A stretch of 64,000 nucleotides of DNA. Origin: Bacteroidota bacterium (lineage in GTDB: Bacteria; Bacteroidota; Bacteroidia; B-17B0; Aurantibacillaceae). Under the pieces are notes generated by a model that made no database searches, was not told the origin of the DNA, and saw only the letters and a list, made by a program, of their open reading frames with translations. Shown one piece after another: positions 1 through 64,000 of this stretch (within the stretch, counting starts at the first letter, position 1; every line of letters starts with the position of its first letter). The stretch lies in contig JAFDXR010000005.1 in the NCBI GenBank assembly GCA_018267825.1, forward strand, positions 62,001-126,000, given 5' to 3'. A program made the translations under genes and the position numbers.

Positions 1-23
1 TAGATAGCTTGACCTTAATCAAG

Positions 24-3000
24 CTATTCTCCCCAGCCTTTAAAGTCCCGTTTTAATTCTTGTTGTTTGTCTTTCTTAGCCCATTCAAGTTCGCGTTCCC
101 AGTGTTTTATGTGATCCACATAGTTTAAAGGATTTGGAAGGCTTTTAATCATTTCTATAATTTGATTGCAGAAAACAATATGAGCCTCGATTTTCGGAAC
201 TCTACTGCCGCTTATCACGTCATTTCTCTCGAGCCACAAACTTTTTAAAATTTCAGTATCCTTATTCAAAAGAAGATACTCTTTAAAAAAGATTAGGGTT
301 TCATTGGTAAAACTATAAGTAACCACATTCATTATGGTTAATATATGTTCTTTTGAGATAAAGTTTCTTGCAATGAACTTAAAGATATATTCGCGAGCTT
401 TCTGTTCGTTATTTCCTCTATTGATTCTTTTAAAGAAAATGTTTAGAGCATGTTCCATGTTTGACCATATAGGAGCCTTTGGCATAATGATTTCAAATGC
501 TCCGTCTAAAATTTGCTCATATTCTGGTAAATTCCAGACAAAGCTCAAATGGAGATTATCAAAGCGAGAACTTATGAAATTTATATCTTTTGTTGATTCT
601 CGCAAATACTCTAACAAAAACAAATGATCGAGTTTTGAAACGGTTTCCATTTCTTTGCCGTTATAATCGTAGCTGTGGTGAATTTGCTTCTGATGAAAAT
701 AAAGGTTCTTCAAAAGCGGTATTTTATCATTGAAAAGGTTAAAGCTCTTTTCACATACGTGCGAATCAAAGGTCACCCGAACAGCCGGAGATTTAGAAAG
801 CAAAACTTCAACTATATAAGTTACCATGTTTGTGTGCTCTTGAGCAGGCGCAGGTAGTGAGCCTTTTATCTTGTTAAACAGTGCCGTAAACTTATCATAA
901 CTTTCGAGTTGACTTATATAGATATTGCAATTCGGTGAATAGATAAGGCCTACAAATTCCTTTAGTAAAAATTCATCTATTTCATCCTTCTCTAATGCTT
1001 CAAAGAATGACAGTTTCCAGAATGGTTTCATTTTATACTCATATCTATTAATTTGATTATAAAACTCCTTTGGCTCAACTAACTTAAGTTTGACCGGATA
1101 GTAGATAATGTTTAAGTATGGATCAAACTCATATCTACCCTGCATAAGCAACTCTAATGCAGAAAAAAATAGTTTTTTATCTTGCTCAGCTATTGATCTG
1201 AACATATGACCTAAGCTCATTGTTATTGAATGAGATTCGCCGTGTTCTTCATCCTTATTATAAATATCCTGAACTTGTTTTAAAACTTTCACTATAAAGG
1301 CAAGGTCTTTACCTTTTACTAAATCTTTAATTCGCTTCTCTTTTTCTTGTTCGCGTTTTGTAAAATCTCCTTCCCAGTTATCAAAAGTCCAAGTGAAAAC
1401 GCCTGCTATATCTACTAATTCAGAACCAATAAACTCAAACCAGTCATGAATCGGTTTAATACCATATTCCTCAAGTCTTTTGACATATTGGTGAATCAAC
1501 CTACAATGTGAGTAATTATTTGGTTTGAAATTCTGCTTAAAAAATTCCGTAAGAAGTATTTGCTCATCAGCGTACACTGCTGGATCAAACTCTTTACCAG
1601 CCCAGATGTATTTATTAAGTATTTTTAAAACGCGTTCCTCATGGCTTGTGAATAAGCTAAATGCTTTTGTGAGAATTTTCTCTCTTAGCTCCATTAATTC
1701 CGGCATTTTAAAGAGAGCATAATTATAGATCATCATTTGCCCATCGCCATAACCCTCAACCTGATTGTGATCCCACCCCAAAAAACTACCGGCCTTTTCC
1801 AAAAATATTTGATCAACAATATATTGTTGTTTTTCTGAATACCCTTGTTTAAGCAGTGTATTAAAAAGCATGTGCTGCCTTGCATATCCGATTCGATAAT
1901 CAAAACGGTGGTAAGCTATGTGTTCATTTAGGTGCTTTAATATTTCTGGTATTTTGGAAGGCTGTTTAAAGGCTAAATCTAAACCAAGCTCTAACGCTAA
2001 CTGTGTAAATTGCGTATTGTGATGCCAAAAATTCTGAAGTAAACCAATATGATCAGATGGCCATACAAATTCATTATTGCCATAAGTAAATTTAATTTTT
2101 GAAGTTTCAATTTCTTCCTGCTCCAAACCATCAATCCATTTTTTAATGAATTGCAAAGTGTCAATTTCACGATAAAACCAAAATATACTGTAAAACTTAA
2201 AAGATAGCTCAGGATCATTTTCCGTTTTCTTCTGTACATCAATAATTAATGTAGTTAACCTGTCTTTGAGTTCATTAAAGCCGAAGGTGTTAATTACATC
2301 AATAAGGGTTTTATTTATCTTTTTGTCAAAAGAACCTAAAGAATGCTCTATCCATAAAGAATAATTAATTACGCTACTGGCTTCGTCAATAAACGCTTTA
2401 TAAAAAACATAGGTCGCTAAAACCTGATCGGATATTTTAGCTGCCTCTTTAGAAAAAACATCAACTAATTCATATTGTTCAAGCTCAAGATAAATTTCCC
2501 ATAGTCTATCCCAATTAACATCAAAGTGAGCCGATAGCTTTTTTTTTAATTCCTCATTACCCTTATCCAATACACCAAAAAAAGATAAAATTCCGAGCGC
2601 TTTTAAGTATTCAGGCTTACTTAAGAAAGCGATCTCAGTTTCTATTTTTTTAAAATACTCATCGTACAGGCTAGTTACATCCCTTAAAACCTCAGCATTG
2701 TTGTTCTCAATTATCAGTCTGGTAGCCATTAAAGCTAAACGGCTATTACCTTTAGCCAATGATAAAATGCGCTCTATTATTACAGGGTCAATGGAACGGC
2801 CCGCAGGAACTAATTTTTTGATGATCTCTTTAATCTTTTCATCACTTAAAATTTTCAGATCAAAATCTGCAAACTTTTTATCTACGATTATTTTATTAAG
2901 CTCTGCTCTTACATAATCCCTAACGGTAATCATTACCTTTATACTACCAGGTTCTCGTTGCTGTGTAAAATGGAACAAATATTCTAAATTATGTAGTGCC

Positions 3001-3809
3001 TTGTTAGCATCATCAAATAATACTACGTACTTTTTATCTGGTAAGAGGAAAGTTTGCAAATCATCCCAAAGAGGAACGGGACTACTCGCTATTACCATTG
3101 GCATAAAGCCTTCTGCTTCATATAGCACGGTCATCTGAACGGCAAGTTTAGATTTACCGACACCAGCCGACCCGCTAATTATTAGCACATCTGTTTTAGA
3201 TAAAATCTCTTTTATAGTCTTTATTTCATCTTCTCTCCCAACGAACTCATTAACCAGAGAGGGTTGAATATTATTGGTTGTACTCGTTAAAAAATCAGGT
3301 AGTGTATAAAGCGTTCCTTTAGTTGTTTTAACACCAGGGACGTATTTATCTCCAAAACCAGGATAACGTAAGATGTTAAAAGGAATTTGTTGTATAGAAT
3401 AAATGATTAATTCAGCATTTGGATTAAAAGATTTAACTAACGCTTTTAACTCATTTAACTCAGCGGGTTTTAGTTCTTCGGTGAACGCTAAAATGACTTT
3501 TGAAACATTTGCTGGTTCAATGTCAGTATTTGTTTTATTGAAACAATGCGCTATGTCTGATTTGAGTTTATCAAAAAAGGTTTGTCCTTTACCGACCCTT
3601 TCTTGAGTTGTATATTCACAAAAAGCAAAGTTATCTCCATCTTCAAAAAAGCTATCTGGGGCACCTTTGCTGCTTTTATTTTTTCCTATTACTGAGCCAG
3701 GAGAACCAATAAATTTATATCCATCTAAATATAAGAGATGATTCATCATTTTTTGGAAGGTTCCTTGATCTATCCCCAGTAAATATTGCTCAATAATTGT
3801 TGTCTGCAT
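24..3809 (-). CDS. STAND-type NTPase with N-terminal nuclease-like domain (defence candidate)
   Basis: The protein is 1261 aa if it starts at the ATG at 3809, whose MQTTIIEQ start is more credible than an in-frame ATG 48 bases upstream. Residues about 1-120 look like a PD-(D/E)XK-type fold: PDS near residue 51, then EYTTQ near 65, although the usual lysine of ExK is not obvious. A Walker A GSAGVGKSKLA follows near residue 211, then a Walker B-like VVLFDDANK and a VMITVRDY segment, as in STAND/NACHT-like ATPases. The remaining 800 or so residues look helical and repetitive, as expected of a sensor region. Proteins with this order (nuclease effector, STAND NTPase, helical sensor) include the Avs antiviral family; that this one is antiviral is inference. 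It is transcribed away from the 3941 gene. The gene is complete, with its stop 23 bases from the window edge. Confidence 0.7.
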   Translation of the reverse strand: MQTTIIEQYLLGIDQGTFQKMMNHLLYLDGYKFIGSPGSVIGKNKSSKGAPDSFFEDGDNFAFCEYTTQERVGKGQTFFDKLKSDIAHCFNKTNTDIEPANVSKVILAFTEELKPAELNELKALVKSFNPNAELIIYSIQQIPFNILRYPGFGDKYVPGVKTTKGTLYTLPDFLTSTTNNIQPSLVNEFVGREDEIKTIKEILSKTDVLIISGSAGVGKSKLAVQMTVLYEAEGFMPMVIASSPVPLWDDLQTFLLPDKKYVVLFDDANKALHNLEYLFHFTQQREPGSIKVMITVRDYVRAELNKIIVDKKFADFDLKILSDEKIKEIIKKLVPAGRSIDPVIIERILSLAKGNSRLALMATRLIIENNNAEVLRDVTSLYDEYFKKIETEIAFLSKPEYLKALGILSFFGVLDKGNEELKKKLSAHFDVNWDRLWEIYLELEQYELVDVFSKEAAKISDQVLATYVFYKAFIDEASSVINYSLWIEHSLGSFDKKINKTLIDVINTFGFNELKDRLTTLIIDVQKKTENDPELSFKFYSIFWFYREIDTLQFIKKWIDGLEQEEIETSKIKFTYGNNEFVWPSDHIGLLQNFWHHNTQFTQLALELGLDLAFKQPSKIPEILKHLNEHIAYHRFDYRIGYARQHMLFNTLLKQGYSEKQQYIVDQIFLEKAGSFLGWDHNQVEGYGDGQMMIYNYALFKMPELMELREKILTKAFSLFTSHEERVLKILNKYIWAGKEFDPAVYADEQILLTEFFKQNFKPNNYSHCRLIHQYVKRLEEYGIKPIHDWFEFIGSELVDIAGVFTWTFDNWEGDFTKREQEKEKRIKDLVKGKDLAFIVKVLKQVQDIYNKDEEHGESHSITMSLGHMFRSIAEQDKKLFFSALELLMQGRYEFDPYLNIIYYPVKLKLVEPKEFYNQINRYEYKMKPFWKLSFFEALEKDEIDEFLLKEFVGLIYSPNCNIYISQLESYDKFTALFNKIKGSLPAPAQEHTNMVTYIVEVLLSKSPAVRVTFDSHVCEKSFNLFNDKIPLLKNLYFHQKQIHHSYDYNGKEMETVSKLDHLFLLEYLRESTKDINFISSRFDNLHLSFVWNLPEYEQILDGAFEIIMPKAPIWSNMEHALNIFFKRINRGNNEQKAREYIFKFIARNFISKEHILTIMNVVTYSFTNETLIFFKEYLLLNKDTEILKSLWLERNDVISGSRVPKIEAHIVFCNQIIEMIKSLPNPLNYVDHIKHWERELEWAKKDKQQELKRDFKGWGE

Positions 3810-3940
3810 ACTTAATTTTTTGCATTTTGTATAATAAAAATAGGCAAATAAATGCACTTAGAGGAGCCGGTGCGCTTTTTCTAATCTTTACACTCATTTT
3901 ATAAATATTTTTAATAATTTACTATAGCTCATTTTCTACT

Positions 3941-4945
3941 ATGGATGGATTTACACACCCTGCAAAAAAACTTTTGAACCTGCTTGTTACCAATGGCTCT
4001 GCCCATGAAATGAACGATGCTTTTGTCGATTTTTGTATATACTTCAATCGTCTGACTCTAAGATTTGCTAGAAATCCTATCCAGGACAGACACGTAATCG
4101 ACATAATCTTATCTAAAAACAATTTCTCTCAACCCCAAGTTTTCCAAAAGCATATTTACGCTGCGAATGTAACTTTCCAGAGACTTTTCAAAGTTGTGTT
4201 TGCCTCAAATATTAAAACCCACTCACACATTATCCAAACATTGTTGTTTGATATTAACCCCATTATTGCAAAGGCAGAAGACTTTGAGCAATATGGTGAT
4301 TCATTGAACTACGGTCACAGGGATGAGCAAATAGGCAGGGAAATATTTGATGCGGCCCGGGCTATATTTTATATACAGGCGGTCGATACTTCTAAAGCTT
4401 ATTTGAGGGAGATAAGTCCGGTATCCATATTTATGATCCGGCAGTCCCTTGAAGTGCTTGGAAAAAATGTCCTAGGATTTTCAGCCATCAAAGGTCGTCC
4501 GCAACGTTATAAAAATACGAACGTGGCTTGGAGTTATATCCAAAAGGAACTGACCAAACCTACTCCAAATATCCTACTACCTATTGAATTTTCTATCATC
4601 TGGAAAATTATCGAGTGGACGAATGCATATATCCATACAGGTGATTTAAAAGACTATTATGTAATCGAAAATGTACTTAATAGCTTAATGAAGTTATTTT
4701 ATGCATTGCCAACCGCATTGAGAACACCGAATTATGCAGGCATGTTAGTGACCTTTGGATTTATTCAAATCCAAAACTACAACCAGGTTAAACAGGATTT
4801 TACCTTATATGTGAATAGTGCCGAGAGATTTTCCAGATGGAAGCGTTTTAAAATTTGGATTAAATGGGAAAAGGCTCCAAAGCAATGGGAAGTAGAATGG
4901 ATACCTCTTAAACTTTTGAAGGAAGTAACTATTACCTCATTATGA
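3941..4945 (+). CDS. hypothetical protein, possibly HEPN-like C-terminal half
   Basis: A 334-aa soluble protein that I do not recognise. It has no signal peptide or membrane segment. The second half is helical and contains IRQSLEVLGKN followed about 80 residues later by EWTNAYIHTGDLKDYY. This layout recalls helical HEPN-like or abortive-infection proteins, but a clean R-x4-6-H motif is not visible, so the link is weak. The gene is divergent from the STAND NTPase with about 130 bases between starts, and it leads a rightward group of small genes (5112-6718). Confidence 0.6.
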   Translation: MDGFTHPAKKLLNLLVTNGSAHEMNDAFVDFCIYFNRLTLRFARNPIQDRHVIDIILSKNNFSQPQVFQKHIYAANVTFQRLFKVVFASNIKTHSHIIQTLLFDINPIIAKAEDFEQYGDSLNYGHRDEQIGREIFDAARAIFYIQAVDTSKAYLREISPVSIFMIRQSLEVLGKNVLGFSAIKGRPQRYKNTNVAWSYIQKELTKPTPNILLPIEFSIIWKIIEWTNAYIHTGDLKDYYVIENVLNSLMKLFYALPTALRTPNYAGMLVTFGFIQIQNYNQVKQDFTLYVNSAERFSRWKRFKIWIKWEKAPKQWEVEWIPLKLLKEVTITSL

Positions 4946-5111
4946 AAATGCCTTAAGAATAAGGATGCTCCTCTCAGAGCTGCCTGGGGCGTAAAAACTG
5001 AAAACTGGAGAAAAATAATAAAGTTTTCATAAAAGGACTGTACCGATGCGCTTGGTTTGTGATAAAACCGTTAAAATTCATATTTTTGTTTACCGTCACT
5101 TTACGAATATT

Positions 5112-5405
5112 ATGACCAAAAGTTTTAACGCAAAAAAAGAGACTGTTTTTAGGGCGTGTAAACAAGTCTTGAAGGATTTGGGCATGGAAATTAATGGTAG
5201 CAGTTTAGCGAATGGTAAAATTCTGGCGAGCACATCCGGCACTCTGCTCTCATGGGGGGAGGATATAGAGATTAAGATTACTGAAAAAGGAACTTACACG
5301 CTTGTTTCGGTTAGTTCTAATGCTTCCTCTCAATTATTTAGCTGGGGTAAGGATTCGGCTAATGAAAGAAATATTTTAAATGAACTAGGTAGAAAATTAT
5401 CCTGA
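5112..5405 (+). CDS. small conserved protein, stress-domain-like (unknown function)
   Basis: 97 aa from the ATG at 5112; an earlier in-frame ATG at 5046 would add 22 residues that do not fit. The pattern is an N-terminal helix (SFNAKKETVFRACKQVL) followed by beta strands with two LLSWG/LFSWG motifs. It resembles a small alpha/beta family found in many bacteria, in which an N-terminal helix precedes strands carrying ASTxxTLLSWGE. The function is unknown to me. The stop overlaps the next start (TGATG), so translation is probably coupled with the zinc-ribbon gene at 5405. Confidence 0.6.
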   Translation: MTKSFNAKKETVFRACKQVLKDLGMEINGSSLANGKILASTSGTLLSWGEDIEIKITEKGTYTLVSVSSNASSQLFSWGKDSANERNILNELGRKLS

Positions 5406-5737
5406 TGAGATTATACATTCCACGCTGTCCATATTGTCAAAGCAGAATTAATCTGAGTTTCACCGCTGCTGACAGGCAAAGCTTAAGGTACTCTTATGGA
5501 CATAGTTTTCATATTAAATGCCCAACGTGTCAAAATACAGGGATTTATCATGCGGGGAATATTTATGCAGAAAAGACCACAAATTCTGCGGCTGGAGGAG
5601 GGGCGCTTGGTGGTGTGGTAGGATTATTAGGAGGTCCAATAGGACTTCTTATAGGCGCAAGTTTAGGAGCCTTAATAGGAAGCACCAGTGATGACGAGGA
5701 TAAGCAGAAAGTAAATAGATTTAATTCAAGCTTTTGA
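5405..5737 (+). CDS. zinc-ribbon protein with C-terminal glycine-zipper segment
   Basis: 110 aa. The N-terminus has CPYC and, about 30 residues on, CPTC, which together make a four-cysteine zinc ribbon. Residues about 60-95 are glycine- and alanine-rich (GGGALGGVVGLLGGPIGLLIG), a glycine-zipper or membrane-inserting segment. The tail is charged. The start overlaps the previous stop by one base (TGATG) and its end overlaps a TTG start for the next gene, so 5112, 5405 and 5734 look like one translationally coupled unit. The molecular role is unknown. Confidence 0.65.
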   Translation: MRLYIPRCPYCQSRINLSFTAADRQSLRYSYGHSFHIKCPTCQNTGIYHAGNIYAEKTTNSAAGGGALGGVVGLLGGPIGLLIGASLGALIGSTSDDEDKQKVNRFNSSF

Positions 5738-6303
5738 AAAAGTTTTTTTTTAAAATAAAAGGATGGAAGTGGAAGCGGGTCTTACTTGTTTTCGCAATGA
5801 TTTCCTTGGTGGTTGCTGTGATAAAAGTTGACGCCATGCTTGAATCTGTCTCTTATACATTCAAAAGTATTGTAACAATGCCAAGACTTTTCCATTGCAT
5901 AATGGGAGGAGCAATGGTTATTGCTATCTCGCATTTGATTTGGGTACCCAAGGGCGGAATAGCAAAAGAGCATTTGCTATTTAAACGTGTCGGGCCAATA
6001 TTTTCTGTACCTCTAACAGTTCTTACACATTTTATTTTTGTCTATTGCGGGCTAATTATCATCTACCTTTTCTGCTACGAGGATGGTACAACCATGAAGT
6101 TCAATAATCTTGATAAAACTACTGTGGCCCTAACTATGCTTACTCTAATGACCTATGCGTTTTATAGTATAGGACTTATTCTAAGCGATATTTTTAACCC
6201 TAAAGAGGAAAAAACCGGCACACTGATGGAAGAAACCACAGAAGCATCAGACCAGAAAAGTGTTGGTGAAAATAATGGAAATGGAGAAGATACACCAAAT
6301 TGA
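5734..6303 (+). CDS. multi-pass membrane protein, unknown
   Basis: 189 aa if translation starts at the TTG at 5734, which overlaps the preceding stop (TTGA). The first ATG is at 5797 and would cut into the first hydrophobic stretch, so I prefer the TTG start, though this is not certain. About four hydrophobic segments are visible (VLLVFAMISLVVAVI, FHCIMGGAMVIAIS, a long FSVPLTVLTHFIFVY... stretch, and VALTMLTLMTYAFYSIGLIL). The C-terminus is polar and acidic. No known family was recognised. It may pair with the glycine-zipper protein upstream and overlaps the HEPN-like gene downstream. Confidence 0.6.
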   Translation: MKKFFFKIKGWKWKRVLLVFAMISLVVAVIKVDAMLESVSYTFKSIVTMPRLFHCIMGGAMVIAISHLIWVPKGGIAKEHLLFKRVGPIFSVPLTVLTHFIFVYCGLIIIYLFCYEDGTTMKFNNLDKTTVALTMLTLMTYAFYSIGLILSDIFNPKEEKTGTLMEETTEASDQKSVGENNGNGEDTPN

Positions 6304-6718
6304 CATAGCATTAATCCAGCTTGAAAGAGCGTGCAGCCTGTTTTTTGAAGGTGATCTCATTTGTGCATTAACCTTAGCCGGAGCTGCTGAAGAAATTCTT
6401 GGTGAAATTGCGAACAAAGAAAGTAAAAAGCTATTAGGACGAGGGAAGGGTGAAAAAGGTTTTAATGCTTTAAATTTAGAAGCGGGGCTTATGCACGATT
6501 TTTTTGGAGTGAATTATTTCGATTACATAAAAGATAAAAACCGACTTAGAAACAATCTCAAGCACATGACACCCGACTATCTTGTTCAATTGGATGAATT
6601 AGAGTTAACAGTTAAGCAATTTATTGGGAATGCTATTACAAACTATAAGCTTCTTAGCACGCAGCTTCCGGCATTATCGAATATTGAGAAGTTCTGTAAA
6701 ATTGTCGGTGTTTCCTGA
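6275..6718 (+). CDS. HEPN-like domain protein
   Basis: 147 aa from the ATG at 6275; an ATG at 6281 is an alternative. The protein is helical, with an ALTLAGAAEEILGEI helix near residue 31 and an RLRNNLKHM stretch in which R92 and H97 form the R-x4-H pattern of HEPN ribonuclease or nucleotidyltransferase-partner domains. HEPN proteins commonly act in toxin-antitoxin and abortive-infection modules. No nucleotidyltransferase partner is next to it, and the start overlaps the membrane-protein gene by 29 bases. A defence role is inference. Confidence 0.6.
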   Translation: MEMEKIHQIDIALIQLERACSLFFEGDLICALTLAGAAEEILGEIANKESKKLLGRGKGEKGFNALNLEAGLMHDFFGVNYFDYIKDKNRLRNNLKHMTPDYLVQLDELELTVKQFIGNAITNYKLLSTQLPALSNIEKFCKIVGVS

Positions 6719-6764
6719 AACTACTTCTCAACTGAGTAATTTGCACTTATCGGTGTTTCTGAAA
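6705..6764 (+). repeat. short direct repeat at the 3' end of the HEPN-like gene
   Basis: TCGGTGTTTCCTGAAA (6705-6720), spanning the stop codon of the HEPN-like gene, is repeated with one base missing as TCGGTGTTTCTGAAA at 6750-6764. Duplicated gene ends can mark integration sites, but no integrase is in view and the repeat is short, so this may be chance. Confidence 0.3.
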
Positions 6765-6838
6765 ACAGATTAAAAATAAATCACTAATCATTTTGGCAGT
6801 CACTTCGTTTTTGAATAATTAGACCACATAGTAAATTG

Positions 6839-7174
6839 CTACTCTTTAGCCGTTATACTAAGCGATAACCGAACAGCACGATTCGCCTTACAAGAATAAA
6901 GCAGATAATCTTTAGGCTCGACGTCCACAAAATCCCCAAACTTAAAATGCACCCCAGGGCTTTGCAGTTCGATCTGAATTTTCTTTAGACCGTCTTCTTT
7001 ACCAATTGAACGGTAAGCACTCAGCTCCAGATAGGTTTTTTCCTGCAACTGTTCTTCGGTAACTTCTATAATAAACTCAGCCGTTTCCGCATTAAATAAT
7101 ACAGGTATGGGTAATGAAGTGTCTTTATTTCTTTCGAGAGTAATGATTTTCCTGTTTAAAATATAATGCTCCAT
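6839..7174 (-). CDS. hypothetical protein, last gene of the leftward DNA-processing operon
   Basis: 111 aa, soluble, mixed alpha/beta, with no motif I recognise. It reads as a compact beta-rich domain (FIIEVTEEQLQEKTYLELSAY, then KKIQIELQSPGVHFKFGDFVDV). It lies 77 bases downstream of the 7252 gene in the same direction, and a 20-bp perfect palindrome sits between them. It could therefore be the distal gene of the operon or a separately controlled gene. Confidence 0.5.
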   Translation of the reverse strand: MEHYILNRKIITLERNKDTSLPIPVLFNAETAEFIIEVTEEQLQEKTYLELSAYRSIGKEDGLKKIQIELQSPGVHFKFGDFVDVEPKDYLLYSCKANRAVRLSLSITAKE

Positions 7175-7189
7175 AGTTTTCCCCTGCGA

Positions 7190-7209
7190 ATTTTTAGGGC
7201 CCTAAAAAT
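7190..7209. promoter_or_regulatory. 20-bp perfect palindrome between operon-distal genes
   Basis: A TTTTTAGGGCCCTAAAAA core, extended by one complementary base on each side, makes a 20-bp perfect inverted repeat with no spacer. It is followed on the + strand by a run of eight T (7213-7220). With no loop it looks more like a dimeric protein-binding site than a terminator. It lies just upstream of the 6839-7174 gene. Confidence 0.4.
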
Positions 7210-7251
7210 ACGTTTTTTTTGCTCTTATTTGGCAATTTTTACCGGTAGATC

Positions 7252-7659
7252 CTAAAGTGTAATCCATTCGCAGCTACCAGCCAGGTCTTCTAGCTGTATA
7301 GGCCCCCGGTTGGAGGAATAATAGCCTTGCCTTGCAAAACGGTCCTTCCACTTCTCAAAATATTTGGCTCTTTCCTGGGTGGTTTTAAAGGGCGGTACAC
7401 CAATACGGATGGTAATACCATCCGGCGAGATCACGTCATAGCGTTTCGACTTTTCTGATTTCTTTTTCGCATCTGTTTTCTTTGCAGCCAGCATTTTTGG
7501 TGCTTGCTTCTTGCCAGAGGCTTTTTCGGGAAAGTAATATTCAATCTGAATGCCTCCCTTAACGTCTTTGACGGTCGCTTTACCACCACGTTTTTTGATT
7601 TTTGCGAGGTGTATATCAGCTACTTTTTTGCTGGTATGTACTTTAGTATACGTTTCCAT
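7252..7659 (-). CDS. small basic protein, paralogue of the 7709 gene
   Basis: 135 aa and lysine-rich. It is clearly homologous along its length to the adjacent 117-aa protein. Both begin with a short helix (TYTKVHTSKKVADIHLAKIKKRGG here), continue with a beta segment, and end with an ISPDGITIR...KWKDRFARQGYYS...PIQLEDL...CEWI module. That C-terminal module (phase R-QGYYSS-N-G-I-L-L-C) recurs in many Bacteroidota proteins, often as an appended domain. Compared with its neighbour it has an extra lysine-rich linker at about residues 48-72. The function is unknown; high charge suggests nucleic-acid association, which is inference. Confidence 0.6.
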   Translation of the reverse strand: METYTKVHTSKKVADIHLAKIKKRGGKATVKDVKGGIQIEYYFPEKASGKKQAPKMLAAKKTDAKKKSEKSKRYDVISPDGITIRIGVPPFKTTQERAKYFEKWKDRFARQGYYSSNRGPIQLEDLAGSCEWITL

Positions 7660-7708
7660 GTTATTGTGTTTGATAAATAATTTGGTTTATGATTGAGTCA
7701 GATCTCTA

Positions 7709-8062
7709 TCAGACCTTGATCCATTTGCAGTATATTTTGAGCTTCGCCATCGGAATAAGCCCGTGTTTGGGTGACCAGTAGCCTTGCCTGGCGTAATTCA
7801 ACTTCCACTTATCGAAATACTCCTTGCTTGCTTTAAGAGAATCAAAAAGCGGCGTGTGTATGCGAATAGTCTTTCCATCCGGGGAGAGAACATCGTGCAG
7901 TTTCTTCTTTTTGGCTTTGCCTTTCTTATCCGGGAAGGAATAGGCAATCGTATATTTCCCGTCTTCGTTGAATACGGTAACCTGGCCTCCACGTTTTTTG
8001 ATTTTCTCTACGTGTGCTGCAGCGGCTTTTTTGTTGGTGTGTTTCTTTACATAAGTTTTCAT
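7709..8062 (-). CDS. small basic protein, paralogue of the 7252 gene
   Basis: 117 aa. It shares the TY-KKHT-KKA---H--KIKKRGG start and the LSPDGKTIRI...ARQGYWSPKHGLIPM...CKWI end with the gene at 7252, so the two form a tandem duplication separated by about 50 bases. It contains a lysine-rich patch (KKGKAKKKK). It is the first gene after the P-loop ATPase (16 bases away), in the same operon. The function is unknown. Confidence 0.6.
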   Translation of the reverse strand: MKTYVKKHTNKKAAAAHVEKIKKRGGQVTVFNEDGKYTIAYSFPDKKGKAKKKKLHDVLSPDGKTIRIHTPLFDSLKASKEYFDKWKLNYARQGYWSPKHGLIPMAKLKIYCKWIKV

Positions 8063-8078
8063 GATATAGTGTTTTAAT

Positions 8079-9008
8079 TTATGCTGCTTTTGCTGTGGCA
8101 GGCTTTTCAGTGCTAATAGGGCTTAAGTAGCTTTGCTCGTGGTAGCGTATGAGCTCACCAATGAGCTTTACAACGACTTCATTGCGGTTCTTGTAAATGA
8201 GCTTGCCGTAAAAATCCCGCTCAAGCATCATCCGGCGGATCATACTATTCTCCTCTGTGTCCAGGTATTTCTTACAGGCCCGGATAAAGGCTTCCACACG
8301 GCAACCACGTACTTTTAGCTTGCGCATGTTTACATAGACAAAGAAGCGTATGTTACCAAGCAGGTACTGTTCCTCAACAATAAGCGTGGCAATCCGTACC
8401 AGGAAGTAGTTCGGAATCCGGTTGCGGTAACGGGTCACGTCATCCACCTGTTTATGCAGACGGAGCCAGGTGCAGTTCTGAAACTCCGTGGTAGTGATCT
8501 TGGCTATGGACTGGTGCGAGATCATGATGTCAAGACCGTGGTGGCGGTTGGTGGTGAGCAGGCTGACGATGGTTTGCCCTTTGGCCCCTGTCATATATTT
8601 ATCCAGGTCTTCCAGTACGAGCAGACCGTCGGTGAATTGTTTGACCATACGCTCCACCATGTCCCGTTTTTCAGTACTACTCATCACCTGGCCATACTTG
8701 GTCAGTGGACGGATCCTGCGGGCACGGATGAGCCTGAGATCACGGATAAAGTCAGGGTTGACGGTTAAGTAACATTCGTAATCATCGTCATTGACATCAA
8801 AGATGAGCACCTTGCGCCCCTTCCGGGCAAGCCGGGGATTATCCCGTAGGTAGTTCTCAATCTCCAGGATATTGCGAAAGGTTTTCCCGACACCGGTCTC
8901 TCCACAGACAAGCATAAGCATGGGCTGGCGCTCATCCTGTACCTTGATGAGTACCAGTCCCTGAAATTTGGGCTGCTGAGATGCAACTGACGTGGAGTTC
9001 AAGCTCAT
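8079..9008 (-). CDS. P-loop ATPase, FtsK/HerA or Zot-like
   Basis: 309 aa. Walker A is GETGVGKT (residues 36-43) and Walker B is LLVLEDLD (129-136). These are followed by TNRHHGLDIMISHQSI, the region where FtsK/HerA/VirD4 and Zot-type ATPases carry their sensor motif, ending in HQS. The size and this motif order fit small DNA-pumping or packaging ATPases of tailless and filamentous phages or coupling-type ATPases of mobile elements. No transmembrane segment is evident. It sits in the operon with a DnaA-IV-like protein and a giant methyltransferase/helicase pair, so a DNA-handling role is likely. Which kind (packaging, transfer, segregation) cannot be decided from sequence alone. Confidence 0.6.
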   Translation of the reverse strand: MSLNSTSVASQQPKFQGLVLIKVQDERQPMLMLVCGETGVGKTFRNILEIENYLRDNPRLARKGRKVLIFDVNDDDYECYLTVNPDFIRDLRLIRARRIRPLTKYGQVMSSTEKRDMVERMVKQFTDGLLVLEDLDKYMTGAKGQTIVSLLTTNRHHGLDIMISHQSIAKITTTEFQNCTWLRLHKQVDDVTRYRNRIPNYFLVRIATLIVEEQYLLGNIRFFVYVNMRKLKVRGCRVEAFIRACKKYLDTEENSMIRRMMLERDFYGKLIYKNRNEVVVKLIGELIRYHEQSYLSPISTEKPATAKAA

Positions 9009-9021
9009 GCTGGTAAAGGGC

Positions 9022-9987
9022 TTAATTAAACTTCTCCAGGGCTTCGTCAGGTATGCCCGTATGAGAACCCTTCTGCTCGGTAAAAGTCACTTCCTCGTAA
9101 AGGGTTTCTTCATGTTCAGGCTTTTTACTGTCGCCATTCTCTGTACCCTTTTGCCGAGTTTCCTGAGAGTTATTCTCTTTGGTGGTTTCGTTTTCTTCTT
9201 CTTCTTTTTCGTGAGTTCTGCCGGCAGCTTTTATTTCATGCCGGATGATATCGCGGATGCGCTCCACAAGGATTTCGTTTTCGGCGCGGATCTCCATCAC
9301 GGCCTTCGCCTTTTTGATAATAATGGACAGGGCCACCATGAGCAATTGTTTCTCCGGACTTAAGGCAGCGGATTTCTTACGAAGGATCTGCACCAGTAAT
9401 GGGCGCAGCAAAGCCTTGTCTTCCTCGTCTAGTTTGAGGCGTTTGACATTTTTGACGTTCTGCTCATCGATGACCTGGATAAGCTCCTCAAAGTCATAAA
9501 AGTCTTTGTGCTTGCGGATCGTCACAAAATAGCCACCGCCCACTTCAAACACGGTATTATTAATCGTTCCTATAATACTGTCGGCCATTAAGCGGGCATG
9601 TTCCAGGGGCATACTAAACTCTTCGTTTTCCTTTCCGGCAGCAGCCTCTTTTTCTTCTTCAGTCAGCTCGGCGTCTATTTCCTGTTCCGGAGCATCGGTG
9701 GCTGATCCTTTTTGTTCGGAATTGATTTGTTGGCTCTGCTGAGCCTGCTGGCTTGTTTGCTGCCCGGCTTGTTGGTTAGTTTCCTGAGAGGGTTCCTGCT
9801 TAGCAGAAACATGTTGTGTTGTTTCATTCTTTGAGGCTGAAACATCTGCCGACGTATGGGTTTTATCGACAACGGGTTGAGCGAGTGGACTTTCGTTTTC
9901 TTCAGGGATAGGTTCGAGTTCAATGTCCTGGTTGTTTTTTTTCAGGACGTTTTCGATCAGCGCTTTATTATCAGTATTCTGTTCCAT
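9022..9987 (-). CDS. low-complexity N-terminus plus conserved C-terminal domain, unknown
   Basis: 321 aa. Residues about 40-130 are glutamine-, glutamate- and serine-rich (for example QQAGQQTSQQAQQSQQ) and probably disordered. Residues about 130-255 form a structured part containing FEVGGGYFVTIRKHKDFYDFEEL and a helical region (RPLLVQILRKK). The tail (after about 260) is again acidic and disordered. No known family was recognised. It is 13 bases upstream of the P-loop ATPase gene, so the two may be partners. Confidence 0.6.
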   Translation of the reverse strand: MEQNTDNKALIENVLKKNNQDIELEPIPEENESPLAQPVVDKTHTSADVSASKNETTQHVSAKQEPSQETNQQAGQQTSQQAQQSQQINSEQKGSATDAPEQEIDAELTEEEKEAAAGKENEEFSMPLEHARLMADSIIGTINNTVFEVGGGYFVTIRKHKDFYDFEELIQVIDEQNVKNVKRLKLDEEDKALLRPLLVQILRKKSAALSPEKQLLMVALSIIIKKAKAVMEIRAENEILVERIRDIIRHEIKAAGRTHEKEEEENETTKENNSQETRQKGTENGDSKKPEHEETLYEEVTFTEQKGSHTGIPDEALEKFN

Positions 9988-10004
9988 AATGTTTCATAAT
10001 GTGC

Positions 10005-10466
10005 TTAGTTTATTTTTCCGATAAATTCAATGAGTTTGGATTCGAGCAGGGTGTAGTTGGCAACAAAGGCCATATTACCTTTAGGCATGGAGAGCCGTTC
10101 TTCAGAAACAGTATGACCATAGATCACGCTGCGCTCACTGCATCCAAAAGAAAGACCGATCTTAGAAAAGGTGTCATCAGTATATTTACGCAGCAAATGA
10201 AAACAGCACATGCGGGCATCCCGGTAGCTGCGTTCCTGGCTGATGTAAAACAATTCCGCATTCAGATCATAGACCCGGACAGCCAGGTTCACAAGGTAAC
10301 TCGTGACCATTTTGATTTTCTCCTGCTCGTTCTGCGTGATCGTTGTATTGTTTATGAAGCTGTCCAGTAGAAAGATGGTTCGTTGAAGGCCGATCTTACC
10401 GATAACTTTGTCGATGCCAGATTGCAGGCGATGATAATCGTCTGTTGTTTTTTTAGAAATATCCAC
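10005..10466 (-). CDS. DnaA domain IV-like DNA-binding protein (no AAA+ domain)
   Basis: 153 aa. Residues about 69-120 follow the pattern of DnaA domain IV: NAELFYISQERSYRDAR aligns with the DnaA region before the basic loop, MCCFHLLRKYTDDTFSKIG with the HTH, and FGCSERSVIYGH with the position of the DnaA signature (FGGRDHTTVLHA). There is no Walker motif, so the replication-initiation ATPase part is absent. Stand-alone DnaA-IV-like proteins occur in Bacteroidota phages and elements. This one is a candidate binder of the CTTAAGG box array or another origin-like site; that pairing is inference. It lies in the leftward operon, 17 bases before the 9022-9987 gene. Confidence 0.65.
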   Translation of the reverse strand: MDISKKTTDDYHRLQSGIDKVIGKIGLQRTIFLLDSFINNTTITQNEQEKIKMVTSYLVNLAVRVYDLNAELFYISQERSYRDARMCCFHLLRKYTDDTFSKIGLSFGCSERSVIYGHTVSEERLSMPKGNMAFVANYTLLESKLIEFIGKIN

Positions 10467-10538
10467 GGTGAAATTTGTTTTTTGATAGTTGCGATTATGG
10501 CAATATATTGATATAATCGCAACTGTAAAATTAAATAA

Positions 10539-11219
10539 TTAATCTTTACTCAGCGTGATCGTATAGCATGTATCGTACTTCCCACGCCGCATACAGACCT
10601 TTCCTACAAGAATTGTTCTTTCCTTTAAAGGCCCTTTAAAACCTTTTTCGCGCAGTTTGTTTGGATGCAATTCAAGGTGCTTGTTTTCCAAAAGGCTCAT
10701 TAAAATTTCTTCATCTGTTGGCTCCGATGTCTCTTGTGGTGCAGATGTTATTTCCTCTGCTTCCGGGATTTGATTTTTTTCCGGTTCTTGGGGTATAGGA
10801 TGTTCTTCTTCATGTGTGATCTCTTGCTCTGCTATGGGAGCCTGCTCCAGAGCGAGCCCTTGTGTTTGTGAAGCTTCCAAAGTGTCGGTTTCTGAAAGAG
10901 GCTTTTGCGGTTCTATTCTTTCTTCTTGTTTTTTTTCTTCTTCCTGCTCTTTTTTTTCCTCCACTTCATCATCTTCTTCGTCATTGTTCTCTAACTGGTC
11001 TTCAAAATACTCTTCCAGATCCTCATCGAGTTCATGGGAGAGTTTTTCCAGTTTCTCTACCAACCGATCATGATCTTCATCGGTGGTATGTGGCAGGTCT
11101 TCTTCGAGTTCTTCAAAACCCAGGATGCGTTTACGAAGCATGTCGGGTAAGGGATGGGATTCAAGGATTTCCTTGTTGTCTTCCAAAAATTGTTTGTGTG
11201 GGAATTTAATCTGTGTCAT
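10539..11219 (-). CDS. acidic low-complexity protein with small C-terminal domain
   Basis: 226 aa. Residues about 35-165 are extremely rich in glutamate and aspartate (for example DEEDDEVEEKKEQEEE). They are flanked by a short N-terminal helical part and a C-terminal 55-residue domain with KLREKGFKGPLKERTILVGKV and RRGKYDTCYTITL. The basic C-terminal domain next to a strongly acidic linker is reminiscent of DNA mimics or of proteins that hold basic partners, but no family was recognised. Same operon; 72 bases from the DnaA-IV-like gene. Confidence 0.55.
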   Translation of the reverse strand: MTQIKFPHKQFLEDNKEILESHPLPDMLRKRILGFEELEEDLPHTTDEDHDRLVEKLEKLSHELDEDLEEYFEDQLENNDEEDDEVEEKKEQEEEKKQEERIEPQKPLSETDTLEASQTQGLALEQAPIAEQEITHEEEHPIPQEPEKNQIPEAEEITSAPQETSEPTDEEILMSLLENKHLELHPNKLREKGFKGPLKERTILVGKVCMRRGKYDTCYTITLSKD

Positions 11220-11240
11220 GGCTTTTTTGTTTTTAAAGGT

Positions 11241-11540
11241 TTAAGCTTTGGTAACTTGTTCTTTTTCTTTGCCGATTATCATGGCCTCCGCAGCACTTAC
11301 CAATAGACCTGTGAGTACAGAGGTCACCAGCACCAGGCCTGCTGTTTTCATCAGTTCTTTTCCACCGGGTAGTTTCCATTTATAGGTTGTTCCCAGGGCT
11401 TTGGCTTCAGCCCCCTTGCCGGCATTGTAAACAATGAGCGCCTGGCCCACATCGATGATAAAGCCAATGCTCATCAGGAGCAGTATCTTGGTGGTTGCTT
11501 TACTGCCTTCTTTGCCTTTTTCTTTTGTTTCAGTTGTCAT
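11241..11540 (-). CDS. small two-helix membrane protein
   Basis: 99 aa from the ATG at 11540. An ATG at 11573 is in frame but would overlap the preceding gene. Two hydrophobic segments (ILLLMSIGFIIDVGQALIVY and TAGLVLVTSVLTGLLVSAAEAMII) are separated by a short basic, glycine-rich loop. Both ends are lysine-rich, consistent with termini in the cytoplasm. No family was recognised. It is the only membrane protein in the operon and might anchor the complex, which is speculation. Confidence 0.55.
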   Translation of the reverse strand: MTTETKEKGKEGSKATTKILLLMSIGFIIDVGQALIVYNAGKGAEAKALGTTYKWKLPGGKELMKTAGLVLVTSVLTGLLVSAAEAMIIGKEKEQVTKA

Positions 11541-11556
11541 GGTATATGGTTTTTGG

Positions 11557-12159
11557 TTATTCTGCCTGGTCACGCAGCTTTTTGAATTTTTCTTTGATCT
11601 CGTCCTGGATAGGTTTTATTTTATTCAGGCCCCAGATGTTTTTAAGTTCGGTGAGAAAGCTGAGTACAGCTTTTTGGGTACGTTCGATCACAGAGGCATC
11701 TTCTTTGAGATTCTTTGGAATCAAGGTGGCTGTTTTCACCAGTTCCTGCCTCAGTTTTGTAACGAGTGTCTTTTTCTTCGGTGCTTTGATTTCCCCGCTG
11801 TCGATTCTTTTCTGCCTGTCTTCTCTTAGGCGCTGCCGGCACATGCTCAGGTCATCCAAAACCTTTTCGGCCTTTTCGACAATTTTTTTGGAATGCACCC
11901 GGCGGGTTTCCTTTTTTTTGCCTTCTTCCACCTCGTCGCAAGTTTCTTTTTGGATGCGGGAAATATCCTCTTTGATAAGCTCTACGATTTGCTCACCGAT
12001 CTTTTCGGCTTCGGACTTGAGCTTTTTATCACCGGGAAATTCCTTGACATCTTTTAAGGTGTCGTCAAAAATGGAAAGTCCTCTAAGGGCGTTTTCACTC
12101 AGGAGTTTTTTAGAGATGTTCTCCTTTTTCAATAATTCGTATGGATCATTCTTTAACAT
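11557..12159 (-). CDS. coiled-coil protein, unknown
   Basis: 200 aa, almost entirely helical and charged (lysine- and glutamate-rich), with heptad-like stretches such as ELIKEDISRIQKETCDEVEEGKKK and KIVEKAEKVLDDLSMCRQRL. There is no catalytic motif. It is separated by 16 bases from the small membrane protein downstream and 33 bases from the 12193 gene upstream. It is probably a structural or adaptor subunit of whatever the operon encodes. Confidence 0.55.
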   Translation of the reverse strand: MLKNDPYELLKKENISKKLLSENALRGLSIFDDTLKDVKEFPGDKKLKSEAEKIGEQIVELIKEDISRIQKETCDEVEEGKKKETRRVHSKKIVEKAEKVLDDLSMCRQRLREDRQKRIDSGEIKAPKKKTLVTKLRQELVKTATLIPKNLKEDASVIERTQKAVLSFLTELKNIWGLNKIKPIQDEIKEKFKKLRDQAE

Positions 12160-12192
12160 GGTTATCGGTTTTTAATATTTAGTTAATGAGCA

Positions 12193-12507
12193 TTAAGATT
12201 CCTCGATACCCAGACCTTTCATCAGGGCATCCCTGTCGGAAAGGCTCACCCGGATAATGAGTGTATCGCCTTCAATCTTTGTAATGAGTTTGTCTGTGGA
12301 CTGCATGTCTTTTATTTCCGTTTCAAATTCAACCGTGTTGTAAAATCGTGTATCAATACAGTATTCCTGTGGTGCAAGAGAGGGACGCTCCTGTTCTCTT
12401 TTTACCTCCTGCCAGGTTTCATAGAGCTGAAGTTTGACCTTTGTGCATCCTTTCTGTTTAGCTTCATCCAGAAGGCTCAACAGCTTGTCTATCGTTGTTT
12501 TTATCAT
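12193..12507 (-). CDS. hypothetical protein, 104 aa
   Basis: Small soluble alpha/beta protein. It has an N-terminal helix (IKTTIDKLLSLLDEAKQKG) followed by strands (KVKLQLYETWQ, TVEFETEIKDM, DTLIIRVSLS). I do not recognise it. It lies 27 bases downstream of the helicase gene in the same direction and is part of the operon. Confidence 0.55.
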   Translation of the reverse strand: MIKTTIDKLLSLLDEAKQKGCTKVKLQLYETWQEVKREQERPSLAPQEYCIDTRFYNTVEFETEIKDMQSTDKLITKIEGDTLIIRVSLSDRDALMKGLGIEES

Positions 12508-12534
12508 TTTGTATGCGTTTTAGTGAGATTCTAA

Positions 12535-15500
12535 TTATGCGACGTGTCTTAATTCTTTGATTTGTTCCAGGCGAGTTTTCATGCGCACAAAAACCTCCCG
12601 GAGCTGAACGATCTTTGCCAGGCGGTCCGCTGTTCCTTCCAGGGCTTCACCCTTTCTTTTTTGCTGAACCTGTTTTTCTTTGGCTTCTTCGGAATTATCA
12701 TAGACCATGAGCTCAGTCAGAAGTTTTGGATTGAGGGCTGTAAACTCACTGACCCTCTCCATAACGGTTTTGGGCTTGTAGCCTTTTTTGATGCGATCAG
12801 CAATGATCTCACGGCCTTTGGCCTGTACAGCATCGTCCCCGGTTTTCTCCTCCCGGAGTTCTTTCTTTTGGTCAATTTCCTTGTCCATTAAGGCAGTGAC
12901 CTTTTTCAGATCAAAACCAATGTCAAGACCACGGGGTTCTAAGACCTGTTCAAGTCCGCGCTTAATGGCCGAATAAGCTTTGCGTACCAAATCAAAAGTC
13001 ACCTGGTCTTTGTAATTATAACTGGTGTTTTCATCGTCCATGTACTCCCGGAAGATCTTAAATAGGGTCTCGGTGCTTCGCGGCTTTTCTCCGCTCTTTT
13101 GTGGGCGGTAACGGTTTACTACCGTTTCAATATGATCGATGTTCTTATTGAAAATATCCCTTTGGTCTGCAATTTCCTTCAGGGTAGTTTCCTGGTTAAC
13201 CAAACCGGTGATCTCATCCTGCATCCTCTCCCGTTCTTCCATAAGGATGAGTTCAGCCAGGGCATAAGGGTCTGTTACCAGTCCCATTTTTAATTCCGAA
13301 GGATTAAATTCTTCCAGGCTCAGGGCATTGGTCTTACCGGAGCGATACCAAATCTCATTGATCCGGCTGGTTTTTTCCTCCAGCTTTTGAAAGATGAAGG
13401 TGTCTATGCTGTCTTCCATGAGCGGGTTTACGATCCGTACATTAGCATACATGTTTCCATAACGCCAGATGCGCCCTTCCAGTTGCTTCACATCGGTCGG
13501 GTTCCAATCAAGCCAGGCATTGTAAAGTACGGTCGAGCGGTTCTGTAAATTAATGCCTTCTTTAATAGTGGCACTCCCAATGATGATCTTGACACTTCCG
13601 GCCAGGAAACGTTCTTTAATGCCTTCCTTCTTGGCTGCACTCATGCCGCTTTTAATGATCCCGACTTCATCCTCCCGGTAACCGATTTTCGTAACCAGGT
13701 ATTCTTTGATTAAGGGAAAGAAGTGGACACCGGCATTCATGTAAATGACCTGGCCCGAAACTTCTTCCCCACGTTCTTCGTGAAAACGTTTGACAGAGCG
13801 GATGCACTCCATGATATACTGAAGTTTGGGTGAGGTTTCAATATACTGTGTCGCCGTTGGGTGTTTGTCCGGGTTGCAGGCATAGAGGTAAGGACTGAGT
13901 GCTAACTGGCGGGCAAAAGACATCCCCCGCAGAATACGGGTGCCTTCTTCTTCTTCATCGGATAAGTGTTTTTCATCCAATACTTCGCCACTGTCAACTT
14001 CCTCTGAATCCTCATCGTCCTCCATTCCTTTGGTGTTGACGCAAAAATTGGTCAGGCTGGTTTTACCACGCACGTATAGTTCCACATCGGTCATGTATTC
14101 TTTTTGCCTGGCGGTCAGGGGCAGATTCGTGGAGATCTGTTTGTCGCGTGGCAATGGAACGAGCTTGCCATTTTCCCGGGTATTGAGCAGTGGCAACACG
14201 ATTTTCTTCGGGCGTTGAATGCCTGCATCTTCACCGGTTTTGTAGGTGATGAATTTAAAGATGAGTTGCTGCAGGGCGATGAGATTATTAAAGCCAAGCA
14301 CAATCTCTTTGCGCTCGGGTTTGAGCTTGGCGTTAATGACCAGCTCCATGCTGGTCTTAATGAATGTATCGAAGAACTGTTTGATGTTTTTAATACCCCA
14401 ACGTTCTAACTGCTGATAACCAATGAGGGCAAGCATGGAGTAGATCTCCAGCGGGCTGTTGGTGAAAGGGGTTGCGGTAAGCAGCAGGACGTTACGCATG
14501 TTATTGTTGCGCAGGATATACTGGCTGACCATAAATCCACGCAGGGCTGTCATGGAAGGTACTCCTGAATGGATTTGGTAAGTGCCCCGTGAACGGGTGG
14601 CTTTTTCTCCTTCGCCTTTCATTTCACCTTTGACCTGGGTAAATGATTTTTTCATGGCATGTGCCTCATCCACGACCATGTAGTCAAAGCCCAGGTCTTC
14701 GATATTAACCAAACCGCCTTTGATGCCTTTACCCATGAGCTCGTTGATTTTTTCCTGAAGTTGTATCTGTTCCCGTCTTTCTTCGGTTCCCTGGTTCAGG
14801 ATATCAAAGAGTTCATTGCCAATTTCTCCCCAGGTGTCTTCATTGAAACCAAGCCGGTTAAAGCCTTCATAGGTTAACACGGAAATACTATACTCAGGAA
14901 CGGGCTTTAAATTTCCCTCGTTGTCCCTGAGTGTATCTACAAACTCAGTTCCGAGATTATATAAATCAATAACCTGGTATTGTGGCAAAAGGCCGCTGAG
15001 TAAAACTTTTCCGTTGTCCACGACCCCTTGAATTTCCGCCAGCCAATTTTTATAGGTTTGGTTGGGTACAACGATGAAAGGACGTTTGCATTGCCCGCTT
15101 TCTAAAGCCTGGGCCAGGGAAAGAATAGCCGTCATGGTTTTTCCAAGGCCTACATCATAAGCCACACATCCTGAACCATGCACACTGATAAATCCCATGC
15201 CCTCACGTTGAGCCGGACGAATAAACAAAGGTTTGTTTTTAAAGGTACTGGAGCAGGTAAAGGCTACCGGTACTTTGAAATAATTGATCTCCACATAACC
15301 ATTGTACATGGAGTTCCAGATTTGCTCGATGCGTAACTGGTCTTCACGGGTAAGGGCTTCCGCCAGGAAGCGGACAAAAAAACGATCTCCTTCTACCTTT
15401 GCATTTTGTCTTAAACGCAGTTTTTCTTCTTTGTCGTGGTGACGGGATGGCGTACCATTTTCCAGGTAATACTGGATAATGTTCCAGTCGGTTGATTTTT

Positions 15501-17745
15501 TAAAGTCGTCTTTAGGTAAAGCCTTGAGCCAGTTTTTAAATGCCTCTACAAGGCTTGCGTCGCCTTTTTTGGGATGGCCCTGTGGCTTTGAAAAGTCCAC
15601 GAATGTGATCCCGTCGGCAAAACTGTTTATCTCAATTTCTTTGGCGAATGAAGAATCCGGTTTAATGAAAAGGCGTTTGTTCAGGTCGGGATCTGCAAGG
15701 GTGAGCTTTGGCGGTTTTACTTTTTCAAGTCCATTCCATTGACGCTCAAATTGCGCTTGTCCATGTTCTTGGATAATGGCTTCTTTTTCTTTTAAAAGCT
15801 GGCTTTCACGCTCGTAAATGTTCTCGGCGTAATAGAGAACACTTGGCATGAAGCTGCCCATATAGCAGCATACAATGCCCGTTTCCAGCCAGTTTTTAAG
15901 TGGCTTTGCGCTTTCGCCTAATGGAACAACATATTTTGACCAGCCATTTTTGGCATTGAGTACAACCTTCTCATCATTGTAACCATGCACGCGGCGTTTG
16001 TACCAGATCCAGGCTTTGATCTCCTCGTCTGAAATTCCTTTGTTGTATTCTTTTAGAATGTCGCTAAAACAAAGATATTCTTCCGGGCAACCATCCTCGT
16101 ATTTCTCCTTTTCACCTTTGAGCTTGCGTAGTTTTTTTTCAGCATGTTCTTTTTTGGTCTGCTGGATGACACGTTCCAGGTTGCTTTTCTTTTCAGGATC
16201 GTCCAAAAGTTTTGCGAGTGACTCTTTAATTTTTGCTTTGGGAATTTCAGGCTCCTCTTTCGTGTTTTCGTTTGGATGAGCCATAGAAGGAACCTGGATG
16301 CCTTGTGTTACATTCTCCAGAGTGCCTTTTACTTTGGTAACAGGTTTATTAAAACGGTCAGTGGTTTGGTATTGTTCACCAAGTATTTTTTCGGGGTGTT
16401 GTTTGAACCAGGTATCACCGCTGAGGAGTTCGAGTGTATTGAGTTTTGCAGGTTTCGTGTTTTTGGTTTCAGCTTTGCTTTTCTCTTTTACTTCTTCAGC
16501 CAGGTCAGGATAATCCTTCAAGACATCCTGAGAAATATCTTTGCCATTCTTTATAGCCCATTCAACAAACTCCCTGTGTTTTCTGCCATCCCTTGCGTCC
16601 AAAATATGCGGGTAGCCGGTTTTCTCGATGGCTTTGAGTTGTTGGTATTCAATCCTTGGCATATCCCAAACGTACTTGGCATGGCTGATCTCGTTATCTC
16701 CGATATAGCCTTCTTCCTCGTAGTCGGTTTCTGTTGTATTTGTTTTCATTGTGGTATCAGTAGAGGGTTCTGCTTGCCGCTTAGTGAATAAGCCGCTGTC
16801 TTCTTTTTTTTCTGCTCCTGTCTTCAAAAGGCCCTGATCGGTGAGTTTATACACGGACACATTTGGTAAGCCCTGGAGATCTGATAGGGATTTTGCACTG
16901 AGAGGTGAATCCAATTTTAGAAGTGCATAAACTTTCTTTTTGATCTGCTCAGGCTCGTTAAAATCACTTTCAGGAAAATAATTATTGTGGCCCCCGGAGT
17001 AATCCTTCATGCTCTTGATGGCACGATACAGCACACCGTTAGAGAAACCATCTTTGCTCAGGCTGATATAAATTCCGGTGTCCGCCTGAAACATTCCCAT
17101 CAGTGTGAGATCGCCACTCACTGCTGGCCCCGCAGGATTGAACCGTACATCGTATTCTTTGAGCCCCAGGTACTCGGCCAGTTCCTTGAAAGCCTTTTTG
17201 CCCAATTTTCTAAAATTCTGTTTGGCAAGTCCATCTGGTATCTCACTTTTGGGATGGGGGTCTTCTTCCATATAGCCATCGATGCGCTCATAATGCGAAA
17301 GAAAGGTGGCAAATTGCCTGAGTGCTGTTGTATTTGAGGAATGAGTGGTTTTCATCTGATAGTCTTTTTTAAGTTTTGGATAATCCTCCATGACCTCATT
17401 AAGTACAGGCATCTTTTCATCAAGAGCCTTTTTGAGTAAGGCTTCATGTACAATGCCGGCATAGAGCCTTGCTTTACTGATGGTAGGCTTCACCAGGGAA
17501 AATTCGTTTGTACCTCCAAGCGGGCTTTCATACTCAGCGACGATCTTCAGGTAATCGGTGATCTCAGAAGGGTATGAGCCGAAAATATCCACATGATGTT
17601 CCACCTGGCGAATGAAGTCATGACGTTTGATTTGCCAGGGTTTCTTCTTGTTCTTTTCCTGCTCCAGCAAAGCTTTACGCTCACGCAATCTCCGGCTTGC
17701 ATCCTGGTTAATCTTCTTAAAGCCCTTATATCCTGAAGCTGCCAT
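12535..17745 (-). CDS. giant SNF2-type helicase of a mobile-element methylase/helicase pair
   Basis: 1736 aa. The C-terminal half carries SF2/SNF2 motifs: DVGLGKT (Walker A, K869), FIVVPNQTYKNW (motif Ia), VVDEAHAMKK (motif II, D1026-H1029), LLTATPFTNSP (motif III, near 1090), an IIIGSATIKEGINLQNRST segment (motif V) and QLEGRIWRYG (motif VI, near 1420). This is the sliding-type ATPase architecture of large anti-restriction or DNA-remodelling proteins such as P1 DarB-like enzymes. The N-terminal 850 residues are helical and contain repeated KxYPDL-type helices (LNEVMEDYPKL, ISQDVLKDYPDL). The N6-methyltransferase expected with such a helicase lies two genes upstream, so the pair is split here. 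A 98-aa gene sits between them; the spacing to it is 1 base. Confidence 0.8.
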   Translation of the reverse strand: MAASGYKGFKKINQDASRRLRERKALLEQEKNKKKPWQIKRHDFIRQVEHHVDIFGSYPSEITDYLKIVAEYESPLGGTNEFSLVKPTISKARLYAGIVHEALLKKALDEKMPVLNEVMEDYPKLKKDYQMKTTHSSNTTALRQFATFLSHYERIDGYMEEDPHPKSEIPDGLAKQNFRKLGKKAFKELAEYLGLKEYDVRFNPAGPAVSGDLTLMGMFQADTGIYISLSKDGFSNGVLYRAIKSMKDYSGGHNNYFPESDFNEPEQIKKKVYALLKLDSPLSAKSLSDLQGLPNVSVYKLTDQGLLKTGAEKKEDSGLFTKRQAEPSTDTTMKTNTTETDYEEEGYIGDNEISHAKYVWDMPRIEYQQLKAIEKTGYPHILDARDGRKHREFVEWAIKNGKDISQDVLKDYPDLAEEVKEKSKAETKNTKPAKLNTLELLSGDTWFKQHPEKILGEQYQTTDRFNKPVTKVKGTLENVTQGIQVPSMAHPNENTKEEPEIPKAKIKESLAKLLDDPEKKSNLERVIQQTKKEHAEKKLRKLKGEKEKYEDGCPEEYLCFSDILKEYNKGISDEEIKAWIWYKRRVHGYNDEKVVLNAKNGWSKYVVPLGESAKPLKNWLETGIVCCYMGSFMPSVLYYAENIYERESQLLKEKEAIIQEHGQAQFERQWNGLEKVKPPKLTLADPDLNKRLFIKPDSSFAKEIEINSFADGITFVDFSKPQGHPKKGDASLVEAFKNWLKALPKDDFKKSTDWNIIQYYLENGTPSRHHDKEEKLRLRQNAKVEGDRFFVRFLAEALTREDQLRIEQIWNSMYNGYVEINYFKVPVAFTCSSTFKNKPLFIRPAQREGMGFISVHGSGCVAYDVGLGKTMTAILSLAQALESGQCKRPFIVVPNQTYKNWLAEIQGVVDNGKVLLSGLLPQYQVIDLYNLGTEFVDTLRDNEGNLKPVPEYSISVLTYEGFNRLGFNEDTWGEIGNELFDILNQGTEERREQIQLQEKINELMGKGIKGGLVNIEDLGFDYMVVDEAHAMKKSFTQVKGEMKGEGEKATRSRGTYQIHSGVPSMTALRGFMVSQYILRNNNMRNVLLLTATPFTNSPLEIYSMLALIGYQQLERWGIKNIKQFFDTFIKTSMELVINAKLKPERKEIVLGFNNLIALQQLIFKFITYKTGEDAGIQRPKKIVLPLLNTRENGKLVPLPRDKQISTNLPLTARQKEYMTDVELYVRGKTSLTNFCVNTKGMEDDEDSEEVDSGEVLDEKHLSDEEEEGTRILRGMSFARQLALSPYLYACNPDKHPTATQYIETSPKLQYIMECIRSVKRFHEERGEEVSGQVIYMNAGVHFFPLIKEYLVTKIGYREDEVGIIKSGMSAAKKEGIKERFLAGSVKIIIGSATIKEGINLQNRSTVLYNAWLDWNPTDVKQLEGRIWRYGNMYANVRIVNPLMEDSIDTFIFQKLEEKTSRINEIWYRSGKTNALSLEEFNPSELKMGLVTDPYALAELILMEERERMQDEITGLVNQETTLKEIADQRDIFNKNIDHIETVVNRYRPQKSGEKPRSTETLFKIFREYMDDENTSYNYKDQVTFDLVRKAYSAIKRGLEQVLEPRGLDIGFDLKKVTALMDKEIDQKKELREEKTGDDAVQAKGREIIADRIKKGYKPKTVMERVSEFTALNPKLLTELMVYDNSEEAKEKQVQQKRKGEALEGTADRLAKIVQLREVFVRMKTRLEQIKELRHVA

Positions 17746-17746
17746 T

Positions 17747-18043
17747 TTAAATCATGTGAGCGAGTTCCTGTTCAATGTGTGCGATGGCCGAACCAATGCC
17801 CATGCCTTCATCAGCGATCATGCGGATGATCATATTCTCCAGCTTAAATTTCCCTTTCTCGGTGCTGCGCATCTCGCATACCTTCGGCCAGAGATGCCCG
17901 CTGCAATCTTTGAGTTCTTCTTCGATGAGAGTTCTTAGCTCGTCGATCTGTTCGCTGTCATGTGCCATGATGCTTGTGTTTTTAGGTTCTGTTTTGTTTT
18001 TGTTGTACAGGATGCCCGATCCCATGAGGTAATTTGTAATCAT
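17747..18043 (-). CDS. small protein between methylase and helicase genes
   Basis: 98 aa from the ATG at 18043; a second ATG at 17968 (MAHDSEQID) would give 73 aa and may be the true start. It is helical and acidic (IDELRTLIEEELKDCSG, GIGSAIAHIEQELAHMI). It begins 14 bases after the methylase stop and ends 1 base before the helicase start, so it is translated with them. No family was recognised. It could be a subunit joining the two large proteins. Confidence 0.55.
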   Translation of the reverse strand: MITNYLMGSGILYNKNKTEPKNTSIMAHDSEQIDELRTLIEEELKDCSGHLWPKVCEMRSTEKGKFKLENMIIRMIADEGMGIGSAIAHIEQELAHMI

Positions 18044-18056
18044 TGTTTTGGCGATT

Positions 18057-21000
18057 TCATTTAAGTTTCTTGAGCACCAGGATATCGGTGCCTATGTCTG
18101 TGGTCTGAAAGATCCTGCCGGGTAGACGGTAGCTATCCATGAACTCCGCTTTGGCCGCAATTTTTTCTTTGACCTTGTTGTATTTGAATTGGTTGGCTAA
18201 AAAATTACTGGGGATGAGCAGCACAATCAATCCTCCGGGCTTGAGCACGTCAAGCCCCCTGAGTATAAAATACTGATCGTATTCCGTAGCTCCGGTGTGT
18301 TGCTTTTCTCCCATACCTGCATACCTGCCGGTAAATTCACCATAGGGAGGATTGCCGATCACAAGGCTGTACCCGGGATTTTCAAATTTGTCTTTGAGGT
18401 GAACGTTACCTGCAAAGAATATGGTTTCAAAAGCCTTTTCGTAAATGTGCGCCTGCGGATAGAGAATCTGCGCAATGCGGGCAGAATAATGGTTGGTTTC
18501 ATAACCGACTACGTTTGCTCCTTTTGGGGCATAGTTTAAAAAGTGACCGATACCAACGGCGGGTTCAAGGACTGAGCCACCATCGTAGCCGTGAAAATAA
18601 GCCATGTCCCACATTTTCTGAACGACAGGCTGCGGGGTGTAGTATTCATAAAGTGCTCCCCGGTCGTTTGCTCCTTGCTTCAGCAGACCACCTGAACCGG
18701 TGTATGAGCGAAGGAGGTTTTTTTCTTCTTCGCTGAAGGGCTCACCAAGCTTATCTTTTTTATCGATTAATTCTTCGATCTCTTTGTTGAGTTCGAACTG
18801 GCTTTGTTTTTTCATGGGCTTTGCTGACCGAATAAGCGGTTCTATTTTCTGCGGCAGATCCACCAGTTTCGCTGAGCCGGAAAACAACAATCGAATCAAG
18901 AAGCTTATGACCGGCGGCTCGCCTTCATGTCTTAGATCGTTGTCAATGATCATATCATCCACGTATTCTGCTATAAGGGCGGCTTTGCGCTTGTCACCGG
19001 TTTTTCCAATAGTGACCATGCCCTTTTCGTAGCTTGAGAGCGGTCGCCTTTCTGTAAATTTTGTGGAGAGTTCCTCCACAATTTGCTCCAGGGTTTTTAG
19101 GGGGAGTTTTTGGAGTTTCTCACGGATGGCTTCACGCAGGCGTGCCTGGTTAAATTCCATCCCACCGACACTCATTTTATCGACAGGATATTTGTTGTCT
19201 TCCTGCTTCCAATAAGCCTGTTCAAGTCCGGGAATAATACCTCGGGATGTTTTCTGTTCTTCTTGCTGTGTTGCAGTCTCCAAAAAGACATTGTTGTCAG
19301 CGGCGAATTTTTTCAAAGCATTCAGTGCCATTGTGAGCTGCTTGTTTTTTTTTTCTTCGTTATCCAGGATGGAATCTTCGGAAGCGAGTAGTGTTTCCAA
19401 ACGCTGCTTATGATATCTCAGGGCGAGATCCAAAGCCTCCTGCCTGTTTGGGTAAGCGGTATCGCCAACACCGGGTGCGAAACCAACCCCTGAGCTGTCA
19501 CCAAATAACTTGCGTGCATTGACACCGAACCTATATTTTCCTTCAGACGTTTTTGCAATGGAAATACTCGCACTGTACTGAGCGCCCTTCGGCATAGGGA
19601 TTTCGATTTCCTCGAGGTTCTCTCCGGCAGTTTTCTTGGTGTAAACACCACTGTCATTTGTGAGGGGGTCTTTGGTTTCATGTTCTTCGTCCGTGTTTTC
19701 TGTCTGTGGATTGTCCATGTAGTGCTGAAGCACAGAGAGGCTCTCCTCCAGGTATTTTATGACGAACTCTGCATCCCTGGCCAGTTTTTTATGATCTCCT
19801 TTGGGCTTGCCTGTTTTTGGGTTGAGATAGGTTTTCCTCTCGCGCTTTTCCTTCTCGATCATTCCCTTAATAATGGTGATTGCCTTTGGCACATCTGCGA
19901 TGGGGCGTGCATGTTCGGCTACCGTCCACCATTCATCTCCGTCCTGGTTATGATCGAAAAGTATTTCATTCAATGGTTCAATGCTTTCATATCCCAGGTT
20001 CAGGTTGACATAAGGATAGGTCTCATCGGTAGGAAAACCAATACCCTTGAAAATGCTCTTTCCCCGTTTCTCCCATTCGCGTAAGAGCCTTGATCTGTCC
20101 ACCGGAATACCATAATCTGTAGGGTAAGAAAATTGGATCAGCTCGAACATTTCAATCGGCGTGGCGGTGTCCAGGTTAGCATTTCGAAGTTTAAGCAGAT
20201 GAGGAAAGCTGTTTTTAAGAACCTCCTTCATATCATACAGTTCCCACAGATGTGAATAAAAAGGTTCCTGTGTGTCTTTTGGAACCAACACATTGGGCAC
20301 ATGCCGGTCATGGTATTTTAAATCGGTGGCGATGCTCTTACCCTGTGATCCTGGGTTTTCGATTTGTGCAGTGGACACCAATACGGGAACGTCCTTGTTT
20401 TCAAAAAGGAACTTGTATTTTTTTTGCATCTCCAAATCCTCCAGCACATAAATGGTGTAGAAAGCCCGCAGGTCATCGGATTCTTTTGAACTGAACGTCG
20501 CGTTTTTAAAAACGTCTCTGGAATGGGTAATTCCCCAGGCATTCGCGAGATACTTTTCAGAAGCAATGAGCTTTGCCATCACCCTCGGATCAAAACCCGG
20601 AAGACCTGGTATGCTCTCTTTGTGTGTAGCTACCTGTGCATGGTGTTTGCTTGTTTGATTGCCTGGCTCTGCCGCTTGAAGTTTTAAGACATATCCTTCG
20701 GCCACCAGTTCTTCCAACCACTTGATAAGGCCCAGGGTCATTTCCTCATGGATGTCTTCATTCGGCTCCTCGCTATCCGTACTACTTTCTATCCGGCCTA
20801 GTTTTTCAGCATAGGCATCACTGAGCCATTCAGTAGCAACAATTGCCGTTTTCCGGTCAAGATTAAATTCCAGATCATAGTTCAATTGCTGTTTCTCATC
20901 AATGGTATCAGTCAGGTAAACCTCACATGCATTGACCTGTACCCATGGAGCAATCCTGCAATGGATTATCCGCTTATCAAAGGAACCTTTACCTTCAATC

Positions 21001-22403
21001 AGAAGCGTGCCCTCACATTTCTTAAGTCCGGTTTTTTTTAAGCCAGGGATGAAACCTGTAAGCAGATCAAAGGCTTTTTCGTAGTAAAGCGGATCTGAGT
21101 CTTCGTCTTTTGAAAGATCAATGCGATGGCCCTGCCGGATCAAATTACTGAGCCATTGATTCAAAAAACGGTTCAGGCTGTTTCTGCGTTTGAGATCGAC
21201 ATAGGTTTTTCCTTCCTTTTCATGGTACACCTGCTGAAAGCCAAATTGATCCTGAAAGGTCATAGCCTCGCCTATTTCCATTTCGGGGATCAGCCGGATC
21301 TGCATGTCCGGGTCCGCCACCATATCACCATGCTGTTTGAAATAATGCGAAAGGGCAATGATGGGATGTCCGTTTTTGTCATTACCGACAAAGTCGTAGT
21401 TCAAATCCATGAGGCCACCTTTGGGATCCTTGACGGATTTGCCATGCAGCCCACCTGCCTTGATGTGTTCCAAAAGGCCGGGAATGATCTGCATGATCTT
21501 TTTGTAAATGGAATCGAAAGGAGCTTTGTGTGATCTTGCGCTTCGTTTCATGCCCTTATTAAACTGAGCAGTAATCCGCTGGTGGCTATGCCAGATGCTT
21601 TCAATGGTTCTGTCGCTCAAAGTGGGTTCATGTTCCTTAAACCAGGCTGTGAGTTCTTCTCGTGTTACCTGGCTTGGTTTTGTTTTTCCGTCGGACCTGG
21701 TGACCGCCCATTTGTAAAACTTGTCCAGGGATTGACGTACCAAGTGGCGCTCATTGTCAGCAGGGTTGTTTAGTGTTTCACTTGTCTCCGGATTGGCTGT
21801 TTTGTTCTCAGAACTGTGGCTAACGGTTTTCTGCATACCGGTTTTCTGCACCCCGCTTTGATTTAGAGTGCCTGCCGAAATGATCTTGCCTTCTTCAAAG
21901 AGAATCCGGGCTTCCTTGAGTCGCGTTTTTGGAAAAACTGCCAGGGAAACAAACTCATCACCAAACTCCTGCCGGGCAAAATTTCCCGCAATGACTTCGG
22001 CTTTGGGTTTGGACGGTTCAAAGACCAGGTAGTTTTTAGTCTGCCCGTTCCCAAGACTTAGCATCACAAACGAAAACTCCTTTTTCTCCATGTTGCTTTT
22101 CACAGCTTCAAACGAAGGTTCCAGGAAAAGATCCGGGCCATCCGAACTTTGCGGAAGCGCATTTTTCAACTGTTCCGCAAAGTCATGCACCAGACTGGTA
22201 TTTTCACCATACCACATGCTTTTCACACGGCTATGCCTGAAACCCATCGTCCTGAGCTTAGGCTGAAGTACAGGGGAAGGTTCAGCATCGAATTTTATTT
22301 CGATACCGTTCTGCTTTGGATTTTCCCTGATGTCCACAACCTCCCTTGCCCAAGTCTGTGTTCCAAGGTTTTTATCGGACTTGCTTTGCTTGCTCTTTGC
22401 CAT
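18057..22403 (-). CDS. giant protein with C-terminal N6-adenine DNA methyltransferase domain
   Basis: 1448 aa. The methyltransferase is at the extreme C-terminus: motif I LEPAVGIGHF (1279-1288) binds S-adenosylmethionine, an acidic VVGYETNH follows, and NPPYGEF (1351) is the catalytic motif of gamma-type N6-adenine enzymes. The chain ends about 95 residues later (TDILVLKKLK). The N-terminus has a GIEIKF...GFRHSRVKSMWYGE module, also found in Bacteroidota element proteins that help recognise or restructure DNA. The long middle (150-1250) is mostly helical and not recognised. It is the first gene of the operon, directly downstream (in its direction) of the CTTAAGG box array. Related elements often fuse methylase and helicase into one polypeptide; here they are separate. 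Confidence 0.8.
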   Translation of the reverse strand: MAKSKQSKSDKNLGTQTWAREVVDIRENPKQNGIEIKFDAEPSPVLQPKLRTMGFRHSRVKSMWYGENTSLVHDFAEQLKNALPQSSDGPDLFLEPSFEAVKSNMEKKEFSFVMLSLGNGQTKNYLVFEPSKPKAEVIAGNFARQEFGDEFVSLAVFPKTRLKEARILFEEGKIISAGTLNQSGVQKTGMQKTVSHSSENKTANPETSETLNNPADNERHLVRQSLDKFYKWAVTRSDGKTKPSQVTREELTAWFKEHEPTLSDRTIESIWHSHQRITAQFNKGMKRSARSHKAPFDSIYKKIMQIIPGLLEHIKAGGLHGKSVKDPKGGLMDLNYDFVGNDKNGHPIIALSHYFKQHGDMVADPDMQIRLIPEMEIGEAMTFQDQFGFQQVYHEKEGKTYVDLKRRNSLNRFLNQWLSNLIRQGHRIDLSKDEDSDPLYYEKAFDLLTGFIPGLKKTGLKKCEGTLLIEGKGSFDKRIIHCRIAPWVQVNACEVYLTDTIDEKQQLNYDLEFNLDRKTAIVATEWLSDAYAEKLGRIESSTDSEEPNEDIHEEMTLGLIKWLEELVAEGYVLKLQAAEPGNQTSKHHAQVATHKESIPGLPGFDPRVMAKLIASEKYLANAWGITHSRDVFKNATFSSKESDDLRAFYTIYVLEDLEMQKKYKFLFENKDVPVLVSTAQIENPGSQGKSIATDLKYHDRHVPNVLVPKDTQEPFYSHLWELYDMKEVLKNSFPHLLKLRNANLDTATPIEMFELIQFSYPTDYGIPVDRSRLLREWEKRGKSIFKGIGFPTDETYPYVNLNLGYESIEPLNEILFDHNQDGDEWWTVAEHARPIADVPKAITIIKGMIEKEKRERKTYLNPKTGKPKGDHKKLARDAEFVIKYLEESLSVLQHYMDNPQTENTDEEHETKDPLTNDSGVYTKKTAGENLEEIEIPMPKGAQYSASISIAKTSEGKYRFGVNARKLFGDSSGVGFAPGVGDTAYPNRQEALDLALRYHKQRLETLLASEDSILDNEEKKNKQLTMALNALKKFAADNNVFLETATQQEEQKTSRGIIPGLEQAYWKQEDNKYPVDKMSVGGMEFNQARLREAIREKLQKLPLKTLEQIVEELSTKFTERRPLSSYEKGMVTIGKTGDKRKAALIAEYVDDMIIDNDLRHEGEPPVISFLIRLLFSGSAKLVDLPQKIEPLIRSAKPMKKQSQFELNKEIEELIDKKDKLGEPFSEEEKNLLRSYTGSGGLLKQGANDRGALYEYYTPQPVVQKMWDMAYFHGYDGGSVLEPAVGIGHFLNYAPKGANVVGYETNHYSARIAQILYPQAHIYEKAFETIFFAGNVHLKDKFENPGYSLVIGNPPYGEFTGRYAGMGEKQHTGATEYDQYFILRGLDVLKPGGLIVLLIPSNFLANQFKYNKVKEKIAAKAEFMDSYRLPGRIFQTTDIGTDILVLKKLK

Positions 22404-22545
22404 TGATCGGTTTGCTTAAGACGGGTCTATTGCCTTTGTCATTTTTTTTGAAAACTCCATAGCACGGCCAGGTCATCTTCACAGGCGGTTTTAAAGTTCC
22501 TTAGAACATAAAAAAACTACACGCCATAGAACATGCGTTTTGCAG

Positions 22546-23085
22546 GGCTTTAAGAGCCACGAAAAAAAGTGAATGAAGGACTTCGGTTTTTAAACTCTTT
22601 AGGGGCGTGAAAAAAATGGTTCTTTAAAACAATTTTAAATTCAGCTCTTAAGGGCTTTTGATTCAGTCTTACAGGAATATCCCGGCTCTTAAGGGGCCAT
22701 GAAAAAAACAGTTCTTTACAACTCTTTCTTTTCTGAGCTCCTTAAGGGCTTTCAGTTTTTAATGTTCCTATACGACTTTCGATTTTTACTAGTCCTTAAG
22801 AGCTCGAAAAAAAACGGTTCTTTAAAACAATTCTTAAATTCAACTCTTAGGAGCTTTAGCTCTCCGGGATTTATCTGCCCTTACGGCCTCGAAAAAAAAC
22901 AGTTCTTTAAAACAGTTTTTAAATTCAGGTCCTTAAGGACAGTGTATAAAATCCTGAAAAACTTTTTGTCCTTAGGGCCTGTGAAAAAAATGGTTCTTTA
23001 AAACAATTTTAAATTCTGGTTCCTTAAGGACGCATACTTTTTTCAAGTCTTATAGGACTCTGAAAAACTTAAGCTTGTAAGGACT
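22546..23085. repeat. array of about 13 near-palindromic CTTAAGG boxes with A-tracts
   Basis: The 1-kb gene-free region upstream of the leftward operon holds boxes resembling GTCCTTAAGGGC, starting near 22546, 22595, 22643, 22685, 22736, 22790, 22842, 22877, 22929, 22968, 23020, 23047 and 23071. The one near 22929 is a perfect GTCCTTAAGGAC palindrome. Boxes alternate: every other one is followed within a few bases by GAAAAAAA and, in five copies, by GGTTCTTTAAAACA and an AAATTC stretch (22609-22655, 22701-22749, 22806-22854, 22891-22940, 22983-23031). The period is about 85-105 bp. Iteron-like origins and multi-operator control regions are known precedents. Which applies is not decidable from sequence. 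No gene is supported in this stretch. Confidence 0.75.
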
Positions 23086-23168
23086 TTCATTTTCTCAGAG
23101 TGCTATAAAGCGTTGAGGAAGTAAAATTACAGAGATAAACAACTCTATGTTTGTATGGACTTTGTAGG

Positions 23169-23290
23169 AAGCGACAACTTTTACAAAACTGAGAATGCAC
23201 TTTTTTTGGAGGGCACGACTGATAAGGCTTGCAGACGAAACTGAGAATCGGGGGTTTTGGAAAAAGCGACAACTTTTACAGAACTGAGAA
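23169..23290. repeat. 27-bp direct repeat pair
   Basis: AAGCGACAACTTTTACAAAA-CTGAGAA at 23169-23195 recurs with one substitution at 23264-23290, 95 bases on. A partial copy (GACGAAACTGAGAA) lies at 23234-23247. It is next to the CTTAAGG array but different in sequence. It may be a protein-binding site or a remnant repeat. Confidence 0.5.
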
Positions 23291-23315
23291 AATTTCGCTT
23301 GGATTTTGGGGAAAT

Positions 23316-23349
23316 AAAAAAGCCGGCTGTTACACCGGCCATACTTTTT
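23316..23349 (-). terminator. rho-independent terminator of the 23413-26907 gene
   Basis: Reading leftward, GCCGG (23335-23339 complement) pairs with CCGGC (23322-23326 complement) around an eight-base loop and is followed by a run of T. On the + strand the hairpin is flanked by A6 on the left and T6 on the right, so it may work in both directions. It lies about 70 bases past the stop of the T9SS cargo gene. Confidence 0.7.
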
Positions 23350-23412
23350 TGATTCGGGTTTTTGAGAGTTGCATTTCGCGTTCTTTTCGGGATTGCAACA
23401 CATTTTTTTACC

Positions 23413-26400
23413 CTAACGTAAAACCACGAAACCCGTTATACTTTTCTTACTTTGATCTGTAAATTGAAGGATGTAATAATAAGTGGCTTCGGGTAACTTT
23501 CCGTTTCCGAAAAGCAGAGAGTTCGTATTTGCAATTCCATCCCAACTGTTATCATAATTTTCTTTCACATATACTTTATTACCCCAACGGTTAAAAACAA
23601 TTATATTAACGGATCTGCCATTAAGCCCCCTTATTACAAAAAGGTCATTTATTCCATCATCATTGGGGCTAAACCCTTCAGGAATAAATAACTCAAATGG
23701 ATCAATTTCTATCAGAGTTAGATCGTTATTGTTCTTTGGATTACCATCCTGATCCGGGTCACTTTGGAATCCATTATTTGAACTATCACTGAGAATTTGA
23801 CCATTTAATGTATGCGCAATTCCATAAACTGAGTTTTTTGCAATTCCATAAAATCCGTTAGGTGCGAGTAGAACACTATACATGATAGTATCACAGGTGT
23901 TGGCCATGAGCGTGCTTGTGCCAGGAGAGCAAAGACTTAAATTTGTATTTCCATCAAAGAATGGGTTAATCTGAAGTTTGCTTATTGCAGAATTTATCTT
24001 TGGAAGCCCCATTAAAGAAAATGTACAAGGGTAAGGAAATGTGGTGCTGATATTATCTTGTAGCTCAATATTAACAAGGTTTTCGGGAGAGTTGTTTACA
24101 ACTGTGACTGTAAAATCAACTTTATAAAAATCGCCATTATAAATTTCCGGTTTTGGCGCAGCATTGGTCACTCCAAAAAACATCTTCTTGCAATTCTGTA
24201 CCGGAACAAGTATAGTCATGAAACTCTTGCAGGATTGGTTTTGTCCCACGACAGTATAAAGAGTAGTGACGGAAGGAGATGTAATTATTGTGCTCCCGGT
24301 TTGGTTCGTAGGGAACCAGGTATAAGTGTTCGCTCCACTGACGGATAGGGTTATACTCCCACCCACACAAATACTACTTGCCGAACTTCCGGCCACTAAA
24401 CCAGGTCCAGGAATAACACTTACCATAACAGTGGAAGAAGAAGAACATCCAAAGGAATTTACCCCGGAAACAGTATAAACAGTATTTACAAGGGGGCTTA
24501 CTGTGACTGTAGTTCCGAAAGGTGATGATATTCCAGGTGACCAAACCAGGCTGTCTGCCCCCAAAGCCTGGATCGTAGAAGTGCTCCCCGCGCAAATCGA
24601 CGATGGATTTGCGGAAGCGGAGATTGTCGGTGATGGGAGTACGTTTATTCTTACAGTGTCCATACTCTGACAATTTCCGTTTAGTCCCACTGCTGTGTAA
24701 GTGGTATTGGATAGCGGAGATACGACAATAAGAGAGCCGGTTATGTTTCCGGGGCTCCAATGGTAGTTTAAGGCGCCATGTGCCGTGAGTGTCGTTTGAA
24801 TCCCGCTACATATTTGCTGATTGGAAGAACTAATTGTTACTGTAGGTGTGGGATTGACAGAAATAGTTATTACGGCACTACCCGAACAAACGCCCTGTAT
24901 GGCATACACGGAGTATGTGGTGGTAACACTGGGGTTTACCGAAACCAATGCCCCGGTATTTGGACTCACTAAAGCACTGGGAAGCCAGGTATAGTTTGCC
25001 GGCACAGGAGCCAATAATTGTGTCCCTGATCCGGGAAAACAAGATAATGTAGATGACGGAACAATTGTTACAGGTAGCTGTCCTATATTGTTGGCTACCG
25101 AAATGGTCGGTGTGGCAGAACAACCCGTAACCGTATCGGTTATAGTAACGGAATAAATTCCTGGGGCATTTACTGTTATAGAATTGCCTGAAACGCTTCC
25201 AACGATGCCTGGTCCTGTCCAGGAGGTAGTATAGGTAGGGGAATTTGCAGCTATGGAAATTTGTACAGCAGAATTATTGCATGTGATATTTCCACTCGAA
25301 CTAATGGTAGGGCTTAGCAAATTAGAAACCATGACGGTAGACGTTGAACTACATCCATTAGTTTCTCCAACCGCGGTGTAAATAGTTGTGCTTAAAGGGT
25401 TGATCGTGACGGATGGGCCACCCGTATTTCCCGGATACCATGTATAGTTGCTGGCACCTGTTGCCGTTAATGTTACGGATCCACCGGAGCAAACACTTGT
25501 TGGATTGGAGCTTGTTGAAATGGTGGGTGCCGCTATTGCTGTAATTATTTTTGTTATAGCAGAAGTACACCCTTGAGCATTTGTACCCATGAGTGTATAT
25601 ACGTTACTGGTAATGGGAGGGTTAAGCGTTAATATGGGTGTATTGTTGAGTCCGGGAAGCCAGGTATAGGTTGATGCGCCACTGGCGGTGAAGCTGATGG
25701 CAGCCGAGTTGCAGACAGTATTTGAACCTGGATTTATGGTGAGATTCGGAGGGTTATAAACATTAAGAGAAAAAGTTGTTGAGTTACTACAGCCGCTTAG
25801 ATTCTGCCCTGTCAGGGTAAATACAATGCTTGTAGTAGGCGATATAAAAACAGGGTTTCCAATGAGGTTTCCCGGTTGCCATGTATATGAATTTGCCCCA
25901 TTAGCGGTTAAGGTTGCAGGAAACCCTGCGCATAAACTATAAGAAGAAGGCGTGATAAAAATGGCTGGAGGCGCCTGAACGGATATTGTTATAACTGAAA
26001 TGAGGGAGCAGGTTCCGGTATTCCCCGTCACGGTATAGGACGTTGTAACACTCGGGCTTGCTGTAACTACAGAACCGGTAGAAGAAGATAGTGATTGCGC
26101 TGGAGTCCATGAATAAGTGGTTAAACCATTTGCTGTTAAAGTTGCCGATGATCCGGATTGCCCGCATAAGGAAGTAGTCGATGGCGTAACTGATAAAGTG
26201 CATGAGGGGGCCATCACACTAATATCATCTACGAAGTAATTTGCATAAGAGGAAGTTGCCCCTCCGGGATTGGTAAAAGATAGTGTCGGATTATTATTGG
26301 CATCCGTTCTGAAAGCACCTATCGTAAGATAATTCCATGTCGCCGTTGGTGTCACCGTGAAGCTATAATTTGTCCAGCCTGTTGAAACGACATTACTTGT

Positions 26401-26907
26401 TATTTCACATTGAGGTGTGGCGGTAATCACGCCCCATCCTGTCTGCGACAAAGGTGATGCAGAAAAACAAACACCTATATTTTGTATTGTCCAGGGTGAC
26501 AGAACTCCGGTTCCGTTAGACAGCCAGAATGAAAGTGTGTAGGTTGTTCCGGGTTGCATGGGCGAGCTTAATTGTGTAGCAAGATATTCTCTGTAGTTCG
26601 GGTAAGGCACATTATACAGAACCAGGGCAGTCATGGCTCCACCACTATGTGCGCTGCATGTGCCGGCAAATGTAGAGGGCGGCATGGTTCCATTTGTACC
26701 ACAGGCATTAAAATAATCAGGTGTGCCCCACAGACCAAGGCCTGTATTCATGTTTACATTATTCCATCCGGAACAAACATTCCACTGCGCTCCAAACGTA
26801 GGACATGCGGTATATGTCTCAAAACCGCCATTTGTAACCAAATTAACCTGGGAGAAAAGGGAGAAGTTTAAAAGCAAAAAGAAGTTTAGGGTTAATATGT
26901 TTTGCAT
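23413..26907 (-). CDS. T9SS cargo protein with Ig-like repeats and type B sorting domain
   Basis: 1164 aa. A signal peptide (LNFFLLLNFSLFSQ) leads into an N-terminal domain of about 215 residues (NGGFETY-CP...SGWNNVN...GTPDYF) that is clearly homologous to the N-terminus of the protein at 33116. Nine Ig/PKD-like modules of about 70 residues follow, each with a CxGxxxTLTAxG...YTWxPG...TxYTVxG pattern. The last 90 residues (FIPEGFSPNDDGINDLF...NRWGNKVY...WDG...YYYIL) match the gliding-motility-associated type B C-terminal sorting domain. It should be exported through the Sec and type IX systems and displayed or released at the surface. The ligand is unknown; adhesion is likely but inferred. It is transcribed divergently from the deacetylase. 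Confidence 0.85.
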   Translation of the reverse strand: MQNILTLNFFLLLNFSLFSQVNLVTNGGFETYTACPTFGAQWNVCSGWNNVNMNTGLGLWGTPDYFNACGTNGTMPPSTFAGTCSAHSGGAMTALVLYNVPYPNYREYLATQLSSPMQPGTTYTLSFWLSNGTGVLSPWTIQNIGVCFSASPLSQTGWGVITATPQCEITSNVVSTGWTNYSFTVTPTATWNYLTIGAFRTDANNNPTLSFTNPGGATSSYANYFVDDISVMAPSCTLSVTPSTTSLCGQSGSSATLTANGLTTYSWTPAQSLSSSTGSVVTASPSVTTSYTVTGNTGTCSLISVITISVQAPPAIFITPSSYSLCAGFPATLTANGANSYTWQPGNLIGNPVFISPTTSIVFTLTGQNLSGCSNSTTFSLNVYNPPNLTINPGSNTVCNSAAISFTASGASTYTWLPGLNNTPILTLNPPITSNVYTLMGTNAQGCTSAITKIITAIAAPTISTSSNPTSVCSGGSVTLTATGASNYTWYPGNTGGPSVTINPLSTTIYTAVGETNGCSSTSTVMVSNLLSPTISSSGNITCNNSAVQISIAANSPTYTTSWTGPGIVGSVSGNSITVNAPGIYSVTITDTVTGCSATPTISVANNIGQLPVTIVPSSTLSCFPGSGTQLLAPVPANYTWLPSALVSPNTGALVSVNPSVTTTYSVYAIQGVCSGSAVITISVNPTPTVTISSSNQQICSGIQTTLTAHGALNYHWSPGNITGSLIVVSPLSNTTYTAVGLNGNCQSMDTVRINVLPSPTISASANPSSICAGSTSTIQALGADSLVWSPGISSPFGTTVTVSPLVNTVYTVSGVNSFGCSSSSTVMVSVIPGPGLVAGSSASSICVGGSITLSVSGANTYTWFPTNQTGSTIITSPSVTTLYTVVGQNQSCKSFMTILVPVQNCKKMFFGVTNAAPKPEIYNGDFYKVDFTVTVVNNSPENLVNIELQDNISTTFPYPCTFSLMGLPKINSAISKLQINPFFDGNTNLSLCSPGTSTLMANTCDTIMYSVLLAPNGFYGIAKNSVYGIAHTLNGQILSDSSNNGFQSDPDQDGNPKNNNDLTLIEIDPFELFIPEGFSPNDDGINDLFVIRGLNGRSVNIIVFNRWGNKVYVKENYDNSWDGIANTNSLLFGNGKLPEATYYYILQFTDQSKKSITGFVVLR

Positions 26908-26928
26908 AAGTAAAAATACGTATTTTTG
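26901..26928 (+). promoter_or_regulatory. candidate promoter and palindrome upstream of the deacetylase
   Basis: TATTTTTG (26921-26928) matches the Bacteroidota -7 box TAnnTTTG, with TTTG at 26901-26904 as a possible -33 box, although the 16-base spacer is short. The -7 box overlaps a 16-bp perfect palindrome, AAAAATACGTATTTTT, at 26912-26927, which could bind a regulator. The two genes here start within about 75 bases of each other in opposite directions. Confidence 0.4.
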
Positions 26929-26982
26929 GCTTACTAAACTTTTTAGTTCTTACACATCTTTATTAATTATCGTGCTTAAAAA

Positions 26983-27984
26983 ATGAGTATTTCGAAGAAA
27001 ATCGCCCGTAGCTATGTCCTGCCCCTTGCCTTGTTGTTTAAAGCCGATAAATATTTTCTGAGTAAAAAAGAAAAGACCTGCTGCATTATCAATTTTCATG
27101 GTGTCAGGAAACACAATGAGAACGTCTTCAACAACAGGCATGTGCCTGAGCGTGAATTCGAAAGAATAATCAGGTATCTGAATAAAAACTATAATATCGT
27201 ACCGCTTAAGGAGCTCTTCGAAATCCATAGAAGAAAAGAGTCACCTTCTAAAAAAACAATTGCCCTGACCTTCGATGATGGATATGAGAACAATTTTACG
27301 ATTGCCCTGCCTATTCTGAAAAAATACAATACGCCTGCCACTTTTTTTATTATTTCCAAATCGCTTATTGAAGATAATTTCGCTTCGTGGCCCGATGTCA
27401 TTGACGTTGTTAAAAAATATCATGGCCAGGACATCACTGTCGATAATTTAAATTTTGAATACCCTCATTACCATAACAAGGAAAAGGGCGAACTTCTTAA
27501 CTATCTTAAAACGCGTGGTGATCAGGCAGAAGCCATAGCACACAAGCTCCTAGGAAATCACGACTATTTTCAGAAAGAACTAAAAGCATCCCCTGAACTG
27601 CTGGCAAATATTACGGGAAGAAATTTCGCCGCATATGCCAATGAACCCCTGATTGAATTTGGCTCCCATACGCATACCCATCCCAGTTTAGAATATCTGA
27701 CCAAAGATAAAGTGGAAATGGAACTTAAGGAATCAAAGCAAATCCTTGAAAGTAAAATTGGTAAGCCGGTCCTCTCCCTGGCCTTTCCGGATGGAAGTTA
27801 CAATAAAGAAACACTCTCCATTGCCAAGGATCTTGGCTACCTGAACATGGTTGCAGTTAATTATTACTTTAAGGAAAATAACCAGGACCCCAATTTACTC
27901 TCCCGGTTCACCATCAGCAATTCAACAACATTTGAATCAAATGTCTTGCGTTTGTCAAGGGATTTTGACCTCTATGGATTCTAG
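26983..27984 (+). CDS. polysaccharide deacetylase (NodB-like, carbohydrate esterase 4)
   Basis: 333 aa, cytoplasmic-looking (no signal peptide). ALTFDDGYENNF (near residue 95) gives the first NodB motif with its two catalytic/metal aspartates. FGSHTHTHPSL (near 226) gives the metal-binding histidine motif, and LSLAFPDGSYN (near 265) gives the third. An insertion of about 100 residues separates motifs 1 and 2. Family members remove acetyl groups from N-acetylated sugars in peptidoglycan, chitin-like or surface polysaccharides. It converges with the GNAT gene, with 6 bases between the two stops. Confidence 0.85.
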   Translation: MSISKKIARSYVLPLALLFKADKYFLSKKEKTCCIINFHGVRKHNENVFNNRHVPEREFERIIRYLNKNYNIVPLKELFEIHRRKESPSKKTIALTFDDGYENNFTIALPILKKYNTPATFFIISKSLIEDNFASWPDVIDVVKKYHGQDITVDNLNFEYPHYHNKEKGELLNYLKTRGDQAEAIAHKLLGNHDYFQKELKASPELLANITGRNFAAYANEPLIEFGSHTHTHPSLEYLTKDKVEMELKESKQILESKIGKPVLSLAFPDGSYNKETLSIAKDLGYLNMVAVNYYFKENNQDPNLLSRFTISNSTTFESNVLRLSRDFDLYGF

Positions 27985-27990
27985 TCTTTA

Positions 27991-28926
27991 TTACCAGGTA
28001 TCAAAATCGGCAGCTGAAAACTTGAAGGAAATGTCGGAATATTCCTGAGATAAGAATAGATAACCGTAAGGCATCTGCCCCTTAAGCGGTAAGATTTGTT
28101 TTAGCAAAAAATCATTTGCAGTTCCTTCCTGGTAGTGAAAGTGAATGGATGTGCAACCGGCTCTTTTTGCTATCTTTTTCAGAACCTGCAAGGCTTTCAT
28201 GAAATTTTCCTGGTCGGTATTCTCAAAATCTCCAACCCATAAAAGACCGTCAAATTTTATCCAGAAGTTTATACCACAAATCTTTATGATATACTTGTCA
28301 GCGCTGGATTTATATGTAAAATAACTGTGGTCATGGATCACTCCGGCTATATCAGATGTAAGAACTGAATTACCAAAAAAAGACACTTCACTTCTGTATT
28401 TCCTTAATAAAGCACTTAGATAAGAGTTGTAAAGGCTTTTCAGAAATGGCATTTTCTTTACAGCTTTTGCAAGCGGAACAGCTGACACTTTTTGCGCGTA
28501 GTTATTTATGTTTTCTTTGTGTTGCCAATTGAGTTTTTTAATCCTTAAACCGTAGATTGTTTTGTTTGGGAATCCATAGATAAACGAAACACCTTGACTA
28601 TACGCGTCCTTGTATGCACTTTCTGCAAGACGTAAAAACAAGCCCTGGCCTCCGAAATTCTTATGAGTCATAGAGTCACAAGACTGACCAATGTAAAATT
28701 CCATATTTTTATATATGGCTTTTTGGGAAATTATTCCATAGAAAGAGACCGCTTCTCCTGAATCTGATATAGCAACCTTGGAAAGTCTTAGTTTTTGGTA
28801 ACTGGAAAAAAACTTAGACCTTATGTAGGCTAACTTAACCTCAAATCCGAAAGCACTTTTGTAAAGGGGAATTAAATTTGCAATGTAGTTCTCGTGGAAA
28901 GAATGGACTCTGACTTCAAAATTCAT
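27991..28926 (-). CDS. GNAT-family N-acetyltransferase-like protein
   Basis: 311 aa. The N-terminal half has the GNAT look of polysaccharide-cluster acetyltransferases: a substrate-binding strand region, an IGQSCDSMTHKNFGGQGLFLRLAESAY segment resembling the Q/RxxGxG/A acetyl-CoA pyrophosphate-binding turn, and FIYGFPNKTIYGLRIKKLNW, typical of the fold's later strands. The C-terminal half is a second similar unit. The acceptor is unknown. Beside a NodB deacetylase it may modify cell-surface glycans, which is inference from context. Confidence 0.65.
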   Translation of the reverse strand: MNFEVRVHSFHENYIANLIPLYKSAFGFEVKLAYIRSKFFSSYQKLRLSKVAISDSGEAVSFYGIISQKAIYKNMEFYIGQSCDSMTHKNFGGQGLFLRLAESAYKDAYSQGVSFIYGFPNKTIYGLRIKKLNWQHKENINNYAQKVSAVPLAKAVKKMPFLKSLYNSYLSALLRKYRSEVSFFGNSVLTSDIAGVIHDHSYFTYKSSADKYIIKICGINFWIKFDGLLWVGDFENTDQENFMKALQVLKKIAKRAGCTSIHFHYQEGTANDFLLKQILPLKGQMPYGYLFLSQEYSDISFKFSAADFDTW

Positions 28927-29020
28927 AGGTAAAAAAGGACAAAAATAACAATAATTAATGGAGTAATCGTTTCCTGCCGGAAGTCCACACTGGCATTGTC
29001 TAAGTTTAAATAGAGCGAAA

Positions 29021-29782
29021 TCAATCTTTCTGCATCAAACCAAGAATCTCGCTTTTCTTTCTTCGTGGAACCTCTATCACCATACCATCTTTCATTGTAA
29101 TCAAACAATTTTGTCCTTTGGAATAAAACTGAACAAAATTGAGATTTATATAAGTGTTTTTACTCACCTTGACCATATATGGATGGTCAGCAAGTATAAA
29201 AGAGAAGTCTGCAAGCTCTTTGGATGAAAAGTATTTGTCATCAGAGGAAGTTTTAAATGTCGTGCATTTACTCTCCGATTTGATCCACACTATTTCTTCA
29301 ATATTCAGGAAAAATACATTGTTTCCATTGTGAATTGAAATTTTTGAGATGACCAATTGTTGAAGGTCGTACGATTTAATGATCGATTTCAAATCCTGCT
29401 GTTTGGGCGCACGTTCATGTAACCTGGTTTTAATTCTTTCAAGGGTCTTCGAGAATTTTTCGGAATTAATAGGTTTTACGACATAGTCAAGTGCATTAAA
29501 TTCAAATGCTTTTAGCGCATAGCTGTCAAAACCAGAAATAAAGACCACCTCAAAATCAATATTCTCAAACCTCTCCAATAAATCAAATCCATTGCCTGAA
29601 GGCATTTTTATATCTAAAAAAACCACATGGGGCTTTTTCTCAGTGATTACCTCATATGCTTCATCCAGGTCAGCAGCTTCTCCTATAATTTCAAAGCAGC
29701 TATCAAGTTGTGCAACTAATTTGATAATAAGTGCTCTATTGGATTGTTCATCGTCAATAACCACGGAACTAATCTTCATCAT
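29021..29782 (-). CDS. LytTR-family response regulator
   Basis: 253 aa. An N-terminal receiver domain (acidic VVIDDE, phospho-acceptor D57 in VFLDIKMPSG, and KPI near 105) is followed by a LytTR DNA-binding domain (IVWIKSESKCTTFKT, then HPYMVKVSKNTYINL). It is the cognate partner of the sensor kinase at 29769-32831: its start codon overlaps the kinase stop by 11-14 bases, depending on which of two adjacent ATGs is used. LytTR regulators bind imperfect direct repeats upstream of target genes; the surface proteins nearby are plausible targets but unproven. Confidence 0.9.
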   Translation of the reverse strand: MMKISSVVIDDEQSNRALIIKLVAQLDSCFEIIGEAADLDEAYEVITEKKPHVVFLDIKMPSGNGFDLLERFENIDFEVVFISGFDSYALKAFEFNALDYVVKPINSEKFSKTLERIKTRLHERAPKQQDLKSIIKSYDLQQLVISKISIHNGNNVFFLNIEEIVWIKSESKCTTFKTSSDDKYFSSKELADFSFILADHPYMVKVSKNTYINLNFVQFYSKGQNCLITMKDGMVIEVPRRKKSEILGLMQKD

Positions 29783-32700
29783 TTTCTTGAGGGTTTAAAT
29801 TATTTGGTAAAAAAATAGTGACCCGCGTTCCGGACGAATTATGCTCGGGATCTGCCAGGTCATCATAAACTACCCTGGAGTCCTCTCTGTTATATAAAAA
29901 ATTGATGCTGCTTAATCGCTGCTCAGTTATTTTTATACCATACGATTTTGTATTATTGGTTCTTAACTTCGCTTTTTCAGCACCTTGTCCTTTTCCGTTG
30001 TCCTGGATGGTTAATATCAGGTTTCTTTGATTTTTGATAACAATAATATGTAATTCACCTGCCCTCTGCCTTTGCACAGGTAAAAGACCATGCCAGATAG
30101 CATTTTCAATGATAGGGTTAAGGATAAGAGGGGGCAGGTAAGTTTTATTCAATGGAATGTCATTTTCAACATGAATCTTGAAAATGAACTTATTCTCAAA
30201 TCGCAGTTGTTCCAGCCTTAAATAGATTTTAATAAGGTCAAGTTCCTCCTCCAGCGTGATGAGTTGCATCGACGAGTAATCCAAAATGTACCTCACAAGT
30301 AAACCAAATTCGGCCAGGTAATAATTGGCCTTAGCGGTTTCATTATCTAAAATAAGATTCTGAATTGCCGAGAGGCAATTAGACATGAAGTGTGGATTTA
30401 TCTGGGCTTTCAGAGCTATCAGTTTATATTCCAGGATTAACTGCTCATTTTTGATTTTGAGCGCCTCCTTCTTTCGGCTTCGTTTCACGCTCCACCAGAT
30501 TATAGACGTGATAATAAATAGAGCACTGATGAATAAAAGAATTTGGAAGATGAAATTTTGCCAGAAAGCCGGCACGACTTTAAATGGTATTTCAATTTTC
30601 AGATCGCTATATTGCGCTTTAACCGGAAGCACAACAAGGGTGTAGCTACCAGGATATAAATGATTAAATTTTACCGTCGAATTCTGTAAATAGCCATGAT
30701 CGGGTCTCTCCCCTTTTAACACATATTTTATTAAGGGCTTCTCATCGCTTAATGATATGGCATCGAACTTGAATTCAACCGAATTATCCGTGCTCTTAAT
30801 TTCACTAAAATGAGTGGGCAATATTAAAATTGAATCGATCCGGATACTGGATAAATTCAAAAATAGCTTCTTTGGTCTGAGGATTTTAATATCATAATCA
30901 ATGATACCAAGCCCATTTTTGGAATTGATATAAACCTTGTCTTCAAACAGAAGTGCCTTCTGAACTTCTCCTTCAAAAATGCACTCCCAATTCTGTTGAA
31001 CTCCATTTTTATAAGAACTATCCGATATAAACAGCCCCTTATTGGTAGATAAGAGCGCGATATGTTTTTCCGTGAAACTTATATTGTTAACTATATCGCT
31101 GGGCAATCCATCTTTGACGGTAAAATGACTGATGGCTTTTCCGTTCATTATAAAAATGCCATTCCCTTCTGTAGTAAACCAAATGTTGTTCCGGTTGTCT
31201 TTAGCTATCGATGTGACAATAGAATTTAACGTAGGGGCTAAATACCCTTTGGCTATCAGAGTTTCGCTTTCCGTCACCAATATCCCGCCGATTTTTTTCC
31301 CGGCTTGATGAAACGATGAGGGATATTCGTAAACACCATTTTCTGTTCCAAGCAGCAATCTGTTCCCGTTTAGAAAGCCGCAAAGGATCTTGCAGCCAAA
31401 ATCTATTTGTTTCACAGCCTTATCATTTACATAGAACATAATACCCTTTCTCCAAACAGAGATAAGCGTATCTGCACTTTTTGATATTATACTTGTTGCC
31501 GTTGGTTCATTTATAGTGGACGTTTTAGAATGCCTGTTTTTATCCAGGTCGAATTTCTCATTGCTGAAGCGAAACGAAATCCGGTAATCACCGTTATGCT
31601 TTTCAATATCTATCGGTTCATTGTTGTCCGACTGCCTTATCTTTGTTATTTTGTTATTTTCAATAAAAAAGACAGCGCCGGTACTATTGCCGATAAACAG
31701 TTTCGTGCCTATTTTTTCCAATAAGCTGATGTTTGTACCAAGTAATTCAGGTTCTTCAAAGTGTTGGTGACTGATATTACGAAAATGGAAAAGACCAGCA
31801 TTTGACGTGGACAACCAGATACTATTCTGTTGATCAATCAATACATCGTTGACTGTTGTCCCTAAAAAGAAATGATTAATGATAGAATCATTCTCATCGA
31901 GTTCATACAGCCCGTCGTTATAACATCCCAGCCATAGGTGATTATTGGAATCCAAAGTATAGTTTAAGATCACTGAATTATGAATCTTCCTGCAAAGCAG
32001 TTCGTTCGATTTTTCAATATATCTGTACAGGTAATTATGAGATGTAAAATAGATAGCGTTCCTGCATAGTTTGATGTTGCGAACCGAAGACTTCAGGTAG
32101 TTTGAAGGAAGCTGGATTGACTTATAGCCATTCTTAATTGGCAATTCCAGATAGATGTGTCCGGTAGAACACATCTTCATAAATTTGTTTTCTTCTTTAT
32201 GCAAATAGACTGGAAGTAGGGTATTACCTGCTTTAAGCGCCCGGATCAGAATGCAATCTGATTTCATGTCTTCACAAAGTTCGATAGGCACGTAGCGACC
32301 ACCCTTTTTAATAAACTTATAGCTATGTCCTTTGGTCATGGCATAGATATTTAAAGAGTCATCCACATATAAGGCTACTATTTCACTCACTGAATTTCTC
32401 AGGGATTCAGAAATAGCTTCAATACCTTTTATTATAATGGCGCTGTCATTACGGATTTCATATATTCTTGCATTCGAATTAGCAACCCACTTGCGTCCGC
32501 TGGCATTCTCATATATGGAGTAAATGAAAGAATCTTTGAACGGCAGATTTTGCAGTACATGCTTAAATTCTGAACCGGTATATTTCAGTGTTCCATACTT
32601 CGAAAAGGCCCAGATGTAGCCCTCCTTGTCTTGATGTAAATTATAGATCTCGTCCGTTAACAGACCGTCTTTTGTCGTATAGTTTTTAAAATTGAAGGTT

Positions 32701-32831
32701 TGAGCGGAGATTGTCAGGTTAACCAGGAAAGTTGCACAAAATAGCAGATACAAAAATGTATATGGCTTCAATCGTTTTCTTTTTTCAGGCAATCTTATAC
32801 CAAACATAAGTAAATGAGCAAATTTCACCAT
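29769..32831 (-). CDS. hybrid-type sensor histidine kinase with beta-propeller sensor
   Basis: 1020 aa. There is an N-terminal signal peptide/anchor (YTFLYLLFCATFLVNLTISAQ), then seven-bladed-propeller Reg_prop-like repeats (for example WLSTSNAGLFHF, LWLGCYNDGLYEL), a Y_Y_Y-like domain (YVLKGERPDHGYLQNSTVKFNHLYPGSY), one transmembrane segment (ILLFISALFIITSIIWWSV) and a LytS/YehU-type histidine kinase core. Its phospho-acceptor is in LKAQINPHFMSN (histidine near residue 813), followed by a GHKL ATP-binding domain (NPIIENAIWHGL, IQDNGKGQG). This topology puts the sensor in the periplasm. It is co-transcribed with the LytTR regulator downstream. Confidence 0.9.
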   Translation of the reverse strand: MVKFAHLLMFGIRLPEKRKRLKPYTFLYLLFCATFLVNLTISAQTFNFKNYTTKDGLLTDEIYNLHQDKEGYIWAFSKYGTLKYTGSEFKHVLQNLPFKDSFIYSIYENASGRKWVANSNARIYEIRNDSAIIIKGIEAISESLRNSVSEIVALYVDDSLNIYAMTKGHSYKFIKKGGRYVPIELCEDMKSDCILIRALKAGNTLLPVYLHKEENKFMKMCSTGHIYLELPIKNGYKSIQLPSNYLKSSVRNIKLCRNAIYFTSHNYLYRYIEKSNELLCRKIHNSVILNYTLDSNNHLWLGCYNDGLYELDENDSIINHFFLGTTVNDVLIDQQNSIWLSTSNAGLFHFRNISHQHFEEPELLGTNISLLEKIGTKLFIGNSTGAVFFIENNKITKIRQSDNNEPIDIEKHNGDYRISFRFSNEKFDLDKNRHSKTSTINEPTATSIISKSADTLISVWRKGIMFYVNDKAVKQIDFGCKILCGFLNGNRLLLGTENGVYEYPSSFHQAGKKIGGILVTESETLIAKGYLAPTLNSIVTSIAKDNRNNIWFTTEGNGIFIMNGKAISHFTVKDGLPSDIVNNISFTEKHIALLSTNKGLFISDSSYKNGVQQNWECIFEGEVQKALLFEDKVYINSKNGLGIIDYDIKILRPKKLFLNLSSIRIDSILILPTHFSEIKSTDNSVEFKFDAISLSDEKPLIKYVLKGERPDHGYLQNSTVKFNHLYPGSYTLVVLPVKAQYSDLKIEIPFKVVPAFWQNFIFQILLFISALFIITSIIWWSVKRSRKKEALKIKNEQLILEYKLIALKAQINPHFMSNCLSAIQNLILDNETAKANYYLAEFGLLVRYILDYSSMQLITLEEELDLIKIYLRLEQLRFENKFIFKIHVENDIPLNKTYLPPLILNPIIENAIWHGLLPVQRQRAGELHIIVIKNQRNLILTIQDNGKGQGAEKAKLRTNNTKSYGIKITEQRLSSINFLYNREDSRVVYDDLADPEHNSSGTRVTIFLPNNLNPQENDED

Positions 32832-33115
32832 TTCTGACCTAAATAAAAAATCCGGCTTTTAAGTCAATGTAGTTTAAATGCAAACATGTTACTAAAGAAA
32901 GTTTGCTTTGCACCTGGATCAACTGATCCTAAATGTGTTGCAGGGTGTTGTTGCCAGGTTTTAATATGATCCTGTAAAAACCGGGTTTTGTTTTGTGCAA
33001 TAAATCCGCCCTGTGGTATAAATTTCAATGACCACCAAACTACTTTTGGCCGGAACTTTAACATAAGCGTTAACCGAAAAGCTTGAAATGAGTAGGTATA
33101 TCTAAAAACTATTGT

Positions 33116-36100
33116 ATGAAAAGACTATTTCTGATTTTATTCTTTGCGATCTTAATTTCCGGTGCCTGGGCTCAAATAAACATTGTCCCTAACCCAAGTT
33201 TTGATCAAACCATCACCTCATGCCCAACCGGGCTGGCTCAATGGGATAAATGTGACAACTGGAACAACGTCAATATGAATGTGGGTGCAGGATCCAACTG
33301 GGGAACACCAGACTATTACCAAACCTGTGGTACAGGTGGCACGGCTCCACCAGCAACAGCGTCCGGTACGTGTTCCCCCCATAGTGGTTCAGGCATGATG
33401 GGTCTCGTACTTTATAACGTAGGATTTCCGAGCTATCGGGAATATATTTCCACACAATTAAATTGCACGATGTTGCCAGGTTTTACCTATACTGTTTCTT
33501 TTTGGGTCACCAATGGCACCGGGCTTCTTAATCCCTATACTATAAAAAACATTGGAATACATTTTTCTTCAGCTCCATTAACCCAAACAGGTTGGGGTTG
33601 TATCACCTCAGTGACTCCGCAATGTGAAATACAGACAAATGTTGCTTCAACGTCGTGGGTACAATATACTTTTGCAGTTACTCCGACCGTTGCCTGTAAT
33701 TATTTAACTCTCGGAAGTTTCCGACCGGATTCACAAAATGGCGTTACTCCAACTTATACGAATAATAATATATGGGTTTTGCAGAGTAATTATGCTAACT
33801 ATTTTTTTGATGACATAAAAGTATTAAAACCTTTTATGACATTCTCATTGACACCTACCATAAGCCAGCCAACCTGCAATACAGTGGCATCTGCAACAGT
33901 AACACCTTCTATTCCTAATATAAGCTTAACCTATTCATGGACTCCTGGAAATTATACAACCACGAGCGTCTCCGGTCTGAGTAGTGGGTTTTATAATGTA
34001 TTTGCCTACAATACCAATACCTGCATTAATTCAGGGACGGTCGGTACTTCCTTTCAGATTAATCCACCTATAACAGCACCCATTTTAACGGTAACGTCAT
34101 CCCCAGCGTCTGTTTGTGCCGGGAAGTCTGTTACCTTACATGCATTGGGATCTTCTAATTACACATGGCAACCTTCCAGTGTCGTCGGTGATTCAATAGT
34201 CTTCCCTGTACTATTTACCCAAACAATCACGGTATATTCCACATTTACCAATGGCTGTGTCAGTACCGGAACGGTCAGTGTCACGGCTTTACCATTACCT
34301 ACTCTGAATATTTCATCTTCACCCACAGTTCTTTGCAGCGGGAACTCAGCAACAATTACGGCCAGCGGGGCCTCAACCTATACCTGGCTGCCGGGAGGTA
34401 ATAGTAATCCAATAATCGTGAGTCCAAACACGAACACGACATATTCCGTCACCGGAACGGGTACGAATGGTTGTAAAAGTAGTTCTACTCTGAACTTAAA
34501 TGTGATACCCACACCTACTTTAAATATTTCAAGCAGCAATACTCTTATCTGTCAGGGAAGTGCAGCAACGTTAACGGCCAGCGGAGCATCAAATTACACC
34601 TGGCTCCCGGGTAATTCCAACACCAATATTAATGTTGTCACTCCACAGGCGTCCGGGATCTTTACTGTTATGGGTACAAATACCAATGTTTGTGTTGGCA
34701 CAAATACAATATCCATCTCTGTATTACCAACGCCTACGGTTCTTATTTCTGCTCCTTCTCTTGTTATATGTCCAGGAATAAGTAATACGCTGATTGCCTC
34801 CGGTGCAACTAATTATACCTGGCAGCCTGTTAATTCCACGAACAGTGTCATTGTTACAACACCAACCACGACTACAACCTATACCGTGTATGCCACAGGT
34901 TCAAACACTTGTGTAACAGCCTCAACAATAACGCTTAATCCAGGCACGCTTATCAACCTGGGTGTTTCTAACTACACGTTTTGCAATAATGCCAGTACAG
35001 GTGTTTCGGTTACAGCTACCTCTACATTTACTGCTGGACCGATTACTTATTCATGGATGCCTGGAAGCATGGCAGGGCAAACAGTTTTTGTCAGTCCGCC
35101 TGCATCAAGTTCCTACACCTTGTATGCAAGTTCGCCCAATGGTTGTCCTAATTCTGCGACATTGTCTGTAAGCGTTGTAACAAATTGTTGTTCTCAATCT
35201 ACAACCGGATTAACGCCTTTGACAGCTATAACCGGCACATACACTAATAATTCATACTTCCTGGCAAATAGCTGTACGTTGACAAATACAAGTGCTTTCA
35301 ATAATTCAGAGGTTTTGATGATGCCAAATGTAAATATTACAATCCCGCAGGGCATGGTTCTTAACCTGGACCACACACACCTATATGCCTGTGGTATTAA
35401 AATGTGGCAGGGAATCGTAGTTCAGGATGGGGGACAGATCACAAGTTCATATAACCCTACCAGCGGCAGTAGTATGATAGAAGATGCCCTTACGGGTATA
35501 GAGGTAAATGGAATTACTTCTGCCGGCGCAAATCCTCCGATCCTTATAAGCAATTTGATCTTCAACAAAAACTATATCGGCATAACACTTAGCAACTCGC
35601 AGCCTACTATCACCTCCATTCCACTGGGAATTTCGGAATGTGTATTTTCAAGCAGGCAGATCAGCTTTGCTTCTCCTGGACCTTTTAATAATACCAGCTG
35701 GCCAAATTCATCGAATACTACCGGCGGTTTAAGATTTCCAGTATCACCCACAGCTACACAAGGCTTGTTTGCTCCATATTTATTAACAGGCTTCCAAACT
35801 AACCTGAAACTCCCTTATAGTAATCAACCGGGTCATATCGGTATAAAAATCCAAAATGTGGGTCAACAGTCGGGAGCACCTCCGACTAACGGAGTGGATA
35901 TTGGAGTTGTATACCCTAACGGGAATGGCATGTTTAATTTATTTGACGGACTTGGGGTCGGGATAGAAGTCGAAGACGCCAGTTTAACAACGATAAATAA
36001 TGTGTTTCAAAATGCGCAACGGTACCAGGTCGGTAGTAACTGGTTCGGAGGTTATGGAATTAAACAGAACATCTCAGGCTTGATGAACGCCCGGTTAAAT

Positions 36101-37489
36101 TTAAGTCCAACTTCGTTCTCTACTTCCTGTGGAAACTTGTTTTGGGACTGTATGACTTCCGTGAGAGCTGACAATGCCTATGATGTGAATATTGAATATG
36201 GTACTTACAGAAGCAGTCATAATTCCAACCCTTCAGCGATGATAGGCGATACTGCGATTATGCTTCAATCCAACAGGTTTAATTATAATATTCAAAACTG
36301 CCAGTTCAACAATATCGCTAACAGCATTATTACCAACGCGACCATTGGGACTTATGCTTTGCCTAGCGGTACAGTAAGTGGAACATACGCCAATAATATA
36401 GACATCGAAGAAAACTATTTTGGTCCGGAGGTTGCCAGTAATGTTACACAGCTCCCGGGAATGGAATACTCCGGCGATGCTATAAGCGTTCTCGGTAATG
36501 GTGGCTCTAACTGGCAGCTCATGGGGGCTTGCAAAATTGCCAGCAACAAGATAGATAGAAGTTTCAGAGGGATTCGGGCAAGCAATATGGTAAACTACCC
36601 GACAGTTATCGGAGGAAATAATATCCAAATCGTTACCGACTACATACAAACCACAGCTTCACAGTATGGAATATATGTTAATGGCAGCCAGGATTACTTA
36701 ACCATAGAGGATAATAATGTTGCAGGAGATGGTGGCAATCCTTTGAATACCCGGATTAGATTGATAAATTCAGTGAACAATACGACCCTGTCGTCTGTGT
36801 CTCCGATAGTAACCTGCAATAGAGTTTCAGACGCCTATATCGGCTTTGAGTTTGACGGTCCTCAGCCAGGTACAGTATGGACAAATAATCAAATGTTCCA
36901 AAAAATGTTCATAGGACTTTCTCTTGTTAATAACGGAATCATCGGCACACAGGGAAGTGCAGGTACATCTTGCGGGAACTATTGGTACGATGTGCTGCCC
37001 GATTTATGGAGTACAAATTGGAATACATATGTTGATAATTCCAGCTCTGCTGCTTCCGGTTCCTTTCTGTGGTGTATGAATATGCAAAATTCCTTCCCGG
37101 TAAATAATGGTGGGGCAAATCCTTTCAGTACAGTTTTAAACCCTAGTACATTGGGTTATTCTTCCAATATTCCTGGAGACTGCATTAGTTCATATCCTTC
37201 AGGACCAAGCCAGAGAATGATGCAACAAACAAAATCAAAAGACATCAGTAGTTCTGACATCAGGATTTTCCCGAACCCTTCAAATGATAAAGTCATCGTT
37301 TCTTCTTCGAAAGCGATTCAATATGTAAGGGTGACGGATTTATCCGGAAAAGTAGTTCTGGAAAAATCTGCCCTTAGCGGTGAGGAAAACAGTTTAGATG
37401 TTTCATCACTAAAACCTTCTGTGTATATTATTGAAGTTCATCTGAGTGAAAATAAAACAATCCGGGAAAAGCTTATCAAAGCTAATTAA
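33116..37489 (+). CDS. T9SS cargo protein with Ig-like repeats, beta-helix region and type A sorting domain
   Basis: 1457 aa. A signal peptide (LFLILFFAILISGAWAQ) is followed by an N-terminal domain (about 20-225) homologous to that of the protein at 23413 (GTPDYY...GTCSPHSG...LYNVG-P-YREY). One SprB-like repeat and about five Ig-like modules come next. A long region (about 700-1370) with many short beta-strand turns and right-handed beta-helix-like repeats (ISNLIFNKNYIGITLSN, IEDNNVAGDGG) leads to a type A T9SS sorting domain (FPNPSNDKVIV...YIIEVHLSENKTIREKLIKAN). The two surface proteins share their front end but use different sorting systems (A here, B there). Confidence 0.85.
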   Translation: MKRLFLILFFAILISGAWAQINIVPNPSFDQTITSCPTGLAQWDKCDNWNNVNMNVGAGSNWGTPDYYQTCGTGGTAPPATASGTCSPHSGSGMMGLVLYNVGFPSYREYISTQLNCTMLPGFTYTVSFWVTNGTGLLNPYTIKNIGIHFSSAPLTQTGWGCITSVTPQCEIQTNVASTSWVQYTFAVTPTVACNYLTLGSFRPDSQNGVTPTYTNNNIWVLQSNYANYFFDDIKVLKPFMTFSLTPTISQPTCNTVASATVTPSIPNISLTYSWTPGNYTTTSVSGLSSGFYNVFAYNTNTCINSGTVGTSFQINPPITAPILTVTSSPASVCAGKSVTLHALGSSNYTWQPSSVVGDSIVFPVLFTQTITVYSTFTNGCVSTGTVSVTALPLPTLNISSSPTVLCSGNSATITASGASTYTWLPGGNSNPIIVSPNTNTTYSVTGTGTNGCKSSSTLNLNVIPTPTLNISSSNTLICQGSAATLTASGASNYTWLPGNSNTNINVVTPQASGIFTVMGTNTNVCVGTNTISISVLPTPTVLISAPSLVICPGISNTLIASGATNYTWQPVNSTNSVIVTTPTTTTTYTVYATGSNTCVTASTITLNPGTLINLGVSNYTFCNNASTGVSVTATSTFTAGPITYSWMPGSMAGQTVFVSPPASSSYTLYASSPNGCPNSATLSVSVVTNCCSQSTTGLTPLTAITGTYTNNSYFLANSCTLTNTSAFNNSEVLMMPNVNITIPQGMVLNLDHTHLYACGIKMWQGIVVQDGGQITSSYNPTSGSSMIEDALTGIEVNGITSAGANPPILISNLIFNKNYIGITLSNSQPTITSIPLGISECVFSSRQISFASPGPFNNTSWPNSSNTTGGLRFPVSPTATQGLFAPYLLTGFQTNLKLPYSNQPGHIGIKIQNVGQQSGAPPTNGVDIGVVYPNGNGMFNLFDGLGVGIEVEDASLTTINNVFQNAQRYQVGSNWFGGYGIKQNISGLMNARLNLSPTSFSTSCGNLFWDCMTSVRADNAYDVNIEYGTYRSSHNSNPSAMIGDTAIMLQSNRFNYNIQNCQFNNIANSIITNATIGTYALPSGTVSGTYANNIDIEENYFGPEVASNVTQLPGMEYSGDAISVLGNGGSNWQLMGACKIASNKIDRSFRGIRASNMVNYPTVIGGNNIQIVTDYIQTTASQYGIYVNGSQDYLTIEDNNVAGDGGNPLNTRIRLINSVNNTTLSSVSPIVTCNRVSDAYIGFEFDGPQPGTVWTNNQMFQKMFIGLSLVNNGIIGTQGSAGTSCGNYWYDVLPDLWSTNWNTYVDNSSSAASGSFLWCMNMQNSFPVNNGGANPFSTVLNPSTLGYSSNIPGDCISSYPSGPSQRMMQQTKSKDISSSDIRIFPNPSNDKVIVSSSKAIQYVRVTDLSGKVVLEKSALSGEENSLDVSSLKPSVYIIEVHLSENKTIREKLIKAN

Positions 37490-37521
37490 TGAACCTTTAT
37501 AACATATAGTTTACCCAAATA

Positions 37522-37554
37522 ATGAAGACCCTTCTAGTTTAGAAGGGTCTTCAT
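37522..37554 (+). terminator. long perfect hairpin after the 33116 gene
   Basis: ATGAAGACCCTTCT (37522-37535) and its complement (37541-37554) form a 14-bp perfect stem with a five-base loop, 33 bases after the stop. No T run follows directly, so it may act as an RNA-stabilising or processing hairpin rather than a textbook terminator. Confidence 0.6.
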
Positions 37555-37659
37555 ATTCTCAGGGTTCTGATGTGTTTTTTAATCCGAATGGATAAATCGA
37601 TTGTTACAGTTTTATATTTCCCTCAACCAAATAATTTTTGTAAAATTGAATAGCGAGTT

Positions 37660-38067
37660 ATGGAACGAATAAAAGTAATTATTACGGATGATAACGTGCA
37701 ATACCGGAAGTTGTTTAAAGAACTTCTTAAACCGTTTGCCATTGATTTAATCGGAGAAGCATCAAATGGCCAGGATTTACTAACCTTACTGGAAACCTTA
37801 AGCCCTGACGTCATACTACTTGATATTGAAATGCCTGGAATGGATGGCATCGTTTCGTATAAGTTTATTAAGGAGAAATACCCGATGGCAAAAGTGGTTA
37901 TGGTAAGTTCAATAGATGCATACGAGCTGATCCAGGAATTAAAGGAAAGGGGAGTAAAAGGCTTTGTGCATAAACACATGTTGGATGATGAAATTTTATG
38001 GACAACCATAAAAACAGTAAAAGATGGTGGTGTTCTATATACAGAAATAAGCTCATCAAACAAGTGA
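37660..38067 (+). CDS. stand-alone response regulator receiver
   Basis: 135 aa, receiver domain only. It has an acidic pocket IITDDN at residues 7-12, phospho-acceptor D55 in VILLDIEMPGMDG, a serine at VMVSSID, and a lysine at KGFVHKHM. No output domain is attached. It starts 170 bases after the surface-protein gene and is followed 72 bases on by the alpha-CTD-like regulator, so the two could work together. The cognate kinase is unknown. Confidence 0.85.
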   Translation: MERIKVIITDDNVQYRKLFKELLKPFAIDLIGEASNGQDLLTLLETLSPDVILLDIEMPGMDGIVSYKFIKEKYPMAKVVMVSSIDAYELIQELKERGVKGFVHKHMLDDEILWTTIKTVKDGGVLYTEISSSNK

Positions 38068-38139
38068 GAAATTACTATCGGAAATTCAGTATTCAACAAA
38101 TGCAGGTTTTGAGCATCAAAATATATTAATTTTGATAGT

Positions 38140-38751
38140 ATGACGAACAAAAGAAAACACAAGGAGGATAAGAGGAATGTCAAGGAAAGTACCAACAGAG
38201 AATCGTTAAATAGCGCTGCACCGATTGGCTTCAAACGACTTGTAAAAACGGAGTCTGAAATTATAATGGATGCCCTTTTAAACGACAAGTCACTTGCTGA
38301 AATAAAAGAAAAAAGCAAGCTTACAGATTCGAGGATCAAGCAAATTTTTCAAAGGGCCATAGTCAGGTTAAATAGCTATTTCGATACCATAGAGGAAAGA
38401 ATCACTAATTATCTGGAGGTTGAAAAGAATTATGCAGGCATGGAACATCGTCCGGCAAAATATGAAAAGATTGAACAAGGAGCCAGGATTGCCGGAAAGA
38501 AATTTAATTCGCTCCCCTTTCAAACCCAAGCCCTTTTAAATACCAAAATAACAGATACTGAATTTTCCCGAAGGATTAAAAATTTCTGCCATTCCGGGCA
38601 TCCCTGGGGAAATAAAATAGAAACAGTGGCAGATCTCGTTCGATTAAACGTTAGCGCGATTAAACAATACCGGAACTGCGGCAGGAAAAGTATTCTTGAA
38701 ATTGAAGATTTCTTTCACCGACATCATCTATCCTGGGGGATGCTGGATTAG
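38140..38751 (+). CDS. regulator with sigma-region-4-like HTH and RNA polymerase alpha-CTD-like module
   Basis: 203 aa. After a basic N-terminus, residues about 48-85 (IIMDALLNDKSLAEIKEKSKLTDSRIKQIFQRAIVRL) resemble a sigma region 4/LuxR-type HTH. The C-terminal 50 residues (KIETVADLVRLN, RNCGRKSILEIEDFF, HHLSWGML) follow the RNA polymerase alpha C-terminal domain pattern (TVxDLVxL...RNxGRKSLxEI...LGLSLGM). That module binds UP elements or activators in RNA polymerase. A protein pairing the two could recruit or mimic polymerase; the role is inferred. A similar gene is at 49965. Confidence 0.7.
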   Translation: MTNKRKHKEDKRNVKESTNRESLNSAAPIGFKRLVKTESEIIMDALLNDKSLAEIKEKSKLTDSRIKQIFQRAIVRLNSYFDTIEERITNYLEVEKNYAGMEHRPAKYEKIEQGARIAGKKFNSLPFQTQALLNTKITDTEFSRRIKNFCHSGHPWGNKIETVADLVRLNVSAIKQYRNCGRKSILEIEDFFHRHHLSWGMLD

Positions 38752-38792
38752 TCAGGTTTTCTATACGCATAAATTGGCATAGTCTTCAGAAC

Positions 38793-39962
38793 CTAAATAA
38801 AAATGCTTCTCAGGCGTTGTATCGCTTTTGGTGTATAGCTGAAATTCTCCCAAACGAATTTATGGGCGTAGGCTCCCACTTCCCTGCGGAGATCTGCATT
38901 TTCAATCAACGTTGTAGTTTTACTGATCCATTCTTCATCTGAAGATGCAATAAAGCCATTCTCACCTTCTTTAATGAGTTTTTGGAAGGGTTGCATGTTT
39001 GGTACTATTACCGGAACCATACTTGTAGAAAAATCAAGATAGCGTGTGAGTGCTTTACCTGAAGTATTAAAAAGATTGTTTACCAGCGGCAGAAGGCCAA
39101 TATCAAAGTCTAGCTTGCGCAAGCGGGCATGGTAATCAAAAAAGTTGATTGGTTTAATAAATCGTACCGGAATACCCTTTAAGAGATTGTTTTCATCCGC
39201 TATGCTCCCTGTCCAGCCATAGATCACAAGCTCCACTTTTCCTTTATAGATTTCCATGAGACTTGTCAAGGGTTTCTCGATACTTTTTAAATCACCGGCC
39301 TGGCTCGGGTCAAGGAGCAGTCCGATTTTGATGCGTTCGGAGGTTTCGCTTCCGGTTTGCTTTACTTCTTCAAACGTATAATGAGAAAGGAGATTTGCGT
39401 ACCGTTCCAGGTATAGATCTATGTCTTCACTTTGCTTCTGAGCCAGCTGGCCATAGTAGTTCAAAATCGATGTGTTTGGAGCGGAGAGAATATCCATGAT
39501 GAAAAAGTTTGCAAGAAGTGTGTCTTTTAAATCCTTGCCCAGTTTATTATAGTTTGGATGATAGTCGGGGAGCTCGTGGTAATTAAAATCAACATCCATC
39601 ACAAATTCAATGTCTGAGTTGATCTCCCGCAGGTCTCTTATGATATAGGAGGCGTCCGAAAAAAGTACCGGCATCACCACATAATCTGCCCATTGCACCA
39701 GGCGGTAATCTATTGGGTTGTCATAGTCATCAAACATTTTATTAAAATCCCAACGGTGAATATCGTTTACAATAGCTGCATGTGTCCCAGTCCGGTTCAG
39801 TTCCAGTGCCGGCAGGATCAGTCGGTAATAGCTACTTTCATTGATACAGGCCGAAAGGAACAGGACATGTATCTTTTTATCCTCCGGGTCATACTCAGGA
39901 TATTTTTCTTTGAAATCTTTTGCCGTGTTTAAACGGTTGTAGAGGTTTTTCACTGTTTTCAT
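38793..39962 (-). CDS. GT4-like glycosyltransferase
   Basis: 389 aa, GT-B-like. The N-terminal Rossmann half includes VLFLSACINESSYYRLILPAL. The C-terminal half has IKIGLLLDPSQAGDL, VELVIYGWTG, DIGLLPLVNNLFNTSGKALTRYLDFSTSMVPVIV and GENGFIASSDEEW, which are the usual acceptor/donor-site stretches of group 1 glycosyltransferases. It is the last gene in a leftward block of small element-like genes and begins 3 bases after the 39966 gene, so it belongs to that operon. Phages and elements use such enzymes to alter surface or DNA sugars. The substrate is unknown. Confidence 0.7.
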   Translation of the reverse strand: MKTVKNLYNRLNTAKDFKEKYPEYDPEDKKIHVLFLSACINESSYYRLILPALELNRTGTHAAIVNDIHRWDFNKMFDDYDNPIDYRLVQWADYVVMPVLFSDASYIIRDLREINSDIEFVMDVDFNYHELPDYHPNYNKLGKDLKDTLLANFFIMDILSAPNTSILNYYGQLAQKQSEDIDLYLERYANLLSHYTFEEVKQTGSETSERIKIGLLLDPSQAGDLKSIEKPLTSLMEIYKGKVELVIYGWTGSIADENNLLKGIPVRFIKPINFFDYHARLRKLDFDIGLLPLVNNLFNTSGKALTRYLDFSTSMVPVIVPNMQPFQKLIKEGENGFIASSDEEWISKTTTLIENADLRREVGAYAHKFVWENFSYTPKAIQRLRSIFI

Positions 39963-39965
39963 AAG

Positions 39966-40247
39966 TTATTTTACTTTAAATTCTGTTTTTACTCCAAACT
40001 CATAGCGTTCAATGGCTGCTCCGGTCTTTGTGCCGAAGCTGTTGACATAGATTTCAACCACCTTGGCCTTTGCTCCCCAATTGCCAATGCATTTGTAAAA
40101 ACGCTCTAATCCAAGTTGAGGGTCGCGCGTTTGAGAAAATCTACTACGCCAGTCTATCGAATAGCGTGTGCGGACATTCCCATCAACAAACCAAACGATG
40201 AGTTTGTGATAGGAGTCCATGCCTAATTTCCATGTGCTGTGGCTCAT
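39966..40247 (-). CDS. hypothetical protein, 93 aa
   Basis: Small, basic, beta-rich. It has ERFYKCIGNWGAKAKVVEIYVNSFGTKTG in the middle and repeats of aromatic residues throughout. I do not recognise it. The start overlaps the upstream gene's stop by 4 bases (ATGA), and it ends 3 bases before the glycosyltransferase start. Confidence 0.5.
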   Translation of the reverse strand: MSHSTWKLGMDSYHKLIVWFVDGNVRTRYSIDWRSRFSQTRDPQLGLERFYKCIGNWGAKAKVVEIYVNSFGTKTGAAIERYEFGVKTEFKVK

Positions 40248-40651
40248 GCCTGAGAATTAAAATGAGCGATCAATGCAAGGGTAGACATTTTGCGACGGTA
40301 CTTCGGACCGTCATAGAGGTGTGTTCCCAGGGTTCCTTTCACCTCGCAGATCACAACACTGATTTGCTCCAGCTCTATCTTCTCTGCTTTAGAAACCTCG
40401 ACCAGGTAGTCATAAATCGAGTTTATTTGACTTTCTTCATAATCCATTCCAAAAAAATCGAAAATGGATTTAAAGTTGATTCTTGCCACATGCAGGTTTC
40501 CCTCATAGAGGTGAATGGAGGGTTTGCCCTCAGAGGCTCTGATGAGTAGTTTTGCTTTGATGGCGTCGATGTTTTCTTCGGTGCATTTGTGAATCAGATA
40601 GCGTTGCACCCGCTTACTGACTTGTTTTTCGGGATTAAAAGCGTCCAGCAT
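40244..40651 (-). CDS. hypothetical protein, 135 aa
   Basis: Soluble alpha/beta protein. Motifs include SKRVQRYLIHKCTEENIDAI at the front and EQISVVICEVKGTLGTHLYDGPKYRR near the end. Its family is not known to me. It overlaps the next gene by 4 bases, so translation is coupled. Confidence 0.5.
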   Translation of the reverse strand: MLDAFNPEKQVSKRVQRYLIHKCTEENIDAIKAKLLIRASEGKPSIHLYEGNLHVARINFKSIFDFFGMDYEESQINSIYDYLVEVSKAEKIELEQISVVICEVKGTLGTHLYDGPKYRRKMSTLALIAHFNSQA

Positions 40652-40708
40652 GATATTTTGTTTTTAGTTAATAATTTGATAATGATTTGAATTTCAGAGA
40701 ACCTGGTT

Positions 40709-40960
40709 TTAGAGGTAGGTGCCGAAGTGTTCGTACTGCTGGATTTCTTGCATAACTTCTTCTACGTCCATCCCCAGGTAATCCTGCCAGTCTAATACAA
40801 CCGGGTCGGGATAAACCTCGTGGAGGTGTTCCCTGGTATAGTCAGGGTATTCCACAGCAATCACTTTTTCTTTGTCGAGCAGCTTTTGAGCGGCTTCGTA
40901 AATGGTCAGATCATAATCGTTGTGATCCACGACCGTTGTTTGTTTATCTGATGCTATCAT
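40709..40960 (-). CDS. small acidic protein, 83 aa
   Basis: Aspartate- and glutamate-rich, with LTIYEAAQKLLDKEK and DWQDYLGMDVEEVMQEIQQY. It might be a DNA mimic or inhibitor, but this is a guess from composition. It lies between the winged-helix gene and the 40244 gene in the leftward operon. Confidence 0.5.
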   Translation of the reverse strand: MIASDKQTTVVDHNDYDLTIYEAAQKLLDKEKVIAVEYPDYTREHLHEVYPDPVVLDWQDYLGMDVEEVMQEIQQYEHFGTYL

Positions 40961-40996
40961 GGTTCTTTTTTTTGTTCAAAGAATTTTTTTTAATGT

Positions 40997-42202
40997 TTAA
41001 TTGATGTAAGTGATTTGGCTATAAGTCTCATGGTCGAGCACGGCTGCATGAAAACGATTTAATAAAGCCGGATCATTGAATTTTCCAATCGTGTTTTCAC
41101 ACTGGCGGAACAGTTGCAGTTTTGGTTTACGCTTGCAGGCTTCTTTTTTTTCGTTGGTGATATAACTTCGGATAAGCCGGTTCACGGTAAGTTCGCGCTG
41201 TACCTCGGCTTTGTGCTTCATATCATCCTGGTACCATTTTTTTGTTCCTACAAAACCTTTCGGATTAGTAACATCGAAGTAGAGATAGGGCAAGGTGACA
41301 AAGCGCCTGGTGGGGTCCTTACGAATGTATTTTTCAACCAATGAAATGCGGGCGACGTATTGCTGGTGTGCTTTTGAGAAATGCTCCGTCGGGAGTGGTT
41401 CATAAAGTTTATGGATGAGCTGTTTAGCAATACTGATCTGTCTTTCGGTGAGATCTGTGTTCTTGTAGAGAAGATTCCGCGCCATGAGCCACAAGAGGCT
41501 CACGTGCATGTTTAGGGAATTGCCGCGAGCGGTGTCCGTGACGGCTTCGCCGCCAGTCGACCGGCCCGCCCGCGGAACAATTTCCCCTGCTTCTTCCAAA
41601 TTTTTTTTAAAATCTTTTTTTTGACCAATCGCCTCAACAATTTCCCCTGTGTCTCCTGTCCCGTTGCCGTTATCAACCGGTATTATTATATTATTTTTTT
41701 TACTAGTGTTACCAGTATATGTATGAGGACAATTTGACGTTTGTAAAATTAATTCGCCCGCCAATTGCTCGTTTTGGCGGGCTTTCTCCAGGGTCTCTTC
41801 CAATTGCTTTTTGGCCTTATTAACACATAACCGCTCCTTTACTAACAGGATTTTGGGGGTTATCAACAGCTCATAATTGGCGTTGGAACCATGAAATATC
41901 TTTTTTGTGATGATACCGGCTGCCTGAAGTTTTTGAATATGACGTTGAATGCTGCGTGGACTGCATTTCACAAAACCGGCCAGTTGTTGATTATTGGTTT
42001 GTAGGGTAGGCAGATTATCCGGGTTGATCTCCTGGAAGGAATTTACTTTGAGCAGGGAGATCCCGTAGATGCGGATAATTTCTTTGGCGGTAAGCACCGC
42101 CCCGGTTCTGAGTCTCTGCGTGTTCTTTTCTGCTTTCTCGTTGTACTGGTCTATAAAACTGTCCAGGGCTTTAAATGCTGTGGGGTAGTGAATAACTATC
42201 AT
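40997..42202 (-). CDS. winged-helix DNA-binding protein, replication-initiator or regulator-like
   Basis: 401 aa from the ATG at 42202; the frame stays open to 42346, but that extension overlaps the small gene at 42219. Residues about 55-120 (LQTNNQQLAGFVKCSPRSIQRHIQKLQAAGIITKKIF) form a winged HTH of the kind used in phage and plasmid replication proteins. The middle (around 170-240) is low-complexity, and residues 245-400 are helical with basic patches (KPKLQLFRQCEN). It fits proteins encoded near the control regions of Bacteroidota elements. Whether it initiates replication is unproven. Confidence 0.6.
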   Translation of the reverse strand: MIVIHYPTAFKALDSFIDQYNEKAEKNTQRLRTGAVLTAKEIIRIYGISLLKVNSFQEINPDNLPTLQTNNQQLAGFVKCSPRSIQRHIQKLQAAGIITKKIFHGSNANYELLITPKILLVKERLCVNKAKKQLEETLEKARQNEQLAGELILQTSNCPHTYTGNTSKKNNIIIPVDNGNGTGDTGEIVEAIGQKKDFKKNLEEAGEIVPRAGRSTGGEAVTDTARGNSLNMHVSLLWLMARNLLYKNTDLTERQISIAKQLIHKLYEPLPTEHFSKAHQQYVARISLVEKYIRKDPTRRFVTLPYLYFDVTNPKGFVGTKKWYQDDMKHKAEVQRELTVNRLIRSYITNEKKEACKRKPKLQLFRQCENTIGKFNDPALLNRFHAAVLDHETYSQITYIN

Positions 42203-42218
42203 GGTTTCTTTTTTGTGT

Positions 42219-42374
42219 TTAATAGCGACCGTAAATAACAAAGCGATAATTGCGACGGATCTTTTTGATGAACTTGCCCAGGTATGAAAAACTCTCCTCC
42301 AGGATCGTGAAGACGATGACCAACAGGATAATAATGAGATGCACAAAGGCAGTGAAAGGATTGAATCGTTTCAT
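42219..42374 (-). CDS. 51-aa single-pass membrane protein
   Basis: Too short for most gene finders but well formed. The ATG at 42374 opens MKRFNPFTAF, followed by a hydrophobic stretch (VHLIIILLVIVFTILEE) and a basic C-terminal half (KKIRRNYRF). It fits between the 42403 gene and the winged-helix gene with short gaps, matching the packing of this operon. The function is unknown. Confidence 0.5.
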   Translation of the reverse strand: MKRFNPFTAFVHLIIILLVIVFTILEESFSYLGKFIKKIRRNYRFVIYGRY

Positions 42375-42402
42375 GGCATAATGGTTTATAAGAGTGTATT
42401 TT

Positions 42403-42714
42403 TTAAGAATGCGATCTGTATAAGCTGCTCCGGCGCTGAAAAGTTGTTTCCATACTTTGCTGCAGCAACATGATATCTTCCTCGATAAAACTTAGCAATT
42501 CTTCCTTCATCGTGTCAATAGAAGGAAAGCCGGTAATGTTCTCTTTCAGGAGTTCCGGATGTTTGATCTCTATGGTATGAATGAAACGGGTAGCCCGACT
42601 CTCATCCATAAAACAACACAGGGTGCAAAAACCTTTGGCACGATTCGGTTTATCGTCTGCCTTTGCCTTGTTAAACTTTCCCACAACAGGGGAGTATTCT
42701 AAGCGTATTTTCAT
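42403..42714 (-). CDS. hypothetical protein, 103 aa
   Basis: Contains GFCTLCCFMDESRATRFIHTIEI and a helical C-terminus with EEDIMLLQQS. A cysteine pair with later charged residues might bind metal, but no family was recognised. Same leftward operon. Confidence 0.5.
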   Translation of the reverse strand: MKIRLEYSPVVGKFNKAKADDKPNRAKGFCTLCCFMDESRATRFIHTIEIKHPELLKENITGFPSIDTMKEELLSFIEEDIMLLQQSMETTFQRRSSLYRSHS

Positions 42715-42751
42715 TTTGTTATCATTTTTATAACTGGTGGAGAGTGAATAC

Positions 42752-42997
42752 TTAAGGGAGAATTAGACTGATAGCATAACTGTTGAGCAGATCCTGTGCT
42801 TTGATTTTGGCAGCCTCAAGTCCTATGCAGATTTCGTTAGCGATACCGTTCAGATCACAGCGCACCAGGTATTCATCTTTAGCCTTGCTGCTTAGTGTAA
42901 CAAAAAAAGAAACCTGACTAAGCAGTCCGTCTGCCGTGCCACGCCAAAGGCAATGCTCTGTTCCGATGTATTCCCAAATGAGTGGTCTGATCTGCAT
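42752..42997 (-). CDS. hypothetical protein, 81 aa
   Basis: Small mixed protein (EYIGTEHCLWRG, SSKAKDEYLVRCDLNGI, AAKIKAQDLLNSY). I do not recognise it. Same operon; 37 bases between it and the 42403 gene. Confidence 0.45.
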   Translation of the reverse strand: MQIRPLIWEYIGTEHCLWRGTADGLLSQVSFFVTLSSKAKDEYLVRCDLNGIANEICIGLEAAKIKAQDLLNSYAISLILP

Positions 42998-43025
42998 ATT
43001 TATTTTTGGATGCTTTTATTGGTTG

Positions 43026-43364
43026 CTAAATGATTTGTTTGAACACACGGTAGATACCGAATGGTTTAAGATCGAGGTTGGTGGCCTCGCGGATCAACCT
43101 GACCTGCCTTACCCAAATAATACCGGGAAGCTCGATGATCGGCTCACTTTTTTCAAGCTCAGCGATAAACACTCTATTGGTTTTTTGCATGTGCTCTTTG
43201 GGATCCAAAACCAGCCAGGTTCCAATCCGGGAGCCGGAAATAAACCACTCGCCTTTTTTCTCGCCGTCCGGCAAAGGCCATTTTTTCATTTCATTATCCA
43301 GATCACGGCCTTCCGGAGAAAGCACTTTAAACCAAAGCTGGCTGCGGTTCTGATGATGTTTCAT
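43026..43364 (-). CDS. hypothetical protein, 112 aa
   Basis: Soluble, with WFKVLSPEGRDLDNEMKKW at the front and ISGSRIGTWLVLDPKEHMQ and IIELPGIIWVRQVRLIREATN further on. It has no known motif. It is 6 bases from the HTH gene upstream and in the same operon. Confidence 0.5.
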   Translation of the reverse strand: MKHHQNRSQLWFKVLSPEGRDLDNEMKKWPLPDGEKKGEWFISGSRIGTWLVLDPKEHMQKTNRVFIAELEKSEPIIELPGIIWVRQVRLIREATNLDLKPFGIYRVFKQII

Positions 43365-43370
43365 AGGATA

Positions 43371-43646
43371 TTAATATTTGGGAATATTCCTTTTTAAAAA
43401 GTCCAGGATGCTTTTGTGCGAATACATAATAGTTTTTTTACCAAGCTTGGAGAACTTGATGCAGTCGTTATCGCGGAGCTCCTGCATTTTGGATTTACTT
43501 TTTACACCAAGTAGGGCTTTCGCCTTTTCAGTGGGGATCCAGTCGTCTTCTTCTTTGTTTGCTTCCTTGAGAGCTTTCTGAAACATCTGCATCAGCTCGG
43601 TTTGCATTTTCCAGTAGGTTTCTTTTTCAAAGACTATAATTTCCAT
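43371..43646 (-). CDS. small HTH (MerR/excisionase-like) protein
   Basis: 91 aa. The C-terminal part (WIPTEKAKALLGVKSKSKMQELRDND, CIKFSKLGKKTIMYSHKSIL) matches the short winged-helix HTH used by excisionase- and MerR-like proteins in Bacteroidota mobile elements. An N-terminal helix precedes it. No integrase is nearby in this window, so an excisionase role is only suggested by family resemblance. Confidence 0.6.
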   Translation of the reverse strand: MEIIVFEKETYWKMQTELMQMFQKALKEANKEEDDWIPTEKAKALLGVKSKSKMQELRDNDCIKFSKLGKKTIMYSHKSILDFLKRNIPKY

Positions 43647-43674
43647 GTTTAAGGGAGTAGATGGGTTTTAGAGG

Positions 43675-43917
43675 TTAAGCTGGTTTGTTTAAAATCTGAG
43701 TCCGCAATTCCTTGATTTTTTGCGTGCGGTTGCGGTCGTGTTCAATAATTTTAAGGGCAGCCAGGTAGATCTGTTCCTGGTAGCGTGTGCGGATTCTCTC
43801 CCCGTTTAAAAAACGGTAAATGGTTGGGCGGGAAATCTTGGTCTTCCGGGCGATTTCCCCAACAGCGCTTGGCGGCAATTCGCCCGCGATCATATCAACA
43901 TCTTCTTGTGTAAACAT
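43675..43917 (-). CDS. HTH DNA-binding regulator (first gene of leftward operon)
   Basis: 80 aa. VGEIARKTKISRPTIYRFLNGERIRT is a compact HTH (IARKTKISRPTIYRFLNGE) of the Xre/repressor or resolvase-like type. A C-terminal helix is rich in charged residues (KELRTQIL). Its start lies about 100 bases from the candidate leftward -7 box at 44019-44026. It probably controls, or is controlled by, the switch region and is the lead gene of the 38793-43917 leftward block. Confidence 0.65.
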   Translation of the reverse strand: MFTQEDVDMIAGELPPSAVGEIARKTKISRPTIYRFLNGERIRTRYQEQIYLAALKIIEHDRNRTQKIKELRTQILNKPA

Positions 43918-43941
43918 TTTATCAGTGGAATAAAAAACATA

Positions 43942-44051
43942 TTTCTTTTTTTATAACTTTATTGTATATTTGCCAACAATATGTTGGTGTTTTTACAATA
44001 ATGTTGGTAATTTGCCAACAAATGTATTGGTAAAATACCAACATTTACAAA
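43942..44051. promoter_or_regulatory. operator region with TTGG-N7-CCAA sites and face-to-face promoters
   Basis: Three 15-bp inverted sites lie here: CCAACAATATGTTGG (43973-43987, the reverse arrangement), TTGGTAATTTGCCAA (44004-44018) and TTGGTAAAATACCAA (44027-44041). A rightward -7 box TATATTTG (43965-43972) has TTTC at 43942-43945 with a 19-base spacer. A leftward -7 box TACATTTG (complement of 44019-44026) has TTTG at 44048-44051 with a 21-base spacer. Each operator lies in or next to a promoter, so binding should block transcription. The two promoters point towards each other. Confidence 0.6.
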
Positions 44052-44091
44052 TTTTATTTAGAAAAAATAATTGTTTTAATCCCAAAGTGCT

Positions 44092-44700
44092 ATGAAACAA
44101 GAGGTTGCAAATAATAAAAAATCAGAGGTTTCAATCAAACGCATCGTTTCCGAACAGTTTTTAAACTCGGTTACACAGGCTATTGAAACAGGTCTTGTCA
44201 AAAATGAGCGTGAGTTTGCTTTGCTCATTGAGAAGGACCAGGCGGAGTTTTCAAGGATGAAGAATACCGAGAGGGGCCGCTATGTTGATATTGAAATGAT
44301 CTACAAGGCAGTGAACCTGCTTGGTTTCGATGCCAACCATATCTTTCTGGAAGGTGGGGGCAAGAAAGAGAATCTCTTACGCGAAGGCGTGCATATCAAT
44401 GGCGGAAATGTGAGTGGAAATAACAATGTGGTGCTGACCGGCCAGGCTGTATCGAATCATGGAGATGTATATCTTAATGTTCAAAAACTGGTGCAAAGCT
44501 TGCCTGCCAAGGATAAAAATGCAATACTGAAAAAGATAAGCGACCTGGAAAGCAAGAGCACTGGCTTAAATACTCAGATTGAGGATTTAAAAAAAACTAT
44601 TGACCGTTACGAGAGAGAGATGGAGAAAGACAAGAAGATCATTGAGACCCAGGAGAAGCTTATTAAAATGATGGAAGGCGGCAAGGGGGCTAAAAAATAG
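44092..44700 (+). CDS. repressor-like protein with C-terminal coiled coil
   Basis: 202 aa. The N-terminal part (EREFALLIEKDQAEFSRMKNTERGRYVDIEMIYKAVNLLGFDANHIFL) has the helix-turn-helix and following helix layout of Xre/CI-type repressors. Then comes a glycine/asparagine loop (INGGNVSGNNNVV) and a long coiled coil (about 140-195) probably used for oligomerisation. It is the first rightward gene after the operator region and is followed by two more TTGG-N7-CCAA sites, suggesting autoregulation and control of the next gene. Confidence 0.65.
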   Translation: MKQEVANNKKSEVSIKRIVSEQFLNSVTQAIETGLVKNEREFALLIEKDQAEFSRMKNTERGRYVDIEMIYKAVNLLGFDANHIFLEGGGKKENLLREGVHINGGNVSGNNNVVLTGQAVSNHGDVYLNVQKLVQSLPAKDKNAILKKISDLESKSTGLNTQIEDLKKTIDRYEREMEKDKKIIETQEKLIKMMEGGKGAKK

Positions 44701-44735
44701 TTGGCTTTTCTCCAACATTGTTGGCTTTTTACCAA
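44701..44735. promoter_or_regulatory. two further TTGG-N7-CCAA sites before the 44746 gene
   Basis: TTGGCTTTTCTCCAA (44701-44715) starts right after the stop of the 44092 gene, and TTGGCTTTTTACCAA (44721-44735) lies 5 bases on. They carry the same 4-7-4 architecture as the sites at 43973-44041 and end 10 bases before the next ATG. Confidence 0.65.
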
Positions 44736-44745
44736 TATCAGATTC

Positions 44746-45042
44746 ATGGCAAAAAAAGGAAAGAAAAAAGCAAACCAATTCACCGGCGATTACAAAGAGA
44801 AGAATTTAGTGTCCCATAAATTTATCGAAGCCTTTAATAAACTCAAACAACGTGGCGTGTTTGATACCTACGAAGATTTTTCACTGGAGTATGGTTACGG
44901 TGCAGATGTTATGGCAAAGATCGCTGGTGGTGTGCAAGACGTCCCTCTCATTCTGCTTTGGGCTATGGTAGATAAATATGGAGTGAATGCCGATTTTTTC
45001 TTCCTGGAAAGCTCTCCTTTAAAAATAAACAGGGCAAAATAA
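44746..45042 (+). CDS. second repressor-like HTH protein
   Basis: 98 aa from the ATG at 44746; the frame is open from 44701, but that part overlaps the operators. A basic start (AKKGKKKANQ) precedes an HTH-like region (VFDTYEDFSLEYGYGADVMAKIAGGVQDVPLILLWAMVDKYGVNADFFFL) whose layout follows that of the 44092 protein. A degenerate copy of its 3' end lies at 45341-45460. It converges with the 45047 gene. Confidence 0.6.
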   Translation: MAKKGKKKANQFTGDYKEKNLVSHKFIEAFNKLKQRGVFDTYEDFSLEYGYGADVMAKIAGGVQDVPLILLWAMVDKYGVNADFFFLESSPLKINRAK

Positions 45043-45046
45043 TCTT

Positions 45047-45259
45047 TTACTTTTCTTTAGTATCAACACCTTTAAACGCAATCTCTTTCAGTGTTTGCAT
45101 TTCAGCATCAGTAAGACTATCAATGGTCATTTGACCCTGATGACCGAAGAGTTCCATATCAAAGCATCGCTTCTTTGGCTCATATCCCAGAAGCTTAAAT
45201 TCGACCACCTGCCCGGTGATTCGTTTTATTGAATAGCATTTCCCTACTTGCGGTTCCAT
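45047..45259 (-). CDS. small hypothetical protein, 70 aa
   Basis: Starts at the ATG at 45259 (MEPQVGK); a longer frame opens at 45277. Beta-rich front (KCYSIKRITGQVVEFKLLGYE) and a helical end (TDAEMQTLKEIAFK). No family was recognised. Its convergent position with 44746 and acceptable composition support a real gene, but weakly. Confidence 0.4.
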   Translation of the reverse strand: MEPQVGKCYSIKRITGQVVEFKLLGYEPKKRCFDMELFGHQGQMTIDSLTDAEMQTLKEIAFKGVDTKEK

Positions 45260-45340
45260 CGTCAAAATTTTAATCAAAGGTAGAAAGACCAGGGCTAAAG
45301 CTTTGCCACGATTTGTAGCAACTAGGAAAATCGCTCTGAG

Positions 45341-45460
45341 ATGAATAGTTTACAAGGTATTCACCTTATTCTACTTTGGGTTACGGTAGATAAGTTTGCT
45401 GTTGACGCCATCTTTTTATCTCATGAAAACTGCACTTGGAAAACAAACAGAGTAAAATAA
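45341..45460 (+). pseudogene. degenerate copy of the 3' end of the 44746 gene
   Basis: Translation from the ATG at 45341 gives 39 residues with HLILLWVTVDKFAVDAIFL and a terminal KTNRVK. These align with PLILLWAMVDKYGVNADFFFL and KINRAK at the end of the 44746 protein. The DNA also shares AAAATAATCTTTTA just at and after the two stops. It looks like a duplicated and truncated repressor fragment. Confidence 0.65.
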
Positions 45461-45478
45461 TCTTTTATTTTTTCCTAC

Positions 45479-48400
45479 TTAGATTTTAAGATTTAATGGG
45501 TAAGGCAGGATATTTCCTTCTACAAGTTCTTTGGCTGGATTTTTTATAATTCTTATGTCTGGCTCTTCATTACCAGCAGAAAATACTCTGTATATATAAT
45601 AATTGTCACCTTTCTCAAACATCAATTTCCATTCTTCAATAGAAATTGGAAACACTGTTTTTGTACTTGAAGGCGTGCCTTTTACTTCGATAAATATTTC
45701 CATATTATTTTCACCAAAAACAATAAAGTCAAACGGTTTGTAACTTTCCCCATTTTCGTTAGACCAGTTAACCTTGTTATATTTATTCTTCAAATATAAA
45801 AACACATATTTCTCAGCCCATCGTCCTATATCAACTTTTGATTGCTCATCAATATCTTCTGTAGATGGGGCTAAATACTCTTCGCTGTTTGTTGAAGGAG
45901 AAGACTGATAGAATGACACCTTTGAAAAACTTGCCTTATTTGGACTTACTTTTGGAACAAATGTCTGTCTAGGGATATCGGATATTAAATTAGGTTCAAA
46001 TGTAGGCGCCATTTCTAAACCAGAACCATTTGTGGATTCTGCTTCCACCGTATTAAGAGGCTTTTTAGGTTGTGTAATGCCTACCTTTGGTCTGAATTTA
46101 ATTTTGGATTTTTTATACTCCGGAGATTCTAGAATTTCCTTTATGTCAATATTTATACTGTTAAACCACTTTTGAGTGGCATTCTCATCAATTTCAAAAA
46201 GTAATCTAAATTCTTCGTTCAAACCTGTTATACCAAAGAGTTTGTACAGTTGAGGGATAATGGAGAATTTAGTAATGGGGTTACCCCGATCACCGATATA
46301 GCAAAACTCCGCACCCGATTGATAGCTTGGTCTATCTGGTCCCAAAATTTCTTCATCGAGGTGAGTAAACGCTAAATTGATTTTGTCAGCATTAAGAATC
46401 TTAAGAGAGGAAAGAATTTCAAACATTCTACTAAATTCTTCTTTCAAAGAGGTTGCCTCTCTGATAGCAGCTAACTTTGCATAGTATGGCAAAATGTCAA
46501 GCAGATGGTTTTTTAATTGATAGTCTTCCCGAGCATTTTGATACCTTGGAACGAAATTGTCAATGATTTTAACGGAAAACAATTCGAACAGTTCTCTGTA
46601 ATTGCCGTTGTTGAAATCATGACCAGAGGGGAGATGAATTAGCTTTAGAGAGTCGGTTCCAATAAAGCCGGGAATGTTAATGTACATGAGTTCTGAAGGA
46701 TATTCAAAGGTTTGACTGTCAGAAAAAATACGATGGCTAGACGCCCATTCACGAATTATATCCTTTTTGTCCTCTGCATATTCAGGTAAAAGTGATGCGA
46801 GTTTTTCGTACAAATTTCCTATTCTCTTTATTTCTGCTCTTTTAGGTTCTTCACCATCTAAGACCTTGATGGATATATTTTCTAAAATGGAAAGGTAATC
46901 TTCTAGTCCTAACGTTTCTTTTAGGCCGAGAAATTTTTTCCAATCATGGGACAGAGGATTTTCATATGTGAACACAGGCAGGTGTTTTCCTGCCAGTTGT
47001 TTAATCTCTTTTGTTGATGCAAAGGCCTCCTGTGGCTTAACAAGAATTTCAGATGTAACAGGAATACAAGTCTCATTTTGAATAAACCATTTGAAATAGC
47101 TCTCGATTATAACGGAGTGCCTGTTTTCACCACGACCTTCACCATAAACAAAAACTGCGTGAGTGGACAATTCAGCCAGACTCTCTTTATTTAAAAGGAT
47201 ATTTTCCCAAAATTGTTCGGCAAATAGATAATTCTTTGCTACTGATTGTAAAAAGGACGGAAGTTTAATATTTCTTATAATATTGTGGTCACCAAAACCA
47301 AAGCCACCGGAGCTTCTTGCTCTATTTTTGGCTTCATTTACCCATTCGTCAGAGGTGATTCTACGAACTTCAGGGATTGTGAGCCAATCAACGGTTTCAA
47401 TCTCTATTCGATCCTTGACATTAATCGCTTTAAAAAAGGAAGCAAGCCTGAGCTCTCCAAATCCAGTCGTTAAGTATTCTTCAGAAATGTAGTTTAGTCC
47501 AGGGATATTGGATTCAAGTTTTGTATATGGATTATACTTGTCTGACAAATAACAATCATGTGCTTTAGTAAAAATGGCTTCGTCCGTGCGCTTTGTTTTA
47601 ATTCTTAGGGCACGTAACTGACTCAGCATTTCCTCGGTAAGTTCATTGTTTTGAAATAATCGTAGCAGATAGGTTACTATTTGAATATGATTGGCATCTG
47701 TTACAAAACTTGGGTTTTCCAAATTCGGAATAATAACATTCGTTACATACGCTAATTCAGAAGGTTCCTTGACTCCCAAAGCCCTCAACCAGTCAAACAC
47801 ATCTTTGTTCTTTTCAATCGATTCGTAAACCTCTTTGTGTATTAATGGTATCTTACCCAGTTCTGTTGTAGCCGCTAATGTTGGGAAACATATCCCCGTT
47901 GAAGGATTCGCAAGTATGCCACTTTCATTGAATATGAAAGGCATTGTTTTTAGTTTAAAAAACCACATACCATCAGAATCACCATCAGCCCGCATTTTGA
48001 AGTAGCGAATTAACCCAAAGTTCTGTTCTACTTTATGATTCTTTGAAAAAAAACTAGATCCAAAAAATTTATCCAGCTCTGCTAGCTCAAATGTAATGAC
48101 ACCAAAAGAGTGCAGTTTTTCCAGTTTTTCAAAGTGTTTATGAATAAATCCATTCTCCTCGACGTTAAGATTCCGCTCAGCATTAATATAACGCGAAATA
48201 AATTTTCGTTCAATAAAACTTTGCTCTGATAATCCGGTTTGATCCCAAACTGACTTTTCTAAAGTCCTTACTTTACCTTCCAAATCAACAATGAACCTGC
48301 ACTTTGAGATAAGTGAACGAACTTCATTTTCAAATATTCTCCTTAAACCGCCAATAGAAGAAGAACTTGTCGATGGTAATAAATTTAAAGTCTGGAAACG

Positions 48401-49483
48401 ATAATTAGTAGATGCTAGTTCTTCTAACCAGCGTAATAATAGTTTACCTGCCATTTCGAATAACCATATATTCCAGATTTGATCCTCATGCAAAGCTTCT
48501 CTGGGAGTATTGGTTAAGAAGCTGGCATTGACTAAAAATGGAAAATCATATTCCCTAACTTTTGTTGGCAGATAAGTGAAGATAAGGCTTTCATTTCTTG
48601 GAAGGGAAACTATTTTATCCCCGATGAGTTTTGCCGCGAATGACAGATCCGTGAATTCAGAATTTTTAAGCTTGGGAGGTGCGTCATCATCAGATTTCAA
48701 AGCAGTCTTCGTTTTGTCGGAAATTTGAATATGCTCAAATGTTTTCAATAACCAGGTACTGACTAGTTTATTGTCCAATCTTAGTTCTGTTTTAATATAT
48801 GCGTTATCTGTTTCTGTAACAACCTTTGTGATTTCGGACTGGAGAATATTATTTCTCTTAACTGTGATTTTTGAAACTCGTCTGAGAAAAAGAAGTATTT
48901 CTCCATTGCTTAATAGCTCTTTCAATTCCTTTTCCAATTGTTTTGAATCAGGTAGTTCAATGATCGTGGCTACAGAATAAGTCAGAGTTTCCAGAGATCG
49001 TTGCGCAGATACTGGGAGGTCTTTGATATCAGTCCAGATTGGAATAACTTGCCAGGGTAAAATTAAAGAAGAATGAAATCCCTTGTCAAAGCGAAATTGG
49101 TAACCATCAGAGAAGATTGTAACTCGTTTTGATTTTCCGAAAACAGATTTGAAACCTACTCCCTTATATCCTGTTTTAGTTGAATCTGATGTTTTAGTAC
49201 TTGAACCGGCGTGGGTTATAGATGCAATATCCCCCTGATCAAATTTTTTTCCGTTGTGTGAAACAATCAGACAGTCATCCAGGAAATCAAAAAGAACTTC
49301 ATTTGAACCATTAAGCGAGGAATCATCAGCATTTTGAATAAACTCAAAAACAAATCTTTTGTTTTCTGAGTATATATCAGTCGACAGCTTGCTTAGCATG
49401 TGCAAAGCCATCTCTGCTTGATCAGGGTCATTGTAAATAGAACGCCTTTTAAATAAATCTTCAATAAATTGTTTCTTGTCCAT
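45479..49483 (-). CDS. sacsin/NOV-like GHKL ATPase with DUF3883-like C-terminus (defence candidate)
   Basis: 1334 aa from the ATG at 49483 (MDKKQFIEDLF); an ATG at 49582 is in frame but gives an unlikely start. Residues 40-115 carry the sacsin-type Bergerat fold: FEFIQNADD (N box, N51), DDCLIVSHNGKKF, then GYKGVGFKSVF (G2 box, from G105). The C-terminal 117 residues (from 1218) contain FDFIVF (D1252), IEVKG (E1266, K1268) and EEWKLMFE. This is the DUF3883/PD-(D/E)XK arrangement seen in NO VEIN-like bacterial proteins. The middle is helical and long. Such GHKL-plus-nuclease proteins are frequent in defence islands; antiviral activity is inferred. Confidence 0.75.
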   Translation of the reverse strand: MDKKQFIEDLFKRRSIYNDPDQAEMALHMLSKLSTDIYSENKRFVFEFIQNADDSSLNGSNEVLFDFLDDCLIVSHNGKKFDQGDIASITHAGSSTKTSDSTKTGYKGVGFKSVFGKSKRVTIFSDGYQFRFDKGFHSSLILPWQVIPIWTDIKDLPVSAQRSLETLTYSVATIIELPDSKQLEKELKELLSNGEILLFLRRVSKITVKRNNILQSEITKVVTETDNAYIKTELRLDNKLVSTWLLKTFEHIQISDKTKTALKSDDDAPPKLKNSEFTDLSFAAKLIGDKIVSLPRNESLIFTYLPTKVREYDFPFLVNASFLTNTPREALHEDQIWNIWLFEMAGKLLLRWLEELASTNYRFQTLNLLPSTSSSSIGGLRRIFENEVRSLISKCRFIVDLEGKVRTLEKSVWDQTGLSEQSFIERKFISRYINAERNLNVEENGFIHKHFEKLEKLHSFGVITFELAELDKFFGSSFFSKNHKVEQNFGLIRYFKMRADGDSDGMWFFKLKTMPFIFNESGILANPSTGICFPTLAATTELGKIPLIHKEVYESIEKNKDVFDWLRALGVKEPSELAYVTNVIIPNLENPSFVTDANHIQIVTYLLRLFQNNELTEEMLSQLRALRIKTKRTDEAIFTKAHDCYLSDKYNPYTKLESNIPGLNYISEEYLTTGFGELRLASFFKAINVKDRIEIETVDWLTIPEVRRITSDEWVNEAKNRARSSGGFGFGDHNIIRNIKLPSFLQSVAKNYLFAEQFWENILLNKESLAELSTHAVFVYGEGRGENRHSVIIESYFKWFIQNETCIPVTSEILVKPQEAFASTKEIKQLAGKHLPVFTYENPLSHDWKKFLGLKETLGLEDYLSILENISIKVLDGEEPKRAEIKRIGNLYEKLASLLPEYAEDKKDIIREWASSHRIFSDSQTFEYPSELMYINIPGFIGTDSLKLIHLPSGHDFNNGNYRELFELFSVKIIDNFVPRYQNAREDYQLKNHLLDILPYYAKLAAIREATSLKEEFSRMFEILSSLKILNADKINLAFTHLDEEILGPDRPSYQSGAEFCYIGDRGNPITKFSIIPQLYKLFGITGLNEEFRLLFEIDENATQKWFNSINIDIKEILESPEYKKSKIKFRPKVGITQPKKPLNTVEAESTNGSGLEMAPTFEPNLISDIPRQTFVPKVSPNKASFSKVSFYQSSPSTNSEEYLAPSTEDIDEQSKVDIGRWAEKYVFLYLKNKYNKVNWSNENGESYKPFDFIVFGENNMEIFIEVKGTPSSTKTVFPISIEEWKLMFEKGDNYYIYRVFSAGNEEPDIRIIKNPAKELVEGNILPYPLNLKI

Positions 49484-49694
49484 TGAATTGGGATTTATAC
49501 GAAAATAGCTTTTTATAAGGACAAATGAGCTAGGATGGGTCTTTTTGAGATTAAGTAGCACAAAAAGCCAATTCGAAGGCATTCTAAATTACAACAACAA
49601 TAAAAAGTTGCAGATTTTTCTAGTAGCCATTTTTTTTGATTTATGTCTTTGGGCCAACAGCTTAGGATTCAGACATTTTAAACCTTCAAATAGG

Positions 49695-49712
49695 ATAGGT
49701 AAAATTACCTAT
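49695..49712. promoter_or_regulatory. inverted repeat in the gene-free stretch upstream of the sacsin-like gene
   Basis: ATAGGTAA and TTACCTAT are separated by AA (49695-49712) and followed by TTTTTG. The whole stretch 49484-49964 (about 480 bases) has no supported gene. Besides this repeat and the stem-loop element at 49813-49904, I see nothing else recognisable in it. It could be an operator for the leftward gene about 210 bases away. Confidence 0.35.
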
Positions 49713-49812
49713 TTTTGTATCCCGGCGATTTTGAATCGTTTTTTTTATTATACATTTGTTATAGTATTAGTTAAGAAATTGCGTTGCTGCAATGTTCTTC
49801 TGTTAGGAAAAA

Positions 49813-49904
49813 CTTGGAAACTTTGACGACAGGAGAATGGTGAGAGCAACACGCCGGTAAGGGCGTGTTGCCTGCTGTTTTCAATTCGTCAAGGTCCTTC
49901 CAAG
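49813..49904. ncRNA. nested stem-loop element, possible structured RNA
   Basis: An outer imperfect stem pairs CTTGGAA...TTGACGA (49813-49829) with TCGTCAA...TTCCAAG (49886-49904). It encloses an inner perfect 10-bp hairpin, GCAACACGCC (49846-49855) with GGCGTGTTGC (49862-49871), with a six-base loop. Together they could fold into about a 92-nt forked structure. No promoter was found. It could be an RNA, a REP-like or mobile DNA hairpin, or a leader for the 49965 gene. Confidence 0.4.
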
Positions 49905-49964
49905 TACCTTCCTAAGTTGAATTCTAGTAGGCGCACGCCCCCTTATTTTAGGGGCATAACCAAA

Positions 49965-50528
49965 ATGCTCATGAAAATCAAACTTGGACCAGTTAACAAG
50001 AAAAAGGAACTCGCTTTCGCTCTATTCCCTTACAACCAGTATTGGGATGCGTGGATCGCTTCTGATGCTTGTTTCCTAGAGAAAGATGAAATCACGCTCA
50101 TAGAGATTTACCAAAAGACCGGATCTTATGCCATCTGTGCAGAAGAACTTGGTATTTCTTTCGTCAGAGCTGCCAATGATCTACTGGATATTATTTCCCG
50201 CTTAAAATTATTGCAAGGTGACTATCTTACCTGGCAGGACCATTTTCTTCAAGAAAAGAAGGGAGTAGTTCTGTATTTATCAGACCGTGAACGGTTCTTA
50301 TTCGCTCCAATTGTTACACTTTCCCTTTCACACGAATTAAAAGTTTTTCTCAAATGCTTAGGCATTGGTACAATATCAGAACTCATAAAAAGCTATTCCT
50401 TTCAGGAACTCAGGAGCGATAAGAGTTTAACTGAACAAACTGCAAACGAATTATTTAAGCTACTTCACAAACATCGTGTTACTTCTTCCACACAGGAGCT
50501 TGAGCAAGTGAAACTAGATAGCACTTAA
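49965..50528 (+). CDS. HTH plus RNA polymerase alpha-CTD-like regulator
   Basis: 187 aa from the ATG at 49965; ATG 49971 is equally possible, and the frame extends to 49917. Residues about 55-90 (EITLIEIYQKTGSYAICAEELGISFVRAANDLLDIISRL) form an HTH-like region. The C-terminal part (LSHELKVFLKCLGIGTISELIKSYSFQELRSDKSLTEQTANELFKLL) has a helix-hairpin-helix alpha-CTD-like spacing similar to the 38140 protein. A GCCCC/GGGGC hairpin lies just before the start. The partner promoter is unknown. Confidence 0.6.
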   Translation: MLMKIKLGPVNKKKELAFALFPYNQYWDAWIASDACFLEKDEITLIEIYQKTGSYAICAEELGISFVRAANDLLDIISRLKLLQGDYLTWQDHFLQEKKGVVLYLSDRERFLFAPIVTLSLSHELKVFLKCLGIGTISELIKSYSFQELRSDKSLTEQTANELFKLLHKHRVTSSTQELEQVKLDST

Positions 50529-50889
50529 AAATGAATAGGTACTTTCCGGGAGACGAGTCAAGAATTTATTAACCGAAATAGTAAAATCCTAAAGTAAAGT
50601 ATTACTACATCCCAAAACCTTGCAAAAAAAATATAAGTGTGCCCCTTGTCAAATCTGTATTTCATTTTTTAGCAGTAGGTATTTTCTGCACATTCTGAAG
50701 TTGGATTTGGTTTATGTAATTATTAACAGGCAAAGCAGGGACGGCAAACCAGAAAAAAAAAATTATTAGAATTGTAATTTTTTGAAAAGAACTAACGTTA
50801 TAAAACGTAATTAGATTTTTCTTAAACCCAAAATCAACATTTAACCCAAATCCATTTTTTGTGTTTTATCACAATAAAACGTATTGCTT
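50529..50889. other. gene-free AT-rich stretch before the RHS operon
   Basis: About 360 bases with long A and T runs and no supported gene. It is presumably the upstream region of the 50890-61578 operon. I could not identify a clear TAnnTTTG promoter, so no regulatory claim is made. Confidence 0.4.
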
Positions 50890-51342
50890 ATGAACTCCCA
50901 TTTTCAGTTTAAAAACATGCTATTGCTTGCTATTATGCTTTTTGCAACTACGATCATAAAGTCTCAGCTACTGGTGCATCCAGCGATTAATTCTTTTGGG
51001 CTTCGGTTCTCTGATAATGCTCCTAACACAGCTTCAATCACGGAGGACTCGGCAGTCGTAGTGACTTACGTTGTGAGTATAAAAGACACAGTAAACACCA
51101 ATAAAATATATGTGCGTATTAGTAGCGGCACAGATACGACAGGTAATATTTTACAGAACAGTTACCTTGTGCATTCCTCGCCAATTACCAATGCTCAAAA
51201 CCAGGTAGTATTTAAACGTGAAAAAGATGTCATATATATCCTAACGGTTTCCACCACACAGAATACTGTTCTTAACTATGAAGTTTATACAGAAGATCTC
51301 AATCAGCAAAAATCTCCAGCCTTACAATGGCTGAATCCTTAA
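50890..51342 (+). CDS. small secreted protein, first gene of the RHS operon
   Basis: 150 aa from the ATG at 50890; an in-frame TTG at 50884 is less likely. A signal peptide (MLLLAIMLFATTIIKSQ, after a short polar N-terminus) precedes a beta-sandwich-like domain (AVVVTYVVSIKDTVNTNKIYVRIS, then IYILTVSTTQNTVLNYEVYTED). I do not recognise the family. It is 20 bases from the SprB-repeat gene and probably exported with it. Confidence 0.6.
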   Translation: MNSHFQFKNMLLLAIMLFATTIIKSQLLVHPAINSFGLRFSDNAPNTASITEDSAVVVTYVVSIKDTVNTNKIYVRISSGTDTTGNILQNSYLVHSSPITNAQNQVVFKREKDVIYILTVSTTQNTVLNYEVYTEDLNQQKSPALQWLNP

Positions 51343-51362
51343 TACCCAATACCCAAAATTTT

Positions 51363-53108
51363 ATGAAACGATTACTTTCTATCTTCATTTTTCTATCAGG
51401 CATTGCCTCTTTACATGCTCAGATCAAAGTAAAGCCTACCGCAGTGCATGTGACCTGTATTGGTGGGAATAATGGGATTTTATTTGGCAATGGCACGGGC
51501 GGTACCTCCCCGTATACTTATACATGGCAACCTGGGTCTGTGGTAAACAACTCTATTACGGCCATAGCACCTGGCGTATATACTGTAACAATGCGGGATG
51601 CTGCCAGCAATACCGTTACCACCACTTTCAACGTAGGGTACAAAGTGTTCTGGCAAAATTTGTATTCCGAAATGCTGGTACATAGTGACACACTCATCCA
51701 GAATCGTTCGGATGGCCGCAGCAACTGGAATCAAACGGGTTACGGATCAAATACCCTCCCGGCTAACACCGATGGCTGGATTGAGTATATTCCCAAGTCC
51801 GCAACCATGAAAGATAAGATCTTCGGGCTTTTGGATTCAGCCTCCGGCAATGGCTATTCAGACATTGACTATGGGATTTATTTGACCGCAGGAGGAAGCC
51901 TCTACGCTATGAATAACAGTGTTCAGACCTCTATTGGTAGCTATGCTGCCAGTGATATTATCCGGATGGAGCGTGTTGGCAATACCGTTTCTTATAAAAA
52001 GAATGGAACCAGTGTGTGGAGCGGAACGGTTACAACAACTATGTTGAATAAGGATTGGATTGTAAAAGCCGCTCTGTATGCCTACGGTACGGGAATGGAA
52101 AACCTTGGATGCAGTTTCCCTTCTTTATATGCCAAGGTAAGCAGCAGCAACACGATCACATGTGCTAACCCTTACACTTCATTGATTACAAAATCAACCA
52201 CTGCTGCCGCAAACCTGGTTTATTCCTGGTATCCTGAAGGCTCAACCCCAACCAGTTCTGTTACTAATGCCGGCACAGCAGGCACATACAGTATTACATT
52301 AGGAAACACCAGCTATGGTTGCGAAAGAACATACACAGTAGCTGCCGTCGCCGCTCCAAATCTATCACTTGCTCCAGTTGTTCAACGGGACTATAATTGC
52401 ACCACCCCTACAACAGGTAATGCTACGGTTTCGATCAGTTCCGGATCTTCACCTTATGTGTATTCCTGGGATGGAAGTGCTTACGATGGGACAGCAACGT
52501 CTTCTCCAACCCTCGCTATAGGTGTTCACACTTTACAAGTTAAAGACACATACAGTTGTTCCGCCTCCCAGACTTTTACCATTCAACGCTGTGCAACCTG
52601 GACCAGTACGGTTTCTTCAGTTACGATTAATAGCAACGGTGACCTGATCAAAAGTGGAGGCTCAACAAGCTGGACAGACGGAGCCGTTAATACAAATACA
52701 GCAACGCCTTTTGTCATTAAAGACACGGCTGCCTGGGTGAGTTTTGATATAGCTGATACAGCTTCTTCATTCCTGCTAGGCTTTAGTTCCGTGTCAGGTG
52801 ATACAATTGCTCAGCCCGCCCACTATAAATTCTATATCGAAAACGCTTCTGCTACATTGATCGAAATGGACAACGATGGCTTTTATAATAAAATGGAGAT
52901 CGCCAAAGTAAAGCCTGGCAGTCATGTGAAAATCCAACTCGTAAAGACCGGTATTGAATATTATGTCTCAGCAGATGCCGCTAGTGCCTACTCATTGGTT
53001 TACACAAGCAAGCTCTTTGGCACAAGACCGATGATACTGGAAGGGATATTGAACCGAACAGGGAGCCGGATTAACAAGGTTCGGGTATCCGGGAACGGAA
53101 ATATGTAA
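51363..53108 (+). CDS. secreted SprB-repeat protein
   Basis: 581 aa with a signal peptide (LLSIFIFLSGIASLHAQ). Next comes a SprB-type repeat (VTCIGGNNGILFGNGTGG..YTYTWQPG...TAIAPGVYTVTMRD), then domains with beta-rich segments and a second SprB-like unit around residues 335-410 (YNCTTPTTGNATVSISSGSSPYVYSWDG). SprB repeats occur in Bacteroidota surface adhesins of gliding motility. No C-terminal T9SS sorting domain is evident. It precedes the RHS gene by 61 bases. Confidence 0.65.
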   Translation: MKRLLSIFIFLSGIASLHAQIKVKPTAVHVTCIGGNNGILFGNGTGGTSPYTYTWQPGSVVNNSITAIAPGVYTVTMRDAASNTVTTTFNVGYKVFWQNLYSEMLVHSDTLIQNRSDGRSNWNQTGYGSNTLPANTDGWIEYIPKSATMKDKIFGLLDSASGNGYSDIDYGIYLTAGGSLYAMNNSVQTSIGSYAASDIIRMERVGNTVSYKKNGTSVWSGTVTTTMLNKDWIVKAALYAYGTGMENLGCSFPSLYAKVSSSNTITCANPYTSLITKSTTAAANLVYSWYPEGSTPTSSVTNAGTAGTYSITLGNTSYGCERTYTVAAVAAPNLSLAPVVQRDYNCTTPTTGNATVSISSGSSPYVYSWDGSAYDGTATSSPTLAIGVHTLQVKDTYSCSASQTFTIQRCATWTSTVSSVTINSNGDLIKSGGSTSWTDGAVNTNTATPFVIKDTAAWVSFDIADTASSFLLGFSSVSGDTIAQPAHYKFYIENASATLIEMDNDGFYNKMEIAKVKPGSHVKIQLVKTGIEYYVSADAASAYSLVYTSKLFGTRPMILEGILNRTGSRINKVRVSGNGNM

Positions 53109-53169
53109 CATGTAGTTGATACTTAGAACAAAGAACAACAACCCAAAACAAAAAATTGAAACTGAATAT

Positions 53170-56100
53170 ATGTTAGCGAATAGGTATACAAAACAGATTG
53201 CGGCAACGATCATTGTGCTGCTGTGTAGTATTCATGCAATGAACGCCCAAATGGTGGGCGGCCGTGGTGATAACCAGGCTTTACCCAAAGAGGTGAAAGC
53301 CGCAGAATTATCGAAGGGGGCTTATACAAGCGATGTCAATTTATTTTCCGGCACCATGAACACCAGTTATGACCTGGGTTCGGTATCTACATTTGCGGGT
53401 CTAAAATTCGATCTGCAGCTGAGTTACTCCAGTACCAAGACCGTGGGACAAAATCCACTCGTGGTCAATGGGATTCCTTATGGAGATGGCTGGAATATCA
53501 ATTTACCAACAATTTCCATTAGTACTGCCTGCTATCAAGCTTATCTGTCTTCAGAAATTATCAGCTATAACAATGGTATTGGCACCCCATCCCTAGCTGA
53601 AGCGAAAAAAGATGGTGAATTGCTTTGGTTTTCGCCTCAGATAAGCATACCTGGTGTAGTAAGCGACCGTTTTGTATTTAAAAATTACACAAATGGTCAG
53701 GCCATCTTTGTTCCTAATGCGATGGAACACTATGTTGAAGCGCGTTTTGATGGAACCCGCTGGTTTATCTATAACAACAATGGTGATTCGTATGTTTTTA
53801 ATGCTGTCATCACAAATTTCAGAAGTGCCTCTAACTTACGTTTTGATAATTACACCAGCGATCTTGCGAGCACCGACATCGTACCAAAAGAAGAGGCGAT
53901 GACTTGGTTATGTACCGGAATTTACAACAAAAATCACCCTTCGGGTCAACAAATCAGCTTCAACTATCAGATGTTCGGTGTATTTGATTTCTTTAAGGAG
54001 TTTGGAGCAAATCAACCGTACTTTAGTCAGTATCTGGCCCAAAGCGTTGGTTATACACTATCAATGGGAAATTTTAAAGCTGGTAAAGACTTTATCCTAA
54101 CCAGTGTTGGCTCTTATTCTGACAAAGGGGAAATTGAGCGCATTGACCTTCAGTATAGCACTGTATTACCTTCGGGTCAGCAACACAATATGTTATTGCC
54201 GAACGACCCTTTGGTTCATAGAATGGATTCTCTATACAATAGTAAAACGGTCTATTCGAGAGGTGTTGATACAAAAGCAGATTCAACGAACCTTCAGAGT
54301 CTTGTCCAACCAAATACCAGCATCTCTCAGTACAACATTTCCAATAACTTCACAAATTGGCGACGTTATATGCACGTCATGCACAACAATGCAACCCGCG
54401 CTTATAATATTTCAGGCGGAAATACAGCTTTCAGTAATCCTTCCAATCCTTATTTGTTTTATGATCTGAGTTATCCAACAGTTGGTCACTATAAATTTAG
54501 CAGTGTACCATCTACAAGTAAAGATGTGGCTTTTGATCATTGCTTTCTGGAGTCAGAGAAAATCACAAACAGTACATCTACAGCTTATGATATTATTGTT
54601 CCTGGTGACATATATGAAATCAAAACAGCGATTTATGACCCTCATACAGGCGTTAATAGCAACCCTGCAAAAATCTGCAACTATGACATCAACATCGTCA
54701 ATGGAAAAGGAACGCCTTCAGGGGCCACAGAAACGATTGGTACCAATGCGGATGAGTTGCTGGGGAATGACTATGACGGTGGAAGCAGGGGTTTTACTGT
54801 GTTCAGCACATTTAATAATCCGGTTAAGTGGACATCATTAGCCAATACACCTGGTGGCTCCAGCAGCGGCATAGTGTCCACATCTAATTTTTTCATGATG
54901 CCTAAAATGCCTTCTGCTTTTAAGGGACTTAATATTCAGATTGGCCCGGCAAACTCTGATCACGATTTTAGTTATAACCTCATGGATGGAGGCAATTACC
55001 ATAATTTGCTGGTCGGGACCACCTACCTGCCTTATGAAGGGAATGCATTTTTGGCCTACAACAGAGCCAAAACAGTACCCTATCACGGAAATGAAACGCC
55101 AAACACAGCAAATCAGCTTGATAACCCTTATCACAAACCAGGAAATAATTTTGGGATCGGCTTACCCTGGTTTATGATGACCGGTGCTTATGGAACAGCA
55201 GACGATAATGTATTAAATGCCCTGGCGCCACGCTATAAGTTTTGGTGGTATGATATTAATGCAAGTGTGACCGGAACAGGTGTGCAGACCAACTGGGGTA
55301 AGTCGTCTCCTTACGATGCAAATGTGCCAACTGCTGCCGATGCCAGTGTTTACCTTGGGGCTGTCGAATTGGTGAGGTACTCCAAAAATCCTTATATGCT
55401 TACCAGTGTCAAAAAGTATAAGCTCAACGGCTATACCGCTAACGACAATCCGGCATTGGATGGACATGTACTGGTAAGTCAGCTGGATCTCAGTTATGAG
55501 TTTAAAGAAGATTCGCTCTTCGATTATCAATATGGCTCACTATTGAGCAACAATTGCAATAAGGCTTATCAGGGAAAAACGATGATTGGTTTTCAGAACT
55601 TCTATTTACTGAAAGAGGTCAAGCAAATTCCGGTCAATGGCGCTGCGCATAATGCTGCATTTACATTTAACCGTCCGGATATGCCGTCCACGCATTTTAC
55701 ATACACAAAGATTGATAACGACCCGGCACATCGTAACTTTACCAATTTAGATAATTTTTCGGGCAATATTCGGCTATTAAGCACAATCGTCGATCAACTT
55801 GGGGGCAAGATGTCTTACGAGTATTTTCCGATCAATGATTCTGCACACACACTTACCGGAGTAGTATCGTATGATTACTCCCGTGTGGCTACAACTACAG
55901 CAGACCCCTATAACCTGCCAGCAAAAACAGTTTTCAAAATTCAATTTGCTGTCAAGTATAAAAAGTACTACAACAGCACCTCTGCCACATTGCCAACGAA
56001 AACCTGGAGGTATGAATATGGCACCGGAAATACCTCTTCAACTTGTACGGTTCCCGTCGAAAAAGTGGTTCGGGTGCGTGGAGCCGAAACAGGCGTGGGG

Positions 56101-59100
56101 GTTTCAACCCAGTCGCATTATGTCACAGATGGCAATGCCGAACAGGATATTGGATTTAAAACAACACGTGTCTATTATCCTCAGCTTGACCCCGCCATAA
56201 CGAATGTACCCTATGATCGTTATACGCATTTCTCCTCAGAAAACAGGTACCTTACTTTTGGTAAGGTTCAAAAAGTAGAGCATTTTGATGCGGCAGGTCT
56301 CCTGCTGAGCAAAACCGAATACACCTATGCGGCCACGATGGCTTATTCGCATGGATTACTAGGCCGTGGAGCCGTTAGCAATTTCTACAACCAAACCGAC
56401 CTTGAGTTTCCAAATGGAATAGCAACAGCAGCAGACTCCGCCCATAGTCCCGGCAATACAAAGGCAAATATGTTAAATATGAGCCTGGTAACTACGATTA
56501 CGGTTTACTCCAGTAGTATGGCTTTTTTAGACTTACGTCTGCCGACTGTGACGGCCACACCAGGTAATACTGATAATAACAGCTACTTTGTTCGCCTCAT
56601 CAAAGAACAAAATACCGACTACGACTACCAGCCTCTTAGTGTTGGCAATTGGGCATCCGTACTCACCAATGCAAACCTGCCGGGCGTAAGCCTGGGGAGC
56701 ATCAATCTGCCTGCACCCAATACCAATCCAAATCGCGTTGCGACCAACTCTGCCATCGCGGCTTACTCCGGTATCAGTCCACTGCGCCTTGGCCTGAACC
56801 TGGCCACGGCTCATAACGCCACGCTGGGAACTATCATGTCACAAAACTCCATGAGTACCATTAGCGAATACAGCTATTGGGATTGTGACTCACTGGGTAC
56901 TACCACCTCCGATGGATTCCGTTACCTGATCAATGGCACTAACACCATGACCAACGCCTTCACCCTGGCTTTTGAACCATCCTGGGAATTATTCCGCAAA
57001 AAAACCTATTCGCCCGATCATCCCAATATGTATAGTAGCGAAGAGCATTTCTTCTACTATGACCTCAAGCAATACATCAATACCGGCGGATTCTATAACA
57101 GCAGCCAGTTTACCACTCCTGATAAGTTTGATGCACTGAAATACTCGCATATCTATCATATCCGGAACCTTCCGTATGAAAAGCGAACCAAAGCAAAAGC
57201 TACCAACGACAATGAAATTGCTTCATCGGAATACTACTGGTACGATACCAAAACACAAACTGACACTGCTTTTGCTTACAAAACCATTAATTACACCGGA
57301 CCATTTACCTGCACCGATAGCACAGGTAGTTCTGGCTCTACCAATGTAACCCCAACACCTAACATCCCTTGTGGCTGTATTCCTATTACACATGGCTTTA
57401 TCACACCACCGGCAGGCTATCAGCTCACCGACTTTGGCAATGGCCAATACATGTTCTGTCCTTATAGTACCGATCCCGAATATGTTGGTACCAGCAGCTC
57501 GCACCGTGAGCGCATTCTGCCAAGCGACCTCAATACCAAGCTCCTGCTCCGGCAGGTCGCCAGGCAGGTTGATACCATCGACCGCCGCTCGGCTTCAGTA
57601 TCAGGCTTTACGGGGCGTTACCACAATACCCTGCGCTTTACCGAAATAACAGCCACAGATCCTGTCACCAGCCTTAACTACCTCACCTATGTGTGGTCGC
57701 CCGGTTACGATACCATTGTAGACTATCGCACCCACAGCCATACGCCCTTTGGTTTTGTGCGCGAGGAGTCCAACGAGCGTGGCTTGCATACACGTTATTA
57801 CTATAGCCCGGCCTGGAGTACCTCCTTTATCAATACTTCGCACCCATGCGAAAACAGGGGTTATTTCGACCTCACCAACCAGGGCGTACCGGGTTGCGTG
57901 ACCGTAGGTTCCAATAGCGCCGATTCCCTGCAAACCTGCTACACCTATAACGCCGACTTTACTGTGAACAGCATCACCGATGCCAATGGTATGAGTATCA
58001 GCTATGGTTACGATTATTTCTCGCGCCTGCAAAATGCGTATCGCAATGGCCAGCTCATGTCGGTAAATGCCTATAGCCAGTGGCTCAACGATACCACCAA
58101 AACCTTTGAGCAGCGAGCGGAACAAAATTATGTGGAGTCCTTTATCCTGCAAGACATAGGCAGCACCGTGGCTGAACACAGCCGGGCCTATGTTGACCCA
58201 CTGGGTCGCAAGTATGACGTGCAAACCCAAATTACCAGCGATTATACCAACTCGTCTATACTTGATGTACAGATGATCCACAGTGGCTTAACTATTTACG
58301 ACAACTGGGATCGGGCGTTACAGCAATACAAGCCGTTTAAATACACCAATGGAGGGGCTGCTGTGAGCTTTGCACCACGCTTCAATCCAACGGGCTATTA
58401 TACCGAGCAGGCCCATGAGCCTAACCAGCGTGGGCGCACGCTCAAAGCGGCTAAGTATGGTGAAAACATCAATACCGGCCATACAGTTAATAGCACTTAC
58501 CAGATCATCAACGGCTGGCAGTTGCGTAGTGAACTGGGCAATGGTTTTTATGTCTATTACCCGTTGGGTACGACCCTTCAAACCCCGCTCACCGCCTTCA
58601 AATTCCTGAAAACATCGGCCATCGACGAGGATGGAAAGAAAACCATTACCTACACCAATGCCTTTGGGCAAAAGGTTGCCAGCAAGACCTATAGTGCATT
58701 GGGCAGCCAGGAAGTAACAGCCTTTACATACAACTCGCAGGGACAGCTTATCAAAGTGCTGAACCCGAAATTACAGCAAACCAATTATGCCTATAACCTG
58801 GTGGGCAATATGTATCAGAAAGTAACGGTAGATGCCGACACCGTAAAATATATGTACGATGTAAGCGGGCATGTGGTGCTGGAAGAAGATGCCAATGCAA
58901 GGCATGGGGTCGATGATGCTACAAATGCGCCTTACCTGCGTCATTACACCTACGACCAGTTTGGCCGCATGACCAAGCAGGAGCGCCAACACTACACCAG
59001 TACTCAGAATCCTCTGCGTTATGTACTGGAAAGCATCCCGACCTTTGGAACCGGAACCGGCAATAACTTTTACCACGTATTTAGTTATGCGGCCAGTATC

Positions 59101-61578
59101 GACGCCTTTGGAGGCTGGTTTAACCACTACTGTATTTATGGGCCAAGTGGCAACCCTTGCCATGATACCCTTATGCATGTCTTTACTGCCTATACAGGAG
59201 CGGCCATCCCTGAAAAAAAATGGTTCTATCACAATGCCGAAGTATCGACCGATGCAGACCTGGCCTCTGGGTTTTCGACTTACATCAGCAGCAATGCACC
59301 AGGAACTACCAATGGGCAAAACCGCCTGAAAGGCCGCCTCGGTCATTGCAAAAGTTATGACCATAGCGGCACGTTCTCCAACCTGAGTATCTATTCCTAC
59401 AACACCGAAGGTTTATTGAACTGGGAATTAAAACAGTTCAATGTGCCGGGCAGTAGTGCTATTTTATCCTCCATTCTTTATAACGAATACAACCTGCGAA
59501 ATAGCCTCAAGAAAATGGCAATCGACGTTGATTTTGATGGGGCTAAAGACATGATCTACACTTATGCCTACGATGGTTGGAACCGCCTGAATACAGTCAG
59601 TGCTAAAAAAGGCAGTGGTAGCACCGCAAAACTGGCCGACTATGCCTATGACGATGCGCTGGGACTGCTCACTAAAACCCGTTATTTTGACCAGGCTGTA
59701 AGCTGCGACCCTGTAGTGGATAGTATTAATTATAGTTATGATGTGAGGAACAGGCTTACAACTATCAGCTCCAAGTTCTATAAGGAAACGCTTACTTACG
59801 ATGGCAATCATTTACAAGCGGTTAGCTCGCCTTTCCTGGTGCAGAACGATTATAATTATAACGGAAACATCAATATTGCTAAACATGAGTATTTCCTGGC
59901 TTCTGCCTCTAACTATGGCTCTACGGCTGGTCTGATGGATAGTGCCACTATCTATGGGTACAAATACGATGGTATCAATCGCCTCACGACAGCCGATGCT
60001 TCGGTGTTGAATGTACTCACCGGAACACCGACCAATTACACCCCTAAACTTAAATATGGTGATGAAAGTTATACCTATGATGCCATTGGCAATATCCTAA
60101 CCATGAAACGAGGGATTTATTATGGTCCAACCGTGAGCAGCCCGGCCAACTGGGTGCAGAACTGGAACTATAAATACATTGGTACAAGCTCAACCAATAA
60201 GCTCAGCGAAATTGATTCTACAAATACAACCCAGTTGCGTGGATATACTTATGACTATAACGGTAACCAGCGTGGGCAAACGGCTTACACCAAAACTTTT
60301 GGTACCAGCTACATGCGAAGCAACCTTCCTGATACCAGCCTGATCGGCAGTTCGCTTTATGAGATTTATCAATACAATAGCAATGATGATCGTATTTTCA
60401 AGAAGCTGAGTGATAATTCCATAAAAACATATTACCTTAGAGATATAAACGGTAAAGAGCTAGTGGAATTTGATATGACAGGAGTATCTGGCGGCACATG
60501 GAAGCACTATGCGTATGGGAAGGACCGTATTGCAGAAATACATGGCCATGACTGGAATTTTGAAGTAAATGATCATTTAGGTACAACACGGGTAGTTTAT
60601 ACCCCGACAAATACCTGCTCTGGAGCTACGGTTTATCAATTAGACAATGCCAATGACATTTATCCGTATGGTAGGGAACTCAGGACGTTTAATTCATCGT
60701 CGGTATCTGAGTTTGCTTATCAAGGTAGTGAAAAAGAAAAGGAGTTGAGTAATAACGATTATTATACTCACTTTAGGGGGCTGGATGCTGATATAGGAAG
60801 ATGGAAGCAAGTAGATCCAAAGATTGAAGAACAAATGAATTGGACACCGTATGCAAGTATGAATGGAAATCCAATATCTAATACAGATGTTTTAGGTGAC
60901 ATTGTTGAATATGCGGGTTTTAGGGATAGGATTAATGTTCGTCTTGCACGAATGTTTAATAGAGATTTCAGAGCGAAATTCGAAGAATGGAATAGATCAG
61001 CAGATATATATAAATTTGAACATGATAAATCCGCGCCAGAGCGCCTTGTTGATGCTTCGGCGTGGGAGGTTTCTTGCAATAATGGTGTAGCTACTAATAT
61101 GGTTTGCTATAGTGGAGGCTTTAATACAATTGACATTAGCAATAATGCGCTTAGAGGATTTACAATACCATTTTCCTTTGCCTTCAATATTGGAAAAATT
61201 CCAGTAGCTGCATTTACAGGTATTGGTATCGGTATTCATAATATTTTCAGTAAGCATGATATAGGATGGGGTTGGGGAAATAAACTTGGTAAAAATAATT
61301 TTCTTTCGTGGGGTTTTGGAAATTACAACAAGTATAATATGTTCGGTCAAAGACTTACTGGTAGTGCATTTGGTTCAGCTAGAATATCACCAAAGGAAAT
61401 TGATGGATTACTTGGTTTAAGAATCTCCCAGGGGAAAAAATATCCAATTTTATTCATAGATCATTACCCCTCCATAAATATAGATGGTACGAGTTATCAC
61501 CTACATTTGAATATTGCTTCTCATGGAATTAGAAGGTCAAAACTTAGAAATGAACACGTATGCGACGTAAAACATTAA
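53170..61578 (+). CDS. RHS-repeat polymorphic toxin-like secreted protein
   Basis: 2802 aa from the ATG at 53170 (MLANRYTKQ). A signal peptide (ATIIVLLCSIHAMNA) precedes an N-terminal RHS-entry region (GAYTSDVNLFSGTMNTSYDL...FDLQLSYS). YD-type repeats occur from about 1600 to 2450 (YTYDQFGRMT, YAYDGWNRLNT, YKYDGINRLTT, YTYDAIGNILT). The core (NDHLGTTRVV...NDIYPYGRE...YTHFRGLDADIGRWKQVDP...YASMNGNPISNTDVLGD) ends near residue 2577, after which the 225-residue tip is unrelated to anything I recognise. It has a hydrophobic glycine-rich stretch (IPVAAFTGIGIGIHNIF) and histidines near the end (SYHLHLNIASHG). RHS tips are usually toxins of interbacterial competition; this one's activity is unknown. 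Confidence 0.8.
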   Translation: MLANRYTKQIAATIIVLLCSIHAMNAQMVGGRGDNQALPKEVKAAELSKGAYTSDVNLFSGTMNTSYDLGSVSTFAGLKFDLQLSYSSTKTVGQNPLVVNGIPYGDGWNINLPTISISTACYQAYLSSEIISYNNGIGTPSLAEAKKDGELLWFSPQISIPGVVSDRFVFKNYTNGQAIFVPNAMEHYVEARFDGTRWFIYNNNGDSYVFNAVITNFRSASNLRFDNYTSDLASTDIVPKEEAMTWLCTGIYNKNHPSGQQISFNYQMFGVFDFFKEFGANQPYFSQYLAQSVGYTLSMGNFKAGKDFILTSVGSYSDKGEIERIDLQYSTVLPSGQQHNMLLPNDPLVHRMDSLYNSKTVYSRGVDTKADSTNLQSLVQPNTSISQYNISNNFTNWRRYMHVMHNNATRAYNISGGNTAFSNPSNPYLFYDLSYPTVGHYKFSSVPSTSKDVAFDHCFLESEKITNSTSTAYDIIVPGDIYEIKTAIYDPHTGVNSNPAKICNYDINIVNGKGTPSGATETIGTNADELLGNDYDGGSRGFTVFSTFNNPVKWTSLANTPGGSSSGIVSTSNFFMMPKMPSAFKGLNIQIGPANSDHDFSYNLMDGGNYHNLLVGTTYLPYEGNAFLAYNRAKTVPYHGNETPNTANQLDNPYHKPGNNFGIGLPWFMMTGAYGTADDNVLNALAPRYKFWWYDINASVTGTGVQTNWGKSSPYDANVPTAADASVYLGAVELVRYSKNPYMLTSVKKYKLNGYTANDNPALDGHVLVSQLDLSYEFKEDSLFDYQYGSLLSNNCNKAYQGKTMIGFQNFYLLKEVKQIPVNGAAHNAAFTFNRPDMPSTHFTYTKIDNDPAHRNFTNLDNFSGNIRLLSTIVDQLGGKMSYEYFPINDSAHTLTGVVSYDYSRVATTTADPYNLPAKTVFKIQFAVKYKKYYNSTSATLPTKTWRYEYGTGNTSSTCTVPVEKVVRVRGAETGVGVSTQSHYVTDGNAEQDIGFKTTRVYYPQLDPAITNVPYDRYTHFSSENRYLTFGKVQKVEHFDAAGLLLSKTEYTYAATMAYSHGLLGRGAVSNFYNQTDLEFPNGIATAADSAHSPGNTKANMLNMSLVTTITVYSSSMAFLDLRLPTVTATPGNTDNNSYFVRLIKEQNTDYDYQPLSVGNWASVLTNANLPGVSLGSINLPAPNTNPNRVATNSAIAAYSGISPLRLGLNLATAHNATLGTIMSQNSMSTISEYSYWDCDSLGTTTSDGFRYLINGTNTMTNAFTLAFEPSWELFRKKTYSPDHPNMYSSEEHFFYYDLKQYINTGGFYNSSQFTTPDKFDALKYSHIYHIRNLPYEKRTKAKATNDNEIASSEYYWYDTKTQTDTAFAYKTINYTGPFTCTDSTGSSGSTNVTPTPNIPCGCIPITHGFITPPAGYQLTDFGNGQYMFCPYSTDPEYVGTSSSHRERILPSDLNTKLLLRQVARQVDTIDRRSASVSGFTGRYHNTLRFTEITATDPVTSLNYLTYVWSPGYDTIVDYRTHSHTPFGFVREESNERGLHTRYYYSPAWSTSFINTSHPCENRGYFDLTNQGVPGCVTVGSNSADSLQTCYTYNADFTVNSITDANGMSISYGYDYFSRLQNAYRNGQLMSVNAYSQWLNDTTKTFEQRAEQNYVESFILQDIGSTVAEHSRAYVDPLGRKYDVQTQITSDYTNSSILDVQMIHSGLTIYDNWDRALQQYKPFKYTNGGAAVSFAPRFNPTGYYTEQAHEPNQRGRTLKAAKYGENINTGHTVNSTYQIINGWQLRSELGNGFYVYYPLGTTLQTPLTAFKFLKTSAIDEDGKKTITYTNAFGQKVASKTYSALGSQEVTAFTYNSQGQLIKVLNPKLQQTNYAYNLVGNMYQKVTVDADTVKYMYDVSGHVVLEEDANARHGVDDATNAPYLRHYTYDQFGRMTKQERQHYTSTQNPLRYVLESIPTFGTGTGNNFYHVFSYAASIDAFGGWFNHYCIYGPSGNPCHDTLMHVFTAYTGAAIPEKKWFYHNAEVSTDADLASGFSTYISSNAPGTTNGQNRLKGRLGHCKSYDHSGTFSNLSIYSYNTEGLLNWELKQFNVPGSSAILSSILYNEYNLRNSLKKMAIDVDFDGAKDMIYTYAYDGWNRLNTVSAKKGSGSTAKLADYAYDDALGLLTKTRYFDQAVSCDPVVDSINYSYDVRNRLTTISSKFYKETLTYDGNHLQAVSSPFLVQNDYNYNGNINIAKHEYFLASASNYGSTAGLMDSATIYGYKYDGINRLTTADASVLNVLTGTPTNYTPKLKYGDESYTYDAIGNILTMKRGIYYGPTVSSPANWVQNWNYKYIGTSSTNKLSEIDSTNTTQLRGYTYDYNGNQRGQTAYTKTFGTSYMRSNLPDTSLIGSSLYEIYQYNSNDDRIFKKLSDNSIKTYYLRDINGKELVEFDMTGVSGGTWKHYAYGKDRIAEIHGHDWNFEVNDHLGTTRVVYTPTNTCSGATVYQLDNANDIYPYGRELRTFNSSSVSEFAYQGSEKEKELSNNDYYTHFRGLDADIGRWKQVDPKIEEQMNWTPYASMNGNPISNTDVLGDIVEYAGFRDRINVRLARMFNRDFRAKFEEWNRSADIYKFEHDKSAPERLVDASAWEVSCNNGVATNMVCYSGGFNTIDISNNALRGFTIPFSFAFNIGKIPVAAFTGIGIGIHNIFSKHDIGWGWGNKLGKNNFLSWGFGNYNKYNMFGQRLTGSAFGSARISPKEIDGLLGLRISQGKKYPILFIDHYPSINIDGTSYHLHLNIASHGIRRSKLRNEHVCDVKH

Positions 61579-62018
61579 CACTCAAAAGAAATAAAGTTCT
61601 TATCATCAGCGTGATGCTGTTAAGTGCTTTAACTGGTTGTACTGTACTTTCAGTGCAATTGAGGAATAGTAAGAAGATAAATGATAGAATCTTTTTAGGG
61701 GGAAAGGATAGCTATACGAATAGCGGATGTTGGTACCTCAAAGTGTATGACCCAAATGCTCCTGCAGTAAATAATGACACTTTGAACAATTTCGCTTTTT
61801 TGCTGCTTTATGATCATCCGAAGTTTGTCGCTGCTAATGACTCAAATCTATTGGTCATTGGCGAGAAAAGCTTGGTTCAGAAAAAATTTCTCATTGTAAA
61901 GATTGGTTCAAATTCTATTAAGAATTACAGGACTAACGATAGCTTAAAGTTTGTGAGGTTATTAGAAAAATTAAACGTTCCAAAACTTGATTATTCAGCT
62001 GTAGAAGTTCATCGGTAG
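61560..62018 (+). CDS. lipoprotein overlapping the RHS tip (immunity candidate)
   Basis: 152 aa. The start overlaps the last 19 bases of the RHS gene. An N-terminal signal of about 26 residues ends in a lipobox LTGC (C27), so the protein should be lipid-anchored. The mature part is soluble alpha/beta (GCWYLKVYDPNAPAV, FAFLLLYDHPKFVAAND). Tight overlap with a toxin-tip gene is the usual position of an immunity gene; this is a positional inference only. Confidence 0.6.
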   Translation: MRRKTLTLKRNKVLIISVMLLSALTGCTVLSVQLRNSKKINDRIFLGGKDSYTNSGCWYLKVYDPNAPAVNNDTLNNFAFLLLYDHPKFVAANDSNLLVIGEKSLVQKKFLIVKIGSNSIKNYRTNDSLKFVRLLEKLNVPKLDYSAVEVHR

Positions 62019-62041
62019 TGGGGTAATGTAGTATTTAAAAT

Positions 62042-62518
62042 ATGAAACCAGTTATAAAAATTGCAATTTTCTTAATGTTGTCCTTTACACTCAAGGCTCA
62101 TACCTACACATGTAGAGATACAATCATAGTATTTATCAAAAATTCAAATTATTTAAAGAATCTAAGTAAGAATTTTGATAAGGGACGATATAAGAACGAC
62201 ACAGTCTATTTCGTACGAAAAGGAAAAGTTGCTAAGACTTCAATTGACGTATTAACAGCTTTTAACAAGAGTGCCTTTTATTCTTGCAAGGACAAATCAA
62301 AATTTAAGTACTCAATGTTCTATAATGTGAAAGGCAAATTGATTGCTGAAACCATCTGGAAACTTGAGGGTTTCCTCGGTTCATATAGGGAATACTATGA
62401 AAATGGGAAGTTGAAGGTTTCAGGTGAATACAATGGTGACCAGAAAACGGGAATATGGCGTGAATATGATGTCAATGGGAACGTTATTAAAGAAAAGAAT
62501 TACAACACTCCTGGGTAA
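62042..62518 (+). CDS. YwqK/MORN-variant repeat protein
   Basis: 158 aa with an N-terminal signal peptide (IAIFLMLSFTLKAHTY). The C-terminal half has MORN-variant repeats (GSYREYYENGKLKVSGEYNGDQKTGIWREYDVNGNVIKEKNY) as in the YwqK toxin-antitoxin antitoxin-like family, which occur widely next to toxin genes. It lies 23 bases after the lipoprotein gene. It could be a second immunity-type gene or an unrelated stress protein. Confidence 0.65.
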   Translation: MKPVIKIAIFLMLSFTLKAHTYTCRDTIIVFIKNSNYLKNLSKNFDKGRYKNDTVYFVRKGKVAKTSIDVLTAFNKSAFYSCKDKSKFKYSMFYNVKGKLIAETIWKLEGFLGSYREYYENGKLKVSGEYNGDQKTGIWREYDVNGNVIKEKNYNTPG

Positions 62519-62564
62519 TGTATCACTAAATAACTTTTGAGGAAATTGTACCCGGTGGTGGATA

Positions 62565-62706
62565 GCACCAGCTACATGCGAAGCAACCTGCCGGACACCA
62601 GTCTAATCGGTAGCTCTCTTTTCGAGATCTATCAATACAATACGAATTATGATCGCATTTTCAAAAAACTCAGTGATAATTCCATCAAAACGTATTCTCT
62701 TAGTAG
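62565..62706 (+). pseudogene. orphan RHS fragment homologous to 60303-60440
   Basis: The translation SYMRSNLPDTSLIGSSLFEI...IFKKLSDNSIKTYSL matches the RHS gene at 60306-60437 at 40 of 44 residues by direct count. Fifteen codons differ only synonymously. Its frame then continues into unrelated sequence and ends at 62773. It lies downstream of the immunity candidates and is probably a displaced older tip junction. Confidence 0.85.
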
Positions 62707-62722
62707 GAGTCTATCGTTGAAA

Positions 62723-64000
62723 TCACTCAATTATTTTTTTGACTATTTTATCTATTTCCCTCATTTCTGTTGAGAGATGTTTTTTTATTGCTACTCGTAT
62801 TCGACCCAAATGTATTGCACTTAATTCCTGCTGTGGGGAATTGTCTTTTAAAAATTTAGCAGTTTCATTTTGCGCCCTTTGCCCAAGCTCAGCAAGCTTA
62901 AGGTGTGTTTCAATGTTTTCATCAAATTTTGGGTAGTAAATATCTAAGATCTTCTTATGCACATCTCTGGCTCCAAACAAACCTTTTGTTTGAAAATCTT
63001 TCATCAACTCATTAGGAAGGCTAGAGTTAAGGATAGCTACTAAATAATTGGCTTCTTGACTTGAATCCGTAAAATATACATACCCTTTACTTTCAACTAA
63101 GAAGGGAAGTGCGAGTTTGCTTCTATCAACAACTGTCGCATTAGCATCTTTGGCTGACGCGTTGTACATCACCAAATATCTCGAATCTAGATTTTGTTCG
63201 GTCAATTTATTTTGCCAATTCAAATAATCTTCACTACTAATATTTTGATTTTTTTCAGTGCGATTACTTGCCCACACATTTTCCGTATTTTGAAACCACT
63301 TGGAGGCATTCAAAAACCCTTGCCTCATAAGATTTGTTGCGGAGTGCAATTTAATCTCTTGGCTACCCTGTTGGTTTTTTTTGATGGTTATGGGTAAGAC
63401 AACTAAATCAGGTTTGTATAAAGCAAAAGGTAATATGCTTTTCGAAAGAGCGGTCAGAAATAAAAATTGACTTTCTATCTTTCCGCTGAAATCTAAACCT
63501 TTCCAGGGGGCTTTTGCATCGGGTTGGATTGCATCAGAAGTTTTGATATTTATGGTTCTATCAATAAAATCAGGAGGAGTGTCCTGGGTCAGTTGCACAA
63601 AATAAAAAGTTCGGGGCACAATGGTGGCACCTTGTTTAAATAATTTTTTATAGGGGTTTATTTTTCCGCTTGTACTTGTTTTCTTATTTGAGAATGCGGA
63701 TGATTTGCCCTGTTTACTATAAAACCATTTGGTTTCCTGCTCGGATAATTTTGTTATGGCTTCTTTGTAGCTGCAATTATGTTCTGTTAGACGCCCACTA
63801 AACGATAACCCCTGCAAACCTGATGCAGGAATTTTTTTCGATACAGCCCTTGTATCTTTTTCCGTAAAAAGTACACAGCTAGGGATGCGGAATAATGGAG
63901 AAACATCATTTAAATCCCAGATATTCGTTAGCCTTACATTTTTTGCAACTCCGGAACGGGTATTTTCATGATGATCAGCACTAAAAAAACTACGTGGTAA
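62723..64000 (-). CDS. C-terminal part of an N6-adenine DNA methylase (runs past the window edge)
   Basis: The frame is open to 64000 with no stop, so the 5' part lies outside; about 425 residues are seen here. It contains LTNIWDLNDVSPLFRIPSCVLFTEKD, typical of the region after the catalytic NPPY in type I/IIG-like or BREX-type N6 methylases. Target-recognition-like stretches follow (IVPRTFYFVQL) and a C-terminal tail (YFTDSSQEANYLVAILNS, GLFGARDVHKKILDIYYPKF). The catalytic motif itself is outside the window. It converges with the RHS cassette. It may be part of a restriction or defence system continuing to the right. Confidence 0.65.
   Translation of the reverse strand, partial: LPRSFFSADHHENTRSGVAKNVRLTNIWDLNDVSPLFRIPSCVLFTEKDTRAVSKKIPASGLQGLSFSGRLTEHNCSYKEAITKLSEQETKWFYSKQGKSSAFSNKKTSTSGKINPYKKLFKQGATIVPRTFYFVQLTQDTPPDFIDRTINIKTSDAIQPDAKAPWKGLDFSGKIESQFLFLTALSKSILPFALYKPDLVVLPITIKKNQQGSQEIKLHSATNLMRQGFLNASKWFQNTENVWASNRTEKNQNISSEDYLNWQNKLTEQNLDSRYLVMYNASAKDANATVVDRSKLALPFLVESKGYVYFTDSSQEANYLVAILNSSLPNELMKDFQTKGLFGARDVHKKILDIYYPKFDENIETHLKLAELGQRAQNETAKFLKDNSPQQELSAIHLGRIRVAIKKHLSTEMREIDKIVKKIIE

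Follow-up and report, generated by a model that had tools for sequence, protein, structure and literature searches.

A candidate lysogeny switch with facing promoters and clustered palindromic sites in a prophage-like element of Bacteroidota

Introduction

In phage P2 the promoters Pe and Pc (with C and Cox) face each other, and the C repressor is not expected to undergo SOS cleavage. Phage lambda, with CI and Cro, has several palindromic operators, spaced by about two helical turns, that are common to both of its promoters, which stand back-to-back, and its repressor carries an S24 domain. In coliphage 186 the face-to-face promoters pR and pL are paired with CI and Apl, and repressor sites lie both at the promoters and at the distant flanking positions FL and FR (PMC7708051, PMC7498355); the promoters of P2/186-type face-to-face switches are separated by 40-60 bp (PMC7498355). 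For Bacteroidota, the sigma-A promoter consensus is TAnnTTTG at -7 with TTTG near -33 (PMC9723704, PMC7366714).

Here we analyze a locus within a 64-kb stretch of a Bacteroidota contig (hereafter the window), which we read, with a probability of roughly two in three, as the maintenance/early-gene (lysogeny) switch of a prophage-like integrated element that would work in a 186/P2-like manner. The locus resembles that of 186 in its face-to-face promoters between divergent regulator genes, in a small helix-turn-helix (HTH) protein encoded by the first early gene, and in distant extra sites for the putative repressor, but it differs in having sigma-A type Bacteroidota promoters that appear to be spaced closer, a 202-aa candidate repressor with a predicted coiled coil, and distant sites on one side only. 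With P2 it shares face-to-face promoters and a repressor not expected to be SOS-cleavable, whereas here one family of sites overlaps both promoters, an arrangement also seen in the lambda operators.

Results

Palindromic sites cluster at divergent candidate regulator genes

A sequence-only reading of this DNA had described four TTGG-N7-CCAA sites of identical 4-7-4 architecture, and these proved to be the only exact copies in the window, where 1.76 would be expected; all four fall within 43942-44735, a 794-bp region with an expectation of 0.011 (Table 1). The motif itself is not rare in the whole 4.82-Mb genome, which holds 66 palindromic matches, fewer than the 99 for a control pattern, so that the signal is the clustering rather than the bare motif. 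Pairs of exact sites no more than 23 bp apart occur twice at the locus (23 and 20 bp) against 0.02 expected genome-wide. A 19-bp weight matrix ranked O1-O6, the same six sites on which it was trained, as the top six in 104 kb, and its next matches in these 104 kb sit inside open reading frames away from the switch, revealing no further operator in the element. Chance accumulation of motifs in AT-rich DNA, to which the commonness of the bare motif lends some weight, is accordingly an extremely improbable account given the clustering, the matrix ranking and the promoter boxes that align in relatives.

A fifth, reversed site had also been proposed. Its letters are present, but rather than a separate site it is better read as the junction, made of the inner halves, of two imperfect forward sites (O1 and O2), whose one-mismatch copies at 43962-43976 (TTGTATATTTGCCAA) and 43984-43998 (TTGGTGTTTTTACAA) continue the register of the exact sites. 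O1 to O4 then follow one another in steps of 22, 20 and 23 bp, or about two helical turns, in an array between the divergent genes, and O5 and O6, with a step of 20 bp, lie between the stop codon of the 202-aa gene and the ATG of the 98-aa gene, directly ahead of the second repressor-like gene as originally described. One more one-mismatch site, TTGTTTTAATCCCAA at 44071-44085, is found 44 bp (two steps) from O4 and directly before the 202-aa start.

Table 1. Positions of putative regulatory sites and candidate regulator genes in the window.
Feature	Position	Strand	Remarks
Rightward promoter PR, -7 box TATATTTG	43965-43972	+	TAnnTTTG aligned in 9 loci
Leftward promoter PL	44019-44051	-	TTTG (44048-44051), 21-nt spacer, TACATTTG (44019-44026)
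Reverse CCAA-N7-TTGG	43973-43987		junction of O1 and O2 (see text)
Putative operator O1, TATTGTATATTTGCCAACA	43960-43978		one mismatch to motif; overlaps rightward -7 box; in matrix
Putative operator O2, TGTTGGTGTTTTTACAATA	43982-44000		one mismatch; inside 20-21 bp stretch unique to window
Putative operator O3, TGTTGGTAATTTGCCAACA	44002-44020		exact motif (core 44004-44018), top matrix score; over leftward start region and -7 box
Putative operator O4, TATTGGTAAAATACCAACA	44025-44043		exact motif (core 44027-44041); within PL spacer; palindrome at same place in locus L052
Putative distal operator O5, AGTTGGCTTTTCTCCAACA	44699-44717		exact motif (core 44701-44715)
Putative distal operator O6, TGTTGGCTTTTTACCAATA	44719-44737		exact motif (core 44721-44735)
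202-aa CI-like repressor candidate	44092-44700	+	predicted HTH domain at N-terminus and coiled coil at C-terminus, joined by flexible linker; no S24 domain
98-aa protein	44746-45042	+	paralogue of 202-aa N-terminal domain, without coiled coil; hhalign E 1.5e-7, probability 94%
80-aa HTH protein	43675-43917	-	first gene of leftward operon; HTH_7 E 9e-5, just under gathering score; Cro/Apl/Cox-like candidate
91-aa HTH_17 (excisionase-like) protein	43371-43646	-	second leftward gene; E 0.002, under gathering score; most loci
Replication-initiator-like protein	40997-42193	-	further along leftward operon; PHROG 'replication initiation O-like' E 4e-4

Facing promoter boxes are kept across homologous loci

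The leftward and rightward boxes seen initially do face each other, the candidate operators overlap both promoters, and conservation of the boxes across ten homologous loci supports their being promoters. The PL pattern TTTG-N21-TAnnTTTG is kept in nine of the ten (the window, L027-L033 and G006), with the tenth, L034, keeping the PL -7 box without the -33 box; variation across loci is confined to the free 'nn' bases (TACATTTG, TACTTTTG, TAATTTTG), and in L052, an additional locus, the boxes recur with a spacer of 20 nt. For PR, which has no clear -33 box, the TAnnTTTG box aligns in nine of the ten loci, the exception being G006, where one lies further left. These boxes agree with the sigma-A consensus of Bacteroidota. 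With the boxes placed at -12 to -5, the predicted starts of PL (near 44014) and PR (near 43977) are separated by ~37 bp in the window and by ~17 bp in relatives, and the outer box-to-box distance is 63 bp in the window versus 42 bp in close relatives. The window's extra 20-21 bp stretch, which holds O2, is a tandem copy of its neighbour (75% identity) and preserves helical phase. A sigma-70 promoter scan was set aside as not meaningful for Bacteroidota.

The repeats could instead act as RNA, with the 202-aa mRNA carrying a hairpin or attenuator in its leader and another hairpin preceding the 98-aa gene, and the rightward leader (43979-44091, + strand) does fold at -29 kcal/mol with z-scores of -3.7 to -4.4. 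Most relatives, however, lack this fold (six of nine have z above -1.3), and the very stable nested leader hairpin is confined to the window, L033 and L034; 44690-44745 has a z-score of -1.2, no Rfam match was obtained, and such hairpins are a by-product of nested palindromic operators. An RNA role is thus very doubtful, and the hairpin was rejected as a conserved element because its fold is not conserved.

Letters of the putative operators turn over while the promoter skeleton stays

Relatives of the 202-aa protein belong to the same family of uncultured Bacteroidota, and a search with the 80-aa protein finds more. Leftward, the loci have in common the 80-aa HTH gene, mostly the HTH_17 gene, genes for 112-aa, 81-aa and 102-aa proteins, and replication-initiator-like and glycosyltransferase-like genes, and rightward the 202-aa gene, usually followed by the 98-aa gene. 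Operator letters drift between lineages and the promoter skeleton stays: at the corresponding places relatives carry mostly TTGT-N7-RCAA at O1, TTTCC-N5-GGAAA in L033 and L034, and TGGTCAAATTGACCA in L052. Repetition of sites within a locus was equalled by 0 of 100 shuffles in the window, 1 in L031, 2 in L033 and 4 in L034, with letters that differ per lineage, whereas five of the nine loci gave no significant repetition in this shuffle test. Because repetition beats shuffles only in these four, the assignment of the sites as operators, made on sequence grounds, has strong support in the window and moderate support across the family. O5 and O6 are missing from the compared relatives.

A candidate repressor shares its slot with S24 repressors

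The 202-aa protein appears to combine an HTH domain with a coiled coil. Its AlphaFold model places helices at 10-84 and 139-198 with low confidence (mean pLDDT 58), the N-terminal domain has five predicted helices and a Z of 7.2 to lambda repressor, a value common for helical domains, and the HTH misses Pfam thresholds. A Pfam search found no Peptidase_S24 domain in the protein, so RecA-triggered self-cleavage is not expected as its route of release. In two more distant loci, L055 and L056, an S24 (CI/LexA-type) repressor occupies the 202-aa position opposite an 80-aa homologue (Peptidase_S24 E 5e-11 and 3e-11). The N-termini of these repressors are HTH-like and match the 98-aa protein (E 2e-4 and 6e-4), and the L056 repressor matches the 202-aa protein by BLASTP (E 7e-4). 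These S24 repressors in the same slot are the strongest argument that a CI role would fall to the 202-aa protein. In P2/186-type switches the small HTH protein encoded by the first early gene is at the same time the excisionase. On that side of the locus, the 80-aa protein, with its candidate HTH, has 41-68% identity in relatives and is syntenic in further loci, and the replication-initiator-like protein has ~60% identity in relatives. Beyond the 98-aa gene, a degraded partial copy of its end (reading LILLWVTVDKF) is found at 45346-45461, separated from the intact gene by a small leftward open reading frame at 45047-45277.

The main ligand of TTGG-N7-CCAA might instead be the 98-aa or the 80-aa protein, with O5 and O6 then autoregulating the 98-aa gene. 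Both proteins are eligible, the 98-aa protein as an HTH paralogue and the 80-aa protein through its own HTH, and O5 and O6 immediately precede the 98-aa gene. Speaking against the 80-aa protein, G006 lacks its gene yet keeps PL with an adjacent TTGT-N7-ACAA site, a pattern that points to the 202-aa or the 98-aa protein as the binder; speaking against the 98-aa protein, L031 has repeated sites, yet no 98-aa homologue was found downstream there; and O5 and O6 were seen in the window only. We regard this alternative as rather unlikely. Sequence changes were dropped as a means of telling whether the 202-aa or the 80-aa protein is the ligand, since the changes of both go together.

The surrounding element is likely prophage-like

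On the same contig, upstream of the window, lie genes for a tyrosine integrase, an M23 peptidase, a GH108 lysozyme, a tail-fibre-like protein and numerous small proteins that seem to have membrane segments, and the window itself encodes a Zot/HerA-like ATPase, a large helicase-like protein and a methyltransferase-like protein. G049 has the same element gene set, and G036 and G006 have parts only. The element is likely prophage-like, although the integrase may or may not be part of it. No relatives by protein were found in phage and viral collections, and comparison of the left flank with the right end for att repeats gave one 14-mer and nothing longer.

Several further features were observed. 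A virus-like cluster (window 7252-22403; L043:5272-19202) contains lysis enzymes, small membrane-like proteins, the Zot/HerA-like ATPase and a 283-aa protein with 86% identity that could be a capsid protein and has no relatives in the phage and viral collections; as its structure model has a pLDDT of 41, we make no capsid claim. Secreted Ig-like proteins and response regulators at 22404-38792 lie between methyltransferase-like and glycosyltransferase-like genes and are probably cargo, because these two flanking genes are nearly adjacent in G006. Beside the switch, 45479-49582 (- strand) holds a TmtA-type (Tmn) anti-phage defence gene (PADLOC 1210 bits) with a sacsin-like ATPase domain. A similar TPR gene is found at the element's left end in G000 (C29:46102-46524), whereas L030 has it on the right side of the switch, an arrangement that would fit a circular permutation of the integrated element.

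Discussion

To summarize how such a lysogeny switch could operate, PL would drive the 80-aa HTH regulator, the excisionase-like HTH protein and the replication initiator, and PR would drive the 202-aa repressor and its 98-aa paralogue, with the facing -7 boxes presumably too close for both polymerases at once. The 202-aa protein, probably multimeric via its coiled coil, would bind 19-bp palindromes spaced about two helical turns apart, on one DNA face. Occupancy of O3 and O4 would shut PL, whereas O1 sits on PR, such that the repressor would limit its own synthesis, and the 80-aa protein would shut PR once the early operon is on, like Apl/Cox. O5 and O6, ~700 bp off, may anchor a DNA loop.

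A simpler picture is a divergent control region that regulates itself and lacks two stable states, in which the element is silent and the promoters just tune the repressor level. The sequence holds no proof of bistability and no induction route is visible, yet opposed promoters that overlap and have a regulator on either side form the usual layout of a two-state P2-like switch (PMC7498355), and we judge the simpler picture rather unlikely. The repressor switch and the face-to-face promoters proposed in the sequence-only reading are supported by conservation over the ten loci and by the S24 repressors in two more distant ones, with P2 as a functional analogy. Between the promoters of the ten loci, the best triplets of Apl/Cox-type direct repeats at 10-11 bp were no better than shuffles; on this ground, and with the likeness taken as one of function, we do not file the locus as a member of the 186/P2 family.

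More broadly, we tentatively offer, as a possibility we hold with less than even confidence, that the locus represents a class of switches belonging to integrated viruses of Bacteroidota whose lineage is undescribed. This class would combine promoters opposed as in P2 with operators shared as in lambda, and it would be run by a coiled-coil repressor that is not cleavable and trades places with S24 repressors at one and the same locus. Its immunity specificity would shift through turnover of the operators and also, in the window, through a phase-keeping 20-21 bp operator duplication that separates the promoters. The locus itself looks like an on/off switch for holding the element in dormancy, a device of a kind already known in a lineage that is new.

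To our knowledge, the lysogeny switches of Bacteroidota elements have hardly been studied. The analysis marks the likely control region of an element family without relatives in the phage and viral collections searched, and the locus offers a compact case that is open to testing and comes with ten loci for comparison. The presence of S24 and coiled-coil repressors in one slot may provide a way to ask how induction changes without a self-cleavage domain.
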